A stretch of DNA of 48,022 nt, taken from positions 1 through 48,022 of IMG/VR virus record IMGVR_UViG_3300037245_002824. The stretch is one strand, 5' to 3'. Made by a program: the position numbers and the translations under genes. Of this stretch, positions 1 through 48,022 are shown in pieces (the first letter of the stretch is position 1; every line of letters starts with the position of its first letter). The notes under the pieces are model-generated. The model did no database searches. It worked only from the letters and a program-made list of their open reading frames with translations, and was not told the origin of the DNA. This stretch comes from a virus.

Positions 1-127
1 GATCTTGTCGATCTCTGTTTGCCTGCTTTCTTCCCCCGCTTTGAATTTACTTTTAAGTTCGTTGTCGAACTCTGCTCTTGCGGCGGGGTTTGTGGACAGA
101 AACTCTTTTAATGTTGTTGACATTTTA
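1..127. repeat. Terminal direct repeat, left copy
   Basis: Bases 1-127 are identical to bases 47896-48022. An exact repeat of this length at both ends of a contig is the usual mark of a circular or circularly permuted molecule closed on itself by an assembler. The reading frame of the protease gene continues across the join without a break, which supports circularity. The unique circular length would be 47,895 bp. Confidence 0.93.
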
Positions 128-1035
128 ACCTCCGTTTTATTTTCGGCCACATGTGCGGCCTTTCCCGCAATTGCGGGGGATTTACTATTTAGTATGAATG
201 ATTCGATTTCAGATTCTTTTATTACAGCGTCAATTAATCCGAAAGTTTTAGCGTCGCCAGCGATAAGGACGTCGGCCGCGGTGCTGTTTATTTTTTTAGC
301 TGTGAGGTTTGGGCGACCTTCTATAGCCGCTTTGACAAATACGTTATGCGTATCGTCAAGGTTTTTTATTACAATAGCCTTGCCTTCATCGGTAGCGAGA
401 TCTGGTATCTTCCGTGTGGCTGGAGTGGAGGTTATAACCTCTCTTTTAATACCTGCATCTTCATCTTGTTTGTCCCGGTTAATCCATTCAGCGGCTACAC
501 CTATTGACCCTATTCGGGCAGTGCGTGAAACCGCTGCTATTTTATTTGTTTGAGATGTTAGCCAATAGGCAGCACTCGCTGCGGTGTTGAAAACTATCGA
601 GGTTGTTGGCTTTTTCAAATCGGCGATTACCTGCGCTGTTTGATCACAACCGGAAACATATCCACCGCCTGAATCTGTCATGTAGGCGATGTGGCTTATT
701 TCCGGATCATTATCCGCCATCTTGGATGCTTCCCGGATGTACCGATATGTGGTGACTGTTTCGCCGAAAAAAGCTGAGCAGATATCAACCTGTTGGACGA
801 GCATTCCGGAAATATCGATGTAGGCAATCCCGTTTCTTGATTCATATAATTTTCCATCGTTTCTTTTGAGCGCTTCCGGGAGATCATTTATCCTGGCGTT
901 TTGGATAACGTCTTTTTTTGCAGCCTCAAGGTCGGCGATATTTGTAAACTGTTTTCTTGCGTCCAGGATATAGTTTTTTGTATCAGCATATTTTTCTATC
1001 TGATATTGACTCATTCCGTATATTACAAAAGCCAT
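1..1035 (-). CDS. Head maturation protease, S49 family, fused to C-terminal scaffold (gene crosses the contig junction)
   Basis: This is a procapsid protease that would cleave head proteins during maturation. The start at 1035 overlaps the previous stop as TAATG. The frame is open to base 1 and continues across the circular junction to a stop at 47614, giving about 438 residues. The N-terminal 230 residues look like a SppA/lambda gpC-type S49 peptidase: DSGGGYVSG near residue 122, AASAAYW with candidate nucleophile Ser154, RTARIGSIGV, and a candidate catalytic Lys209 in ATRKIP. The C-terminal part is charged and probably acts as scaffold; Met305 has its own strong ribosome site (129-133), so a shorter scaffold protein is probably also made, as with lambda C and Nu3. 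The position between portal and decoration/capsid genes is canonical. It appears truncated here only because of the window edge. Confidence 0.9.
   Translation of the reverse strand, partial: MAFVIYGMSQYQIEKYADTKNYILDARKQFTNIADLEAAKKDVIQNARINDLPEALKRNDGKLYESRNGIAYIDISGMLVQQVDICSAFFGETVTTYRYIREASKMADNDPEISHIAYMTDSGGGYVSGCDQTAQVIADLKKPTTSIVFNTAASAAYWLTSQTNKIAAVSRTARIGSIGVAAEWINRDKQDEDAGIKREVITSTPATRKIPDLATDEGKAIVIKNLDDTHNVFVKAAIEGRPNLTAKKINSTAADVLIAGDAKTFGLIDAVIKESEIESFILNSKSPAIAGKAAHVAENKTEVKMSTTLKEFLSTNPAARAEFDNELKSKFKAGEESRQTEIDKI
129..133 (-). promoter_or_regulatory. Internal ribosome binding site for nested scaffold gene
   Basis: On the minus strand GGAGG lies 5 nt upstream of an in-frame ATG (123-125) inside the protease gene. 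A site this strong within a coding region is unlikely to be accidental, and it sits where lambda starts Nu3 inside C. Confidence 0.8.
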
Positions 1036-1436
1036 TATGCACCTCCGTAATAGATGTTTTCCATCTGTTTTATAATCTTTTGATACCTGGGTGTTTTTAT
1101 ATCTTCAGGTATAATCTTCCACCGCTGGAGTAGGTAGCCGAGATCAGGGAGGTAGAGGTCACTTTGATGGTTTGCTATTTTTATTCCTTGCTTTTCTATC
1201 TGGGCAAACATCTCTTGATACGATTCTGCGGTAAGCATATCTAATTTTCCGTTGAGCGATTCTATGGCGATTGATAGTGGCTCTATCTTGTTATCAAGAG
1301 CCCTGCCGAATGCGAGTTCTGCGATTGCTGTTAGCTTTTGATCGGGGATTAAATCCGAGAGGGTGTTAACTCCGAATATGAGCCCTAAAAAAATTATTGT
1401 AATTATGTTCCTGTTGGAATCTATCCATGATTTCAT
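1035..1436 (-). CDS. Small membrane protein in the head operon
   Basis: I do not recognise this protein (133 residues). The start at 1436 is chosen because AGGAG precedes it; a longer start at 1469 lacks this. Residues 8-30 form one hydrophobic segment (IITIIFLGLIFGV), followed by a helical, mildly charged domain, so it is probably a bitopic membrane protein. Its stop overlaps the protease start (TAATG), so the two are translationally coupled. A membrane protein between the surface-protein genes and the head protease is out of place for a lambda-like head module. It might be a holin-like or accessory protein, but nothing in the sequence settles this. Confidence 0.7.
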   Translation of the reverse strand: MKSWIDSNRNIITIIFLGLIFGVNTLSDLIPDQKLTAIAELAFGRALDNKIEPLSIAIESLNGKLDMLTAESYQEMFAQIEKQGIKIANHQSDLYLPDLGYLLQRWKIIPEDIKTPRYQKIIKQMENIYYGGA

Positions 1437-1452
1437 TTTTAAATCTCCTGTT

Positions 1453-2253
1453 TTATGGTTGTTCACCAATTGTGAATGAACCGAGCGCGGATGCTGTGAA
1501 ATTGACGTTTCCGACTTGTGGGTCTCTCGACTCTAAACATAGCTCATCTGTTTCGGTGAAAAATCTTATTTCGTTATTGAATATTTCCCGTGTGTTGAAT
1601 GTTATATGAGTTGAAAATATACCACCTACTAATTTTTCGGTATATTCAACTTTTGCTCCACGATCTTTGAAATCTGCATTTGTGTGAAAAGCTCCGAGGT
1701 TTAATCTTCCGGTTGCTGTTTTTTTATACATATATATACCGTTTGTTAAAGCCTCAATCCCTCCAAACAAGCTGTCATCTGGTGCATTATTTCCGCTCTC
1801 GATAGTAATCACAAGTTTTCCTATGTCTATAGGTGTTGTGGATTGACGTGGTTTATATTTATATTTTATGGGAACTGCTAATGTTCCCGTATGATTAATT
1901 ACATCATTTTTCCCGATTACGATCGATGCTCCAACGCTGAACGGAAAAGATGTTTTTTGATCTATGGTTACTGTGTTTCCAGGTACATCAATATCGATTA
2001 TTTTTGACTGTTCGTACAGTGTGTTTTCAAAGATGGCTAAGAGGTCGCCGAGAATGATTCCGGTTACATCGTCGAGCGGTAACACTTCGACCTCTTGTGG
2101 TTGGCTTGATGCGAGAACTCTATCCGTGATGGTTTCTTCGATTAACCAATATTGAAATGGCGGGTTGATGTTTGATTGAACAAATACATCATGTCCTTTT
2201 CCGACTGGATCGAATCCAGAACCTATACCTGGGTTAGTCCCTATCGCCGGCAT
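1453..2253 (-). CDS. Putative virion surface or head-fibre protein
   Basis: 266 residues, no family recognised. The protein is rich in Thr, Ile, Gly and Asn with short alternating hydrophobic stretches, suggesting mostly beta structure, and has no signal peptide. It lies between the portal and the protease in a run of three genes (3271 down to 1453) joined by 1-4 nt overlaps, so they are co-translated. In lambda-like heads this interval often carries accessory capsid or fibre proteins, which is the basis for the call. Function is inferred from position only. Confidence 0.6.
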   Translation of the reverse strand: MPAIGTNPGIGSGFDPVGKGHDVFVQSNINPPFQYWLIEETITDRVLASSQPQEVEVLPLDDVTGIILGDLLAIFENTLYEQSKIIDIDVPGNTVTIDQKTSFPFSVGASIVIGKNDVINHTGTLAVPIKYKYKPRQSTTPIDIGKLVITIESGNNAPDDSLFGGIEALTNGIYMYKKTATGRLNLGAFHTNADFKDRGAKVEYTEKLVGGIFSTHITFNTREIFNNEIRFFTETDELCLESRDPQVGNVNFTASALGSFTIGEQP

Positions 2254-3011
2254 TATACAGCCGCCTTGAGGTCGATATCAAAAGAACCTCTAATCGGTGT
2301 GTTACTAGCTGAAACTTCGATGCACTCCCAAAAAATCCACTCACCTGGTAGCATTTTTATTCCGGCATCCTTGGCATATATTTTCACATCCTCTGTGTTT
2401 AGGGTAGTGAGAGTAGGGTCCCATTTTGTTACTATGGTTCCATCTGTTTTGCGGACTCTCAATCTCATTTGAGCATCATTGGATGGTCCGGTCCTTGCGT
2501 AATCTGTTTTGTGCTGGGTGACGATCGCAGATCTGTTATTTGGTATTCTCTGCACGGCGATTTGCGTTTGCCCTTCGCCGATTTCTATTGTTGCGTATAT
2601 GTTTGCTGATCCATCTACTATTTTTATCTGACCGACATTTGTATTTGATGTTCCTGTTTGATCGATTTCCATCCGGAAAACTCCGAATGAATCTCCGATA
2701 GAAACATTATTTTGACCATCGAGATCCTTGGTTATTTCCTGTTCGATTCCGAGAGAGTCATGGTATGTGATTTTTACCTTTTGAGCGCCGACACCTAATA
2801 TTGTATCTGTGATATCCGTGGACACTATAAATAACTCGATTGCAGCGTCAAGAAAAATATAATCTTGAATCGTTCTTTTTATAGGCCATATTTTTTGAGT
2901 GAGTGCACCAGATGTATCTGCGGTATCGATGTCTATCTGCTCTCCCCATTTCTGGATTGATCCGAGGACAAATGGTTTTTCAGGATTGGAAATACCTCCG
3001 TTACCTATCAT
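2253..3011 (-). CDS. Putative virion structural protein
   Basis: 252 residues, not matched to a named family. It is beta-rich by composition (many Thr/Ile/Val alternations, Gly-Asp turns) with no cysteine cluster or membrane segment. Its end shares one base with the start of the next gene at 2253 and its start overlaps the 87-residue gene upstream by 4 nt. Adjacent genes of similar size and texture suggest a two-part surface decoration or fibre. It could also be a head-tail adaptor. Confidence 0.6.
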   Translation of the reverse strand: MIGNGGISNPEKPFVLGSIQKWGEQIDIDTADTSGALTQKIWPIKRTIQDYIFLDAAIELFIVSTDITDTILGVGAQKVKITYHDSLGIEQEITKDLDGQNNVSIGDSFGVFRMEIDQTGTSNTNVGQIKIVDGSANIYATIEIGEGQTQIAVQRIPNNRSAIVTQHKTDYARTGPSNDAQMRLRVRKTDGTIVTKWDPTLTTLNTEDVKIYAKDAGIKMLPGEWIFWECIEVSASNTPIRGSFDIDLKAAV

Positions 3012-3271
3012 ACATTCACCCTAACCCGGCCGTTTTTGGTAGGCCAGATGTAAATATCTATGATTTCACCACTGTTTATTATTTCACCTTTTTTTGACAT
3101 TTGAACACCTTCGTCTTTTTGCGCTGTGACTGGCGCAAGCTCATCGGTTAATCTGTATGTTTGAAAATAAATAGGCCGTGTTTTTAAAATGTCGATTGAC
3201 CCGGCTTTCACAGCCGTTGCGACCTTTGTCCAGGTGTTAGCTGGACATTCTACAATATATGGATTAGGCAT
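3008..3271 (-). CDS. Small structural protein downstream of portal
   Basis: 87 residues. The N-terminal phrase VECPANTWTKVATAV followed by a predicted beta-rich body resembles small proteins commonly encoded next to portals in lambda-type heads and usually left as hypothetical virion proteins. It overlaps the portal end by 8 nt and the following gene by 4 nt, so it belongs to the head operon. A decoration or stabilising role is plausible; no catalytic motif is visible. Confidence 0.65.
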   Translation of the reverse strand: MPNPYIVECPANTWTKVATAVKAGSIDILKTRPIYFQTYRLTDELAPVTAQKDEGVQMSKKGEIINSGEIIDIYIWPTKNGRVRVNV

Positions 3272-4916
3272 CTTCTATATCCTCCGATTCGTTATCGTTT
3301 TTATTTTCTTGATTTTGTGGTTGCTGCTGAGGTTCCCATGGGGGTACCGGTGTTTGTGGGAAAAACCTGCGATTGGTATTTATGTTTTCTTCTGCAGATG
3401 ATCCGTTCAAGTTTCTGGCTACCCGATTTTGTGTGGTAGCTCCGATTTTAATATTTGTTGCACTCGCATCGGCTTCGCGTTTTGGGTCTATGTTTGGCAT
3501 GGGTGATCCTATCCAGTTACCGCCCATCCATGCAGCCCTGAGATGCGGATCTTGCCAGCCGGGGGCGGATATCCTACCTCCTGCGATTTCTTCGGATAAC
3601 CATGCTTCTTTGATGGGGTTAAGGAAATCCGCTATCATTTCATTTCGCCATATTTGAGCTATCCGCCAAAATACTACTAGCGACGCCCTCGATGCTGAGT
3701 AAGACGAGTTGAATTTCATCAACAACATCTCTATGGGCATACCGATAGACGCTGAGAGATACGATACAAAAGGTGTGATAAACGCCTCGAATCCTTCTGC
3801 CGGGGTTTTATTTTCCAGCAGGGTGAGGTGGTCTCCCTGCTGCATATTGACCACGCCGAGGGATCCTGGGGTCCGCTGTACACTTTCCGGTAGTGGACAA
3901 TAATCAAATGATTTACCGTTATCGGATACGGTTCCAGTTTCGGGGACTGTTTTGTTAAATATCCCGCCCGGATTTGATAGTGTATTTGCCAGGGGGTTTG
4001 ACGGGTCCATTTGTTGATTTTCAACAGAAAAAAGGAAATTGGATTGATTGATCGCCTTTTTTATTTGGGCTAATGAAAAATCTGTTATGTTTTCGAATTC
4101 CTGTATTGCGTGGGATATCCGGGAATATCCGCGACCCTGGTGTGCAAATTCCGGGGAATATCCGTGGAGCATAAAGGTTCTACCAGACCTGGGGCCTTTT
4201 CTTTTTATATTAACCTCTTTAATATCTCGGCCTGTGTTGACGTAGACATTATAAGATAGCTCTTTACCGTTGGAGTCCCGCTCGATTCCATCGGCTCCTA
4301 AAAATTGATAATCAGCGGATGTTATGGAGCATCCCGTGATCTGATTAGGGTCGATGAATCCGAACTGGAGGGGTGATAAAAGAGATTTCTTTTTTGAATA
4401 GTGGAGCTGGGTGAACATATCATTATCCCGCTGTTGCCACATGGCATACATCCGTTGGGCCTGATAAAAATTATATGTTTCTGATATGCAACTTTTTTTT
4501 GATTTTGCCCACATATCGAATCTTTCGGATACATCCGCACCCCATATTTCAGCCTTTTCAGGAGTGGTTCCCAGCTGTCTGAATTTTGGAAGGGCCTCAA
4601 GCACAAGGCCGGTATCGGCTACCGTGTCGGAAAATCTCTCTACGAGGGCTCTTGCTTGGGGGACATCTTGCATCATATTACGGGCTGCTGCTCTGGTTAA
4701 TCCATGGTCTATTGTTGTGTGACTGCTGTATGTGGATAGGCCGCCGGACCATTTTGCACCACCGGAATTATATCCGGTAAAGCCCGATCTTCCATGGCTT
4801 GCGGTTTTATTTATTTCTGGTTTGGTTGGTTTTTTGGGGATTGCGGACGTGATTTTCTTTTTGATTGCATTATACAAATCTTTGCCCTGGATGGCTACGT
4901 CGGAAAAAAAGCTCAT
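3264..4916 (-). CDS. Portal protein, lambda gpB family
   Basis: 550 residues from the ATG at 4916, which overlaps the gpW stop as TAATG behind an AGGAG site; this start is preferred over 4922 for that reason. It would form the dodecameric ring at the packaging vertex. Typical lambda-type portal segments are visible: VQTLVER-like helix (VPQARALVERFSDTV), an FGFIDPNQI stretch around residue 185, a HGYSPEFAHQGRGYSRIS segment, and ASIGMPIEMLLMKFNSSYSASRASL near residue 400. The C terminus is Pro/Gln/Asn-rich and acidic. It is flanked by gpW and the structural genes in canonical order. Confidence 0.93.
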   Translation of the reverse strand: MSFFSDVAIQGKDLYNAIKKKITSAIPKKPTKPEINKTASHGRSGFTGYNSGGAKWSGGLSTYSSHTTIDHGLTRAAARNMMQDVPQARALVERFSDTVADTGLVLEALPKFRQLGTTPEKAEIWGADVSERFDMWAKSKKSCISETYNFYQAQRMYAMWQQRDNDMFTQLHYSKKKSLLSPLQFGFIDPNQITGCSITSADYQFLGADGIERDSNGKELSYNVYVNTGRDIKEVNIKRKGPRSGRTFMLHGYSPEFAHQGRGYSRISHAIQEFENITDFSLAQIKKAINQSNFLFSVENQQMDPSNPLANTLSNPGGIFNKTVPETGTVSDNGKSFDYCPLPESVQRTPGSLGVVNMQQGDHLTLLENKTPAEGFEAFITPFVSYLSASIGMPIEMLLMKFNSSYSASRASLVVFWRIAQIWRNEMIADFLNPIKEAWLSEEIAGGRISAPGWQDPHLRAAWMGGNWIGSPMPNIDPKREADASATNIKIGATTQNRVARNLNGSSAEENINTNRRFFPQTPVPPWEPQQQPQNQENKNDNESEDIEDA

Positions 4917-5194
4917 TAGCATTTTCTCCTGAGATTCATTACGACAAGGCCTTTGCCATCGGATATCCTATAGAGTCTGTCGAGTTGGGCGTTTAATCTG
5001 GTTAGCGATTTGTCGAGTTCTGAGAGCGGGCGGTATTTTGTTTGTTGGCTACCTTCTCCGGATTCAAACTTGTATGATTCAACGTCGCCATTTTCTATGG
5101 CTATGATTTGAGATTCTAAATTATCGCGCCTGGTTTCAAGGGCCGTTATCCTGTCCGTCATCCTGGCTTTTTCGGCAGTTGTAAAACAACTCAT
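4916..5194 (-). CDS. Head-tail joining protein, gpW-like
   Basis: 92 residues. The central part (SYKFESGEGSQQTKYRPLS) and the ending LYRISDGKGLVVMNLRRKC match the pattern of gpW-type proteins encoded just before lambda-like portals. The N-terminal half is a predicted helix/coiled coil. It follows the accessory cassette terminator and has its own promoter (5201-5229) whose -10 box ends 6 nt before the ATG; there is no Shine-Dalgarno, so its mRNA is probably leaderless. Its stop overlaps the portal start. Confidence 0.85.
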   Translation of the reverse strand: MSCFTTAEKARMTDRITALETRRDNLESQIIAIENGDVESYKFESGEGSQQTKYRPLSELDKSLTRLNAQLDRLYRISDGKGLVVMNLRRKC

Positions 5195-5200
5195 TCAGGC

Positions 5201-5229
5201 ATTTTATCACAGAGGTGTAGTGGTGTCAA
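5201..5229 (-). promoter_or_regulatory. Late promoter giving a leaderless gpW mRNA
   Basis: Minus strand: TTGACA (5229-5224), 17-nt spacer, TAAAAT (5206-5201), then 6 nt (GCCTGA) and the ATG of gpW at 5194. Transcription would begin at or next to the start codon. It restarts transcription after the cassette terminator at 5250-5284. Confidence 0.72.
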
Positions 5230-5249
5230 GGATTGATGGGAGTTATGTA

Positions 5250-5284
5250 TAAAAAACCGGCAGCAGCCAACGGCCACCACCGGT
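5250..5284 (-). terminator. Rho-independent terminator of accessory cassette A
   Basis: On the minus strand, from 5284, a 13-bp hairpin (ACCGG...CCGGT, several G-T pairs, GTT loop) is followed by six T. It begins 8 nt after the cargo stop codon. The same sequence, from the TAG stop through the T tract, recurs at 26476-26520 on the plus strand. Confidence 0.85.
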
Positions 5285-5292
5285 ACAAGGGA

Positions 5293-5544
5293 CTAAATCT
5301 CTCTTGCTTTTTGCAAATCATATGCCGGGCCATATCCTCCCCCAGCCTTTAAGTGGTTAAGTTTTTTTTGTGCTAAGGATTTTTCTTTTTTCCATTCTTC
5401 AGAAAATCCCGGCATATCAATAATTTTTTCATCATATCCTTTGACTTGGCCTTCGTAGTACGAAATCAATTCCGATCTATTTTCATTCGTCTGGACAGGA
5501 TACTCTTTAGTAATTTTAAAAAAATCTGTTATTGTCTTAGCCAT
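5293..5544 (-). CDS. Accessory (moron-like) cargo protein A, unknown function
   Basis: 83 residues, starting at the ATG at 5544 behind GGGAGG. The protein is highly charged and mostly helical (KKEKSLAQKKLNHLK) with a Gly-rich GGGYGPAYD segment near the end. I recognise no family. It sits between terminase and gpW with its own promoter, operator and terminator, all nearly identical to those around 26137-26478, while the coding sequence is unrelated from codon 3 onward. That layout is typical of a moron, an independently expressed gene inserted in a structural operon. A host-takeover, anti-defence or exclusion role would fit, but nothing in the sequence proves one. Confidence 0.8.
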   Translation of the reverse strand: MAKTITDFFKITKEYPVQTNENRSELISYYEGQVKGYDEKIIDMPGFSEEWKKEKSLAQKKLNHLKAGGGYGPAYDLQKAREI

Positions 5545-5592
5545 ATTGGCCTCCCTTTGTTTTTGATAGTGTTTCAATCACCATCTACTTAT

Positions 5593-5621
5593 AATATACC
5601 ACATCGGTGGTAGGAAGTCAA
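5593..5621 (-). promoter_or_regulatory. Promoter with internal operator, cassette A
   Basis: Minus strand: TTGACT (5621-5616), 17-nt spacer, TATATT (5598-5593). The palindrome TACCACATCGGTGGTA (5597-5612) fills the spacer and touches the -10 box, so a dimeric protein bound there would block polymerase. The cassette B promoter at 26062-26090 has the same boxes, spacing and palindrome. Confidence 0.82.
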
Positions 5622-5629
5622 GTAAAATA

Positions 5630-7711
5630 TTAATTTAAATCGTTTTTATAGTATTCCTGGTTTTTGGTTTGGACTATGAGCGCTGCGAGGAAGGTTGCTG
5701 TGGTGAATTTCTCAGCTTCTTTTTTTGTCGCTCCCTTGGATACATACTCCCTGCGTAACTGCGCTACGTTGGACCTTAACCATACATCCGAGGCACAAAG
5801 GGAATAAACACGACAATCAAGAGCCTCATTCCTGCGGGAACCTGCGTGGAACGTCTGGTTTAATAGCTGTTCCTCAGCTGTAAGCATTTTAAAATAATTT
5901 TCATACGGACCTGCTTTTCCGTATTCGCGGGGAAAATCGCAGAAACCAGGATTTTGAACTCTCGCATTAATCCGCTTTGTATTCAGATTATTATAGATAT
6001 GGCGTTTATAATAGTTAGTTGCTATCGTATAGAGGACCTGGTCACCTATGGTATTGTGGCGAAACTGGAGGGCGTCGAGTTCTGATATTTCATCACCGAT
6101 TACCTTTTCATTTTTTTGACGTTTCATCTCGCCTTGGCCTTTGATTGGATAGCAAGCTGACCATCCCCTGCCCGTAAACTGATATACTACCGATCGCAGA
6201 TTCCCATCTCCAGAATCAAAAAACATTAACTTCGGATAGAACATGAATCCATCTGCCCTGTAAAATTCCATGTTTGTATCCTCGGCCCATTTATATATTT
6301 TTTCCCATGCTCCGGAATACGCATTATCAACACGGCCATAAAAAACTTTATAATCTATCGACCACGTCCGGTACCCGGCACCTACTCCGAGTATTTCCAT
6401 TTCGATCCTGGGTAGTTCATCTGGGTTGTTTTTTGGATCAGCTAAAAACTCTTTGATTTCTGATTCGGTGATTTCGGAATGTTTCACTTTTCCAGATTGA
6501 ACATCCGCGCCTATTGTCAGGAATAGAACACCTGAAGGAACTGTCCCGGCTTTGTATGTCCCTCGAAGTTCAAGAATCTTTTCAGCTTTTGGCCTGAATC
6601 CCTGTTCCCGGAATGGCCATCCTCCGTACAGATTGGTAAAACCTCTCATTTTTTCCGGCTTGCCTTTTGATACTTTCCACTCGTTGTAATAGTTTAACCA
6701 GCTCACAGTTCCGGGTGGGCTGTACAGGGAATTGATTTGATATGATCGGAATGGTTTTGATTCGCTCTCGGCGGTAGGTTCCCATTTTCCGGCGTTGAAC
6801 ATATCTCTTTTCTTGGTATCAAAAATGGCATCGTGACAGTAATCACAGAGGTAATATGCACTTATGATCATACCGGCGGTGGTATCTGCCCGTAATCCGA
6901 AGTTCCCCTCTTCTGGTAGCCAATATAGTGGTTGATATTTTCCGCATAACGGGCATGGAACTCTGTATTCCCTGCGGTCTCCATTTTCGTAGAGAGGGAA
7001 TATTACACTTTGATCGTAGGTTGTGGGGGTGGATAGATCTGTGATCTTTTTTCTTTCTCCAAAAAACTTAGTCCGGGCAGCGGATACTGTCATGTAGTCA
7101 CCTTCGCCTGTTTTTAGTTCGGCCGGTGCGGAATCGGTTTCGTCCCGGATAAGAACCCGGATAGAATCGGACCTTTGGGATGCTGCAGCTTGGGCGGATA
7201 CTAATTTCAGGAATCCGCCGATAAATTGCTTTGAATACATTTTATCACCGGTCCGTCTGGAACTTTTTGAAAATGTTTGCTCAGCTTGTGATATGATCAG
7301 ATCGCGAATTCCCATGGAATCGATCATAGGCTCAAGGCGTTTTGTTCCCCATTCTTCGAGCAGCTCTCTACTGCCTGACATATACATAATCGCGGCCGGT
7401 AGCTCTTTCATCCAATATCCGATAATATTTTCAATCGCAAATGTTGCGGCAACCTGGGCAGCTTTCAGGATTGCTTGATGCTGGATACCGCTGTACGGCG
7501 CCATATTATCCATCCATTCCCGGGCATATGGAGTTAAGGATAAATCGACTAATCCCGGAAAGGGTGTTCCGGGCGGCATAAGGCGGTTTGATTCTACAAA
7601 ATCGGATATTGATGGTGATGGAGGTTCGCTCGGCATATGATCCAAAAGATTTAACAGGAAATCGATATCGGTGCAAAATCTATCGGAAGATGTTTGATAG
7701 CTACCCGTCAT
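5630..7711 (-). CDS. Terminase large subunit, lambda gpA family
   Basis: 693 residues, a packaging motor and nuclease. The family is recognised from the N-terminal NRLMPPGTPFPGLVDLSLTP and YAREWMDNM segments, the ATPase region with RVLIRDETDSAP (Walker B-like, near 190) and LSTPTTYDQS, a zinc-binding CPLCGKYQ...CDYCH pair near residues 255-300, and a C-terminal nuclease region beginning LTIGADVQSGK with LMFFDSGDGN and NEALDCRVYSL. The Walker A region (KAAQVAAT) is degenerate, as is usual in gpA proteins. It overlaps the small subunit by 11 nt. gpA-type terminases generally cut at cos sites, so the packaged form is probably linear with cohesive ends. Confidence 0.95.
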   Translation of the reverse strand: MTGSYQTSSDRFCTDIDFLLNLLDHMPSEPPSPSISDFVESNRLMPPGTPFPGLVDLSLTPYAREWMDNMAPYSGIQHQAILKAAQVAATFAIENIIGYWMKELPAAIMYMSGSRELLEEWGTKRLEPMIDSMGIRDLIISQAEQTFSKSSRRTGDKMYSKQFIGGFLKLVSAQAAASQRSDSIRVLIRDETDSAPAELKTGEGDYMTVSAARTKFFGERKKITDLSTPTTYDQSVIFPLYENGDRREYRVPCPLCGKYQPLYWLPEEGNFGLRADTTAGMIISAYYLCDYCHDAIFDTKKRDMFNAGKWEPTAESESKPFRSYQINSLYSPPGTVSWLNYYNEWKVSKGKPEKMRGFTNLYGGWPFREQGFRPKAEKILELRGTYKAGTVPSGVLFLTIGADVQSGKVKHSEITESEIKEFLADPKNNPDELPRIEMEILGVGAGYRTWSIDYKVFYGRVDNAYSGAWEKIYKWAEDTNMEFYRADGFMFYPKLMFFDSGDGNLRSVVYQFTGRGWSACYPIKGQGEMKRQKNEKVIGDEISELDALQFRHNTIGDQVLYTIATNYYKRHIYNNLNTKRINARVQNPGFCDFPREYGKAGPYENYFKMLTAEEQLLNQTFHAGSRRNEALDCRVYSLCASDVWLRSNVAQLRREYVSKGATKKEAEKFTTATFLAALIVQTKNQEYYKNDLN

Positions 7712-8318
7712 CCTGATTCCGTTTTTTCAACTCGAGTTTGTATTCAATATTTAATTTTTTGAATGCATCTTGAATTACTCTCTTTTTATGGGCCTGGATT
7801 TTATACAGCTCTTCGTCGAGGATTTTTGTTACCTGCGTTACTTTTTCAGGATCGTTATCATCAAACACGGACGCTGCTATCGTGTTGCCGATCGAAGCTG
7901 ATAACTGGAGTGTTTGGTTTTGATCGATTGAAAACAGGGTTGAAAAAATCCTTGCTACGAACTCCCTGGGGATGAGCGTATTCAGCTCCTTGTCGTTTGC
8001 GATATCAATCTTGGTTATATCCCGTTCTAGTTTTTTACACTGGAGTTTATTTTTTTCTGTTGATTGAGGTTCTTGTGGTGGTTGATCTTCATCCGGGTGA
8101 TTTGATGGCGTGATGACTACCTGCTTTCGAACGCCTTTTCTTTGGGCTGGGGTGTTGCTGATATATTCCTGGACGGCGATGTCTTGCAGATCTATACATT
8201 TTTTCCCGTTATAGATAACGGTTGTTATATTTCCAGAAGTGAGCTGTTTTGTGATAGCGCCCTTGGTAACACCTGCCATTTTCGCAAGTGCCACCTGGGT
8301 TATGTAGTGATCAGTCAT
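7701..8318 (-). CDS. Terminase small subunit, Nu1-like
   Basis: 205 residues. The N terminus (ITQVALAKMAGVTKGAITKQL) is a MerR/Nu1-type winged helix-turn-helix, followed by a Pro/Gln linker near residues 70-95 and a helical C-terminal half likely to carry oligomerisation and large-subunit contacts. There is no Shine-Dalgarno; the start overlaps the upstream stop as TGATG, so translation is coupled. It would recognise the packaging site, and a 25-base sequence lies across its own start (8316-8340) and again at 8621-8645. Confidence 0.88.
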   Translation of the reverse strand: MTDHYITQVALAKMAGVTKGAITKQLTSGNITTVIYNGKKCIDLQDIAVQEYISNTPAQRKGVRKQVVITPSNHPDEDQPPQEPQSTEKNKLQCKKLERDITKIDIANDKELNTLIPREFVARIFSTLFSIDQNQTLQLSASIGNTIAASVFDDNDPEKVTQVTKILDEELYKIQAHKKRVIQDAFKKLNIEYKLELKKRNQDDG

Positions 8319-8340
8319 CAGCTATGGGGTCGCATATGAT
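8316..8340. repeat. 25-bp direct repeat near terminase, copy 1
   Basis: This copy matches 8621-8645 at 22 of 25 positions and shares the core TATGGGGTCGC. It overlaps the terminase small-subunit start. Two imperfect copies about 305 bp apart beside the terminase gene are candidates for terminase recognition sequences of a cos region. Confidence 0.6.
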
Positions 8341-8542
8341 CATGTGGATATACTTTTGAAAGATTATATTTGAAAGCTGAAAAATCTACATTTATTCTTA
8401 GTAGGATTATATCATATGGCAATTTCAATTTGTCACTAAGGAAGAGAATAAAGTCGTAAGTCAATAGTCGAGAACCTTCTGTAGCTTGTTGATGTGTGCG
8501 TCGCCGTGGATTTCTTTTATAACCTGTTGGTATTTCAATCAT
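8318..8542 (-). CDS. Small basic protein at head of packaging operon
   Basis: 74 residues from the ATG at 8542, no family recognised. The N terminus is basic (GYKRNPRRRTHQQ), the rest is helical. The start is chosen because a good promoter (8549-8577) ends its -10 box exactly 6 nt before this ATG, the same geometry as gpW and the gene at 9544, and no Shine-Dalgarno is present. The stop overlaps the terminase small-subunit start. A DNA-binding or packaging role is possible from charge and position only. Confidence 0.62.
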   Translation of the reverse strand: MIEIPTGYKRNPRRRTHQQATEGSRLLTYDFILFLSDKLKLPYDIILLRINVDFSAFKYNLSKVYPHDHMRPHS

Positions 8543-8548
8543 TTTTAA

Positions 8549-8587
8549 ATAATAACATAAGGTATACCAAAAGTCAAGCGGTATACC
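8549..8587 (-). promoter_or_regulatory. Packaging-operon promoter with paired GGTATACC operators
   Basis: Minus strand: TTGACT (8577-8572), 17-nt spacer, TATTAT (8554-8549), 6 nt, ATG at 8542. The perfect palindrome GGTATACC occurs at 8561-8568 in the spacer and at 8580-8587 just upstream of -35, 19 bp centre to centre (about two helical turns). A related AAGTATACTT lies at 8591-8600. Same-face spacing suggests cooperative binding by a regulator. Confidence 0.75.
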
Positions 8588-8620
8588 AGCAAGTATACTT
8601 TGCGCGAAAGTCTGGCACAT

Positions 8621-8645
8621 CATCAGTTATGGGGTCGCGTAGGAT
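8621..8645. repeat. 25-bp direct repeat near terminase, copy 2
   Basis: Second copy of the sequence at 8316-8340, with 3 mismatches. It lies in the stretch without genes upstream of the packaging operon, where a cos site would be expected. Between here and the tRNA-like element I see only a short hairpin (GAGCG/CGCTC, about 8701-8722). Confidence 0.6.
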
Positions 8646-8749
8646 AAGCCCATATGCAAACACATACCCCTCACAGTACCTTTTTGATTTGATTTAAAAT
8701 GAGCGCCTTTGTAGCGACGCTCTTGTATGATGATGATAGTATATCAAGT

Positions 8750-8833
8750 TTGATGAGAGAGGACTTGAACCTCTGACCTTTGTTCCTGCCATTCCTGGCG
8801 GCGGCAACGCTCTACCTTCTGAGCTACTCACCA
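8750..8833 (-). tRNA. tRNA-like element with abnormal anticodon arm
   Basis: Minus strand, 84 nt. The acceptor TGGTGAG/CTCATCA forms 7 bp including G3-U70, then U8-A9, a canonical D arm (GCTC, loop AGAAGGTA, GAGC) and T arm (AGAGG, loop TTCAAGT, CCTCT), with discriminator A and no encoded CCA. Between D and T arms are 34 nt that do not form a 5-bp stem with a 7-nt loop. The best fold there is a hairpin of about 6 bp closed by GGAA, a GNRA tetraloop. It starts on the base after the stop codon of the gene at 8834. It could be a decayed tRNA, a tRNA-like regulator or a decoy. G3-U70 is the alanine identity element, but no alanine anticodon is displayed. Confidence 0.6.
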
Positions 8834-9544
8834 TCACTTAAACTTTAATTGCCTGCGGACCTGCTTTGCCCATTCGGGCTTGACCTTAAACTTATTAGCA
8901 AGCATTCGGATAGCAGGTTTCATCCAAGATTTTTTAATTGGTTGTTTGGGCTTTTTAAACGACTGCAACCTCATCATTTTCTTTTTTTTCATCTGGAAGA
9001 TGCCGCGAGAAAACCTTTTTAATCGACCTTTGTATTTTCGCCGTGTTTTGAATGGCTGATTTTTGATAGTGCCTTTGCGGACCATCGATAGGAACGATGT
9101 CAGGCGGGCTTGCCTTGTTTTTCCGACTCCTTCCTGATCAGGATCGAGAAAAGTATTTGCCGTTTTTGTCCGAGCCTTTCCGCTCACTTTATTCGAGAAT
9201 TTACCGCGTCTTGATGCGAGCGTTTGCGTTCTCGTTCTCGGATCTTTTTTGCCTTTTTCCTGCTCGACAAATCCGGTGAATCTCGGACCGCGAACAGTTC
9301 CGACTTCTGCTGACATTTTAGAGAGCTTCATGCCCTTGGTTTTTTGAACGCGGATTTTTCGTTTAATAAACTTTTCGGATCTGATGACCATGTTTTTATT
9401 CAGAGAGACAAAAATTAAATCTTTGAGTTTAAAAGCTGCCGAATCAAGAAATCCTTTAGCGGCGAATGTGAATTGTTTAAGACCTCTTGTTTTCAAAAAT
9501 AATTCGAGATTTTTAAAATCTGTCAGATCTGCTGATAACATCAT
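8834..9544 (-). CDS. Basic protein resembling minor tail protein Z (gpZ-like)
   Basis: 236 residues from the ATG at 9544, very rich in Lys and Arg. The N-terminal TDFKNLELFLKTRGLKQFTF...AAKGFLDSAAF pattern resembles prophage minor tail protein Z, and FTGFVEQEKG near residue 90 also fits that group. The start is set by the promoter at 9551-9579, whose -10 box ends 6 nt before this ATG; there is no Shine-Dalgarno. It is the first gene of the late unit, far from the tail genes on the linear window but directly upstream of the terminase block. The resemblance is moderate; a nucleic-acid-binding protein is the alternative. Confidence 0.6.
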   Translation of the reverse strand: MMLSADLTDFKNLELFLKTRGLKQFTFAAKGFLDSAAFKLKDLIFVSLNKNMVIRSEKFIKRKIRVQKTKGMKLSKMSAEVGTVRGPRFTGFVEQEKGKKDPRTRTQTLASRRGKFSNKVSGKARTKTANTFLDPDQEGVGKTRQARLTSFLSMVRKGTIKNQPFKTRRKYKGRLKRFSRGIFQMKKKKMMRLQSFKKPKQPIKKSWMKPAIRMLANKFKVKPEWAKQVRRQLKFK

Positions 9545-9550
9545 GAATAA

Positions 9551-9579
9551 AATATGCATATTTTAAACTAGTAAGTCAA
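9551..9579 (-). promoter_or_regulatory. Late promoter giving a leaderless mRNA
   Basis: Minus strand: TTGACT (9579-9574), 17-nt spacer, CATATT (9556-9551), then 6 nt (TTATTC) and the ATG at 9544. It has the same geometry as the promoters at 5201 and 8549. Confidence 0.65.
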
Positions 9580-9637
9580 GCATTTTATGACATATTTATT
9601 AAAAACAGTAGAATTTCATAATAAAATAGTGATATGT

Positions 9638-9674
9638 AATCGTTTAATTATCTATGTTATAAGAAATTAAACGA
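9638..9674. repeat. 11-bp inverted repeat
   Basis: ATCGTTTAATT (9638-9648) and its exact reverse complement AATTAAACGAT (9664-9674) flank a 15-nt loop. It could be an operator or a cruciform/hairpin in the control region. There is no T tract that would make it an obvious terminator. Confidence 0.7.
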
Positions 9675-9783
9675 TCTTAAAATTATTTTACCACTAAACA
9701 CATAGTAAAAAGAGAGTACGGTATTATAAAAAAACAGTCAATCCATTATAGCCCTATTCCTTATCCCATATAGAATTAAGTAT

Positions 9784-9919
9784 GTTTATAATAGTTATAA
9801 TACTTATAAGTAATATATTTATATATATATAATAATAGGGTAACAGGGATGCTCGGACCCTTAAATTCGCGCGCAAAATTGATTTATGAATTTAAAAAGT
9901 ATTATAACTATTATAAAAC
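9784..9919. repeat. 22/23-bp inverted repeat around a GC island
   Basis: The arms at 9784-9805 and 9897-9919 are reverse complements except for one extra base, separated by 91 nt. Each arm contains the TTATAA-rich 12-mer that recurs at 10048-10059. The length and near-perfection exclude chance even in AT-rich sequence. Confidence 0.75.
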
Positions 9920-10083
9920 TTTTAATTCCTTTCCCAGTAAGGAATTATTTATGATTCACTTTTTATCAACAAAAGTGTAAAAACTCTCTAACTATCTACA
10001 CTAATTGAAATTATATCAATTATAAAATCACTTATAAAAAACAGTAAAAGTATTATAACACTCACGGTACATAAAAAAAGTTC

Positions 10084-10140
10084 TTGACAATTCAACACAA
10101 ATCAATTATGTTATAATCAACAAATCAACACAAGTTGATT
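10084..10140 (+). promoter_or_regulatory. Early promoter and operator
   Basis: TTGACA (10084-10089), 17-nt spacer, TATGTT (10107-10112). A palindrome AATCAACACAAGTTGATT with 7-bp arms (10123-10140) overlaps the start of the transcript, and CAACACAA also occurs in the spacer. The palindrome is well placed to be a repressor site. The promoter reads into the early operon at 10170. Confidence 0.78.
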
Positions 10141-10169
10141 TTCAAAAAACAAGATAGGAGTAAAAAAAG

Positions 10170-10592
10170 ATGAGAGATTTTATACATACAGCAAATCAAG
10201 AGATGATAAATATTAAAAATTGTGACTTTATAATGAGAGAATTTGAAAAAGGTGAGCAATTACCATGGAGAATAGTTTTTCATTTTTCAGAAAAAGCCGC
10301 ATATCAGGAGTTTAAAACAGAAAAAGAGCGGGCTGATCAATTAAAAATCATTCGAGAAAATTACAGTACTAATATAGAAGAGATTGGAAAAGAAGAAGAT
10401 CTTCTTTCTGCTGAATACTCTCTTGAAATCATCCCCACAACGGACCAAGAAGCTGACGAAATCGCTTTAAAAATCTTTGGACTAGGGCCTTATTTGGAGA
10501 TTTTTAGGTGTCATTATTACGAAAACAGGGCAACTAAAACAGTAAAAGAGGCTTATCGTGCAGTTCTTTTATTAACCGGAAAGAAGGCTTAA
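10170..10592 (+). CDS. Hypothetical early protein
   Basis: 140 residues, first gene of the early unit, behind AGGAG. The product is acidic, helical and soluble, with no family recognised. A charged central helix (KTEKERADQLKIIRENY) and a C-terminal segment (TVKEAYRAVLLLTGKKA) are the main visible features. As the promoter-proximal early gene it may act in host takeover or regulation, but this rests on position only. Confidence 0.75.
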   Translation: MRDFIHTANQEMINIKNCDFIMREFEKGEQLPWRIVFHFSEKAAYQEFKTEKERADQLKIIRENYSTNIEEIGKEEDLLSAEYSLEIIPTTDQEADEIALKIFGLGPYLEIFRCHYYENRATKTVKEAYRAVLLLTGKKA

Positions 10593-10594
10593 TC

Positions 10595-10828
10595 ATGGAA
10601 AAATGGATACAATCATACGCTGGATTCATCCGCGACCTGCCACAAAGCGGCCTTCAGATGGCCCTTAAAATAAGGCAAAAAACAAAGAAATCACAGGATA
10701 AAATCATAAATTCTGAGAACCTCAAAACAACTCAATATTACCTCAAAGGTGTGCGCGAAAACACCATCGAAATTGCCATTATTCAGGGTGAAATCGAGTA
10801 CAGAAAACAGGTAGGTAGCACCACATGA
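10595..10828 (+). CDS. Hypothetical small early protein
   Basis: 77 residues, starting 2 nt after the previous stop, so translation is probably coupled. Basic and helical, rich in Lys and Gln; no motif recognised. Its stop overlaps the next start by 4 nt (ATGA). Confidence 0.7.
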   Translation: MEKWIQSYAGFIRDLPQSGLQMALKIRQKTKKSQDKIINSENLKTTQYYLKGVRENTIEIAIIQGEIEYRKQVGSTT

Positions 10829-11031
10829 GAGTACAATTAATAAACGCCTCGTTCGTCGGTGAATGGCCACGCTCCGACAAAGAAGCTCTATCGGTAATCA
10901 ACAGAAGAGTAGACCATTCCTTCACCCGTGCCCTCTTAAAAGCTAACTACCTGGTACACCGTGGCCATGGCCAGAGCATCGACACCTCGTGGCGAAAAAC
11001 CTATTCAAACCACAAAAGGAAATGTCTATGA
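10825..11031 (+). CDS. Hypothetical small early protein
   Basis: 68 residues, ATGA overlap with the gene before. The C-terminal half is rich in basic residues and His (VHRGHGQS, YSNHKRKC). No family recognised. Its end overlaps the start of the next gene by 4 nt. Confidence 0.65.
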   Translation: MRVQLINASFVGEWPRSDKEALSVINRRVDHSFTRALLKANYLVHRGHGQSIDTSWRKTYSNHKRKCL

Positions 11032-11705
11032 AAGATTTAAAAAAACACTATGATCTAACAATTAAATGCCTTAGGTGTGAGCCGAGATTGGGCATGGTCA
11101 CTTGCCTGATGTGTAAAGATCATAAGGAAATGTATAAGTATAGAGATAAACTCCTATCCGCATACAATCTAAAAAAAACCGATAAAGATGTAAGTATCAT
11201 TCTCGAAATGTACTATTGTATGGAAACCCTTACGCTTAACGGCTGGAAGTTGAGATGGCACTCTACAAGCTATCATGAATTTGAAAATGGATTTAAACTA
11301 ATGATATTTGGCGGTACAGATTACAAAGAGATTGTCATTCAAGAGATAGGTAAAGATCATATATTCCTAAAGCTCTCACGGGAAAACATAATCCCCTTAC
11401 TACCGGAAAACTACATCTTGCCAGACGGTCCCGAAACCCCGCCGGAAGGATTAGAAAAAATCCACACATCACCACCATCAATCACAGAATACATCGAACA
11501 GCTCGAACAACCCCATGGAGAGATTACTATTATTGATCTCGGAATATGGAAATACCCGCCACAAAAGCCATCCCCTAACTCAGAAATATTGATACTCTGG
11601 AGAGATAACAGGGCCACCATACACATATCACCTGAAATCCCTTTAGAGTTTAGCGACGAAGTGAAGAGGTGGTGTTATACCATCGATTTACATAAATTAG
11701 TTTAA
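11028..11705 (+). CDS. Hypothetical early protein with N-terminal CxxC pair
   Basis: 225 residues. The start at 11028 fits the AGGA site about 7 nt upstream better than 10989. Near the N terminus CLRC and CLMC, 11 residues apart, form a possible zinc site. The middle is mixed alpha/beta, and a Pro-rich segment (LPDGPETPPEGLE, near 130) separates it from the C-terminal part. No family recognised. It is the last gene before the terminator at 11762. Confidence 0.72.
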   Translation: MKDLKKHYDLTIKCLRCEPRLGMVTCLMCKDHKEMYKYRDKLLSAYNLKKTDKDVSIILEMYYCMETLTLNGWKLRWHSTSYHEFENGFKLMIFGGTDYKEIVIQEIGKDHIFLKLSRENIIPLLPENYILPDGPETPPEGLEKIHTSPPSITEYIEQLEQPHGEITIIDLGIWKYPPQKPSPNSEILILWRDNRATIHISPEIPLEFSDEVKRWCYTIDLHKLV

Positions 11706-11761
11706 ACACCGTGTTACGGTTTTAATATTAAAAGTCCCCAAAAGGGCAGGTAAATATTTTT

Positions 11762-11795
11762 CCTGTTAGCTGCTGCCTCGGCTAACAGGTTTTTT
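11762..11795 (+). terminator. Rho-independent terminator of first early operon
   Basis: Perfect 9-bp stem CCTGTTAGC/GCTAACAGG with a 10-nt loop, followed directly by six T. It closes the 10170-11705 operon. Confidence 0.92.
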
Positions 11796-11808
11796 AAAGG
11801 ATAACAAA

Positions 11809-12030
11809 ATGAAAGAACAATCCAGAATAACAATATCCATGGACGATGATCTCCTAAAGGATTTTAGACATATATGTATTGACGCCGGTTTCGGAAGTGC
11901 CCCTCAAGCAATCCGCGTTCTGATCGGGGCAGTCATTAAAAATCCAAATATATTTAAAACAGATTACACCCCAAAAAAGAAAAGAAAATCAACCAAGAAA
12001 AACCAAAAACCTGGAAAGGGCAGTGCGTGA
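11809..12030 (+). CDS. Ribbon-helix-helix regulator
   Basis: 73 residues. The N-terminal RITISMDDDLLKDFRHIC strand-helix followed by a second helix (SAPQAIRVLIGAVI) fits CopG/Arc-type RHH DNA-binding proteins. The C terminus is a Lys-rich tail. It would bind DNA as a dimer; the palindromes at 10123-10140, at the cassette promoters and at 8561-8587 are possible targets, but nothing ties it to any one. Its stop overlaps the GTG start codon of the ORF at 12027. Confidence 0.72.
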   Translation: MKEQSRITISMDDDLLKDFRHICIDAGFGSAPQAIRVLIGAVIKNPNIFKTDYTPKKKRKSTKKNQKPGKGSA

Positions 12031-13036
12031 GCTGGCACTATTTACAGGCGCAGGTGGAGGTCTGCTCGGATCACATATCCTGGGATGGAAAACAGTTTGC
12101 GCCGTCGAAATCGAAAAGTATCCTCGGTCAGTACTGCTTGCAAGACAGCGTGACGGAATCCTCGACAGGTTTCCGATATGGGATGATATTAGAACGTTTG
12201 ACGGCACCGAATGGCGTGGCCGATGTGATATTATTACCGGGGGGTTCCCTTGTCAAGACATTAGCACCGCAGGGAAAGGCGCTGGAATCTATGGTAAAAA
12301 ATCCGGACTCTGGAGAGCTATGGCCTGGGTGGTTCACGAAGTTAGACCGAGGTTCGTCTTTGTGGAAAACTCCCCAGCTCTTACTGGACGGGGACTTAAT
12401 GTCGTACTCAGAGACCTGGCCGAAATGGGGTATAATGCGAGGTGGTGTGTGCTGGGAGCTGATGACGCCGGAGCGCCCCACAGAAGGAAGCGAATATGGA
12501 TATTGGCCTACACCGACAAAGAGCGACCACATCGGAGCGGGCAGAGGTCCAAACAAACAGGGCGGGGAAAATCTGAGAACAGCTGTAAAATATCCGACTC
12601 CAACAACCAGGGATTGGAGATCAGGAAAAGCAAGCGAAAAAACAATGAACAAAAACAGCCGTCCTTTGAACGAATTTATAATAAGTGGTGGCAAACAGAC
12701 CCCGCCGACGTACCCCACGCCTCAAAAAAGAGACTGGAAATATGGTCAGAAAAAGAGGGTAGACCGGAAGGGCTATCAAAACAACCTGAACGATCATGTA
12801 TTAAAATACCCCACGCCAACCTGCAACAGAAAAATGGCCGGTACTATGGAAGAATGGGGAGGCAGTGGCAACAAATTCAGAGGTACATTGAGGGGGAAAG
12901 GCCAATTAAACCCGGATTGGGTCGAGTGGCTCATGGGGTGGCCCACAGGGTGGACCGCATTAAATCAATCGGGAATGGTCAAGTTCCAGCAGTGGCAGCG
13001 CTCGCATTCATTATTCTTTCAGAAGGATTGATATGA
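12023..13036 (+). CDS. DNA cytosine-C5 methyltransferase (Dcm-like)
   Basis: 337 residues, GTG start at 12023. Conserved C5-methyltransferase blocks are present in order: LFTGAGGGLLGSHILGW (motif I, AdoMet), GGFPCQDIS (motif IV, catalytic Cys), FVENSPAL (motif VI), GAPHRRKRIWILA (motif VIII) and KSIGNGQVPAVAALAF (motifs IX-X). The target-recognition region between VIII and IX is a low-complexity, hydrophilic stretch. It probably protects phage DNA from host restriction. The entire gene is overlapped by a second open frame (12027-13031). It ends in an ATGA overlap with the next gene. Confidence 0.93.
   Translation: MRELALFTGAGGGLLGSHILGWKTVCAVEIEKYPRSVLLARQRDGILDRFPIWDDIRTFDGTEWRGRCDIITGGFPCQDISTAGKGAGIYGKKSGLWRAMAWVVHEVRPRFVFVENSPALTGRGLNVVLRDLAEMGYNARWCVLGADDAGAPHRRKRIWILAYTDKERPHRSGQRSKQTGRGKSENSCKISDSNNQGLEIRKSKRKNNEQKQPSFERIYNKWWQTDPADVPHASKKRLEIWSEKEGRPEGLSKQPERSCIKIPHANLQQKNGRYYGRMGRQWQQIQRYIEGERPIKPGLGRVAHGVAHRVDRIKSIGNGQVPAVAALAFIILSEGLI
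12027..13031 (+). CDS. Long ORF fully overlapping the methyltransferase gene in another frame (WPTP-repeat protein)
   Basis: 334 codons, same strand, shifted by one base. The GTG at 12027 overlaps the RHH stop as GTGA, a coupling used elsewhere in this phage, and GGAAAGGG lies about 6 nt upstream. The predicted protein is Trp- and Pro-rich with repeated phrases (WPTPTKSD, YPTPTTRDW, YPTPQKRDW, YPTPTC) and ends NPDWVEWLMGWPTGWT. I recognise this wording from many phage proteins annotated beside or as methyltransferases. It may be a genuinely expressed overprinted gene, or a by-product of constrained codons in the methyltransferase target-recognition region. Confidence 0.45.
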   Translation: MSWHYLQAQVEVCSDHISWDGKQFAPSKSKSILGQYCLQDSVTESSTGFRYGMILERLTAPNGVADVILLPGGSLVKTLAPQGKALESMVKNPDSGELWPGWFTKLDRGSSLWKTPQLLLDGDLMSYSETWPKWGIMRGGVCWELMTPERPTEGSEYGYWPTPTKSDHIGAGRGPNKQGGENLRTAVKYPTPTTRDWRSGKASEKTMNKNSRPLNEFIISGGKQTPPTYPTPQKRDWKYGQKKRVDRKGYQNNLNDHVLKYPTPTCNRKMAGTMEEWGGSGNKFRGTLRGKGQLNPDWVEWLMGWPTGWTALNQSGMVKFQQWQRSHSLFFQKD

Positions 13037-13266
13037 AAGATAAATATAACATTATAACAGTGATAATAATTATACTATTATTTCCGGTTATCGCCTTGTT
13101 ATATGCACTATACCGCGTAGAAAAAGCACATCAACGCAGATTAAAAGTCAAAGTGGATACCTGCGAAATATGTAAACCGGATTGCAGATACCACAACCAC
13201 AAAAACGCTTGGTTTATAGCATATTGCATAAAAAAACAGGAGGGTAAAAAAGATGATGAAAAATAA
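13033..13266 (+). CDS. Small membrane-anchored Cys-rich protein
   Basis: 77 residues, ATGA overlap with the methyltransferase. Residues 6-28 form a strong transmembrane helix (IITVIIIILLFPVIALLYALY); the following positive segment (KAHQRRLKVK) suggests an N-out, C-in orientation. The soluble tail carries CEICKPDC and a later Cys, which could bind metal. No family recognised. Confidence 0.68.
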   Translation: MKDKYNIITVIIIILLFPVIALLYALYRVEKAHQRRLKVKVDTCEICKPDCRYHNHKNAWFIAYCIKKQEGKKDDEK

Positions 13267-13483
13267 AAAACCTTGCAAGAAAGAAAAACAACATAAATGG
13301 AATTATTATGAATCATATGATTATGATTATGATAAATTGAAATTAAAATATCAATTTCGTGTTTGTAAAAAATGCGGTCATGCCCAAGAATATAGATGGC
13401 ACATGACGTGTTATGTGTGGAGCTTTATCAGCTATTTTACAAATGTTGGTGCAAAGCAATTTATTAAGGGTTATGGAAAATGA
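13253..13483 (+). CDS. Small zinc-ribbon-like protein
   Basis: 76 residues behind AGGAGG, overlapping the previous gene by 14 nt. CKKCGH near residue 38 plus another Cys near 53 hints at a zinc site; the N terminus is Lys-rich and a YDYDYD stretch follows. No family recognised. Confidence 0.62.
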   Translation: MMKNKKPCKKEKQHKWNYYESYDYDYDKLKLKYQFRVCKKCGHAQEYRWHMTCYVWSFISYFTNVGAKQFIKGYGK

Positions 13484-13599
13484 ACACTTATAAAATAACA
13501 TGGAAGTATATTGATATCCCCCCGGAAACATATATCGCTGAAACACCTGGAAAGGCGAAATATCAATCTTATCTTTATTGGCAAGATCTGGAAAAATAA
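13480..13599 (+). CDS. Very small protein, 39 residues
   Basis: A short ORF linked by ATGA overlap to the previous stop, ending just before the small-RNA promoter. The peptide is aromatic (YKITWKYIDI at the start, AKYQSYLYW near the end). The overlap and uninterrupted frame support translation. Function unknown. Confidence 0.5.
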   Translation: MNTYKITWKYIDIPPETYIAETPGKAKYQSYLYWQDLEK

Positions 13600-13602
13600 T
13601 AC

Positions 13603-13631
13603 TTGACAAATCGAATTAGTTGTAGTATGTT
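13603..13631 (+). promoter_or_regulatory. Promoter of a small RNA
   Basis: TTGACA (13603-13608), 17-nt spacer, TATGTT (13626-13631): the same boxes and spacing as the early promoter at 10084. The expected start is near 13638, and no ORF with a ribosome site follows before the terminator at 13750. Confidence 0.82.
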
Positions 13632-13637
13632 TAATTC

Positions 13638-13758
13638 ATCGGCTGTCAACCGATATAAAAAACTGGATTGCTTCTTTTATAGAGCGTTTATTTGTGTGGG
13701 CTGTTGATCCAGGGCCTTACCGGTTTGACAACCGGCGCACAAATAAACGCTTTTTTTT
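13638..13758 (+). ncRNA. Structured small RNA, about 120 nt
   Basis: It runs from the predicted start to an eight-T tract. The 5' end folds as ATCGG/CCGAT (13638-13654). The 3' half is a perfect 13-bp stem, GCGTTTATTTGTG (13684-13696) with CACAAATAAACGC (13738-13750), enclosing 41 nt that contain a second hairpin CCGGTT-TGAC-AACCGG (13720-13735). The outer stem plus T8 is also the terminator. The 5' loop region GTCAACCG can pair with CGGTTTGAC of the inner hairpin apart from one bulge, so two conformations are possible. It has no cloverleaf and no ORF. Antisense, decoy or protein-binding roles are all open. Confidence 0.75.
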
Positions 13759-13854
13759 GTACCATTATAAAGCGCCTTCTTTTTTTTAAATGACAGCCCG
13801 GAAAGACGGGCATTTTATAACTGATGCATGTTGGTTAAAATAAAGGAGATATTT

Positions 13855-14208
13855 ATGAAAAGTTTTATTATCATTTTAGTTTTTATTTTTTTAACTATGA
13901 GTTGTTTTGGCGATGTCGAGACCATCAACTTTGGTGATGTCGATAAAAACGGCGTTGTCAATATTATTGATGCTCTGTTTGTTGCCCAGATGTCAGTAGG
14001 ATTGAGCGTAAAGGTATTGGATAATTGCGATGTTAATTGCAGGTATTGGATAGCATTTAGAGCAGATGTTAATAATGATTGTAATGTCAGTGTTGTTGAT
14101 GCGCTTATGATTGCACAATACTCTGTAGGTTTGCTACCTAATTTCGTAAACAAAGATCATCTGTGTAACAGCATTACGATTCCATATATAAATAGCCCGA
14201 TAGTGTAA
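13855..14208 (+). CDS. Secreted dockerin-domain protein
   Basis: 117 residues; start at 13855 behind AAGGAG. The N-terminal MKSFIIILVFIFLTMSC is a signal peptide whose Cys could be a relaxed lipobox. Two type I dockerin repeats follow: GDVDKNGVVNIIDALFVAQ (near residue 25) and ADVNNDCNVSVVDALMIAQ (near 73), each with the D-x-D/N-x-N-G calcium-loop pattern and following helix. Dockerins bind cohesin modules of cellulosome-type surface assemblies and normally come attached to enzymes; here the dockerin is nearly the whole mature protein. It may dock onto, or block, host surface proteins. It has its own neighbourhood of structured RNA on both sides. Confidence 0.82.
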   Translation: MKSFIIILVFIFLTMSCFGDVETINFGDVDKNGVVNIIDALFVAQMSVGLSVKVLDNCDVNCRYWIAFRADVNNDCNVSVVDALMIAQYSVGLLPNFVNKDHLCNSITIPYINSPIV

Positions 14209-14257
14209 GGTAGCACAATGAAGCGCAAGAGGGCCGGTTCAATTCCGGCACGGGCTA
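14194..14257 (+). tRNA. tRNA-like element lacking an anticodon stem
   Basis: 64 nt. The acceptor AGCCCGA/ACGGGCT pairs at 6 of 7 positions, with U8-A9, D arm GTGT-AAGGTA-GCAC, T arm GCCGG-TTCAATT-CCGGC and discriminator A; CCA is not encoded. Only 16 nt lie between D and T arms, too few for an anticodon arm plus variable loop, and they form no 5-bp stem. The general wording resembles glutamine-type tRNAs. Its 5' end overlaps the last codons of the dockerin gene. It may be a degenerate tRNA or a functional tRNA-like RNA. Confidence 0.5.
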
Positions 14258-14380
14258 ACGCAGGTCACCACCTGTGCTTACTCCTTTGTTCTTGGAGTCT
14301 TTTTACTGACTGGCAAAGAGCCGGTAGCAAGGACCTAATCCGGTGCCTTTACATCCCTGGGGTAGATAATGCGGGGGCAC
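14258..14380 (+). other. Structured spacer between tRNA-like elements
   Basis: No ORF is visible. Several hairpins can be drawn: CAGGT/ACCTG near 14261-14276, ACTCC/GGAGT followed by CTTTTT near 14280-14304 (a possible weak terminator), and GTGCC/GGCAC near 14343-14380. Together with its neighbours it may be one larger structured transcript. Confidence 0.4.
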
Positions 14381-14466
14381 AGCGGGTTAGTTGATGCAAG
14401 TCAGCGTGTGGTCAAAGGTTGTGGACGCACGGCATAATAATATCGGTTCAATTCCGGTACCCGTTA
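14381..14466 (+). tRNA. tRNA-like element with expanded anticodon loop (His-like)
   Basis: 86 nt. Acceptor AGCGGGT/ACCCGTT (7 bp, one G-U), U8-A9, D stem GTTG/CAGC, T arm ATCGG-TTCAATT-CCGGT, discriminator A, no CCA. A stem GTGTG/CGCAC (14406-14410 with 14426-14430) encloses 15 nt: 8 extra bases, then TTGTGGA, which looks like a normal 7-nt anticodon loop with GTG (His). The variable region is about 11 nt. A73 and the lack of a G-1 pair argue against ordinary histidine charging. The 8-nt insertion would disrupt normal decoding. Confidence 0.5.
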
Positions 14467-14640
14467 GAAAATCCGATGTATCACTATATCGATCCGGTTG
14501 ACAGTGGGAATTAGGACTACCGAGCAGCAATCGTTAACTGTTGTGACAGTCCGGAAAATTAGAGCGAGCCACGGACAGCAAGCGGTATTCAAGATCCGTG
14601 AATTCCGGTACAAGCCCGGTTTTTATTTATATGCATAAAT
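14467..14640 (+). other. Non-coding structured stretch after the tRNA-like elements
   Basis: No ORF is visible. The clearest fold is nested: CCGGAA/TTCCGG outside and CACGGA/TCCGTG inside (about 14553-14617), with a TTCAAGA loop reminiscent of a T loop. It ends with CCGG-TACAAGC-CCGG followed by TTTTT, a weak terminator. It could be a third degraded tRNA-like element or the 3' part of a longer RNA spanning 14194-14640. Confidence 0.4.
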
Positions 14641-14652
14641 TATTTAGTAGTA

Positions 14653-14689
14653 ACCTGAAACCATCGTTGATGTGTTTCAGGTATTTTTT
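14653..14689 (+). terminator. Rho-independent terminator
   Basis: ACCTGAAAC (14653-14661) and GTTTCAGGT (14674-14682) form a 9-bp stem with a 12-nt loop, followed by ATTTTTT. It separates the RNA-rich region from the gene at 14701, whose GGGAGG lies just downstream. Confidence 0.88.
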
Positions 14690-14700
14690 AGGGAGGTAGT

Positions 14701-15126
14701 ATGGAAGAAAATTATAAAATCGTATTAAATAAAGAAATATTCGAAATACTTAAAATAAAGTTTGACAAAGCCGAATACAAACATATGGTAAATTATGGCT
14801 ATGGTTTTTTATATGTTTGCGCCCCAGAATATAAAACCGGAAACAACGTAGATGACTATGAAAGGCATGGAGGAAAAGAAGTTGGATTCCAAGAACTCTG
14901 CGAAATCCTCGACAAAGAAATTGCAGAAAAAGAAAAATCGACCGGTAAATATGTCAATCTTGCTACCGCCAAACATGTGAGTATAGTCTTCCCCCTCGGA
15001 ACCACTATCAAAATCACCGAAACAGCCCTTGGCAAATTATCCATAAATCAGGATGATGCTCGCAGAATAGCCGCCTTACACCTTAACCACGATGATTCTC
15101 TCGACCTGGAGCTAATCGATGGATAA
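14701..15126 (+). CDS. Hypothetical early protein
   Basis: 141 residues behind GGGAGG. Acidic, mixed alpha/beta and soluble, with no family recognised. The last 8 nt overlap the next gene. It opens the operon that carries the recombination genes. Confidence 0.72.
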   Translation: MEENYKIVLNKEIFEILKIKFDKAEYKHMVNYGYGFLYVCAPEYKTGNNVDDYERHGGKEVGFQELCEILDKEIAEKEKSTGKYVNLATAKHVSIVFPLGTTIKITETALGKLSINQDDARRIAALHLNHDDSLDLELIDG

Positions 15127-15388
15127 ACGAACCGAAATGATTGTAAAGGCCATCCAGCAAGATAAAACCCCCGAAACCTGTGATAATACCTGTAATGATT
15201 GGATGGTATCATTTGAACACCGGGACCGCGCTTGCTGCCTATCCGACATATTCAGTGTAAAAAAAGGCGATCTATGTTACCACAAAACACCCATCAACAA
15301 ATCATGTGCCATCATATTCGTATCATCTGACACGAAGCTAATCGATAAATGGCGCAATAAAAAATTAGAGGCGCCTAATGGGAAGTAA
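15119..15388 (+). CDS. Hypothetical Cys-rich protein
   Basis: 89 residues, 8-nt overlap with the gene before and 11-nt overlap with the YqaJ gene after. Cysteines in CDNTCNDW, RACCLSD and LCYHK (residues 20-60) suggest metal binding. A C-terminal segment (AIIFVSSDTKLIDKW) is hydrophobic then charged. No family recognised. Confidence 0.65.
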   Translation: MDKRTEMIVKAIQQDKTPETCDNTCNDWMVSFEHRDRACCLSDIFSVKKGDLCYHKTPINKSCAIIFVSSDTKLIDKWRNKKLEAPNGK

Positions 15389-16424
15389 ACCGATAGGAAT
15401 ATCCGCCTCCAGGGCCGCCGCTGTACTGGGGATAAACAGCTATCAATCACAGTACGAAATCTGGCAAAGATTGAAAGAGGAATATTCACCTGGTTTTAAC
15501 GCCGATGCCGGATACGCTATGCCGCCATCTCCAGACAACGCCGCTATCAGGTGGGGGTCCGCTTTCGAGGATACGGTTATCGTGTTGGCGGAAAACACCA
15601 TAGATGGATTTTGCGGTATCATATCCAGGGAGATGTTATACACCGCCGAGATAATATGTCAGAATCAAGCAAAGACAGGAACTTTCCCCATGGAATTAAC
15701 CTGTCATATAGATGGTGAGTACGCAAACAGAGATGGGATGTTACACGAAGGGAAAACAACAAGTTCCCGGGCATACGCTGCAAAGTGGGGCAAACCTGGA
15801 ACTAACCGGATACCGATAGAATACCAGGTCCAGGTGCAGCATCAAATGATATGCACCGGAGCCACAGAGGCCATAGTTTCCGTTCTGGTATTCCCAAAAT
15901 CACCGGAGCTCTGGGAAGAAATGGGATGGTTGATTGAAAAATGGCCAGGTGGAGATTATACAATTGAAGATTACAAAAATCCATTAAATCATCGTAGCCC
16001 TATCGATTGGGCAAAAACCCTCGCGGACATGGGGTTTTTCCACCAATACCACATATCCGCCGATCCGGAACTCCACACCGTTATGATAGATAAATACACT
16101 GAGTTTTACAGCAGGTACATCATAGGATCAGAAGAGCCACAACCCGGAAATTCCGATGATATCAAAAGATGTTTTATCGATCCCGTCGGCTCAATAGTAG
16201 CCACAAAAGAGATCTCCGACATGATAATCGAGCGAAATGAGATCACGAAAGAGATCGGAACCTCAAGCCATTTATCAAAACGCAAGGACACCCTGAAGGT
16301 AAAAATCCTATCCTGGCTACGTTTACAGGACACCAAGATTGACGATGCCAGTCGGGAAAAAACAATAATCTATAGTAGCGACGGCCACAAAATAGCCAGC
16401 TACAACGGCAAGATTTTTAGATAG
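15378..16424 (+). CDS. YqaJ-family 5'-3' exonuclease (viral recombinase)
   Basis: 348 residues; the nuclease half of a two-component phage recombination system, producing 3' tails for the RecT-like protein encoded at 16995. Family features: GISASRAAAVLGIN at the N terminus, RWGSAFED (near residue 57), the PD-(D/E)xK core as CHIDGE (near 111) and LHEGKTT (near 121), then YQVQVQHQM (near 150), the YqaJ Q-rich helix. The length is ordinary for the family with a C-terminal extension. The start at 15378 overlaps the previous gene, consistent with a tight operon. Confidence 0.93.
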   Translation: MGSKPIGISASRAAAVLGINSYQSQYEIWQRLKEEYSPGFNADAGYAMPPSPDNAAIRWGSAFEDTVIVLAENTIDGFCGIISREMLYTAEIICQNQAKTGTFPMELTCHIDGEYANRDGMLHEGKTTSSRAYAAKWGKPGTNRIPIEYQVQVQHQMICTGATEAIVSVLVFPKSPELWEEMGWLIEKWPGGDYTIEDYKNPLNHRSPIDWAKTLADMGFFHQYHISADPELHTVMIDKYTEFYSRYIIGSEEPQPGNSDDIKRCFIDPVGSIVATKEISDMIIERNEITKEIGTSSHLSKRKDTLKVKILSWLRLQDTKIDDASREKTIIYSSDGHKIASYNGKIFR

Positions 16425-16432
16425 GAGATATA

Positions 16433-16789
16433 ATGACGAATAGATTATTTTTTCCCGAACGATTCCGAGACGCCATAATATCAGGGAAGAAAACACAAAC
16501 AATCCGGAAAGATCTTGTAAAACCGGGTAGTTGTTTGATACTCACCACCGAACAGGGAGAGATCGGAAGATACACCTGTGTTTCATCAATCGAAATTACA
16601 CTCTTAGGTGGATGGTATATCCTCAAAGATATTGAATATTTCATCTCAGATGATCTCGAACAATTCGCAAAAGATGATGGTTTTGATAGCTGGGAAGATC
16701 TTGTTGGGTTTTTCATCAACAACATCCATTTGCCCTACCGCGGATACCTGATCAAATGGCGTGAAAGAACTATAGAAGATTGGATTTAA
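16433..16789 (+). CDS. ASCH-domain protein
   Basis: 118 residues. FPERFRDAIISGKKTQTIRKD at the N terminus followed by KPGSCLILTT is the signature of ASCH/PUA-like RNA-binding domains; GWYILKDIEYFISDDLEQFAKDDGFDSWEDLVGFF fits the rest of that fold. ASCH proteins are thought to bind RNA or modified nucleosides. It starts 8 nt after the exonuclease stop behind AGGAG. A role in RNA or nucleotide handling is the most that can be inferred. Confidence 0.82.
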   Translation: MTNRLFFPERFRDAIISGKKTQTIRKDLVKPGSCLILTTEQGEIGRYTCVSSIEITLLGGWYILKDIEYFISDDLEQFAKDDGFDSWEDLVGFFINNIHLPYRGYLIKWRERTIEDWI

Positions 16790-16827
16790 AACCCGCGTCC
16801 GGGATTATAGGACGAAAGGAAAAGAAT

Positions 16828-17010
16828 ATGGATGAAGAGGCAATGCAAAGAGCTGTTGAGTGGCTCAAATCAGAAGCAGAAAAACAATCAAACAAAAATG
16901 TATGCATTAGCATAACAGTACGCAAAGAAAACGGAATCATCAATTCCATCAGTCCATCAATTTTCGAAAATGAAGGTGAAAAATTGGAGGTTGGATGTCA
17001 ATCGAAATAA
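16828..17010 (+). CDS. Hypothetical small protein
   Basis: 60 residues from the ATG at 16828, preferred over 16780 because GAAAGGAAAAG precedes it. A helical, charged N terminus (EEAMQRAVEWLKSEAEKQ) is followed by a beta segment (VCISITVRKENGIINSIS). It overlaps the RecT-like gene by 16 nt. No family recognised. Confidence 0.6.
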   Translation: MDEEAMQRAVEWLKSEAEKQSNKNVCISITVRKENGIINSISPSIFENEGEKLEVGCQSK

Positions 17011-17828
17011 ACGCTTATTTACAAAAAAACAGTAAAACAATCGCCAGCTACAAAATGCTTAAATACGATGATCTATCATTTAGAGCCTCGGTAGCGATGG
17101 CTGTGGCTGAAAGCCCGAACCTCGCAAAGGCGATTCAAGAAGCTCTCAAAACAGAGATAGGGCAATCAACCCTAATGCAAGCCTTAAGCAAGGCCGCCCG
17201 TACCGGTCTCTCAGTAGCCCCATCGGAGGGCAAGGCTTGCCTGATAGGTTACATGAGCAAAAAAGGCCCGGTGATTAAATATCAAATTATGAAAGAAGGA
17301 TATGTTACTCTTGCCCTGGATAGCGGCCAGGTAAAAGCCATCCGCGCAAAGTGCGTCTACGAAAATGACAGCTTCGAGCCTATATACAACATGGGTGATG
17401 ACCGGCCAAACTACAGACCGACAACCGGAGATCGCGGGGAGATGATCGGAGCCTTCGCTGTTATGCAAATGGTAGATGGCGACCGATATATGATCTACCT
17501 AACAAAAAAAGAGATCGAAGAGCGCCGGGATAACAGCGACGGATACAAGCATGACAAAACAACGTCCCCATGGACAACTAACTTCGACGCCATGGGTGAA
17601 AAAACCGCCATCAAAGATCTCTTGCGAAAAACAAAAACCGCCGCCCTGCACTCCACTCAAAAACTCATATCGGAAGATGCAGACATTGGAACCCCCAGGG
17701 ACATCACCCCTAAAAAAGGCGCAAGCACCGATGATGTAAAACAAAAGCTCAAAAATCAGAACACCCCGAAAGATGATCAAAAACCACCAAACGCCGACAA
17801 ATCCGGCAAACAGCTTTTCGAGGATTAG
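16995..17828 (+). CDS. RecT-family single-strand annealing protein
   Basis: 277 residues. It would bind single-stranded DNA and promote annealing and strand exchange with the tails made by the YqaJ exonuclease. Family features: LMQALSKAARTGLSVAPSEGKACLIGY (near 60-85), VIKYQIMKEGYVTLALDSGQVKAI, GAFAVMQMVDGDRYMIYLTKKEIEE and TTNFDAMGEKTAIKDLLRK (near 195). The C terminus is a disordered, Lys/Pro/Asp-rich tail ending QLFED, resembling acidic tails that recruit partner proteins. Confidence 0.94.
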   Translation: MSIEINAYLQKNSKTIASYKMLKYDDLSFRASVAMAVAESPNLAKAIQEALKTEIGQSTLMQALSKAARTGLSVAPSEGKACLIGYMSKKGPVIKYQIMKEGYVTLALDSGQVKAIRAKCVYENDSFEPIYNMGDDRPNYRPTTGDRGEMIGAFAVMQMVDGDRYMIYLTKKEIEERRDNSDGYKHDKTTSPWTTNFDAMGEKTAIKDLLRKTKTAALHSTQKLISEDADIGTPRDITPKKGASTDDVKQKLKNQNTPKDDQKPPNADKSGKQLFED

Positions 17829-18047
17829 GCCATGGAATCAAATAACCGGCCCCGGCCAGCTACAACCATCCAAAAAAATGTAAAAATAAATATCATGATA
17901 TTTACACTTTTTAATTAAAAATGGCGGGCACGTCCCGCCATGGAGGTATAATGTTTCTATTTAAATTAACAAAACTGTACAAAAGTATGATTAAATGCAC
18001 ATTTTGTAAATTGGTAATCATCGAGTAAAAACATACCGGGAGGTATA
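17829..18047 (+). other. Intergenic stretch with hairpins and possible micro-ORFs
   Basis: A possible 28-residue ORF (17832-17918) follows the RecT gene behind GAGG. Within it AAATATCATGATATTT is a perfect palindrome followed by CTTTTT, a plausible weak terminator. A second hairpin, ATGGCGGG/CCCGCCAT with a 5-nt loop (17921-17941), sits directly on top of the GGAGG of the ORF at 17951 and could control its translation. Confidence 0.45.
17951..18028 (+). CDS. Possible 25-residue peptide
   Basis: ATG behind a good GGAGG. Basic and hydrophobic with CTFC near the end. Too short to judge by composition; the ribosome site is the main evidence. Confidence 0.35.
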   Translation: MFLFKLTKLYKSMIKCTFCKLVIIE

Positions 18048-18158
18048 ATGCGAGAGCTAAAATTCAGAGCGTTTGATGATATAAAGAAGAAGTTATTTTT
18101 AGATTTAGCTGTTATCATCGGCAACATCCACGAAAACCCAGAGCTAATGAATGGCTGA
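18048..18158 (+). CDS. Truncated YopX-like protein, 36 residues
   Basis: GGAGG precedes the ATG at 18048. The opening MRELKFRAFDDIKKKLF matches the start of phage YopX-type proteins (consensus near MREIKFRAWD), but the frame stops after 36 residues while YopX proteins usually exceed 100. It ends 8 nt inside the primase gene start. Either a remnant or a minimal version kept for translational coupling to the primase. Confidence 0.55.
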   Translation: MRELKFRAFDDIKKKLFLDLAVIIGNIHENPELMNG

Positions 18159-20817
18159 TCTTGAGAAATTAAAAAACCGGCTACGCGATTACATGACGCG
18201 CAAGGGCCACCGGTCATCCCCGAACCCGGTGCAGTGCCCGAACCCCGGCCATGCCGACAAAAAGGCATCTGCCCATGTGTATGATGACGGTGGAAAACCT
18301 CCCCGTGTCTACTGTCCGATCTGCACAAAGACGTGGAATATTTTCGACGTAGCCGGTTTTTTAATTTCATCAACAGATTTTAAGGATCAAATCCGGGACG
18401 TGGAAGAAACCCTAAACATAACCTCAGCTCCATACACGGTCCCAAAAATATCAGGAGCTGAAAAAAAGAAATCCGATTTAATCCCCATACCACCTGCAGA
18501 AAGGGGAACTGTATATCACCCGGACAAAATCAAAGCGATGTACAGTTTTACAAAGTGGGGAGATGAGATCGCCGGACTATGGACCTACTACAACACCGCC
18601 GGCCAAGTGATCGCCGTGGACGCCCGTATCCACGACAACTCAAAAATAAAAGACGGCAGACCAAAAAAAATAGTAATGACCATATGGTATAATGGCAAAA
18701 AACTAAGAGCCGATAAAGCCCCAGTGTTAATATACAACCTGCCGGAAGTCCTCAGCACCTCAGATAACATAGTGTTTCATGAGGGCGCTAAATGTGCAAA
18801 GATCGGAAAGTTGATCCCCGGATTTTGCCATACCGCATGGTCAGGTGGTGGCCTGAAAGCTGAAAAAGTGGACATGGCTCCATTAAAATCAGCCGGTATA
18901 AAAGAGATCTGGTATTATCCGGATTCCGATCAAAAAAACGACAAATCCGGAAAATTATTATTATGGCAAGATCAACCGGGGTTTAAAGCTGCTAAAAACT
19001 TTAAAAACCACTGCGCCACATACGGAATAAAAGTAAACATAATCCCCCCGTACCCAGGACTATCTGAAGACGGCGCCGACATAGAGCAGGTTTTAGAAAT
19101 CGCCACACCTAAAGAGATATCCACATATTTCACCGATGTAAAATACATAGAGTTCCCATCGCCAATACCAGCCCTGTCGGAACCCTCCGAGATTTCCATA
19201 GAAAATCCGCCCGTAAAAGGAATGAATACAAACCAATTTCCTTTTCGCATCCTTGGGCAAGCTGATAATGGCCTTTGTTATTTCATCTGCCCTGCCGGGA
19301 GAATCCGATCATGGAAATTATCCAGCATAGGAAAAAGACAAATGCAAATCCTTGCACCCTGCAATTGGTGGCGTGAAAATGTTAGCGATCCTAAAAAATG
19401 GGATGAATCAGGTTTCGACCTCTTGGTTTCCATCTCCAGCTCTATCGATTTTAACCTCGATAATTTGCGCGGAATAGGTGCATGGATGGATGGCGAAAAT
19501 ATTTGTTATCACGACGGAAAAACTACTACCGGGAAAATAACACCAGGGTACATTTATATCAAAAAAACCCCGAACAACATCGGGCTAAATGCACCTCAAG
19601 CAGATTTCGAACTGACATATAAAATGATCGATATAGCTCAACACGTAACATGGCAATCAAACGCCGACATGATCCGGGCGATATCGTGGGCCACAATTGC
19701 ACCCTTTGGAGGTGCTCTAAAGGGCAGACCTGCTTTCCTGCTCACCGGAAAATCAGGAAGCGGGAAAAGCACAATCGCAAATAAGATTATCAGGCCGTTA
19801 TCCGATCCTTTGTGGCTATCTGGATCAGGGACAACCGAAGCATACATCCGGGCACGTACAGCAAGTGATTCATGCGCCGTAATTTTTGAAGAGGTTGAAG
19901 GCGACACCGCGCTGAAAAAAGCCAACAGGGATGAGCTATTCTCGATCATGCGGGCCAGCTATTCCGATAACGCCCCGAAGGTCGGCAAGGCCACAAAGGA
20001 CGGCGGTTTCCGGGATAGCTATATGTGTAATATGTTTGGTTTCGTGGGGATTAACCCATGTATTGATTCAGCGGCGGATGAATCAAGATTATTCCGAATA
20101 TTATTAAAGGACCCCACGCACACGCCGGAAGAATGGCAAACAATAGAAGATCAGATCGATGCCATTTTCACTGTGGATAATTGTCGGAATATCAGGTCCC
20201 GCGCGTGGGCATCACTAAAGGAGATATCAACCCTAACCAGATATATCAAAAGAGCTGTATATAAAAAAACCAAAAAGAGAGATAGATATTGTTTTAATGA
20301 GGCGCTCTTAGTAGCAACTTACCTCACAGTATGGCAAGAACCGCCGGGAGCTGAAATCTCCGATAAAACAATTGATATTCTGCTTGATAATATGTACGCA
20401 TGGGCACCGGTCGAACATGTGGTCAGCGAATCAGAAAAAATGATGAACGAAATTATGGAACACATAGTTCAGGTGGATTATCGTACTCAGAAAATGACAC
20501 TATGGGAAGTTATGCGGATCATAAAGCGCGGTTATTATATCAAAGATGGCGCAGCAAAAAATACGGAAGACGCCGAAACATTTAACAAAAAAGAGATGAT
20601 AAGCTTTAAGCGAACCGCTGGTCATTATGGTATGGCGATTTTAAAAGATGGTGCCATGGCTATTCAGAACAGCAACAACCTGATTGTAAAACAACTCAGA
20701 AAACCGGCTCAATACCATCTCCAGCTCAAAAGACACGATAGATATTCAGGAACAAAAACCGCAAACATACCCGGCCAAGGATCAAAACTATGCACGATCT
20801 ATTCCGGGATAATATAA
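18151..20817 (+). CDS. Primase-helicase
   Basis: 888 residues, the main replication enzyme of the phage. The N terminus carries a CHC2-type zinc site (CPNPGHADKKASAHV...YCPICTKTWNIFDV, residues 24-70). A TOPRIM-like region follows, with IVFHEGAKCAKIGKLIPG (near 210) and EIWYYPDSDQ (near 255). The C-terminal half is an SF3/AAA-type helicase with Walker A LLTGKSGSGKSTIANKI (near 530), Walker B-like CAVIFEEVEGD (near 575) and a conserved NMFGFVGINPC segment. The start at 18151 overlaps the YopX-like ORF. No separate DNA polymerase gene is visible, so DNA synthesis probably relies on the host. Confidence 0.88.
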   Translation: MADLEKLKNRLRDYMTRKGHRSSPNPVQCPNPGHADKKASAHVYDDGGKPPRVYCPICTKTWNIFDVAGFLISSTDFKDQIRDVEETLNITSAPYTVPKISGAEKKKSDLIPIPPAERGTVYHPDKIKAMYSFTKWGDEIAGLWTYYNTAGQVIAVDARIHDNSKIKDGRPKKIVMTIWYNGKKLRADKAPVLIYNLPEVLSTSDNIVFHEGAKCAKIGKLIPGFCHTAWSGGGLKAEKVDMAPLKSAGIKEIWYYPDSDQKNDKSGKLLLWQDQPGFKAAKNFKNHCATYGIKVNIIPPYPGLSEDGADIEQVLEIATPKEISTYFTDVKYIEFPSPIPALSEPSEISIENPPVKGMNTNQFPFRILGQADNGLCYFICPAGRIRSWKLSSIGKRQMQILAPCNWWRENVSDPKKWDESGFDLLVSISSSIDFNLDNLRGIGAWMDGENICYHDGKTTTGKITPGYIYIKKTPNNIGLNAPQADFELTYKMIDIAQHVTWQSNADMIRAISWATIAPFGGALKGRPAFLLTGKSGSGKSTIANKIIRPLSDPLWLSGSGTTEAYIRARTASDSCAVIFEEVEGDTALKKANRDELFSIMRASYSDNAPKVGKATKDGGFRDSYMCNMFGFVGINPCIDSAADESRLFRILLKDPTHTPEEWQTIEDQIDAIFTVDNCRNIRSRAWASLKEISTLTRYIKRAVYKKTKKRDRYCFNEALLVATYLTVWQEPPGAEISDKTIDILLDNMYAWAPVEHVVSESEKMMNEIMEHIVQVDYRTQKMTLWEVMRIIKRGYYIKDGAAKNTEDAETFNKKEMISFKRTAGHYGMAILKDGAMAIQNSNNLIVKQLRKPAQYHLQLKRHDRYSGTKTANIPGQGSKLCTIYSGII

Positions 20818-20833
20818 CGTTGGGAGGCGAAAT

Positions 20834-21070
20834 ATGGAAGCAGAATATGTAAAAATCGAACGAAAAGAAGAAAGAAAAGCAAGAGGTGCTTACGCAGGGG
20901 TAATTCCAAAAGTGTGGGAAACCGTAGGGAAATATATCCAGCCGATTGATCAACTACATAATGCTATAAGTGGCGAAATGGATAGCGACGGTAAATTTAT
21001 CTTAATAATCGAACCTGTAGAAATGACCGAGGAAGAATATAAAAACCTTCCCGAATTCACGGGGTATTAA
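20834..21070 (+). CDS. Hypothetical small protein
   Basis: 78 residues behind GGGAGG, ending directly at the start of the helicase-methyltransferase gene. Charged N terminus (KIERKEERKARG) and acidic C-terminal half. No family recognised; the close packing suggests it is co-translated with its large neighbour. Confidence 0.65.
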   Translation: MEAEYVKIERKEERKARGAYAGVIPKVWETVGKYIQPIDQLHNAISGEMDSDGKFILIIEPVEMTEEEYKNLPEFTGY

Positions 21071-23599
21071 ATGAGCACTAAAATAAATCCTGAATACTAC
21101 AATTTCCTAAAATCGAAAATAGACCTTGCACCTGAAAGCGGTTTTGACAATATCGATGTAGGTCTAATCAATTTCAAAGATGGGACAATCTTAAAACCCC
21201 ACCAGCGCGACGCGGTAAACTGGATGATAAGAGGCGGCCGCCGGGCACTGTTCGCATCATTCGGACTCGGAAAAACCATCATTCAATTAATAGTTTTGAA
21301 CGCCATCAACAATCACGTCGGCGGCAAATCCCTAATAGTTTGCCCTCTGGGAGTTCGTCAAGAGTTCACAAAAGATGCAAAAATGAAACTCGGAATCGAT
21401 ATCGAATACGTAAGAAACATGGCCGAAATTAAAGCATCAAAAAGCAAAATACTAATCACCAACTACGAACGCATTAGAGATGGCGACATCGACCCTACGT
21501 ATTTTACAGCAACCACCCTCGACGAAGCGTCGGTACTGAGGGGGTATGGAACAAAAACATTCCAAACATTTTTGGTTAAGTTTAAAGGTGTAAAGTTTAA
21601 ATTTGTCGCAACAGCTACCCCAGCACCAAACAAATACAAAGAGCTGATCCACTATGCCGGATACCTGGAGGTCATGGATACAGGTCAGGCACTAACAAGG
21701 TTTTTCAAGCGTGATTCCACAAAGGCGAATAAACTAACACTGCACGAAAACAGAGAATCCGAGTTCTGGTTATGGCTTTCATCGTGGGCCCTATTTATCA
21801 GCAAACCATCCGACCTTGGTTATGATGACACCGGATATGATCTGCCAAAATTAAATATCATCGAGCACGAAATCCCTGTGGACCATACCAAAGCAGGATA
21901 TGACCGCGATGGCCAGGGCCGCCTTATAAAAGAGGCTACTTATTCTCTCGCGGATACCTCAAAAGAAAAAACGCAATCTGTAAAATCAAGATGCACGAAA
22001 GCTCTTGAAATAATTACAGCAAATCCGGATGATAATTTTATCCTCTGGCATACAAGAGAATCAGAGCGGCGTGAGCTGGAAAAGATAATCCCCGGCATAA
22101 AAACAGTTTATGGAAAACAGAATCTTGATATCAGGGAAAAAACAATTATTGATTTTTCCGAAGGGCGGGTAAAGTATCTCGGAACGAAGATGTCAATCTC
22201 CGGATCAGGATGCAACTTTCAACATCACTGCCACAACGCCATATTCGTTGGAATAGAATACAAGTTCAACGATTTCATCCAGGCAGTACATAGGATTTAC
22301 AGGTTTATGCAAACAAAAGTTGTGAACATCCACATAATTTTTACAGAATCGGAGCGCGGTATTTTGGATGAATTAAAACGAAAATGGAAGGATCATAATA
22401 TGATGGTAGAAAAAATGATAGCGATAATCAAACGATACGGATTATCAGCAACAGCAAAAGAGAAGCAACTAACGAGGTCCATGTTTGAAAAAAGGGTCGA
22501 AGCTAAAGGCGATCTGTTTACAGCTGTAAATAATGATACAATTCTTGAGCTTGAAAATGTAGAGGATAACACCTTCGACGAAATAATAACATCAATCCCG
22601 TTCGGAAATCACTATGAGTACACGGCAAATTATAACGATCTCGGCCATAATCCAGGGAACGAAAGGTTTTTCGAACAAATGGATTTCCTTTCCCCGCATC
22701 TCCTAAGAACCTTGAAACCTGGTAGAGTTTTTGCTTGTCATGTAAAGGACCGGGTTTTATTCGGCAACGCGACAGGTACCGGAATGCCCACCATGGACCC
22801 ATTCCATATGTTTACAACCCTCCATTATATTAAACATGGATTTCAGTATTTCGGAATGATAACCGTGGTTACAGATGTCGTCAGGGAAAACAACCAAACA
22901 TATCGCTTAGGTTATACACAAAAAGGCAAGGACGGGACAAAGATGGGGGTGGGTTGCCCAGAGTACATTTTATTATTTCGGAAATTGCCCACCGATACAT
23001 CCACAGCGTTTGCAGATGTCCCTGTTGAAAAAACAGTGTTGGAATACACCCTCGGTAAATGGCAGATTGACGCTCATGCGAACTGGAGATCATCCGGGGA
23101 TAGGCTACTAACATATGAAGATTTCAAGCAACTTCCAATAGATCAAATTCAAAAAGACTACCGCAAGTTTTCCAGGGAAACTGTATATGAGTATTTAAAA
23201 CATGTAGAACTCGCAGATATCCTTGATAAAAAAGAAAGGTTACCCAAAACATTTATGGCGCTCGCTGTAGGTAGTCATAATCCTGCGGTATGGGATGATG
23301 TAAACAGGATGCTAACTCTCAACATGGCTCAAAAAACAAGGGATCAAGAAAAACATATATGCCCGCTTCAATTTGATATCGTAGACCGATTAATAGAAGA
23401 GTTCTCAAATAAAGGCGACCTCATCTTTGATCCTTTTGCAGGTCTCGGAACTGTTTCATATAGGGCCATAATGGCCGGACGGCGCGGTTTTGGCTGTGAG
23501 CTTAACCCCATATCCTGGCATGATTCACTCAGGTATTTAAAAGCCGCCGAGGATGAAGTGACGGCACCGACACTATTTGATTTTGAAGAAATGGAGTGA
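21071..23599 (+). CDS. Fusion of SNF2-like helicase and DNA methyltransferase
   Basis: 842 residues. The N-terminal half is an SF2/SNF2-type ATPase: HQRDAVNWMIRGGRRALFA (Q-motif region), FGLGKTIIQL (Walker A, near 68), TLDEASVL (DEAx box, near 150), ATATPAPNKYKEL (motif III), SISGSGCNFQHH and AVHRIYRF (motifs V-VI, near 375-415). The C-terminal half is an amino-methyltransferase (N6A or N4C): ITSIPFGNHYEYTANYNDLG (motif IV with SIPF, near 510) and LIFDPFAGLGTVSYRAIMAGRRGFGCEL (motif I, near 785). It is shorter than full type I or ISP restriction enzymes and has no visible PD-ExK endonuclease block. It probably modifies phage DNA processively, as anti-restriction or during replication. Confidence 0.88.
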   Translation: MSTKINPEYYNFLKSKIDLAPESGFDNIDVGLINFKDGTILKPHQRDAVNWMIRGGRRALFASFGLGKTIIQLIVLNAINNHVGGKSLIVCPLGVRQEFTKDAKMKLGIDIEYVRNMAEIKASKSKILITNYERIRDGDIDPTYFTATTLDEASVLRGYGTKTFQTFLVKFKGVKFKFVATATPAPNKYKELIHYAGYLEVMDTGQALTRFFKRDSTKANKLTLHENRESEFWLWLSSWALFISKPSDLGYDDTGYDLPKLNIIEHEIPVDHTKAGYDRDGQGRLIKEATYSLADTSKEKTQSVKSRCTKALEIITANPDDNFILWHTRESERRELEKIIPGIKTVYGKQNLDIREKTIIDFSEGRVKYLGTKMSISGSGCNFQHHCHNAIFVGIEYKFNDFIQAVHRIYRFMQTKVVNIHIIFTESERGILDELKRKWKDHNMMVEKMIAIIKRYGLSATAKEKQLTRSMFEKRVEAKGDLFTAVNNDTILELENVEDNTFDEIITSIPFGNHYEYTANYNDLGHNPGNERFFEQMDFLSPHLLRTLKPGRVFACHVKDRVLFGNATGTGMPTMDPFHMFTTLHYIKHGFQYFGMITVVTDVVRENNQTYRLGYTQKGKDGTKMGVGCPEYILLFRKLPTDTSTAFADVPVEKTVLEYTLGKWQIDAHANWRSSGDRLLTYEDFKQLPIDQIQKDYRKFSRETVYEYLKHVELADILDKKERLPKTFMALAVGSHNPAVWDDVNRMLTLNMAQKTRDQEKHICPLQFDIVDRLIEEFSNKGDLIFDPFAGLGTVSYRAIMAGRRGFGCELNPISWHDSLRYLKAAEDEVTAPTLFDFEEME

Positions 23600-23604
23600 A
23601 AACA

Positions 23605-23757
23605 GTGAGGAAAAGACAAGCAATTAAATTACTTAGATTTTATTATTATCAACCACCCGATATACACTTTGATAGAGTAGATGCTGTGAATAATAGGTTT
23701 TGGAAAACGATACAAAAAGCTTCAAGAGTAGAGAAAAGGAGAAGGTTAATATGTTAG
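23605..23757 (+). CDS. Hypothetical 50-residue basic protein
   Basis: GTG start 8 nt after a GGAG that lies in the end of the previous gene. The product is strongly basic (VRKRQAIKLLRFYYYQPP and a KASRVEKRRR segment) and could bind nucleic acid. No family recognised; the lack of overlap with other genes and the ribosome site support it. Confidence 0.5.
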   Translation: MRKRQAIKLLRFYYYQPPDIHFDRVDAVNNRFWKTIQKASRVEKRRRLIC

Positions 23758-23773
23758 ATGCAAAGGACATTTC

Positions 23774-24115
23774 ATGACCTATTACTACGGACCAAAAGAT
23801 GGCGGATATCTAACCTTCACCGACCCGGAAGAATATGCAGAAGATGTAATATCGGCATGGGATCATACCGTAGCGCGTATCGGATCGATTGAAATCTATG
23901 AATTCAAACCGGCAAGATCAGCAGGGAGAGTATGCTCATCTGATCAAGATCTCTTCGACCCGGATTGCCCCTGCTGTGATTACGAACCAAGGAACAAAGT
24001 AAAGGGTATTTGCAGATACAACCATTACGGATTAGAACTAACCGGAAGAAAGTACGAATATTCAAACGGCGAATTAAAAAAGATAAGACCACGAAAAAGG
24101 AGCGTGAAAAAATGA
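23774..24115 (+). CDS. Hypothetical protein with Cys cluster
   Basis: 113 residues. The start is at 23774; the site upstream is weak. A cluster CSSDQDLFDPDCPCCDY near residue 55 plus Cys near 80 may bind metal. The C terminus is Lys/Arg-rich. ATGA overlap with the next gene. Confidence 0.65.
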   Translation: MTYYYGPKDGGYLTFTDPEEYAEDVISAWDHTVARIGSIEIYEFKPARSAGRVCSSDQDLFDPDCPCCDYEPRNKVKGICRYNHYGLELTGRKYEYSNGELKKIRPRKRSVKK

Positions 24116-24297
24116 AAGCTCACTATCAATCTTGTTATACTTGCGCGTGGTGTGCGGATATAGAAGATTCAAATTCGGACGGATTTGTATTATCTTCAGG
24201 TAGTATTTGTGAAGGCGACAAACCACAATGTAGTAATTTGAAAAACTTCCCATTTAAAACAAAACAAGAATGCTGGGCAGCGAAAAGATGCAATTAA
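24112..24297 (+). CDS. Small Cys-rich protein
   Basis: 61 residues from the ATG at 24112 behind AAGGAG. Seven cysteines, including CYTCAWC near the N terminus and CWAAKRC at the C terminus, give a zinc-finger-like or redox pattern. It overlaps the helicase start. No family recognised. Confidence 0.68.
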   Translation: MKAHYQSCYTCAWCADIEDSNSDGFVLSSGSICEGDKPQCSNLKNFPFKTKQECWAAKRCN

Positions 24298-26042
24298 GGG
24301 ATTATCAGCAAAAACTAATTGACGAAACCAGGGTAAAGCTTGCAACCTCAAAGAGAATCATAGTTCAATCCCCCACCGGGAGCGGGAAAACCCCGGTTAT
24401 TGGAGCCATGATTAATAGTGCTGTCAATAAGAAAATGCCTAACTGGTTAATAGTGCCGCGTAAGGAGTTAATGACCCAGGGGAGCGCCCACCTGAAAAAG
24501 TGGAACGTTCCCCATGGCCTGATAAAACCGCGCTGTGAAGAAACCACATTATTCTTGACTCATATCGCATCAAAACAAACCCTGGAGCGCCGCCTAAAGA
24601 AAATCAAAACACCGCCGAAATTCATAGTAATCGATGAAGCCCACATCAACCTTGATTTTCAAATCAAATTAGTCGAGATGTTCCCGGATGCCTACTTAAT
24701 CGGTATGACAGCAACCCCGGAAAGATTCGACGGCAGGGGGTTATCGGTCGAGGGCGGTGGGATATACGATGATATTGTCTACGGCCCATCAATCCCATGG
24801 TTAGCGGATCGCGGATACCTGATAATGCCTGAGTACTACGGTATGGAAATAGACGGCATAGAAAAGCTCCACAGGCGCGGCACCGAATATGATGAAAAGG
24901 AGCTTGCCGAAATACTAGAAAAAAACAAAATCTATGGCAAGGTTGCAGATCATTATAAAAAATACGGGAAAGTGAAAAAGATATCAATTTCCCTGAAGGA
25001 TTCCCCTACCGCAAAAATAAACGAACATTCAGCAAATTACATCCCATCGATTTTCTTCTGCAGGTCCGTAAAATCAGCAGAAGAAACAGCAATTCGCTTT
25101 CAGATGATGGGTCTCAACATCTACGCGGTCCATGGCGGAAACAAAGATTATCCCATGTCAACCGCCCGCCGGACAGAATTAATCACAGCCCTAAAAAATG
25201 GTGATATCGACGGATTAACCTCGCGCGACCTGATCACCTATGGAATCGATATTCCCAGGGCGGAGTACTCAGCTTTTTTGCGGCCCACCCCCAGCAAGTC
25301 CCTGGCGTGGCAAATGCCGGGCAGGATCATGCGGCCCTTTTCATCATATAAATGCCACTGTGGATTCCCATATGATAACAGTTTTTCCTGCCCGGAGTGC
25401 GGATCAGCCAGAAATCAAAACCTCATATACAAAAAGGAAAAAGCCTATCTTTTTGATCATGTCAATATGTTGAAAATACATGAAGATCCAAGATATCCAG
25501 GTGTACCATATATTTATATCCCTGATCCATATTGGAATTTCGACGGCTCGAACAAAAAACCAACAAAAGCAGAAGATGACGTGATCGCCCGGAAGTGCAT
25601 ATACCGGGATTATTACATATGCCCACGCCCCCCATCGGCCTGTAATTCCTGCGAACATTTCCCGGAAGGTGGAGAAATTCCGCCACTATTTGCTCCACCG
25701 CCCGAGCTGGATATCGAATTAAAAAAGATCGACCGCCCGGTAGAGATGTCCGCGCGGCCTCTGGAAGAGCGTAGGGAGATTACAGACCAGATATCAGCAG
25801 CGACCGCCAGGTATAACACTGATGAAAAATCAGATGACCCTGACGATGAACCAATTATAACCCTCCTGGAGATAGCAAAGCAGCTCGGTAGGCAGCCGCT
25901 GTGGGTTTATCATCAATTATCCAAGGGAATGAGGGCCATAAACGTCCCGGTTTTAAAGGCCATCCAGCGTATCAAAAAATATAAATCAGGATGGTTTTTC
26001 TGGCAAAAAAAGAATATAGAAATCAAGCTGCAAAGAAATTAA
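24288..26042 (+). CDS. SF2 DEAD/DEAH-box helicase
   Basis: 584 residues from the ATG at 24288; 24270 is also possible, but MQLRDYQQKLID is the usual N terminus for this family. Motifs in order: SPTGSGKTPVIGAM (I), VIDEAHINL (II), GMTATPERFDG (III), FFCRSVKSAEE and IYAVHGG (IV), RDLITYGIDIPRA (V), QMPGRIMRPF (VI). Between V and the C terminus is an unusual Cys-rich insert (CHCGFPYDNSFSCPECGS, then CPRPPSACNSCEHF) that may be a zinc module. A helical C-terminal domain (LLEIAKQLGRQPLWVYHQL) looks HTH-like. It may act at forks, in recombination or in transcription. Confidence 0.9.
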   Translation: MQLRDYQQKLIDETRVKLATSKRIIVQSPTGSGKTPVIGAMINSAVNKKMPNWLIVPRKELMTQGSAHLKKWNVPHGLIKPRCEETTLFLTHIASKQTLERRLKKIKTPPKFIVIDEAHINLDFQIKLVEMFPDAYLIGMTATPERFDGRGLSVEGGGIYDDIVYGPSIPWLADRGYLIMPEYYGMEIDGIEKLHRRGTEYDEKELAEILEKNKIYGKVADHYKKYGKVKKISISLKDSPTAKINEHSANYIPSIFFCRSVKSAEETAIRFQMMGLNIYAVHGGNKDYPMSTARRTELITALKNGDIDGLTSRDLITYGIDIPRAEYSAFLRPTPSKSLAWQMPGRIMRPFSSYKCHCGFPYDNSFSCPECGSARNQNLIYKKEKAYLFDHVNMLKIHEDPRYPGVPYIYIPDPYWNFDGSNKKPTKAEDDVIARKCIYRDYYICPRPPSACNSCEHFPEGGEIPPLFAPPPELDIELKKIDRPVEMSARPLEERREITDQISAATARYNTDEKSDDPDDEPIITLLEIAKQLGRQPLWVYHQLSKGMRAINVPVLKAIQRIKKYKSGWFFWQKKNIEIKLQRN

Positions 26043-26061
26043 TTTTATTTTCTGAATTTAC

Positions 26062-26090
26062 TTGACTTTCTACCACCGATGTGGTATATT
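26062..26090 (+). promoter_or_regulatory. Promoter with internal operator, cassette B
   Basis: TTGACT (26062-26067), 17-nt spacer, TATATT (26085-26090), with the palindrome TACCACCGATGTGGTA (26071-26086) in the spacer. Bases 26055-26144 match the reverse complement of 5537-5627 with only a few differences, through the leader, GGGAGG and the first two codons. Confidence 0.85.
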
Positions 26091-26136
26091 AAAGATAGAT
26101 GGATTGAAACACTATCAAAAACAAAGGGAGGCCAAT

Positions 26137-26478
26137 ATGGCTAATATAAACATTGCACATTTAAGTAAAGCAGCGATTCTCGCAGGACTGTACAACGAAG
26201 CACAGGTTTTGGGAATGGGAACTCTTCACGCAAAGGAAGGTGATATGCCTATCGATGACGCACATGATCTGATTAAATCCGGTCGAACTTATTTTGATTA
26301 CGTGTATGGCAGGGTTATAAAAGTCAACTTAGCAAAAGATTCTTTTGATCCTTGTATGTATAATCGGGATAACGGAGCTGGCAAAGCTGAAAGGATTGTA
26401 GGGGAAATCAGAAAAAAGTATGAAGATGGCATGGTAGCCCAGCAAAAAAGTAATGTTGCTTATCCAGATGAAAAATAG
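26137..26478 (+). CDS. Accessory (moron-like) cargo protein B
   Basis: 113 residues from the ATG at 26137 behind GGGAGG; the longer start at 26062 would lie inside the promoter. The N-terminal half has AAILAGLYNEAQVLGMGTL, then TYFDYVYGRVIKVNL near residue 55, a wording I associate with small uncharacterised bacterial and phage proteins of no known function. The C terminus is basic and disordered. It shares promoter, operator, leader and terminator with the gene at 5293-5544 but not its coding sequence. It interrupts the early operon between the helicase and the lysis genes with its own transcription unit. Confidence 0.82.
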   Translation: MANINIAHLSKAAILAGLYNEAQVLGMGTLHAKEGDMPIDDAHDLIKSGRTYFDYVYGRVIKVNLAKDSFDPCMYNRDNGAGKAERIVGEIRKKYEDGMVAQQKSNVAYPDEK

Positions 26479-26486
26479 TCCCTTGT

Positions 26487-26520
26487 ACCGGTGGTGCCGT
26501 TGGCCGCTGCCGGTTTTTTT
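26487..26520 (+). terminator. Rho-independent terminator of accessory cassette B
   Basis: Hairpin ACCGG...CCGGT with a largely paired interior and GTT loop, followed by seven T. The shared segment with cassette A begins at the stop codon (TAGTCCCTTGTACCGG). Confidence 0.87.
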
Positions 26521-26542
26521 ATAAATAGGAGGTAACATTTAA

Positions 26543-26581
26543 ATGACCTATAAAGGTAAAAGAAAGAAATATAAAGATTAA
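26543..26581 (+). CDS. Possible 12-residue leader peptide
   Basis: GGAGG 9 nt upstream of an ATG, then 12 codons of Lys-rich sequence. Its stop lies next to the AAGGAAGG that serves the following overlapping ORFs, so it may couple translation into the lysis genes. Confidence 0.3.
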   Translation: MTYKGKRKKYKD

Positions 26582-26591
26582 AGGAAGGATT

Positions 26592-26948
26592 ATGAATGAA
26601 AAAGATTATCGCCATCTTGGTATTTGGTTTTGCGTTTTCTGCATTGTGGTCAGCGCCGTTGTCATCGGAGTTGGAGTCATCGTCATATTACCGGTCAAAG
26701 CTCCTGCTAACAAACTCAATAGTGAGATTATTGAAAAGCAAGTTGTTGAACTTGAAAGAATTAGGGAGCTTAACGATATCAGAATTGAACAGCTTGAAAA
26801 AGAAAATCAGCGAATTACAATTGGCCTCAGTGAGATCGGAGAGATGGTTAGCAGCATTCAGGCGCGGTCACGCCGAGGAGCGCAAACAATCGACGAAATT
26901 ATCGACCTCGCGGATAAGCTCCTTGAAATCACAGCAGTTGACAACTAA
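26592..26948 (+). CDS. Membrane-anchored coiled-coil protein, Rz-like (inner-membrane spanin candidate)
   Basis: 118 residues. Residues 9-33 form one strong transmembrane helix (FCVFCIVVSAVVIGVGVIVI), then a long charged coiled coil (residues 40-85, rich in Glu, Ile and Leu heptads). This is the topology of i-spanins, which link inner and outer membranes at lysis. Codon choice (GAA, ATT, GAT) is like that of neighbouring genes. AAGGAAGG lies only 3 nt before the ATG, but 7 nt before the second ATG at 26596 in another frame. Almost the whole gene is overlapped by 26596-27009. Confidence 0.62.
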   Translation: MNEKDYRHLGIWFCVFCIVVSAVVIGVGVIVILPVKAPANKLNSEIIEKQVVELERIRELNDIRIEQLEKENQRITIGLSEIGEMVSSIQARSRRGAQTIDEIIDLADKLLEITAVDN

Positions 26949-27009
26949 CATAATCATAGGCTTTGGGGCTTTGATCATGGGGTACTTTTTAGGAGGTTTA
27001 AAGAAGTGA
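26596..27009 (+). CDS. Overlapping ORF with signal sequence and C-terminal membrane anchor (spanin partner candidate)
   Basis: 137 residues in the frame one base on from the Rz-like gene. The N terminus (MKKIIAILVFGFAFSALWSA) reads as a Sec signal with an AxS-type cleavage site and no lipobox Cys; the middle is helical and Ser/Leu-rich; the C terminus (IIIGFGALIMGYFLGGLKK) is a membrane anchor. Codon use is skewed to TTG, TCA and AGC, as expected of an overprinted frame. Its TGA overlaps the GTG of the next gene (GTGA), and its ATG has the better-spaced ribosome site. Rz/Rz1 pairs in other phages also overlap out of frame, but Rz1 is normally a short lipoprotein. Confidence 0.5.
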   Translation: MKKIIAILVFGFAFSALWSAPLSSELESSSYYRSKLLLTNSIVRLLKSKLLNLKELGSLTISELNSLKKKISELQLASVRSERWLAAFRRGHAEERKQSTKLSTSRISSLKSQQLTTNIIIGFGALIMGYFLGGLKK

Positions 27010-27218
27010 CAGAAGAGCAGCAAAAACAAAACAATTTCGAGCGCGCCATGTTCGAAGATTTTGTAAAAATGGTGGAATACAAAATTGACACCATCAAACA
27101 CAAAAACAAATACAAAAACGAACGGACCGAGCTATTCTATCAGTGGTGGGTAGCCGGTGCCAGGTACGCCGTTGAAATGAACAGATACGCCACCAACATG
27201 GAAAAGGTGAAATCATGA
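27006..27218 (+). CDS. Hypothetical small protein in the lysis region
   Basis: 70 residues, GTG start overlapping the previous stop, AGGAGG 9 nt upstream. Helical, charged and aromatic (FYQWWVAGARYAVEMNRYA). ATGA overlap with the next gene. No family recognised. Confidence 0.65.
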   Translation: MTEEQQKQNNFERAMFEDFVKMVEYKIDTIKHKNKYKNERTELFYQWWVAGARYAVEMNRYATNMEKVKS

Positions 27219-27508
27219 CATGCATCAAAAAAGATTGCACATTTTTAATAAAAGATAGCTGTCGAAATCCAAATCGTTTTAAAAGAGCGACATACGGTTG
27301 TTATAAAAAAAGGAGAGTACAATTGAAAAGAATGGAAGCAAGTCAGATATTTTTACACGATATCAAAAAGATATCTGAAGAACCGAGATTCAAACGAGGT
27401 CGGGGGCAATTTTACGATGTAAGATGCATCCGGTGCGGATTAACCGGAAGGAGCTATACCGGAAATATAGAAACCGCCGACGAAACAAGGATTGATAAAT
27501 GCCAATAA
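27215..27508 (+). CDS. Hypothetical Cys-rich protein
   Basis: 97 residues. CIKKDCTFLIKDSC at the N terminus and RCIRCGLTGRSY near residue 70 give two Cys pairs, suggesting zinc sites. The protein is basic throughout. It overlaps the next gene by 10 nt. No family recognised; nucleic-acid binding is plausible from charge and cysteines. Confidence 0.65.
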   Translation: MTCIKKDCTFLIKDSCRNPNRFKRATYGCYKKRRVQLKRMEASQIFLHDIKKISEEPRFKRGRGQFYDVRCIRCGLTGRSYTGNIETADETRIDKCQ

Positions 27509-27870
27509 CCCCCTTGTATATCTGCGGATCAATCAGCGATGATCCTGACTACCGAGAAAAGTTCCAGTATGTGAAAAATGCTGCAGCGAAAAACTCTCTC
27601 GGAATTCCGCAAATCGACCGATTGAAAAAGGCCATAGTTAGCCCTATTGATATAGCAGATAATTATGGCTACGATCTGAAAACCCCCTGGGTAAAATGCA
27701 TGGCAGCTGATTTTGACATACTGGAAAAACTACACACTAAATACGGATGTGGAATAATGCTTGTCATAGACGATCTAAAAAATAGTTCCGGAGGTAAGCT
27801 CGAGGTGATCTGGGCAAACCAAAGAGGTTGGGCAGTCATTCATTTCGAAGCAATCGCAAGATGGAATTAA
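27499..27870 (+). CDS. Nucleoside deoxyribosyltransferase-like protein (DUF4406-like)
   Basis: 123 residues. YICGSISDDPDYREKFQYV at the N terminus, VSPIDIADNYGYDLKTPW..CMAADF in the middle and SSGGKLEVIWANQRGWAVIHFE at the C terminus follow the DUF4406/nucleoside 2-deoxyribosyltransferase layout (glycine-rich first loop, acidic catalytic region, S/GG-x-x-E). It may act in nucleotide metabolism or produce a nucleotide signal. The catalytic residue is not certain from sequence alone. Confidence 0.72.
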   Translation: MPITPLYICGSISDDPDYREKFQYVKNAAAKNSLGIPQIDRLKKAIVSPIDIADNYGYDLKTPWVKCMAADFDILEKLHTKYGCGIMLVIDDLKNSSGGKLEVIWANQRGWAVIHFEAIARWN

Positions 27871-27879
27871 GAAGTAATA

Positions 27880-28110
27880 ATGTTACTAAAATACAAATGC
27901 CACAAGCCGTTTTTCGAATGTTTAACACCGTGCCCAAACGGCGAATTAGGAAAAAACTTGATATCCGAAGGCAAAGACAATCCGATTATGGTCGGATTGA
28001 ATGGTTGTGGAAAATGCAATCATTACAAAACGAGTTCCATCAAACTGCAAATAGTCCACTGTAAATTTAAAAGAAAATGGAGAAAGAAAAATGACAATCG
28101 AACAAATTAA
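27880..28110 (+). CDS. Hypothetical Cys-rich basic protein
   Basis: 76 residues starting 10 nt after the previous stop. Cysteines at CHKPFFECLTPC and CGKCNH plus one near residue 60 suggest a zinc fold; the C terminus is KFKRKWRKKN. It overlaps the next gene by 20 nt. No family recognised. Confidence 0.6.
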   Translation: MLLKYKCHKPFFECLTPCPNGELGKNLISEGKDNPIMVGLNGCGKCNHYKTSSIKLQIVHCKFKRKWRKKNDNRTN

Positions 28111-28786
28111 ACAAATCGCGCTCGCAGCTTGCATGATCGCGGTAGTTTCTACAATGTTTACCGAAGCTCTGAAAAACGCTATCAAATGTGCAAAGCATTA
28201 CAGATCAAAACAACCAAGGATTTTCAACTGGATCAGCTCATTTCTGATTTGTGCCGGATTTTCGATGGCGGCAACATCCCTGATGAAACCCGACATGCCC
28301 TCCCTTATATTAATCTACCTGCTCGCATGGGCCATCATGACGATCTTTTACAAATCGATAATAAAGATGGTCAAGATCCGCGTCAAAATCGCATACGACC
28401 GCATGAGGTTAAAATCAGATCAGATCAAAGCCGATATCCGGGAGCTTGATTTAAAAGGGCTGGTTACGTTTCCACCTCCTGAGCCGGTATTCTGTGGTGA
28501 AGATTGCAAAACCATAATCCAGAAACTAAAAGCTGAAAAATCCGGTACCGAAGAAGGTAATTTTACATGCAGGTTTTGCCAAACCACTTTACCATCAACC
28601 TCGGCAAGAATGGAAAACTGCCCAAATTGCGGCAAGCCAACATCAAAGTTTTATGTACCTATATGTGGTGCATGTGGTAAAAAACATCCGGTGATTCAAA
28701 TGTGCAACCCGTTAGCTGTTGTTGAACATAGGGACGGAAATTATATTCAGGACACATACAGGCCACCAAAAAGAAAGTCAAAGTGA
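28091..28786 (+). CDS. Three-helix membrane protein with cytoplasmic zinc ribbons (holin-like N terminus)
   Basis: 231 residues. Three hydrophobic segments near residues 8-27, 44-63 and 68-90 make a holin-like membrane domain. A basic helix follows (KIRVKIAYDRMRLKSDQIKADIREL), then a soluble Cys-rich tail with CGEDC, CRFC...CPNCG and CGACGKKHPVIQMC, i.e. zinc-ribbon pairs from residue 135 on. It sits one gene-block after the spanin candidates and before the endolysin candidate at 29185, so a lysis role is attractive. Most holins lack a large zinc tail, so it could instead be a membrane-bound regulator. Confidence 0.62.
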   Translation: MTIEQIKQIALAACMIAVVSTMFTEALKNAIKCAKHYRSKQPRIFNWISSFLICAGFSMAATSLMKPDMPSLILIYLLAWAIMTIFYKSIIKMVKIRVKIAYDRMRLKSDQIKADIRELDLKGLVTFPPPEPVFCGEDCKTIIQKLKAEKSGTEEGNFTCRFCQTTLPSTSARMENCPNCGKPTSKFYVPICGACGKKHPVIQMCNPLAVVEHRDGNYIQDTYRPPKRKSK

Positions 28787-28976
28787 CCTGCGCTCAAAGC
28801 TGTTAAAGCAGAATTACCGGTTAAACAAGGCCACCGGCGCAATCGTATTTGACGACGGGACCGGATACACCTACGACGAATACAAATCCCTCAAGGGCCT
28901 ACCAAGAGAGAAAATAGCCGCCATCCACCAGTTAAAACAGGTGTTCGGCGGTACAGTAAAAGGAGATGATAAATGA
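28719..28976 (+). CDS. Hypothetical small protein, start uncertain
   Basis: Up to 85 residues. No ATG with a ribosome site opens this frame; TTG at 28719 is possible but overlaps the previous gene by 68 nt, and initiation may be lower down. The well-formed part (KLLKQNYRLNKATGAIVFDDGTGYTYDEY) starts near 28800. ATGA overlap with the next gene supports translation. No family recognised. Confidence 0.5.
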   Translation: MLNIGTEIIFRTHTGHQKESQSDLRSKLLKQNYRLNKATGAIVFDDGTGYTYDEYKSLKGLPREKIAAIHQLKQVFGGTVKGDDK

Positions 28977-29191
28977 GTGAAAATAAATGGATATCCACAA
29001 AAGATAACCCACCGCCAAAAGGAACCGGAAAAGAAAAGCATGTCTTTTGCCTCGTTGTAGAAAACGGGGATGTTAAAATCTTAGCGTGGAACTGTACTGA
29101 TAAAGAATGGGATACTGAGGATATGGATGATTATTATTGTGTATACGGAGAAGTAACCCACTGGATGCCACTACCGGAGCCGCCATGTTAG
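28973..29191 (+). CDS. DUF551-domain protein
   Basis: 72 residues. KWISTKDNPPPKGTG at the N terminus and VTHWMPLPEPP at the C terminus are the two ends of the DUF551 signature found in many phage proteins. The molecular function of the family is not established. It overlaps the next gene by 7 nt. Confidence 0.85.
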   Translation: MSENKWISTKDNPPPKGTGKEKHVFCLVVENGDVKILAWNCTDKEWDTEDMDDYYCVYGEVTHWMPLPEPPC

Positions 29192-29853
29192 ATTACTACC
29201 CGGACAAACTAAAAAACGCAAACAGCATGTGCATAGCCAAAACACTAACAGCTATGGGTCTGAGTCCAGGGCAAACCCACCCGGCAAAAACCCTCTTGCT
29301 AATGATCAAAGAGGCTACCGAAATAGAAGATTATCAATACGGATATCCCCGGTGGAGCAAAAAGCAAAAACTAAAAGCCGCCGAAAAACCGATTGAACCG
29401 GGACTCACAAATGATTCATGGTGCATCTATATTCCGGAATATGTAGGTAGCCATCTTGGCTATGACACATCTATAATCAAAGATCAAGCATTCGATCCAT
29501 CAATCTCCATCCACTACACCGACGGAAACGAAATGCCGGAACTCGCCATAAAAGCAGCAGCCGAACTTGAGTTAACGAAATTTAAAGCTCAAAAATCCGC
29601 CGACGATGGTGAAATGGTTCTCGTCGCATCAACCGGCCTTTACTATAAAGAGTCTATTTACCATCGAAAAAGAAGGTATTCCGGTCACGTCGCCGTCCTT
29701 GCCCCTAATCCGGAATACTGGGAAACCGGAAAGATGATCGTCGGTCAGGTAGGCGCAAAGGGCCTAAAGTCCACAGGGTTCTGCGATCTGGATTATTGTT
29801 TTCCCGGGCATATTGTAACGCCGCCAAGATTTTTTAAACTGAGGAGATTGTAA
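29185..29853 (+). CDS. Putative cell-wall cysteine peptidase/amidase (endolysin candidate)
   Basis: 222 residues from the ATG at 29185. I do not recognise a firm family. TNDSWCIYIPEYV (Cys near residue 77) and YSGHVAVLAPNPEY (His near 171) place a Cys and a GH-x-A-V strand in the order and spacing typical of NlpC/P60 and CHAP enzymes. LVASTGLYYKES and a later CDLDYCF complete a compact alpha/beta protein. It follows the membrane proteins that look like lysis genes. No other wall hydrolase is visible in the genome, which strengthens the inference, but a non-lytic role cannot be excluded. Confidence 0.5.
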   Translation: MLDYYPDKLKNANSMCIAKTLTAMGLSPGQTHPAKTLLLMIKEATEIEDYQYGYPRWSKKQKLKAAEKPIEPGLTNDSWCIYIPEYVGSHLGYDTSIIKDQAFDPSISIHYTDGNEMPELAIKAAAELELTKFKAQKSADDGEMVLVASTGLYYKESIYHRKRRYSGHVAVLAPNPEYWETGKMIVGQVGAKGLKSTGFCDLDYCFPGHIVTPPRFFKLRRL

Positions 29854-30354
29854 ATGGGATTAGATATAACAGGCGAAAATACAGGACATAACTTAAGCAG
29901 TAATTATTCAACATTACACTATACCGTTAGGTATCTCGCTATGAAATTTTCAGGTATGCCGGATTCAATCGGAACAGATATAGATGGAAAACCAAAAGAT
30001 TCATTTTTATTTTGCATGAGTGGTCATGCCGACAAGATGGATAGAATTGATACGAATAAAATGAAAACATTTTCTTTTTCCATGGTAAGAGCCGGGTATC
30101 TTTTTCCTCAAATACTAATACATTCTGATTGTGAAGGTGAATATACTCCTGATGGAGGGATCAACATCAATAACGGCCTGATATCAGGAAATTCAATTGA
30201 ATTATTAAAGGAATTGGAAGTACTTGTAAATGAAGAGTCATACAAGAATAGCGATTCAAAACAAATACAAACATGTTATAATCACATGTTAAAGTTTTAT
30301 GAATTAGTAAAAGATGAAATTGAAAATGGTTCCGGTAGGATTATATTTTCATAA
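29854..30354 (+). CDS. Hypothetical protein of a phage-associated group
   Basis: 166 residues, adjacent to the previous stop. MGLDITG at the start and ILIHSDCEGEYTPDGG near residue 90 are phrases seen in small uncharacterised phage proteins. The rest is alpha/beta with a charged C-terminal helix. No function can be assigned. Confidence 0.7.
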   Translation: MGLDITGENTGHNLSSNYSTLHYTVRYLAMKFSGMPDSIGTDIDGKPKDSFLFCMSGHADKMDRIDTNKMKTFSFSMVRAGYLFPQILIHSDCEGEYTPDGGININNGLISGNSIELLKELEVLVNEESYKNSDSKQIQTCYNHMLKFYELVKDEIENGSGRIIFS

Positions 30355-30363
30355 AGGAGATAA

Positions 30364-30396
30364 AATGAAATATAAATTAGGTGAAAAGAGGTGCTA
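30364..30396 (+). CDS. Possible 10-residue leader peptide
   Basis: AAAGGAG precedes an ATG with ten codons. The end of this mini-ORF contains the GAGGTG ribosome site of the HTH gene at 30401, so translation through it could open or block that site. Confidence 0.3.
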
Positions 30397-30400
30397 AATT

Positions 30401-30595
30401 ATGAGATGTCTTTATTGCAGAAAGGCTTCCAGGGAAGAAATGAAAACCTTTTCGGATTGGGCAAAACATTACAAAGTGGATAAATCAAACGCTGCAAAGC
30501 GTGGGAAGAAAAACGGTATGCCTGGGGTAAAGATAGGCCCCTGCTGGATTCTCACGCCAGATGAAGCCGAACATTTTTTTAAGGAAAGGAAGTGA
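30401..30595 (+). CDS. Small HTH DNA-binding protein
   Basis: 64 residues. After an N-terminal CLYC pair, TFSDWAKHYKVDKSNAAKRGKKNG is a helix-turn-helix of the excisionase/MerR-like small-protein type, and WILTPDEAEHFFKERK resembles the closing wing-helix that ends many such proteins. It could be the regulator of one of the palindromic operators. A perfect hairpin immediately follows. Confidence 0.66.
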   Translation: MRCLYCRKASREEMKTFSDWAKHYKVDKSNAAKRGKKNGMPGVKIGPCWILTPDEAEHFFKERK

Positions 30596-30620
30596 GCTAC
30601 CGAGCAATCCTCGGTAGCTC
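30594..30620 (+). terminator. Strong hairpin after the HTH gene (terminator-like)
   Basis: GAGCTACCGAG and CTCGGTAGCTC form a perfect 11-bp stem with a 5-nt loop, overlapping the end of the HTH gene. No T tract follows, so it may be a transcript-stabilising or pausing element, or a DNA palindrome bound by a protein, rather than an intrinsic terminator. Confidence 0.6.
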
Positions 30621-30658
30621 AATAGAAGCCTAAACGACAAAATATAAGGAGATAAAAA

Positions 30659-30910
30659 ATGGATGGAGTATGGGTAATAAAACACATCGCTGATGATAAC
30701 GAGATATACTCTACTGGGTATTTCTGTATAAGCACTACAAAATGTGAGATTTTTTTCTCGTTCAATGATGTTCGGCGTTTAATATTATATAAGACAAAAT
30801 TGGAGGCACAGGAGAAAATTGATCAATATTCATTATGGGACAGCGTTAGTATTGATGTTACAAAATTAGTTCCGGCAAAGATGATCGTCAATATCGAAGA
30901 GATTAAATAA
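30659..30910 (+). CDS. Hypothetical small protein
   Basis: 83 residues behind AAGGAG. Beta-rich N-terminal half (VWVIKHIADDNEIYSTGYF) and a helical segment (KTKLEAQEKIDQY). No family recognised. Confidence 0.65.
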   Translation: MDGVWVIKHIADDNEIYSTGYFCISTTKCEIFFSFNDVRRLILYKTKLEAQEKIDQYSLWDSVSIDVTKLVPAKMIVNIEEIK

Positions 30911-30951
30911 TTTCAAACCGAGATGAAGTTAATAAAATTAAAGGAGATTAT

Positions 30952-31086
30952 ATGAAAAAATCAAAATCGAGTAAATGGAAATCAGGAACCTATTGGATAA
31001 GCCAGTATTCAAAACAGCAAAAAGGTAAAGACAAAAATACAAGAGGTGCCAGCGGTCCGGCTGGTATCAATCTACCAATAAGATAA
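30952..31086 (+). CDS. Small basic protein, 44 residues
   Basis: AAGGAG 6 nt upstream of the ATG. The product is strongly basic with many Lys, Ser and Gln (KSKSSKWKSGTYWISQ). It is the last early gene; its 3' end overlaps the convergent nuclease gene by 20 nt. Confidence 0.58.
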   Translation: MKKSKSSKWKSGTYWISQYSKQQKGKDKNTRGASGPAGINLPIR

Positions 31087-31417
31087 TTTCAAAACCGAGA
31101 TTATTTTCAGATTCTCGGACGATAAAAACCTTGAAGCCTAAACGGGTACACATTTCCGCTGCCCGTTTTTGGTTTTTCTTTATCCGATCTTTAAATCTCT
31201 TAACCTCGTAAAACTCTATATCACCACCTCCTGGGCAAGCAATACAGTCAGGTCCGCCGCCACTTTCTTTTTTGTTAATGATAGGAGGTGGGAATCCGTA
31301 AGGTACAAGTGATTTTCCGAATTTTGCAAACCCAGTATTATTATCAAATATCCTGCCCTTGGGATTTTCTTTTTGCCACCAGAGCATGAATTTGTCTTTA
31401 AGGTTTTTATGAGTCAT
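31067..31417 (-). CDS. VRR-NUC-like nuclease
   Basis: 116 residues, the last gene of the late unit. GGGPDCIACPGGGDIEFYEVKR (near 53-74) is a PD-(D/E)xK core, followed by KKNQKRAAEMCTRLGFKVFIVRE, the usual helix and strand of small VRR-NUC proteins. The N-terminal GFPPPIINK segment is also typical. Such proteins are thought to act on branched DNA or in recombination. It begins directly after the stop of the lipoprotein (TAAATG) and converges on the end of the early unit. Confidence 0.85.
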   Translation of the reverse strand: MTHKNLKDKFMLWWQKENPKGRIFDNNTGFAKFGKSLVPYGFPPPIINKKESGGGPDCIACPGGGDIEFYEVKRFKDRIKKNQKRAAEMCTRLGFKVFIVRESENNLGFEIILLVD

Positions 31418-32569
31418 TTACCAGGGGATTATTTCGGAATCACCGGCGAACACGGTAACTTCCCCGGTGATAAAACTATATTCCTTCACTTCGTTTTCGT
31501 AATTAAAATACAGGGAATCTCCGGAAATAACCGGGTTTAATTTCAAACTTGCAGCTACGCCGCTTTGCCGCATAAAGTCACCATCAAACAACCTGCGCTC
31601 GACATCTATCCGATCGACACTCGAAACGTGCCTGATCAACCATCCTGAATTGCATTCAAGCCAGTAAGTTACATCCTCTCCGCCTTCGGCGCGGATCCCG
31701 GCAGGGATCGGAAGCGGGAATTCCCCGTTCGGAAACCCATCGATAGGGTAGTCGTTATTATTCCATCCCCATAATTCGTTCGCTGTTTCCTGCAAGCCAC
31801 CTGCAGCTGTCCATGTATATCCGTTATGGCTATACCACACACCATCTGCAAGCTGCCATTTGCCACCAATAAAAAAGTTATAATTCCAACTTACATTATA
31901 ATCACCTGATGAATCAGATATAAATCCGGATAGATCGTCCAGGTCAAGATCGTAAATCACGATCCCATCCTTGACAGCTTTAGTTACTTTCTTTTGCCCT
32001 TCGATATCATGCCATGACCCTCTATCATTTTGGGCAATAGCAGCATCCGAGGCTATAAACATATCCTTCGCTTTCCACCGGTTTTGATCCCATCCGTCTT
32101 GCTCGATACCATTCCGCCATATACGGGTATGCTCCCTGTATTGTCCACCCATGGATTGTGATTGTTCTGGAGTTATGCGTTCAAGTAACCATATTTCATG
32201 CTCAATGTCCCGGCTACTTGCCGATCCTTTTACAGCGATTGCTTGAGGCCTCTTATTAAGTTTTTTATAATCATTGATTTCGCCTTCGTCGTTAAATGTT
32301 AGTAGATAATTTCCTTCCGGTCTGGATACGGAATAAGCACGTTGACCAGCCTCTTTAATCTCTCCATCAACAACCGGCCATATCGCCGATGATTTAAAAA
32401 ATAATCCATCTGTTGTTATGATCGCCATCTCTACCAGGTTGTTATCAGGTGATTTCCCGATTTCAAATGGTAACGGCGCTGTTGGTACTGGTTTTGACGG
32501 TCCGCCAGGGTCGAAACATCCTATAAACATAGTTAAACATACAATAATAATAAATAATAATTTCTTCAA
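31418..32569 (-). CDS. Large phage-encoded lipoprotein
   Basis: 383 residues. MKKLLFIIIVCLTMFIGC is a lipoprotein signal with Cys18 as the lipidation site, followed by a Gly/Pro-rich linker (DPGGPSKPVPTAPLP) and a large beta-rich, Trp-rich domain (e.g. GKWQLADGVWYSHNGYTW, ELWGWNN) that looks like repeated propeller-like blades. It is encoded between tail-fibre genes and the terminal nuclease. A lipoprotein anchored on the host surface could block the receptor and prevent superinfection, or act in lysis; it is much larger than known small exclusion lipoproteins. No family recognised. Confidence 0.75.
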   Translation of the reverse strand: MKKLLFIIIVCLTMFIGCFDPGGPSKPVPTAPLPFEIGKSPDNNLVEMAIITTDGLFFKSSAIWPVVDGEIKEAGQRAYSVSRPEGNYLLTFNDEGEINDYKKLNKRPQAIAVKGSASSRDIEHEIWLLERITPEQSQSMGGQYREHTRIWRNGIEQDGWDQNRWKAKDMFIASDAAIAQNDRGSWHDIEGQKKVTKAVKDGIVIYDLDLDDLSGFISDSSGDYNVSWNYNFFIGGKWQLADGVWYSHNGYTWTAAGGLQETANELWGWNNNDYPIDGFPNGEFPLPIPAGIRAEGGEDVTYWLECNSGWLIRHVSSVDRIDVERRLFDGDFMRQSGVAASLKLNPVISGDSLYFNYENEVKEYSFITGEVTVFAGDSEIIPW

Positions 32570-32570
32570 T

Positions 32571-33119
32571 TTATTCTCCTTTTGGTTTCACCATCTTAAA
32601 TGGTGTTAAGGTTATATTATAACCATTTCCGATGTCTTCTGCAACTATGCCGAGAGCAAAAAGAGGTTTTAATTTCCGTATAGCTGCTCTGATTTCTAAA
32701 CTTTGATCTTCAGTGATTATAATTTCACCTGGCCCAGGCGTGAAATATACAGGATCTGCCATCAACTCATTTTTTTTATCAATCAGTTTTTTTGCAAGAG
32801 GTTTGATTTTTAATAGCGATTCATTCCAACCGCTTTCAATTAACTGTTTATCCGCAATTAGTTTTTTGATATAACCATGGTTTGGGCGTTTGACATTAAG
32901 GGCAGCATTTATTTTTATCAACCCCTCTTTTATTTTCTGTTTGTCGGCGTTGATATCAGATTGTATTTTTTTAATCTCTGTCGAGATCTCTGATTTAAGC
33001 AAAATAGGTTCTATCTTTTTTCTTGTTGCTGCCGGGTCTATCTGAGGGGTATCAAATCCAGATACTGCGTTAATCAACACACCGTTAATTTCAATCGTTT
33101 TAAATAATACTGTTTTCAT
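32571..33119 (-). CDS. Tail-fibre-associated protein, chaperone or fibre part
   Basis: 182 residues, one base after the lipoprotein start and one before the fibre stop. A long Lys-rich helical region (residues 30-110) suggests a coiled coil, flanked by beta segments (TVLFKTIEINGVLINAVSGF, and NITLTPFKMVKP). The position right after the fibre gene is where fibre-assembly proteins lie, but the sequence is not a recognised member of that family. Confidence 0.55.
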   Translation of the reverse strand: MKTVLFKTIEINGVLINAVSGFDTPQIDPAATRKKIEPILLKSEISTEIKKIQSDINADKQKIKEGLIKINAALNVKRPNHGYIKKLIADKQLIESGWNESLLKIKPLAKKLIDKKNELMADPVYFTPGPGEIIITEDQSLEIRAAIRKLKPLFALGIVAEDIGNGYNITLTPFKMVKPKGE

Positions 33120-33120
33120 T

Positions 33121-33882
33121 TTAATACCTTATCCCATGTCTTACTGCAAGATTTACCATTCTCGATTCGACTGATGTCCGAGGTATCCCGTTGACACCAT
33201 CAGTGGTGGGACTCCTAACCATATCAGGATCAACAGTATCAAATATAGCACCACCGCTTTTCTGCTCCGTGGAAATTAAACTACCAGAACCACCATTAAT
33301 AATACCATGATAGTGGCCTTGTATAGCATCAAGCTGAGTGCTACCAACATCTCTACTTGCACCGTCAGGGTCAATGCTCGCAGCCGGATCCAGTCCACGA
33401 AGAACCTTTCCTCTTGTATCAGGTAGCACCATAAATGCCCCGGCTGTATCCCTGGTAACACCTCCAGCATCGGAAGTTTTATAAAACGCTGAAGCTGTGG
33501 GATTATCACCATCACCAACATATACAGCCGCTACTAATTCGGTGTATGAACTGATTGTAATAACCTGCCCATTAAGTAACAAAACCCTGTCACCTGTAAC
33601 TCCCGGATCACTATTTTTATACCAATCGACCCCCTCGCCCGGACCTCCACAAATCCTCCGCATAGCTTCCAGGATTTGAGATGTCCCTGGCGCTTCTGTT
33701 ACACTGTCGGGTGTTAAACCTGCTGCATCAAGTAATGCATATTGGCTGCCGATAGCCTGATCTAATAACAATTTTACCACCTCTGTACCATCCCCACTAC
33801 CTGCTCCGGTTGCATTAACAGCTAACGTCAATGGAAATGGCTGTCCGTTTGTATTGACAAATGCAGCTAAGTAATCTATCAT
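33121..33882 (-). CDS. Tail fibre / receptor-binding protein
   Basis: 253 residues from the ATG at 33882, which has GGAG at good spacing. The C terminus has the tail-collar/fibre-tip wording: VLRGLDPAASIDPD, GSTQLDAIQGHYHGI (near 185) and ESRMVNLAVRHGIRY as the last residues. The N-terminal LAAFVNTNGQPFPLTL may be the baseplate attachment. It is short, so the fibre is probably a stubby spike-like adhesin. Likely host-range determinant. Confidence 0.83.
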   Translation of the reverse strand: MIDYLAAFVNTNGQPFPLTLAVNATGAGSGDGTEVVKLLLDQAIGSQYALLDAAGLTPDSVTEAPGTSQILEAMRRICGGPGEGVDWYKNSDPGVTGDRVLLLNGQVITISSYTELVAAVYVGDGDNPTASAFYKTSDAGGVTRDTAGAFMVLPDTRGKVLRGLDPAASIDPDGASRDVGSTQLDAIQGHYHGIINGGSGSLISTEQKSGGAIFDTVDPDMVRSPTTDGVNGIPRTSVESRMVNLAVRHGIRY

Positions 33883-33893
33883 TTTTAATCTCC

Positions 33894-34694
33894 TTATGTG
33901 AAAGTGGCTACAATTCCGGCCCATGAATGGAGGGATTTGTAGCCTAAAATTATTTTTTCGAACTCTTCTATTCGTTCCGACGGGATGCTGGCTTGCTCGA
34001 TATTTGTTAAAGCACCGCTCCCGTCACGAGTGGCATCCCCTCCGACAAAAAAAATGAACGGCCATGCATCGGGATTTGTCGGGATGGGGAATTCCTGTCG
34101 ATCTCTGCGAAGTTGATCGAACCTACCGCAATAAAGCTCTGGGTCACCTGCGTAAGAGTTAGGCCCTCCAGCTTCTGATAAATATAATGGTGACTGCTCG
34201 AAAACAGGCCCGTTAACAAGAAGGTAACCACCTATTCTGCCGGCATATGCACCTGGGTCTCCAGCAAAAGCATTTAGAGGGTCACCGCAAACAAGTTGAA
34301 ACGATTGATCTAAAAATATTGCAGGATCAACTGCAGGTGAATTGATATGGACCTGCACGTCGAAACCCGAATCAATAAGATCGGATTGGAGACCGGAAGC
34401 CCCACCTGTTCCGCCACGTTTAAATATCTGTACGGCGAGTTGATCTCTTCGAACTGATTCTGAAAGATTTGTCCGCGATAGAATACCGAAATCTTTTTCT
34501 AGATCTGATAACTGGGTTGTTAAAAATGGATTTCTAACATTTGCCGATGCATCAATAAATGTTTTTACAGGAATAAATGAATTTGATAATCCATCTAAAA
34601 ATAGATCGTATCCAGCGCCGTCCTTTGGTTGCCACTTAGGACCCGGTGGTAGAGTTGTGTCAAATATTTGTCTTAATATATTAGGTTGTGACAT
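33894..34694 (-). CDS. Baseplate protein, Mu gp48 / DUF2313-like
   Basis: 266 residues. The N-terminal DTTLPPGPKWQPKDGAGYDLFLDGLS and the LRRDQLAVQIFKRGG-like segment near 85 fit the gp48/YmfQ group, which connects baseplate and fibres in Mu-like tails. It overlaps gp47 by 14 nt and precedes the fibre, the Mu order. Middle repeats of the AGDPGAYAGR / AGDPELYCGR type are notable. Confidence 0.75.
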   Translation of the reverse strand: MSQPNILRQIFDTTLPPGPKWQPKDGAGYDLFLDGLSNSFIPVKTFIDASANVRNPFLTTQLSDLEKDFGILSRTNLSESVRRDQLAVQIFKRGGTGGASGLQSDLIDSGFDVQVHINSPAVDPAIFLDQSFQLVCGDPLNAFAGDPGAYAGRIGGYLLVNGPVFEQSPLYLSEAGGPNSYAGDPELYCGRFDQLRRDRQEFPIPTNPDAWPFIFFVGGDATRDGSGALTNIEQASIPSERIEEFEKIILGYKSLHSWAGIVATFT

Positions 34695-35859
34695 ATTTCA
34701 CCCCCCCGCTTTTCGCTGTTTTTCCTGGCAGCAGGGTATATGATGGTATTGATGTATCCACTACATCGGCAAATGCGACGCCTTCCGCGGTACCACCAAA
34801 CGCTTTTATAATATCCTGAACTACATCACTAACTGATAAATCTGTGATTGTGTCGCGCCTGTCTATCTCAGAATCTATGCCAGGTACATATGGCACTATT
34901 CCGCGAGAGTATGATTCAAGAGCTGTTTCTATTTCTGTTTTTACCTGAGCTTCAACGCTCGCGCTGACATTTAGATTTCTGATTTCAAAAAATAGAGAAA
35001 CCCTTGATATCGGCCGAACGAATAAAGTATCATCTGTAATTCCGAGAGGTACATTATCTTCACTGGTTAGTTGATCTGTATTAATGTAATCTCTAACATC
35101 ATCAAGCATGGTTTGCGGCGGTATTCCATCCGGATCAATCGATGTTTCAGCTTCGACATAAACCGTTCTTGATGGAGGTGGGACTATTACATCATCTGGG
35201 TCACCTGAATATGGATACACTCTTTTCACCCCAGCAACACCGGTGCCCCATTTCCTATAGTCGGCAGCGTTACCACCACCGCCCTCAGTTCTTATTTCTG
35301 ACAGGACCCTTTCCCGGTAAACATCGTCCGTTTCGATATCTGCTCCGATTGTAACGATCGCTGTTATGGTTGCTATCGATTCAGCTCCCGGTATTTGAGT
35401 TCCTATAGTGAGTGTATTTGCAACGTCGAGGTTTCCGGATGACCCCGGTGATTGAGCTGTAACATCAAAGGTTGCAATACCTCCGGCGGCCGTTGACGAT
35501 GTGTTAGAAAAATATATCAACCCGTTTGCTTCGCCGGTAAAATCCGTTCCTATTGGAATTATAGTTCCATCTGCAGCTGGTATAGTGACCGCGAAAACAG
35601 CGGCCTCGGCAGGTTTGCGGATTACTCTATAGTTTATACCGATCGTATCAAGCCCTGGCCCTGTTGCCGTAAGGGCGAATGTTTGGAGTATACGATCTAT
35701 GACAAGACGATATATTGGAGCAATCACCATAGCAAGTTGGGCTGATAATACTTTAGTAAATGATCTCTCTGATGTTGGAGTGTCTTGATTAAGAGCTGCT
35801 TCGAATGCTGCAATTGCTTGATCTGTGAGTTGTTGTGTGGTTGGTATTAATATTGGCAT
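34681..35859 (-). CDS. Baseplate wedge protein J (Mu gp47-like)
   Basis: 392 residues from the ATG at 35859, chosen because AGGAG precedes it. A baseplate J protein: SERSFTKVLSAQLAMV near the N terminus, TATGPGLDTIGINY, TDDVYRERVLSEIRTEGGGGNAADYRKWG (near 200) and the C-terminal IVPYVPGIDSEIDRRDTITDLSVSDVVQDI. It forms the wedges that trigger sheath contraction. Confidence 0.9.
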   Translation of the reverse strand: MPILIPTTQQLTDQAIAAFEAALNQDTPTSERSFTKVLSAQLAMVIAPIYRLVIDRILQTFALTATGPGLDTIGINYRVIRKPAEAAVFAVTIPAADGTIIPIGTDFTGEANGLIYFSNTSSTAAGGIATFDVTAQSPGSSGNLDVANTLTIGTQIPGAESIATITAIVTIGADIETDDVYRERVLSEIRTEGGGGNAADYRKWGTGVAGVKRVYPYSGDPDDVIVPPPSRTVYVEAETSIDPDGIPPQTMLDDVRDYINTDQLTSEDNVPLGITDDTLFVRPISRVSLFFEIRNLNVSASVEAQVKTEIETALESYSRGIVPYVPGIDSEIDRRDTITDLSVSDVVQDIIKAFGGTAEGVAFADVVDTSIPSYTLLPGKTAKSGGVKYVTT

Positions 35860-35860
35860 C

Positions 35861-36295
35861 TTAGCTCCTTTTGTATGCCGGGTGAACAGCTTGGTTAATC
35901 CAGTTTTGACCGTTGCCTGATAATATAAGTTCCTGGATGTTTTTTCCAGGTGGTTCAATCAAAAAAACTGCTTTTATTCTGGTGCTTTTTGGATTGGTGA
36001 TTGTTGCGGTAACCTTTCCGAAAGCGGCGGATGAAAGCGCGGCTTCACCGGCTTGCCTGATATTATTTAGAGTGGTTACTGTTATACTACCAGATGCGGA
36101 ATCTATGTAATCCGAACCTATTTGACTTTCAGGAGATAGAAAAAAATTACCTGTCCACCCCGGTTTTGTGAGTAGTGAAATCTCCGCTTGATTTTCGAGG
36201 CCCTGGTCCATTTCTGATTGACCATCAACCCATTTTAGATATGATCCATCTACGCTTTGATATAGTCTGGGGTCTCCCTCAAATCTATTCATCAT
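35861..36295 (-). CDS. Baseplate protein, Mu gp46 / GpW-gp25-like
   Basis: 144 residues; start at 36295 or 36292, overlapping the zinc-ribbon gene. LENQAEISLLTKPGWTGNFF (near 35-55) is the gp46 signature, and the rest is beta-rich with AGEAALSSAAFGKV. It lies between gp45-like and gp47-like genes as in Mu. Confidence 0.82.
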   Translation of the reverse strand: MMNRFEGDPRLYQSVDGSYLKWVDGQSEMDQGLENQAEISLLTKPGWTGNFFLSPESQIGSDYIDSASGSITVTTLNNIRQAGEAALSSAAFGKVTATITNPKSTRIKAVFLIEPPGKNIQELILSGNGQNWINQAVHPAYKRS

Positions 36296-36413
36296 CTTCA
36301 TCCTCGAAATAGATATCCACACTTCCGCAATTTGGACAATATTCAACGCTCACTTCTGGTAGATTATCCATAATAATTTTAAACTGCTGTTTGCATTCTG
36401 GGCAATAATACAT
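36285..36413 (-). CDS. Small zinc-ribbon protein in the baseplate operon
   Basis: 42 residues behind AGGAG. CPEC near the N terminus and CPNCG near residue 27 make a complete zinc ribbon; the tail is acidic. It overlaps the start of the gp46-like gene by 11 nt and so may regulate its translation, as Mu Com does for mom, which is also a small zinc-finger translational activator. That parallel is an analogy only. Confidence 0.68.
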   Translation of the reverse strand: MYYCPECKQQFKIIMDNLPEVSVEYCPNCGSVDIYFEDEDDE

Positions 36414-36460
36414 GTTATTTTATCTCCTAAATTATCATATTCACCACGTCGCGCAAATGA

Positions 36461-37003
36461 TCATGGTAGTTTTACGGTGGGAACCTCTGCCCCTGATATG
36501 TCCACTGTTACCGTTGGGGCAGATCCGACACCTGTACCCGTTGGAATGGGTGGGCTTGGCCCCGGTGAATATACGTGAGCGTGACCGGTAATCGCCCCGG
36601 CTATAGCGGTATTTATTGAGCTGACCATGTTGGAAATGGCCGATTGTAGATCTCCAAAAGAGACCGCACTGTCAGCACTTCCATTAATCTCGATTGTTCC
36701 ATCTTTTTTTAAATATAAAGTTGCTTTTTTCCCTGTTTCGTCCTGACTGTAAAGCAGTTTTTCGCCCTCTCCGATCGTCGGTTCTATAGTGTCCTGGAAG
36801 GCGATAGCTATCTTGTATCCGCTGCCTGGGGCTAAAATCTCCACACGGGAACCCTTTGCGGGGATTGATTCATCTCCGGGTGGTGTCATCAACTCTACGG
36901 TTTCTATATTTTCAGGGGTTGATAATTCTACCTGAAGCAACACAACTTTATTTTTTCCGTTCCCATTTTTTGATATCTTATGTCCTCTGACTATACCTAT
37001 CAT
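36461..37003 (-). CDS. Baseplate spike protein, Mu gp45-like
   Basis: 180 residues from the ATG at 37003. An N-terminal OB-like fold, a middle beta-helix stretch (KKATLYLKKDGTIEINGSADS) and the C-terminal GHAHVYSPGPSPPIPTGTG...PTVTV are typical of the gp45 membrane-piercing spike. It follows the hub gene with a 4-nt overlap. Confidence 0.85.
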   Translation of the reverse strand: MIGIVRGHKISKNGNGKNKVVLLQVELSTPENIETVELMTPPGDESIPAKGSRVEILAPGSGYKIAIAFQDTIEPTIGEGEKLLYSQDETGKKATLYLKKDGTIEINGSADSAVSFGDLQSAISNMVSSINTAIAGAITGHAHVYSPGPSPPIPTGTGVGSAPTVTVDISGAEVPTVKLP

Positions 37004-38277
37004 GTTTGGCTCCATATATAAGGGATTGGATCTTTTGTGTATGTTTCCGGGGGCACTGTATTTAAGGTAGCCGTATTTCCGGTTGTTGAAAATGTAAACT
37101 CCACAGATTCGATTATCAAAGTAAATCCGTTTGGAATATCAAGAGTGGGGCTAATTATTGTGATTAATGTATTAGATCTCCAGAGCTGCCCGTTTGGGGC
37201 ATACCAGCCAGCTACCGGTATCGGGATAGTTAGTGCGCTTGCATACCTGCGGGACCGCTGCCACTCTGCTGCTTTTTTGATATTCCCTTCTGTTGTTTCG
37301 TTCGCTGTAAATGTTGTATTCCTGCTGCCCGGGACATTCTCATCTATAGCTTCCCCGGTTTGAGATTCCCCGCCGGGGGTTTGCCCGAGGGCTTGGTATG
37401 TTCTAAATAGCTGCCGACCATCATATGATGCAGACCATGACAATACAAAAGGGCCACCCTCTTCGAGAGTACCTACGCTCTTTCCGGATGTTTTGGCTAC
37501 CTGAAAAAGAGGGTTTCCTTGAATAGTGTTTGAAACGATTAAACCTCTTTGGGCGGCAAGCCTTGCGAGGTATGCGAACTTTGTTTCGTCGGGGTTTGCG
37601 GTAGCTCTGTCGAAGGCACCTCCGGTATCTGCTGTAAAAACCGCTTCCATTCCGGTTCCTGCGATGGTATCCGCTGCGATCTGCTCGAGGGTTTGGTTGT
37701 TTTTTTCATAGGGAGGATTTACAGTTGAGTCAACAAGATCGATCGTGGATGAAAAGCCAACAAGATTTTTTATACTTGCCTTAGCGGTTAAAGATGGGCT
37801 GACCTGGTACAATCCGCCGACGTTCTGTAATTCACCACCGAGATATATTTCACTTTTGGGATATTTAAAGGGTAGTAAAAGCTGATCGAGTTTTTTATCT
37901 TCCCCTGGAGCCCACGGTACCGATGCAGACCACGTATCAGATGCCATATTCATGGATAAAAACAGGGATCCTGATGTGACTGGAATCTCCCTACCCTCAA
38001 GAACTACAGTAAAATCATTTTTATCTTTTCCGGTTAGTTTTGATTTTGACACCTGGCGTTTTTTTATAACTGGAATTACGATGATTTCACCGTTATAAAT
38101 CACAGGTAATCCCTCAATAGATATTCCGCGACCTGTAAAAGCGGTTTTGTTGGCTTGTACTATTTTGGTAACTTCAAGATCTGTTCCGTAGGCTCTCAGT
38201 GAAATCTGTTTTATGCTATCACCTGATTTGACTTTGTACCGGTTTCCAGGTGTTGGAATTGTTTTAATTTCAGACAT
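37000..38277 (-). CDS. Baseplate hub protein, Mu gp44-like, with N-terminal LysM
   Basis: 425 residues. YKVKSGDSIKQISLRAYGT (residues 13-31) is a LysM-like module that would bind peptidoglycan or help hub assembly. The rest follows the gp44/gpD hub pattern: FTVVLEGREIPVTSG (near 88), WAPGEDKKLDQLLLPF, ANPDETKFAYLARLAAQRGLIV (near 228) and AAEWQRSRRYASALTIPIP (near 335). It would hold the spike and the tail tube tip. Confidence 0.87.
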   Translation of the reverse strand: MSEIKTIPTPGNRYKVKSGDSIKQISLRAYGTDLEVTKIVQANKTAFTGRGISIEGLPVIYNGEIIVIPVIKKRQVSKSKLTGKDKNDFTVVLEGREIPVTSGSLFLSMNMASDTWSASVPWAPGEDKKLDQLLLPFKYPKSEIYLGGELQNVGGLYQVSPSLTAKASIKNLVGFSSTIDLVDSTVNPPYEKNNQTLEQIAADTIAGTGMEAVFTADTGGAFDRATANPDETKFAYLARLAAQRGLIVSNTIQGNPLFQVAKTSGKSVGTLEEGGPFVLSWSASYDGRQLFRTYQALGQTPGGESQTGEAIDENVPGSRNTTFTANETTEGNIKKAAEWQRSRRYASALTIPIPVAGWYAPNGQLWRSNTLITIISPTLDIPNGFTLIIESVEFTFSTTGNTATLNTVPPETYTKDPIPYIWSQT

Positions 38278-39529
38278 AGATCACCACCTCTTTTCCTGGT
38301 GGTAATAATAGTATTTCATCTCCGGTTAGCTTGTTTGATAATATGAATAAATCCAGGTTGTTATCATTTTCACCAGGGCCGTTATATTCAGTCAGGGCAA
38401 TCTCCCATGGTGTTCGGCTCCTATCCAGTTTGAAACGTTTTTCGACCTTGAGGGATAAAGATGATCTGAGTAAAAAGGCGATTATCTGGCCGAAATATAA
38501 AGATAGATTCCCATATGTAAAAAGAAATGAAAAATATTGGAGGTCTATGGGAAGTGTGGAAAAGTTCGTTTGCACTATTTCGAGATTATCGATTATCGAT
38601 AGAAATACAGAGTTGATCTGATCGATGGCGTTTGTGATTTCTGATCTAGTTGTGAATTCCGATGTTATGGATATCAGCCCGATAGCTCCGATAGCTGCTG
38701 TCAAAAACTGCTCTGTTGCCATGGTGCCTGATTTTGATTCCGGTGTTATTGCATCTGGTAATGTTCCGAACATATCGGAAATCATCCCTGCGTATGAAGA
38801 TAGCCTGGATGTGAAATCATTAATGGCCAGGGCAGGGGTTTGCACAACTGCGTTAATCTGACCTCCGAGTGATACGATATCAAGAACTGTTTGTTGCAAG
38901 TTGTTTTTCATGGCAGTTATAATCGCTTTTGTATCAGCGGCAACATCCGACGCTTGATTATATATCGATGATAAATTATTTATAACAGCTGAGATTCCGG
39001 AATCTGAAACTTTGACAACTTCTATTCGTTCGCTGGTCGTGTCCTGAGAGACCACCTCGAATTGTTCGATTGAATTTATATTCAGATCATCTTTTTCAGC
39101 TTCGATATTATTTGCCAGCTCTGGAATTGATTGTACTACCTGATCACTAATAGGTTCGATCCATTCTGTTTCGATTGTTGTTATATTTCCACTATTTACA
39201 GGATCGTAATTTGGAGAGAATGATATCGGTTGCAGTTTTTTTAATCCGAGGGTGGGGTGGGTTACTTCCCATACCCCGCGCTGCTCGAGAGCTTTTATAA
39301 AGTTTTGCGCGATTAGATCGTTGTTGATCCCTTCGAAATGTATGGTCATGGGGTATCTATTTCCAGTGATACCGAGGTCTTGAACTACGTTTCCATCTAT
39401 GAGCGGAAAATCAAATATCCCCAGCTTTTTTGATGATGGTACTTTGTTACCCATCCATAAAGCTGAAAAGAAATTTCCATCTGGAGATGTTAAATCTATG
39501 GTTTGTCGTGTTCTTTCTTTCCAGCTCAT
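38270..39529 (-). CDS. DNA-circularisation-type tail protein, Mu gp43 (N)-like
   Basis: 419 residues. The N-terminal 100 residues (RTRQTIDLTSPDGNFFSALW, DFPLIDGNVVQDLGITGNRYP, HPTLGLKKLQPISF) match the DNA_circ_N domain of Mu N proteins, which bind the tail and may circularise injected DNA. The rest is a long helical region. It overlaps the hub by 8 nt and the small ORF upstream by 4 nt. Confidence 0.87.
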   Translation of the reverse strand: MSWKERTRQTIDLTSPDGNFFSALWMGNKVPSSKKLGIFDFPLIDGNVVQDLGITGNRYPMTIHFEGINNDLIAQNFIKALEQRGVWEVTHPTLGLKKLQPISFSPNYDPVNSGNITTIETEWIEPISDQVVQSIPELANNIEAEKDDLNINSIEQFEVVSQDTTSERIEVVKVSDSGISAVINNLSSIYNQASDVAADTKAIITAMKNNLQQTVLDIVSLGGQINAVVQTPALAINDFTSRLSSYAGMISDMFGTLPDAITPESKSGTMATEQFLTAAIGAIGLISITSEFTTRSEITNAIDQINSVFLSIIDNLEIVQTNFSTLPIDLQYFSFLFTYGNLSLYFGQIIAFLLRSSLSLKVEKRFKLDRSRTPWEIALTEYNGPGENDNNLDLFILSNKLTGDEILLLPPGKEVVIYV

Positions 39530-39645
39530 ACTTTTTTAGCCTCGATGATTTTTTTTAGCATTATGCATTTTGAGTCGCCAGGGCAGTTTTTAGATACACC
39601 CCTGCAACCTATCTCAATACAGATTCTAATTAGTTTACCCCTCAC
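39526..39645 (-). CDS. Tiny Cys-rich protein between tape measure and gp43
   Basis: 39 residues. GTG start overlaps the tape-measure stop (GTGA) and the stop overlaps the gp43 start (ATGA), so it is coupled on both sides. CIEIGC, NC and KC give four Cys spaced 4, 6 and 5 residues apart between basic ends, a possible zinc or disulfide mini-fold. No family recognised. Confidence 0.65.
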   Translation of the reverse strand: MRGKLIRICIEIGCRGVSKNCPGDSKCIMLKKIIEAKKV

Positions 39646-41504
39646 GGATTTGCCCCCAGTAACATGATATTAAATCCACCTTTTGGAGTTTCTTCCGGGG
39701 TGTAGGTTGATCCCGGAGGCGCTCCAGCTATATCAATCCTACCGGTGAGTGCAAGTTGTGCTGCCCGTGCGCGGGAATCTTCATCTATTTGGTTTGGGGC
39801 GCGGCGCTTTTCTTCTCGTCTTTCATCTGCAAATAAGCTCTTTCTTAATGCTGACAATTTGGCGGCTCCTGTCCCTGCTAATTTCCCTAGTGCTCCTGGG
39901 ATTTTTGACAACAACTCTAACAGTGATATTACAGGAGCGAGTATTCCGGAAAATATAGCTTTTCCGATCGCTTTTATTCCACCTATAAAACCCTTTTCTG
40001 TAAATGCGGATTTCACATGGTTCCAATTCTGCGCGATTGATGAAATTATTTCCGTTATAACCGTGAAAGCTGGGCTTATTAAAAGTATAACGCCTTTTAT
40101 TTTTTCCCAGGTTTTAAATATGGCGATTGCAATTTTTGTGAAAAAGGTTGCGACTTTTGTAGCAACGTCAATTACAAACTTTTTAATAGCGTTCCATACC
40201 TCTAAGAATTTAGCTTTGACTGCATCTTGATTTTTTATCAGTAATCCGATACCGGTTACAAGAGCGGCGACACCTATGATGATAAGAGCGATAGGGTTTG
40301 CTGACATGGCTACATTTACAATCCATATGGCAGCCGCCACCGCTCCTAATATTGCTATGAGCGGTCCGAGAATCGGAGATAGCGCTTTTATGCCTATGAA
40401 AAATCCATCAACTACGACGCCAACGATTGTAAAAACTACGTTCAGCGCTTGCATAATATCCTCAAGACTAATCATTTTTCCTATAGCGGATTTTATAACT
40501 GACCCTGCTAACGTTTTAATGGAATCGATCATGGTTTTTATCCCGTTTACTAATTTTATAAATCCAGGTTTTAGAATCGTGATTATCTTTTTAATTTTTT
40601 CGAACACTTTTTCTACTTTCTGCTTGATCATCTCTTTGTTGGCAACTACCCATGCCCTGACCATTTTTGAAAACTCTATCCCTTTGTCAACTATCTTTTT
40701 CAAAATAGGGAAAGCTGTCAAACCTAACACTCCAAATGTTAGTCCGATATTATCTTTGAGGGTTGACATTTTTCCGGTTAGTGTTTCGGATGCTAACTCC
40801 ATGCCCCGGAAAAATGTACCACCTTCGGAAGTCATAACCCTGAAAACTTTTTCTAGTTCCTTTCCGGTTACTTTTCCCTTTGCTGTCATATCGGCCATTA
40901 CAGCAACCGTCACACCCATGGAATTTGCCAGCTCCTGATAAATAGGAATTCCAGCACCGGTGAGGATATTCAGATCTCCAGTTTCTACTTTATTTTTAAG
41001 TATCGCCCTGGTATAAACTCCTGATACTGTTTTCAGCTTTTGAGCGTTACCGCCTACTGTATCACCGAGCATCCTGAATGATTCAACGGTCTTTCCGATG
41101 TCTCGATTCATGGCAGGTAACAGAGCTTGGGCGGTTGAACTGATTGCATCAAATTGAAATGGTGTTGTTGCTGCTGTTTGGTTTAGAGCTTCGACAAGAT
41201 CGGTGGCACCCTGGATACCTCCCATGAGAGGCGTGAAAGCTGCTGTGGCATCTTCGATCTTGGAACCTTCGATAATGAACTTTGAAAATCCCTCTTTGAG
41301 TTTTTGGAATCCCTGGGTGATTAACCCTGATGCAAGGATCCCGCCAAGCACGGCCTTGAATCTGCTACCGGCGTCGGACGCTCCACGAAAAGAGGACTTT
41401 GTTTTTTTCTCGAATGTTCCGGCGTTTCTTGCGAGCTTTTTAAACAAGCTTGAAATACCGGTGTCTTTACTTCCGATTTTTGCTACTACTGCAAAGTCAG
41501 GCAT
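39642..41504 (-). CDS. Tail tape measure protein
   Basis: 620 residues; sets tail length and is ejected with DNA. The N-terminal half is helical (GASDAGSRFKAVLGGILASGL, then TAATTPFQFDAISSTAQALL and DLNILTGAGIPIYQELANSMG, a typical tape-measure segment). The middle has several strongly hydrophobic helices (e.g. GPLIAILGAVAAAIWIV, PIALIIIGVAALVTGIG, residues 370-430) that could form the membrane channel. At 620 residues it predicts a shortish tail. It starts inside the end of the frameshifted chaperone. Confidence 0.93.
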   Translation of the reverse strand: MPDFAVVAKIGSKDTGISSLFKKLARNAGTFEKKTKSSFRGASDAGSRFKAVLGGILASGLITQGFQKLKEGFSKFIIEGSKIEDATAAFTPLMGGIQGATDLVEALNQTAATTPFQFDAISSTAQALLPAMNRDIGKTVESFRMLGDTVGGNAQKLKTVSGVYTRAILKNKVETGDLNILTGAGIPIYQELANSMGVTVAVMADMTAKGKVTGKELEKVFRVMTSEGGTFFRGMELASETLTGKMSTLKDNIGLTFGVLGLTAFPILKKIVDKGIEFSKMVRAWVVANKEMIKQKVEKVFEKIKKIITILKPGFIKLVNGIKTMIDSIKTLAGSVIKSAIGKMISLEDIMQALNVVFTIVGVVVDGFFIGIKALSPILGPLIAILGAVAAAIWIVNVAMSANPIALIIIGVAALVTGIGLLIKNQDAVKAKFLEVWNAIKKFVIDVATKVATFFTKIAIAIFKTWEKIKGVILLISPAFTVITEIISSIAQNWNHVKSAFTEKGFIGGIKAIGKAIFSGILAPVISLLELLSKIPGALGKLAGTGAAKLSALRKSLFADERREEKRRAPNQIDEDSRARAAQLALTGRIDIAGAPPGSTYTPEETPKGGFNIMLLGANP

Positions 41505-42101
41505 TCATACTATCCTTTTTCGCGCGGTTTATATCCTCGCAAATATCATTCCAATATATTAGATCGGTGAATGACATCTCACTGATCTCTTTTGGTGATA
41601 CGCGGCCAAGATAAAATAAACTGGCCGCGCAATCGTGCAGGTAAGTTAATATATCTTTGCCATCTACACGGCTGGTAAAAAAAGCGCACCTGCCCTAAAC
41701 GCTGTCATACGGTCTGCACCTTCAAGCTTTGTCATAAGATCATAACCAAGGCCGCTCAATTTGCCAAGTATCGCGAGAATTTTATCGTCGTCGATGGTGT
41801 ACTTGTTTTTTACTTTAACTAGTTCGTGGGTGATTTTCTTGTATACGATATCATCCGCACCTTCACGAATCTGTTTTATTACCGGATAACCTTCGCTTGT
41901 TTCGATTGACAATCTACCGTGACGGATTTCCATGGAGATTGCTTCGTATGTTGATTCGGCATCTTCCATCTGATTGATATCAATATTGTAATAACTGATA
42001 AATTCATAAATCTGCTCTTCTGCCACTTCTTGTGATACCGGTAGTTTTTCTTCCGGGTGTTTTTTCTCTTGTAACATTTTTAAGTTTTCGATAATTCCCA
42101 T
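41497..42101 (-). CDS. Tail assembly chaperone, -1 frameshift product (lambda GT / Mu 41-41' type)
   Basis: This is the extended form of the chaperone at 41664-42101. At the heptamer T TTT TTA (41682-41676), read in frame as CTT-TTT-TTA, a -1 slip opens a second frame of 59 codons from 41676 to a TGA at 41497-41499, overlapping the tape-measure start. The added domain (LHDCAASLFYLGRVSPKEISEMSFTDLIYWND, given here only in part: SPKEISEMSFTDLIYW) has the look of T-domain chaperones. The total is about 201 residues. An 8-bp hairpin CGCGGCCA/TGGCCGCG (41629-41601) lies about 46 nt downstream. Confidence 0.88.
41664..42101 (-). CDS. Tail assembly chaperone, short form (gpG-like)
   Basis: 145 residues from the ATG at 42101, which overlaps the tube stop as TAATG. 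Helical and acidic (EEQIYEFISYYNIDINQMEDAES split here: EFISYYNIDINQ). It would coat the tape measure during tail assembly, in a fixed ratio to the frameshifted long form. It ends at TAG a few codons after the slippery site. Confidence 0.88.
   Translation of the reverse strand: MGIIENLKMLQEKKHPEEKLPVSQEVAEEQIYEFISYYNIDINQMEDAESTYEAISMEIRHGRLSIETSEGYPVIKQIREGADDIVYKKITHELVKVKNKYTIDDDKILAILGKLSGLGYDLMTKLEGADRMTAFRAGALFLPAV
41676..41682 (-). promoter_or_regulatory. Programmed -1 frameshift slippery site
   Basis: U UUU UUA in the correct frame phase (X XXY YYZ) near the end of the chaperone gene, with an open -1 frame beyond. The position immediately before the tape measure is the conserved place for this event in long-tailed phages. 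Confidence 0.88.
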
Positions 42102-42475
42102 TAAATAAATACCTCCCATTCGTTTTCTTCCATGAGTTTGACTGTTGCTCTGTTTTCCATGGTGTTGTGTGTTTCAAACTCAATCCAACCATCGCACTTG
42201 TATGATGTGCCGCTTACGGTTGTGTAAGATAGAGCTACCGTATCGGTGTTATCTGCAATTGCTTTCAGGATTTCCTGTTCTTCAGGTGTTGCTCCGATAA
42301 TTACACCTTCTCTGGTTTGAGGCCTTTTGACCATCTTTCTTATGTTAGGTCCGGATGTTGCGATGGAGCTGTTTTCAAACTTTGACCCTACAGATTCAAT
42401 TTCAGCATCGGCCATCACGTTAAATGAGGTCCCGCCTATAGATAGCGCCCTTATTATACCTGCTGTGTTTGCCAT
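42101..42475 (-). CDS. Tail tube protein, Mu gpM-like
   Basis: 124 residues. The layout follows gpM: IIRALSIGGTSFNVMADAEIE at the N terminus, TREGVIIGATPEEQEILKAIAD in the middle and WIEFETHNTMENRATVKLM at the C terminus. It lies between sheath and chaperone, as expected, and would form the inner tube. Confidence 0.88.
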   Translation of the reverse strand: MANTAGIIRALSIGGTSFNVMADAEIESVGSKFENSSIATSGPNIRKMVKRPQTREGVIIGATPEEQEILKAIADNTDTVALSYTTVSGTSYKCDGWIEFETHNTMENRATVKLMEENEWEVFI

Positions 42476-42487
42476 TTATTTCATCTC

Positions 42488-44056
42488 CTATAGTACCGCT
42501 ATGGATACGTCAAACTCTGTTTCCGTATCGAGGATTAAACCTTCGCCGGAAAGAATTACTTTGATTTTATTTACGAAACCGTCTGCACCTACTCTAACCG
42601 TCGGAGGATCGTCTTGAAGGGCTTTGATTGAAAAAGCTGTTTCGTAGATCCACGCTAAAGACGCCCAGCTATTTATAAGCGTGACATCCTGCGAAATCAC
42701 AGAGCTGACATCGCGAGCTTTTTTCTTGGAGTTTGGGTTGACTAACGCTATGTCCGATACAAGAGTAGTTCCCTGCCATTTTTCCGTTGCGAACGCTGAT
42801 GCTTGAGAGTGCAAAAGGTTTTGACCAAGGGCGATGTTTCGCATGGACCTGTATCCGTTTGATTCGACGGGGACTTCCGGTGGATGGTAAAATGTGACTA
42901 TGTTTTGGAGATACACGATATTGTTTCTCACAAAGGTTGGAGATACACCGCTTTTAACCGCCGCATCTCTGTTATCTAATTCTGATGTCCACCTGGATGT
43001 CGATGCTTTTGACCCTGGGTGTACTCCGGATAGCGGGAAATCTGCATAACTTTGTTCCGGGAGTTCGTGAGATATCCCGGCCATTATTCCCATGGTTTGT
43101 GCTGCGATTTCCTGTGGGTGGCCTGGGGAACCTGGTACTGAGATAATACCGTTTGCGCGGTCAAGAGTTCTACCGTCGCCGAGAGCTCTAACCGCTGTTA
43201 GACCTGCTGATCCAGGGTCGACATCTCCGCTAAGGACTCTAAAAGGTCTATGGACGAGCTCGCCGTATAAACCCACCTTGGCGTTACCTGGTCCGACATA
43301 GGTTGATATGCTGTTTAGGTTGGCCGTCACATGGCCGTATCCTTGGATGATATCGGTATAATGATCTTCGTTTGCGCCATCGCCTGTACCGAGAGCGTCG
43401 AGGGCTGTTTGGATGTCATCCGAGCTGGCGCCCGATGCCATGTCGGTGATTGCCAAAACTATACCGGTAGGGATGACATCTGAGGCCAGTAGATTGACGG
43501 TGATAGAAATATCGTTGCCCCATGCTCCGACTGATTTTGAAGTTATGGTGACAACTGTGGTTAACGCGGTTGCTGTTACTGGTAGTTCTGTGATTGCATT
43601 TATTGCGTCGGCAACAGCGGTGGCGATTTCGTCTGGTGTCATAGCATCGGTGATCGTCACATTAACCGGGAGATCCAAGATGCCGGAAATGTAAATAGAA
43701 AGTGTTCCTGCAAGAACTCCTGTTGATCCTACGAAATCGATTTCACCGGAAGCTTTAACACCTCCATCATCTTCGGCTTGCATCATGATATATGTGGGTA
43801 TCGCGTTTTTAGAACCCTTGAATGACTGTACCGCGAGCCTGTAGAGCATCCAACCAAATCCTGTTTTAGAACCGACATCCGACGGGCTAGTGACTGCTAT
43901 CGGTGTATCGAGATCGACGGATAATTCTTTCGATGGATCCGCGGTTCCAATTATCAATATTTTTCTCGGTAATGCACTTGCTGAAAATTGAAATTGTTGA
44001 TTTGTTATGCTGCTGCCCTTTGCGGCAGCGAGTGTGCTTGCTGTTATTCCTGACAT
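42488..44056 (-). CDS. Tail sheath protein, Mu gpL-like
   Basis: 522 residues. Sheath features: PRKILIIGTADPS at the N terminus, VTSPSDVGSKTGFGWMLYRLA (near 50), HELPEQSYADFPLSGVHPGS near 330, and a C-terminal domain with RDVSSVISQDVTLINSWASLAWIYETAFSIK near 465. It contracts to drive the tube through the cell envelope. Confidence 0.93.
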   Translation of the reverse strand: MSGITASTLAAAKGSSITNQQFQFSASALPRKILIIGTADPSKELSVDLDTPIAVTSPSDVGSKTGFGWMLYRLAVQSFKGSKNAIPTYIMMQAEDDGGVKASGEIDFVGSTGVLAGTLSIYISGILDLPVNVTITDAMTPDEIATAVADAINAITELPVTATALTTVVTITSKSVGAWGNDISITVNLLASDVIPTGIVLAITDMASGASSDDIQTALDALGTGDGANEDHYTDIIQGYGHVTANLNSISTYVGPGNAKVGLYGELVHRPFRVLSGDVDPGSAGLTAVRALGDGRTLDRANGIISVPGSPGHPQEIAAQTMGIMAGISHELPEQSYADFPLSGVHPGSKASTSRWTSELDNRDAAVKSGVSPTFVRNNIVYLQNIVTFYHPPEVPVESNGYRSMRNIALGQNLLHSQASAFATEKWQGTTLVSDIALVNPNSKKKARDVSSVISQDVTLINSWASLAWIYETAFSIKALQDDPPTVRVGADGFVNKIKVILSGEGLILDTETEFDVSIAVL

Positions 44057-44068
44057 ATTCCCTCCTGA

Positions 44069-44698
44069 TTAATTTGGAATATTTTCTGTGCCGGCTATAT
44101 CGCCCGCACCATTTATATCTGTTGTTGTGCTGATTGAATTGATTACAACCGGTTCGACACCAGAAACATCTTCATTCGCTTTCATAGTGATAATAGCACT
44201 GGCCGTAAGAGTTGCCAGAGATCCATTATCTATGAGATCATCTTTTCTGAAAGAAGGTATCCTAAGTTTATCGAAAATACCTGGTTCCTGTCCGAGATCT
44301 CTATTTGCGTTTGATTTCAAAATTCCGAAAATTATTTCAAATAGTTCGTTCATTGAATCGTCAGCGATTTGCCCGGATATTTCCCCGGCGGCGATAGCTG
44401 CTGCCTTTTCTTCTTTCGTTGAATCCGGATCTTTCAGTACGTCACTATCAACCGATGATTTTGACGATACCGTGAACTCCAACCTGTAAGAAATTATATG
44501 TTGAATGTCCCCGGATGATTTATCCCCAACTTCCGGAAACTCTCCTGATTCATAAAAAACCTGGACAGCTCGGTCTGTACCCACAAAATCGGCTGATAAT
44601 TTCGTTTGAACCTGATAACCGATTGTTCGGTATCTGCCTAGTTCATTTTCACCTAACGTTTGTATTAACGCTGCGTTAATTATATTGAATTTCATCAT
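44069..44698 (-). CDS. Tail completion/terminator protein (Mu gp37-like)
   Basis: 209 residues, placed directly before the sheath, where Mu-like phages encode gp37-type proteins that cap the tail. MKFNIINAALIQTLGENELG and FGILKSNANRDLG... segments are compatible with that group, but similarity is by order and texture more than motif. ATGA overlap with the gene before. Confidence 0.65.
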   Translation of the reverse strand: MMKFNIINAALIQTLGENELGRYRTIGYQVQTKLSADFVGTDRAVQVFYESGEFPEVGDKSSGDIQHIISYRLEFTVSSKSSVDSDVLKDPDSTKEEKAAAIAAGEISGQIADDSMNELFEIIFGILKSNANRDLGQEPGIFDKLRIPSFRKDDLIDNGSLATLTASAIITMKANEDVSGVEPVVINSISTTTDINGAGDIAGTENIPN

Positions 44699-45087
44699 GA
44701 TTGTTCAACCTCCCCGCCATATAAAATTATGTAACCAACCGAAGCGCCGCCTTGTGGCGCCCTCATACCGGTTACAAGAAAATTGATAAGTGGGCCGTTT
44801 GGTTGTAGCTGTAGATTCATGTACCAATTACTATCGCTTGATTCCGGAATTACTGAGAGAGATGTCAGGGCAATTTTAGCGCTTGGGGTTTCTACTATCA
44901 TATCCTCACCGGTGTCGGGAACTTCGCTGACGAAATCGGAGTTTGTCATAATAGTTTTTAGCGGTTCTCCAGTGATCTCATCTTTGTCCTGCACGGTTCC
45001 GTCAGGTGCTATTAGGATTATAAGTAGACCCCAGTCCCGTTGATTGAGGCGCTTCATATCGCTGCTGACATTCTCTCTCAAGCTCAT
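44695..45087 (-). CDS. Head-tail connector/neck protein candidate
   Basis: 130 residues. LNQRDWGLLIILIAPDGTVQDKD near the N terminus and VTGMRAPQGGASVGYIILYGGEVE at the C terminus; beta-rich. The position between capsid and tail completion genes supports a neck or connector role. No firm family. Confidence 0.65.
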   Translation of the reverse strand: MSLRENVSSDMKRLNQRDWGLLIILIAPDGTVQDKDEITGEPLKTIMTNSDFVSEVPDTGEDMIVETPSAKIALTSLSVIPESSDSNWYMNLQLQPNGPLINFLVTGMRAPQGGASVGYIILYGGEVEQS

Positions 45088-45302
45088 TTTTTACCCTGTT
45101 TATTTCCAAATGGCATATTAACTCCTTTTTCGGCAGCAGCAGCTTTTTCGGCAGCAGCAGCTTTTTCGGCAGCAGCAGCTTTTTCGTTTAGTTTCCGCCA
45201 CGCTTCCTTTACCTGTTGCGGTATCAGCTTATCCGGTGGATTGTCGCCAGCTTTGTAGATCTTTCCGAGTGCTCCAAATGAACATCCTTTTGGTACTATC
45301 AT
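45084..45302 (-). CDS. Small protein with Ala-rich tandem repeats
   Basis: 72 residues. A short N-terminal domain (PKGCSFGALGKIYKAGDNPPDKLI) is followed by three tandem AAAAEK repeats and a basic end. The repeats come from perfect 18-bp DNA repeats. ATGA overlaps on both sides place it in the head-tail operon. It may be a small connector or surface protein. Confidence 0.7.
   Translation of the reverse strand: MIVPKGCSFGALGKIYKAGDNPPDKLIPQQVKEAWRKLNEKAAAAEKAAAAEKAAAAEKGVNMPFGNKQGKK
45126..45186. repeat. Tandem 18-bp repeat (three perfect copies plus part)
   Basis: The unit TTTTTCGGCAGCAGCAGC is repeated at 45126-45143, 45144-45161 and 45162-45179, with a partial fourth copy. It stays in frame, adding AAAAEK per copy, so copy number could vary without breaking the gene. 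Confidence 0.95.
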
Positions 45303-45655
45303 TTTTTAGTGCCTTCTTTGAGTTCTTTTTCCATCTTTGCAAGTCTGGATTTCAAGCCGTTTTCGATCTCTTTTTCAAGAGCTGCTATTTTGTGTTTTGC
45401 TTTTTCGAGTTCTTTTTTAAGCTTTTTGTTTTCGCTCTTGAGATCTTCACTTTCAGCTTTTACGGCTTTGTTGATATCGGGAATGGCCTTGAGAGTGGCA
45501 ACTTTTATCTTGTTAGATTCAAGACCTTTTGCGAGGGCTTTTTCGTCAAAATCATCCGGGATGATGTCGCCTGGCTGGAGGTTTTTTTTGTCTTTTCCTT
45601 GCTGCTGTTTTACACCAGGGCCAACCCAGATATAAGTTTTTTTATCTTCGCTCAT
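45299..45655 (-). CDS. Coiled-coil head protein
   Basis: 118 residues. IWVGPGVKQQQGKDKKNLQPGDIIPDD reads as an N-terminal domain like those of small head proteins next to capsid genes; the C-terminal half (residues 65-118) is a long Lys/Glu coiled coil. It overlaps the next gene by 4 nt. It could be a head-completion or head-tail joining protein. Confidence 0.68.
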   Translation of the reverse strand: MSEDKKTYIWVGPGVKQQQGKDKKNLQPGDIIPDDFDEKALAKGLESNKIKVATLKAIPDINKAVKAESEDLKSENKKLKKELEKAKHKIAALEKEIENGLKSRLAKMEKELKEGTKK

Positions 45656-45669
45656 TTTTTAGATCCCTC

Positions 45670-46866
45670 CTATGTTATGAGATCGGTTAGGGTTGCTACA
45701 GCGTCGGTTTGCGTGGTCGCGTAGATCGGTGAGTGCTGAGTTACCAGGGAGATCTTTTTTCGGTCGTCTGATGGGTACGCGTAAGTGAAAAAAGATTCCG
45801 GAACGATCACACCGGATGATGTAACCGCTTCGGCGACGTTTGGTGCCATCGGGTCTATACCAAACATCTCGATATACCATGCGCGCTCTTGGCTTCCCAT
45901 GGGAATCCTGTCCTGAGGTCCATAATATCGATCAAACCTGGCTTCCGAACTTGTGATCATGGCGTTGTCGGTTGGCATGTAATACACAACGTTTCCGGCA
46001 CTGTCTTTGTAGTATCCCTTGTAAATAAATACCCAGAGAATGTGACTACCAGGGGTACGTAATCTACCGAACGCGTGCCATCCTGATTCCTTCATGAATG
46101 CAAGCTCTGGAGGTACAGGGAAATCTCTTGAAACTTGGATCAGCTCAATTCTTCTATTGTTTGCTAACGATTGAAATGTTTCGTTGTTAATGGCTGCTGA
46201 CCATGCTTCCGCACCTACGCAAAGTATGTCGGGTGTTTCCTGGCCTTGCTCCAGGACACGATCACAACCCGCATCGATGTTTCCAAAAATGTCGGCTGCT
46301 GCATTATCCCATGGTACGGCAACACCTATAGTGTTTCCTGCTGACCGCCTGAAATCGTACTGCTCGGATGATTTCGCAGTGCCTAAAATGGCATCTTGAA
46401 AACCGGTCAGCATGGATTGGGCAGCGAGCTTTTCGTCTGTCCTGATAATCCGCTTCATGGCAGCAGAGTTCAAGTTTGCTGCTCTGATCCTCATCCTTTC
46501 GAGGCGTGATTTTTTTTGATATGGGTTTTCACCTGGTTGCCGGAATAAGATTTCATCCCCTGTGATATTTGAGATCTGCTCGGCAAGGGGGTAAAGTCTG
46601 GTGAAAGATGTGAACTCACCATCTTGTAAGTTCTTCTGGACAGAACCTAATGATCTTGAATTAGAGCCTCTTTTGATAAGAGGCGCGAGCTCTTCGGTTC
46701 CCCTAACAATATCAATATCAAGAGAGTTAGAATCTTTTGATATAATTGTTTGAGCACCTGGACCTCTACCGAAAAAAACTTGAAAGCCGGTTTTGGCTTT
46801 TATTTTGTTATTTTCGTTATACAGGTCCACCATGGTTCTTGTAAATAAATCTGGTGTTTGTGGCAT
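45670..46866 (-). CDS. Major capsid protein, lambda gpE superfamily
   Basis: 398 residues. Family wording: IKAKTGFQVFFGRGPGAQTI, IVRGTEELAPLIKRG (near 53), a helix with RLERMRIRAANLNSAAMKRI (near 120), AAADIFGNIDAGCDRVLEQ, and C-terminal DRYYGPQDRIPMGSQERAWYIEMFG typical of gpE-type capsids. It lies downstream of the decoration gene as in lambda. Confidence 0.92.
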   Translation of the reverse strand: MPQTPDLFTRTMVDLYNENNKIKAKTGFQVFFGRGPGAQTIISKDSNSLDIDIVRGTEELAPLIKRGSNSRSLGSVQKNLQDGEFTSFTRLYPLAEQISNITGDEILFRQPGENPYQKKSRLERMRIRAANLNSAAMKRIIRTDEKLAAQSMLTGFQDAILGTAKSSEQYDFRRSAGNTIGVAVPWDNAAADIFGNIDAGCDRVLEQGQETPDILCVGAEAWSAAINNETFQSLANNRRIELIQVSRDFPVPPELAFMKESGWHAFGRLRTPGSHILWVFIYKGYYKDSAGNVVYYMPTDNAMITSSEARFDRYYGPQDRIPMGSQERAWYIEMFGIDPMAPNVAEAVTSSGVIVPESFFTYAYPSDDRKKISLVTQHSPIYATTQTDAVATLTDLIT

Positions 46867-46876
46867 TTAAATCTCC

Positions 46877-47614
46877 TTAGTTTTCGTGGCGGTTAATTTG
46901 AACGGTATCGTTAATTAAAATACCAACCAGGGCCATTTCTTCCCGGATGGTTAGTCCTGATGGTAATACGCTGTCAGCGGTTAGCGAATTTTCGTAAACG
47001 ATCTGTTCGGCGTCAATCAGACAGTTTGAACCGATTAAAACATTATTTCCGACGACATCTCCAGCGACGAGATCTGCTGACAGGATATCCTCTACGAGCA
47101 TGATTCCGGCAAACATTCCGGCACCGTCGATGGCGAGTGGGGCGAGCGGTACGTATTTTTCAACAGCCGTTACAACAATTGAAAACGAATCCGCAACACT
47201 AAAATCTGTACCTCCCTCGGTGATCGTAAACGTCAGGGCGCCAACGGTGAATGTCGTGGCGAGACCGGCACCTGTGTTCAATACAAGATTATTAGCGAGC
47301 ATCTTTGAGTTTGGATCTTCGAGTTTGAATGTTCCGCCTTCTGCTGTGGCAATAATACATTCGAGATTATATGTTCCGATAATCACACCACCAAATGTTG
47401 CAAATCCGATTCCTGTGCAAGTTCCGTTTCCGGTTCCGACTACAGCGACGGTAGCAGGAGTGGAATGTTTTACTTTTCCAAGTACCGTGAACTCTGCAAG
47501 GTCTGTTGTGCGTCCGGCGTCCTGCTGGATGGTTTCATTATCCCTGATGTACGAATCGCCATACAGGATAAATGGGGATTTTGTGTTATCAGTTCTCGTT
47601 TGAACTCCGCTCAT
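46877..47614 (-). CDS. Head decoration protein D-like, with insertion
   Basis: 245 residues, about twice the size of lambda gpD. The first 55 residues and the last part (LAPLAIDGAGMFAGIMLVEDILSADLVAGD) fit the decoration-protein fold; between them is a Gly/Thr-rich beta segment (residues 55-150) of the kind added to make longer surface proteins. It sits between scaffold and capsid genes, its ATG overlapping the scaffold stop. Confidence 0.82.
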   Translation of the reverse strand: MSGVQTRTDNTKSPFILYGDSYIRDNETIQQDAGRTTDLAEFTVLGKVKHSTPATVAVVGTGNGTCTGIGFATFGGVIIGTYNLECIIATAEGGTFKLEDPNSKMLANNLVLNTGAGLATTFTVGALTFTITEGGTDFSVADSFSIVVTAVEKYVPLAPLAIDGAGMFAGIMLVEDILSADLVAGDVVGNNVLIGSNCLIDAEQIVYENSLTADSVLPSGLTIREEMALVGILINDTVQINRHEN

Positions 47615-48018
47615 TATTTCACCCCCTGGGCCATGGCTTTTTTGGTATCTGAGATTACTTGGTTGTAATCAGTGCCTTGTAAAATCTCTCCGGATGCTGC
47701 ACCGGTTGAGATCTGCTGAGAGTTAGCTGACGATTGGTCTTTTGATTCGAGCTTTGCGTCTTTTGATTTCGAGGATTCTACCTGTTTGTCGTTGATTTTG
47801 ACGACCATTTTAAAAACCTCAGCGGTGACTTCGCCTTTGAGAACTTCGACCACGGAATCTTGAAGATGCGCATATGACTTTGTCATATACGGAATGATCT
47901 TGTCGATCTCTGTTTGCCTGCTTTCTTCCCCCGCTTTGAATTTACTTTTAAGTTCGTTGTCGAACTCTGCTCTTGCGGCGGGGTTTGTGGACAGAAACTC
48001 TTTTAATGTTGTTGACAT
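47614..48018 (-). CDS. Nested capsid scaffold protein (in frame inside the protease gene)
   Basis: 134 residues, complete here because of the terminal repeat. It starts at ATG 48018 (same as 123 in the left copy), in frame with the protease, so it equals the protease C terminus. The real protease frame runs through this segment to the same stop. Composition is charged and helical (KEFLSTNPAARAEFDNELKS, then SKSKDAKLESKDQSSANSQQ), as for Nu3-type scaffolds. The GGAGG site for it is seen at 129-133. Confidence 0.82.
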   Translation of the reverse strand: MSTTLKEFLSTNPAARAEFDNELKSKFKAGEESRQTEIDKIIPYMTKSYAHLQDSVVEVLKGEVTAEVFKMVVKINDKQVESSKSKDAKLESKDQSSANSQQISTGAASGEILQGTDYNQVISDTKKAMAQGVK

Positions 48019-48022
48019 TTTA
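47896..48022. repeat. Terminal direct repeat, right copy
   Basis: Exact copy of 1-127. One of the two copies should be removed when the map is closed into a circle. Confidence 0.93.

Follow-up and report, generated by a model that had tools for sequence, protein, structure and literature searches.

The sequence analysed here, referred to as the window, is a viral record of 48,022 bases. A 127-nt repeat at its ends suggests that the assembly is circular. Early genes lie on the plus strand of the window and late genes on the minus strand. The phage is isolated, with a single TerL relative at 44% identity (L003). Two complete expression units are present in the window. Frame A (positions 5247 to 5626, minus strand) is situated between the terminase large subunit gene and a small pre-portal gene, and frame B (26057 to 26525, plus strand) is situated in the early operon after a helicase gene. 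The distance from the upstream stop codon to the start of the frame is about 6 and 14 nt, respectively. An earlier note on this DNA had placed frame A between terminase and gpW. The position was correct, but the neighbouring gene had no Pfam match, and we use "gpW-position" as a positional label. Directly after frame A, a predicted strong promoter, TTGACA-17-TAAAAT (5229 to 5201, minus strand; 11/12, with TG), leads into the gpW-position and portal genes. It is one of the two top-scoring promoter-like sites in positions 1 to 16000.

When the two units were aligned, the 5′ flanks (5626 to 5541 on the minus strand and 26057 to 26140 on the plus strand; 86 nt) differed by one substitution and three small indels. 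This region contains the promoter, a spacer palindrome, the leader, the ribosome-binding site (RBS) and the first codons. The 3′ flanks (5295 to about 5243 and 26476 to about 26527), which cover the stop codon and the terminator hairpin, agreed at 49 of 53 positions, and no shuffle reached this alignment score. Exact runs of at least 12 nt common to both units measured 43, 22, 21, 14 and 12 nt; the 43-nt (GATTGAAACACTATCAAAAACAAAGGGAGGCCAATATGGCTAA) and 22-nt (CTACCACCGATGTGGTATATTA) runs belong to the 5′ side, and the longest run on the 3′ side is 21 nt. Further, a 27-nt piece of the leader and a 20-nt piece of the 3′ flank each occur exactly twice in the window (0 expected), and after GGGAGG both units read ATGGCTAA. 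The alignment thus confirmed the earlier description of two units with a common promoter, palindrome, leader, GGGAGG, first codons, stop codon and terminator. The open reading frame (ORF) lengths (83 and 113 amino acids), GGGAGG and the promoter TTGACT-17-TATATT were also as described.

Each unit begins with this promoter-like sequence and an extended −10 (5593 to 5621, minus strand, with TG, in frame A; 26062 to 26090, plus strand, in frame B). Between −35 and −10 lies an operator-like palindrome, TACCAC-CGAT-GTGGTA (5597 to 5612, minus strand), of which the copy in frame B (26071 to 26086, plus strand) is identical. The palindrome TACCACCGATGTGGTA has exactly two exact sites in the window, both at these promoters, and one further site with three mismatches in a late-gene region; three matches were obtained in 0 of 100 shuffles. 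Inverted repeats as long as this one arose in approximately 0.7% of shuffled spacers. Repressor sites are often found in the interval between −35 and −10. The identity of the two palindromes makes it plausible that one DNA-binding repressor acts on both copies. The earlier note had a single regulator controlling every copy; the identical operator-like palindrome supports this, but a gene for the regulator was not found. As no third promoter carries the palindrome, the regulator cannot be recognised by control of its own gene. Candidates are a host protein, an RHH protein with a weak repressor match (11809-12030) and the product of frame B itself.

Two other promoter regions of the window contain repeats. 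At 8549-8587, before the terminase small subunit gene, two copies of GGTATACC, 19 bp apart, surround the −35 of a TTGACT-17-TATTAT promoter. The phage has no further copy, and the pair is likely a second, different operator. At 10084-10155, TCAACA/TTGATT repeats, including AATCAACACAAGTTGATT, surround the early promoter TTGACA-17-TATGTT.

Downstream of the promoter, a hairpin, GGCCA-AUA-UGGCU, is predicted in frame A (5539 to 5551, minus strand), adjoining GGGAGG (5550-5555), and the corresponding hairpin of frame B (26130 to 26142, plus strand) adjoins GGGAGG at 26126-26131. The hairpin GGCCAAUAUGGCU takes in the start codon and codon 2 and is identical in both copies, and hence shows no covariation. 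The leaders folded better than shuffled sequences (z = −3.9 and −2.1 for the two copies). An Rfam search of the leader returned no known RNA family. Translation could also be controlled through the start-codon hairpin, which would account for codon 2 (GCT) being common to both units. It might be proposed, from the folding scores and the common codon 2, that the shared element acts mainly on translation or at the RNA level, through the hairpin and leader, and that the palindrome is incidental. However, the leader belongs to no Rfam family, its identical copies provide no covariation and the spacer palindrome is itself improbable by chance; we consider this reading distinctly unlikely. At the other end of the units, terminator A comprises a 13-bp hairpin and a T-run (5250 to 5284, minus strand) and terminator B a hairpin and a T-run (26487 to 26520, plus strand). 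The two differ by one substitution and small indels, and the main stem is kept.

Between these flanks, frame A encodes a protein of 83 amino acids (cargo A; 5293 to 5544, minus strand) and frame B one of 113 amino acids (cargo B; 26137 to 26478, plus strand). Codon-usage scores support the stated frame for both ORFs. No family match was found for cargo A, which is thus an orphan; weak Pfam matches to Dynamin/GTPase (E = 0.03-0.07) were below the cut-offs and were rejected. The two cargos are not homologous. Their local DNA alignment score was 12 against a shuffle mean of 13.4, with 822 of 1000 shuffles scoring as well, and neither blastp nor profile comparison gave any match. Further, the predicted folds differ: cargo B was modelled as alpha/beta (pLDDT 88) and cargo A as all-alpha (pLDDT 70, a single-sequence model of low confidence). 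The earlier observation that the two proteins show no visible similarity therefore holds for both DNA and protein, with nothing above shuffles. The same note had stated that it would be refuted, in favour of a simple old gene duplication, if the flanks occurred nowhere else and the proteins were structural homologues; what we found instead is a control frame common to both units around non-homologous genes.

Flanks this alike cannot surround homologues that have diverged beyond recognition, and a cargo was therefore replaced, or the frame was captured twice. An old duplication of the whole cassette would require the genes to have diverged beyond recognition while selection kept the flanks. The flanks do contain functional elements, which could be constrained, and the differences between the terminators spare the main stem. 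However, leader positions without evident constraint are identical, yet the ORFs retain no residual similarity in DNA or protein. Cargo B is a recognisable member of its family over nearly its whole length, and thus has not drifted beyond recognition, and the difference in predicted folds, with model A of low confidence, points the same way. An old whole-cassette duplication is thus largely refuted, and we assign it hardly any likelihood. Another process that could keep the control regions of two long-separate units alike is gene conversion (concerted evolution). With a RecT system present, conversion between inverted copies in one genome could occur, and identity drops at the ORF boundaries. 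Gene conversion, however, needs a prior homologous frame with a different cargo anyway, and the two copies already differ by indels and substitutions; we therefore regard it as very unlikely.

Cargo B is a clear member of an unnamed family that is widespread in phages, with the consensus YFDYLxGRVMKVDL...WLYDRDNGxGAA, and the core YFDY...GRVMKVDL...YDRDNG is present in the protein. Relatives were found at 50 other viral loci, with 34-54% identity over the matched segments, and G26, F53, G58, D78 and G80 were invariant in an alignment of 38 sequences. Named relatives are Dulem virus 39 XCD07496.1 and Gilgamesh gp28. The family had no Pfam or PHROG match; a Pfam match of cargo B to CsbD (E = 0.09) was below the cut-offs and was rejected. 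A fold search of the cargo B model against solved structures gave no significant match, and one against a viral library matched only uncharacterised proteins. For cargo A, the viral-library fold search yielded nothing informative. In Dulem virus 39 and Olaya, the relatives of cargo B lie close to recombination genes. Most relatives are without a strong promoter and terminator of their own, and L057 is the clearest other stand-alone case. A spacer palindrome was present in three family members (the window, L046 and L053/L054), each of a different sequence, and the promoter palindromes of L046 and L053 occur once each in their own records. Near the cargo B relative in L053, there is also a 124-nt repeat (3377-3500 and 6134-6257; 96% identity), which seems to contain a 23-codon mini-ORF and a terminator.

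It had been suggested that the cargo has an anti-defence or lysogenic-conversion role. Neither role is supported, given that PADLOC gave no defence or anti-defence match, that no integrase or CI-like repressor was found among the phage proteins scanned and that cargo B belongs to an unnamed phage family. For the same lack of an integrase or CI-like repressor among the scanned proteins, there is no sign of a prophage state. Further, a sequence search against solved structures gave no significant match to cargo A or cargo B.

The phage carries other features that we note here. At 21071-23599, one protein joins an SNF2-type helicase and N6/N4 DNA methylase domains. A small protein encoded at 13828-14208 has a signal-peptide-like start and a dockerin type I match, within a phage genome. 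Within 14194-14660, a tRNA-like match (Rfam 32.9 bits, no ARAGORN call) is followed by about 400 nt that are apparently non-coding and hold a second copy of a T-arm-like sequence, GGTTCAATTCCGG.

We compared the two units with known mobile or repeated phage elements. Neither terminal inverted repeats nor target duplications were detected: the longest matches measured 7 nt (inverted) and 3-4 nt (direct), which is near chance. A transposable unit was therefore rejected. Similarly, the units are unlike integron-type cassettes, as their promoter lies inside the unit and no integrase was found among the proteins scanned. A moron is a self-contained gene with its own promoter and terminator. At the level of sequence, both units share this organisation, with a promoter and terminator around an accessory gene, and are self-contained genes between functional genes, in the direction of the operon. 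They differ from morons in that the whole frame is common to the two units and the genes are different. A PeSL lies between genes, where it combines the terminator of one with the promoter of the next, and a genome contains many of them. In the window, in contrast, promoter and terminator flank one ORF, and only two copies are present. In T4-like phages, PeSLs are described as promoter-terminator sequences that are repeated between different small genes and mediate gene shuffling between related phages (Arbiol 2010 and Comeau 2014, as cited in PMC4503421). In cluster K mycobacteriophages, ESAS/SAS comprise a repeated promoter, an overlapping inverted repeat and a conserved start-proximal sequence before genes of different families (PMC3203893, PMC11373665). 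The units of the window likewise have a SigA-type promoter and an inverted repeat before unrelated genes, but the sequences are unrelated, and the start region GGGAGGCCAATATGGC does not conform to the SAS consensus near the start codon, GGGATAGGAGCCC. Further, ESAS are 5′ elements, with about seven copies in Adephagia, whereas the window has two complete units, each with its own terminator; the common 3′ flanks of Adephagia gp75 and gp91 probably reflect the next ESAS. The pair thus belongs to neither ESAS nor PeSL and is best filed as moron-type units from one frame with the cargo swapped.

The gap between TerL and portal genes is an insertion hotspot. It is occupied by other, opposite-strand ORFs in L003, by several small ORFs in ZRG1 and by a single opposite-strand ORF in Rostov 7. 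RcOceanus has nothing extra, and its TerL and gpW-like genes are adjacent; frame A thus resembles a moron also in being inserted between genes that adjoin each other in a relative.

The earlier note had viewed the frame as portable. We looked for further copies with exact-pattern scans of the promoter/operator in 2.9 million viral contigs and 84,980 genomes, and of the RBS/start region in the viral contigs. In the viral contigs, neither an exact 21-mer nor the palindrome and −10 with a 4-base wildcard identified another copy of the frame; 13 viral matches to the palindrome were unrelated sequences lacking the promoter and leader. The RBS/start region gave no other copy in the 2.9 million viral contigs, and the promoter/operator pattern gave none in the 84,980 genomes. 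BLAST detected no meaningful match in phages or, for cassette A, in plasmids, and matches of 22-24 nt were attributed to chance. Portability between phages is accordingly unsupported rather than disproved, and the absence is weak evidence because the lineage is poorly sampled (one TerL relative at 44%). Had each cassette been acquired independently, from a pool of phages that share the frame but vary its cargo, the exchange would be complete from start to stop, as it is here. Each site lies at a gene boundary, insertion at site A is tolerated in relatives, and PeSL and ESAS are precedents for common control sequences at different genes. Against these points, no second phage with the frame emerged from the viral contigs, the genomes (promoter/operator) or BLAST, and we consider separate capture unlikely.

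We favour, with moderate confidence, the reading that a moron-type unit was duplicated in the phage lineage and that one copy was refilled by short-homology recombination, both units probably being under one repressor. The ancestral unit would have had the order promoter, repressor site, leader, RBS, ORF, stop codon and terminator. It would have been doubled within the lineage fairly recently, with copies landing just after the terminase stop codon and in the early operon. The short identical flanks would then have allowed recombination to exchange the complete ORF of one copy, from start to stop; the phage's own YqaJ/RecT pair is the simplest candidate for this step. The window encodes a YqaJ-type exonuclease (15378 to 16424, plus strand), a candidate partner for short-homology exchange, and a RecT-type annealing protein (16995 to 17828, plus strand), a candidate mediator. 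RecT-like phage annealases can act on homologies that are short or diverged; for Red-beta, the shortest segment that pairs efficiently is cited as 23-27 bp (PMC3945230). The 43-nt run exceeds this minimum, and the 21-nt 3′ run is slightly below it. From these genes and run lengths, we infer that RecT-type exchange across the flanks is the simplest route. A relative with the ancestral, unswapped state was not found, and the order of events was thus not observed. In the present phage, host sigma-70 polymerase would transcribe each unit independently of the surrounding operon, from which its terminator would insulate it. In the packaging operon, the strong promoter just downstream of frame A could restart transcription of the gpW-position and portal genes. 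The same repressor would silence both units via the identical palindrome between −35 and −10. The pair would thus clearly illustrate how, within a duplicated expression unit, one gene can take the place of another along its entire length, a kind of event whose outline is already familiar from other phages.

To look for similar pairs, we used a detector for cases in which two ORFs encoding dissimilar proteins are preceded by a common repeat of 28-400 nt, ending at each start codon. In a first run on 93 sequences, with Adephagia ESAS as the positive control, it recovered ESAS and the window pair, and detected one pair in Dulem virus 39, three in L026 and one in L031. None was detected in Olaya, phi5218, Rostov 7, ZRG1, RcOceanus, the first 50 kb of T4 or the terminase loci; the PeSLs were not recovered in this part of T4, which thus provides no second positive control. 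A second run on longer stretches of four uncultivated phage records (G003 without its last 3.9 kb) detected one pair in G005, two in G006, one in G003 and none in G004. In G005, a cargo B relative and its neighbour encode unrelated proteins behind a common 56-nt leader (91%), and the 3′ side is also common (25 of 27 positions, terminator-like); this is the closest parallel to the window pair. In G006, two copies of a three-gene block have conserved flanks between the genes, but the genes themselves are largely unrelated. Repeats in L063 proved to be tandem paralogous genes and were rejected as swapped cargo.

Details of individual pairs are as follows. In L026 (1826-4219), two copies of a three-gene block lie about 1.6 kb from each other; their intergenic flanks are conserved at 96, 90 and 89% identity, and the first and third genes are not homologous. 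In Dulem virus 39 (L117; 35331-35401 and 42281-42351), a helicase gene and an unrelated gene have a common leader with the palindrome TTGTCCGGACAA. In another phage (L135), a 181-nt repeat (88%) at 4310 and 5277 precedes two non-homologous ORFs (226 and 217 amino acids).

These pairs raise the wider reading that refillable frames are a general mode of accessory-gene exchange, that the cargo B family is a frequent occupant and that cargo B may regulate the palindrome here. The last point draws on the relatives in L046 and L053, which have a different palindrome at the same spacer position of their own promoters. L031 and L026 were reached through cargo B, and the link of such pairs with its family is therefore subject to ascertainment; we hold the wider reading to be rather unlikely. 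The window pair itself captures gene replacement with unusual clarity, each breakpoint coinciding with an end of the ORF. It suggests a computable rule, namely to seek, within single phage genomes, gene pairs with shared flanks and unrelated cargo. This rule recovers the known ESAS as well as new cases, and could list accessory genes that are candidates for exchange, together with the control elements able to receive them.
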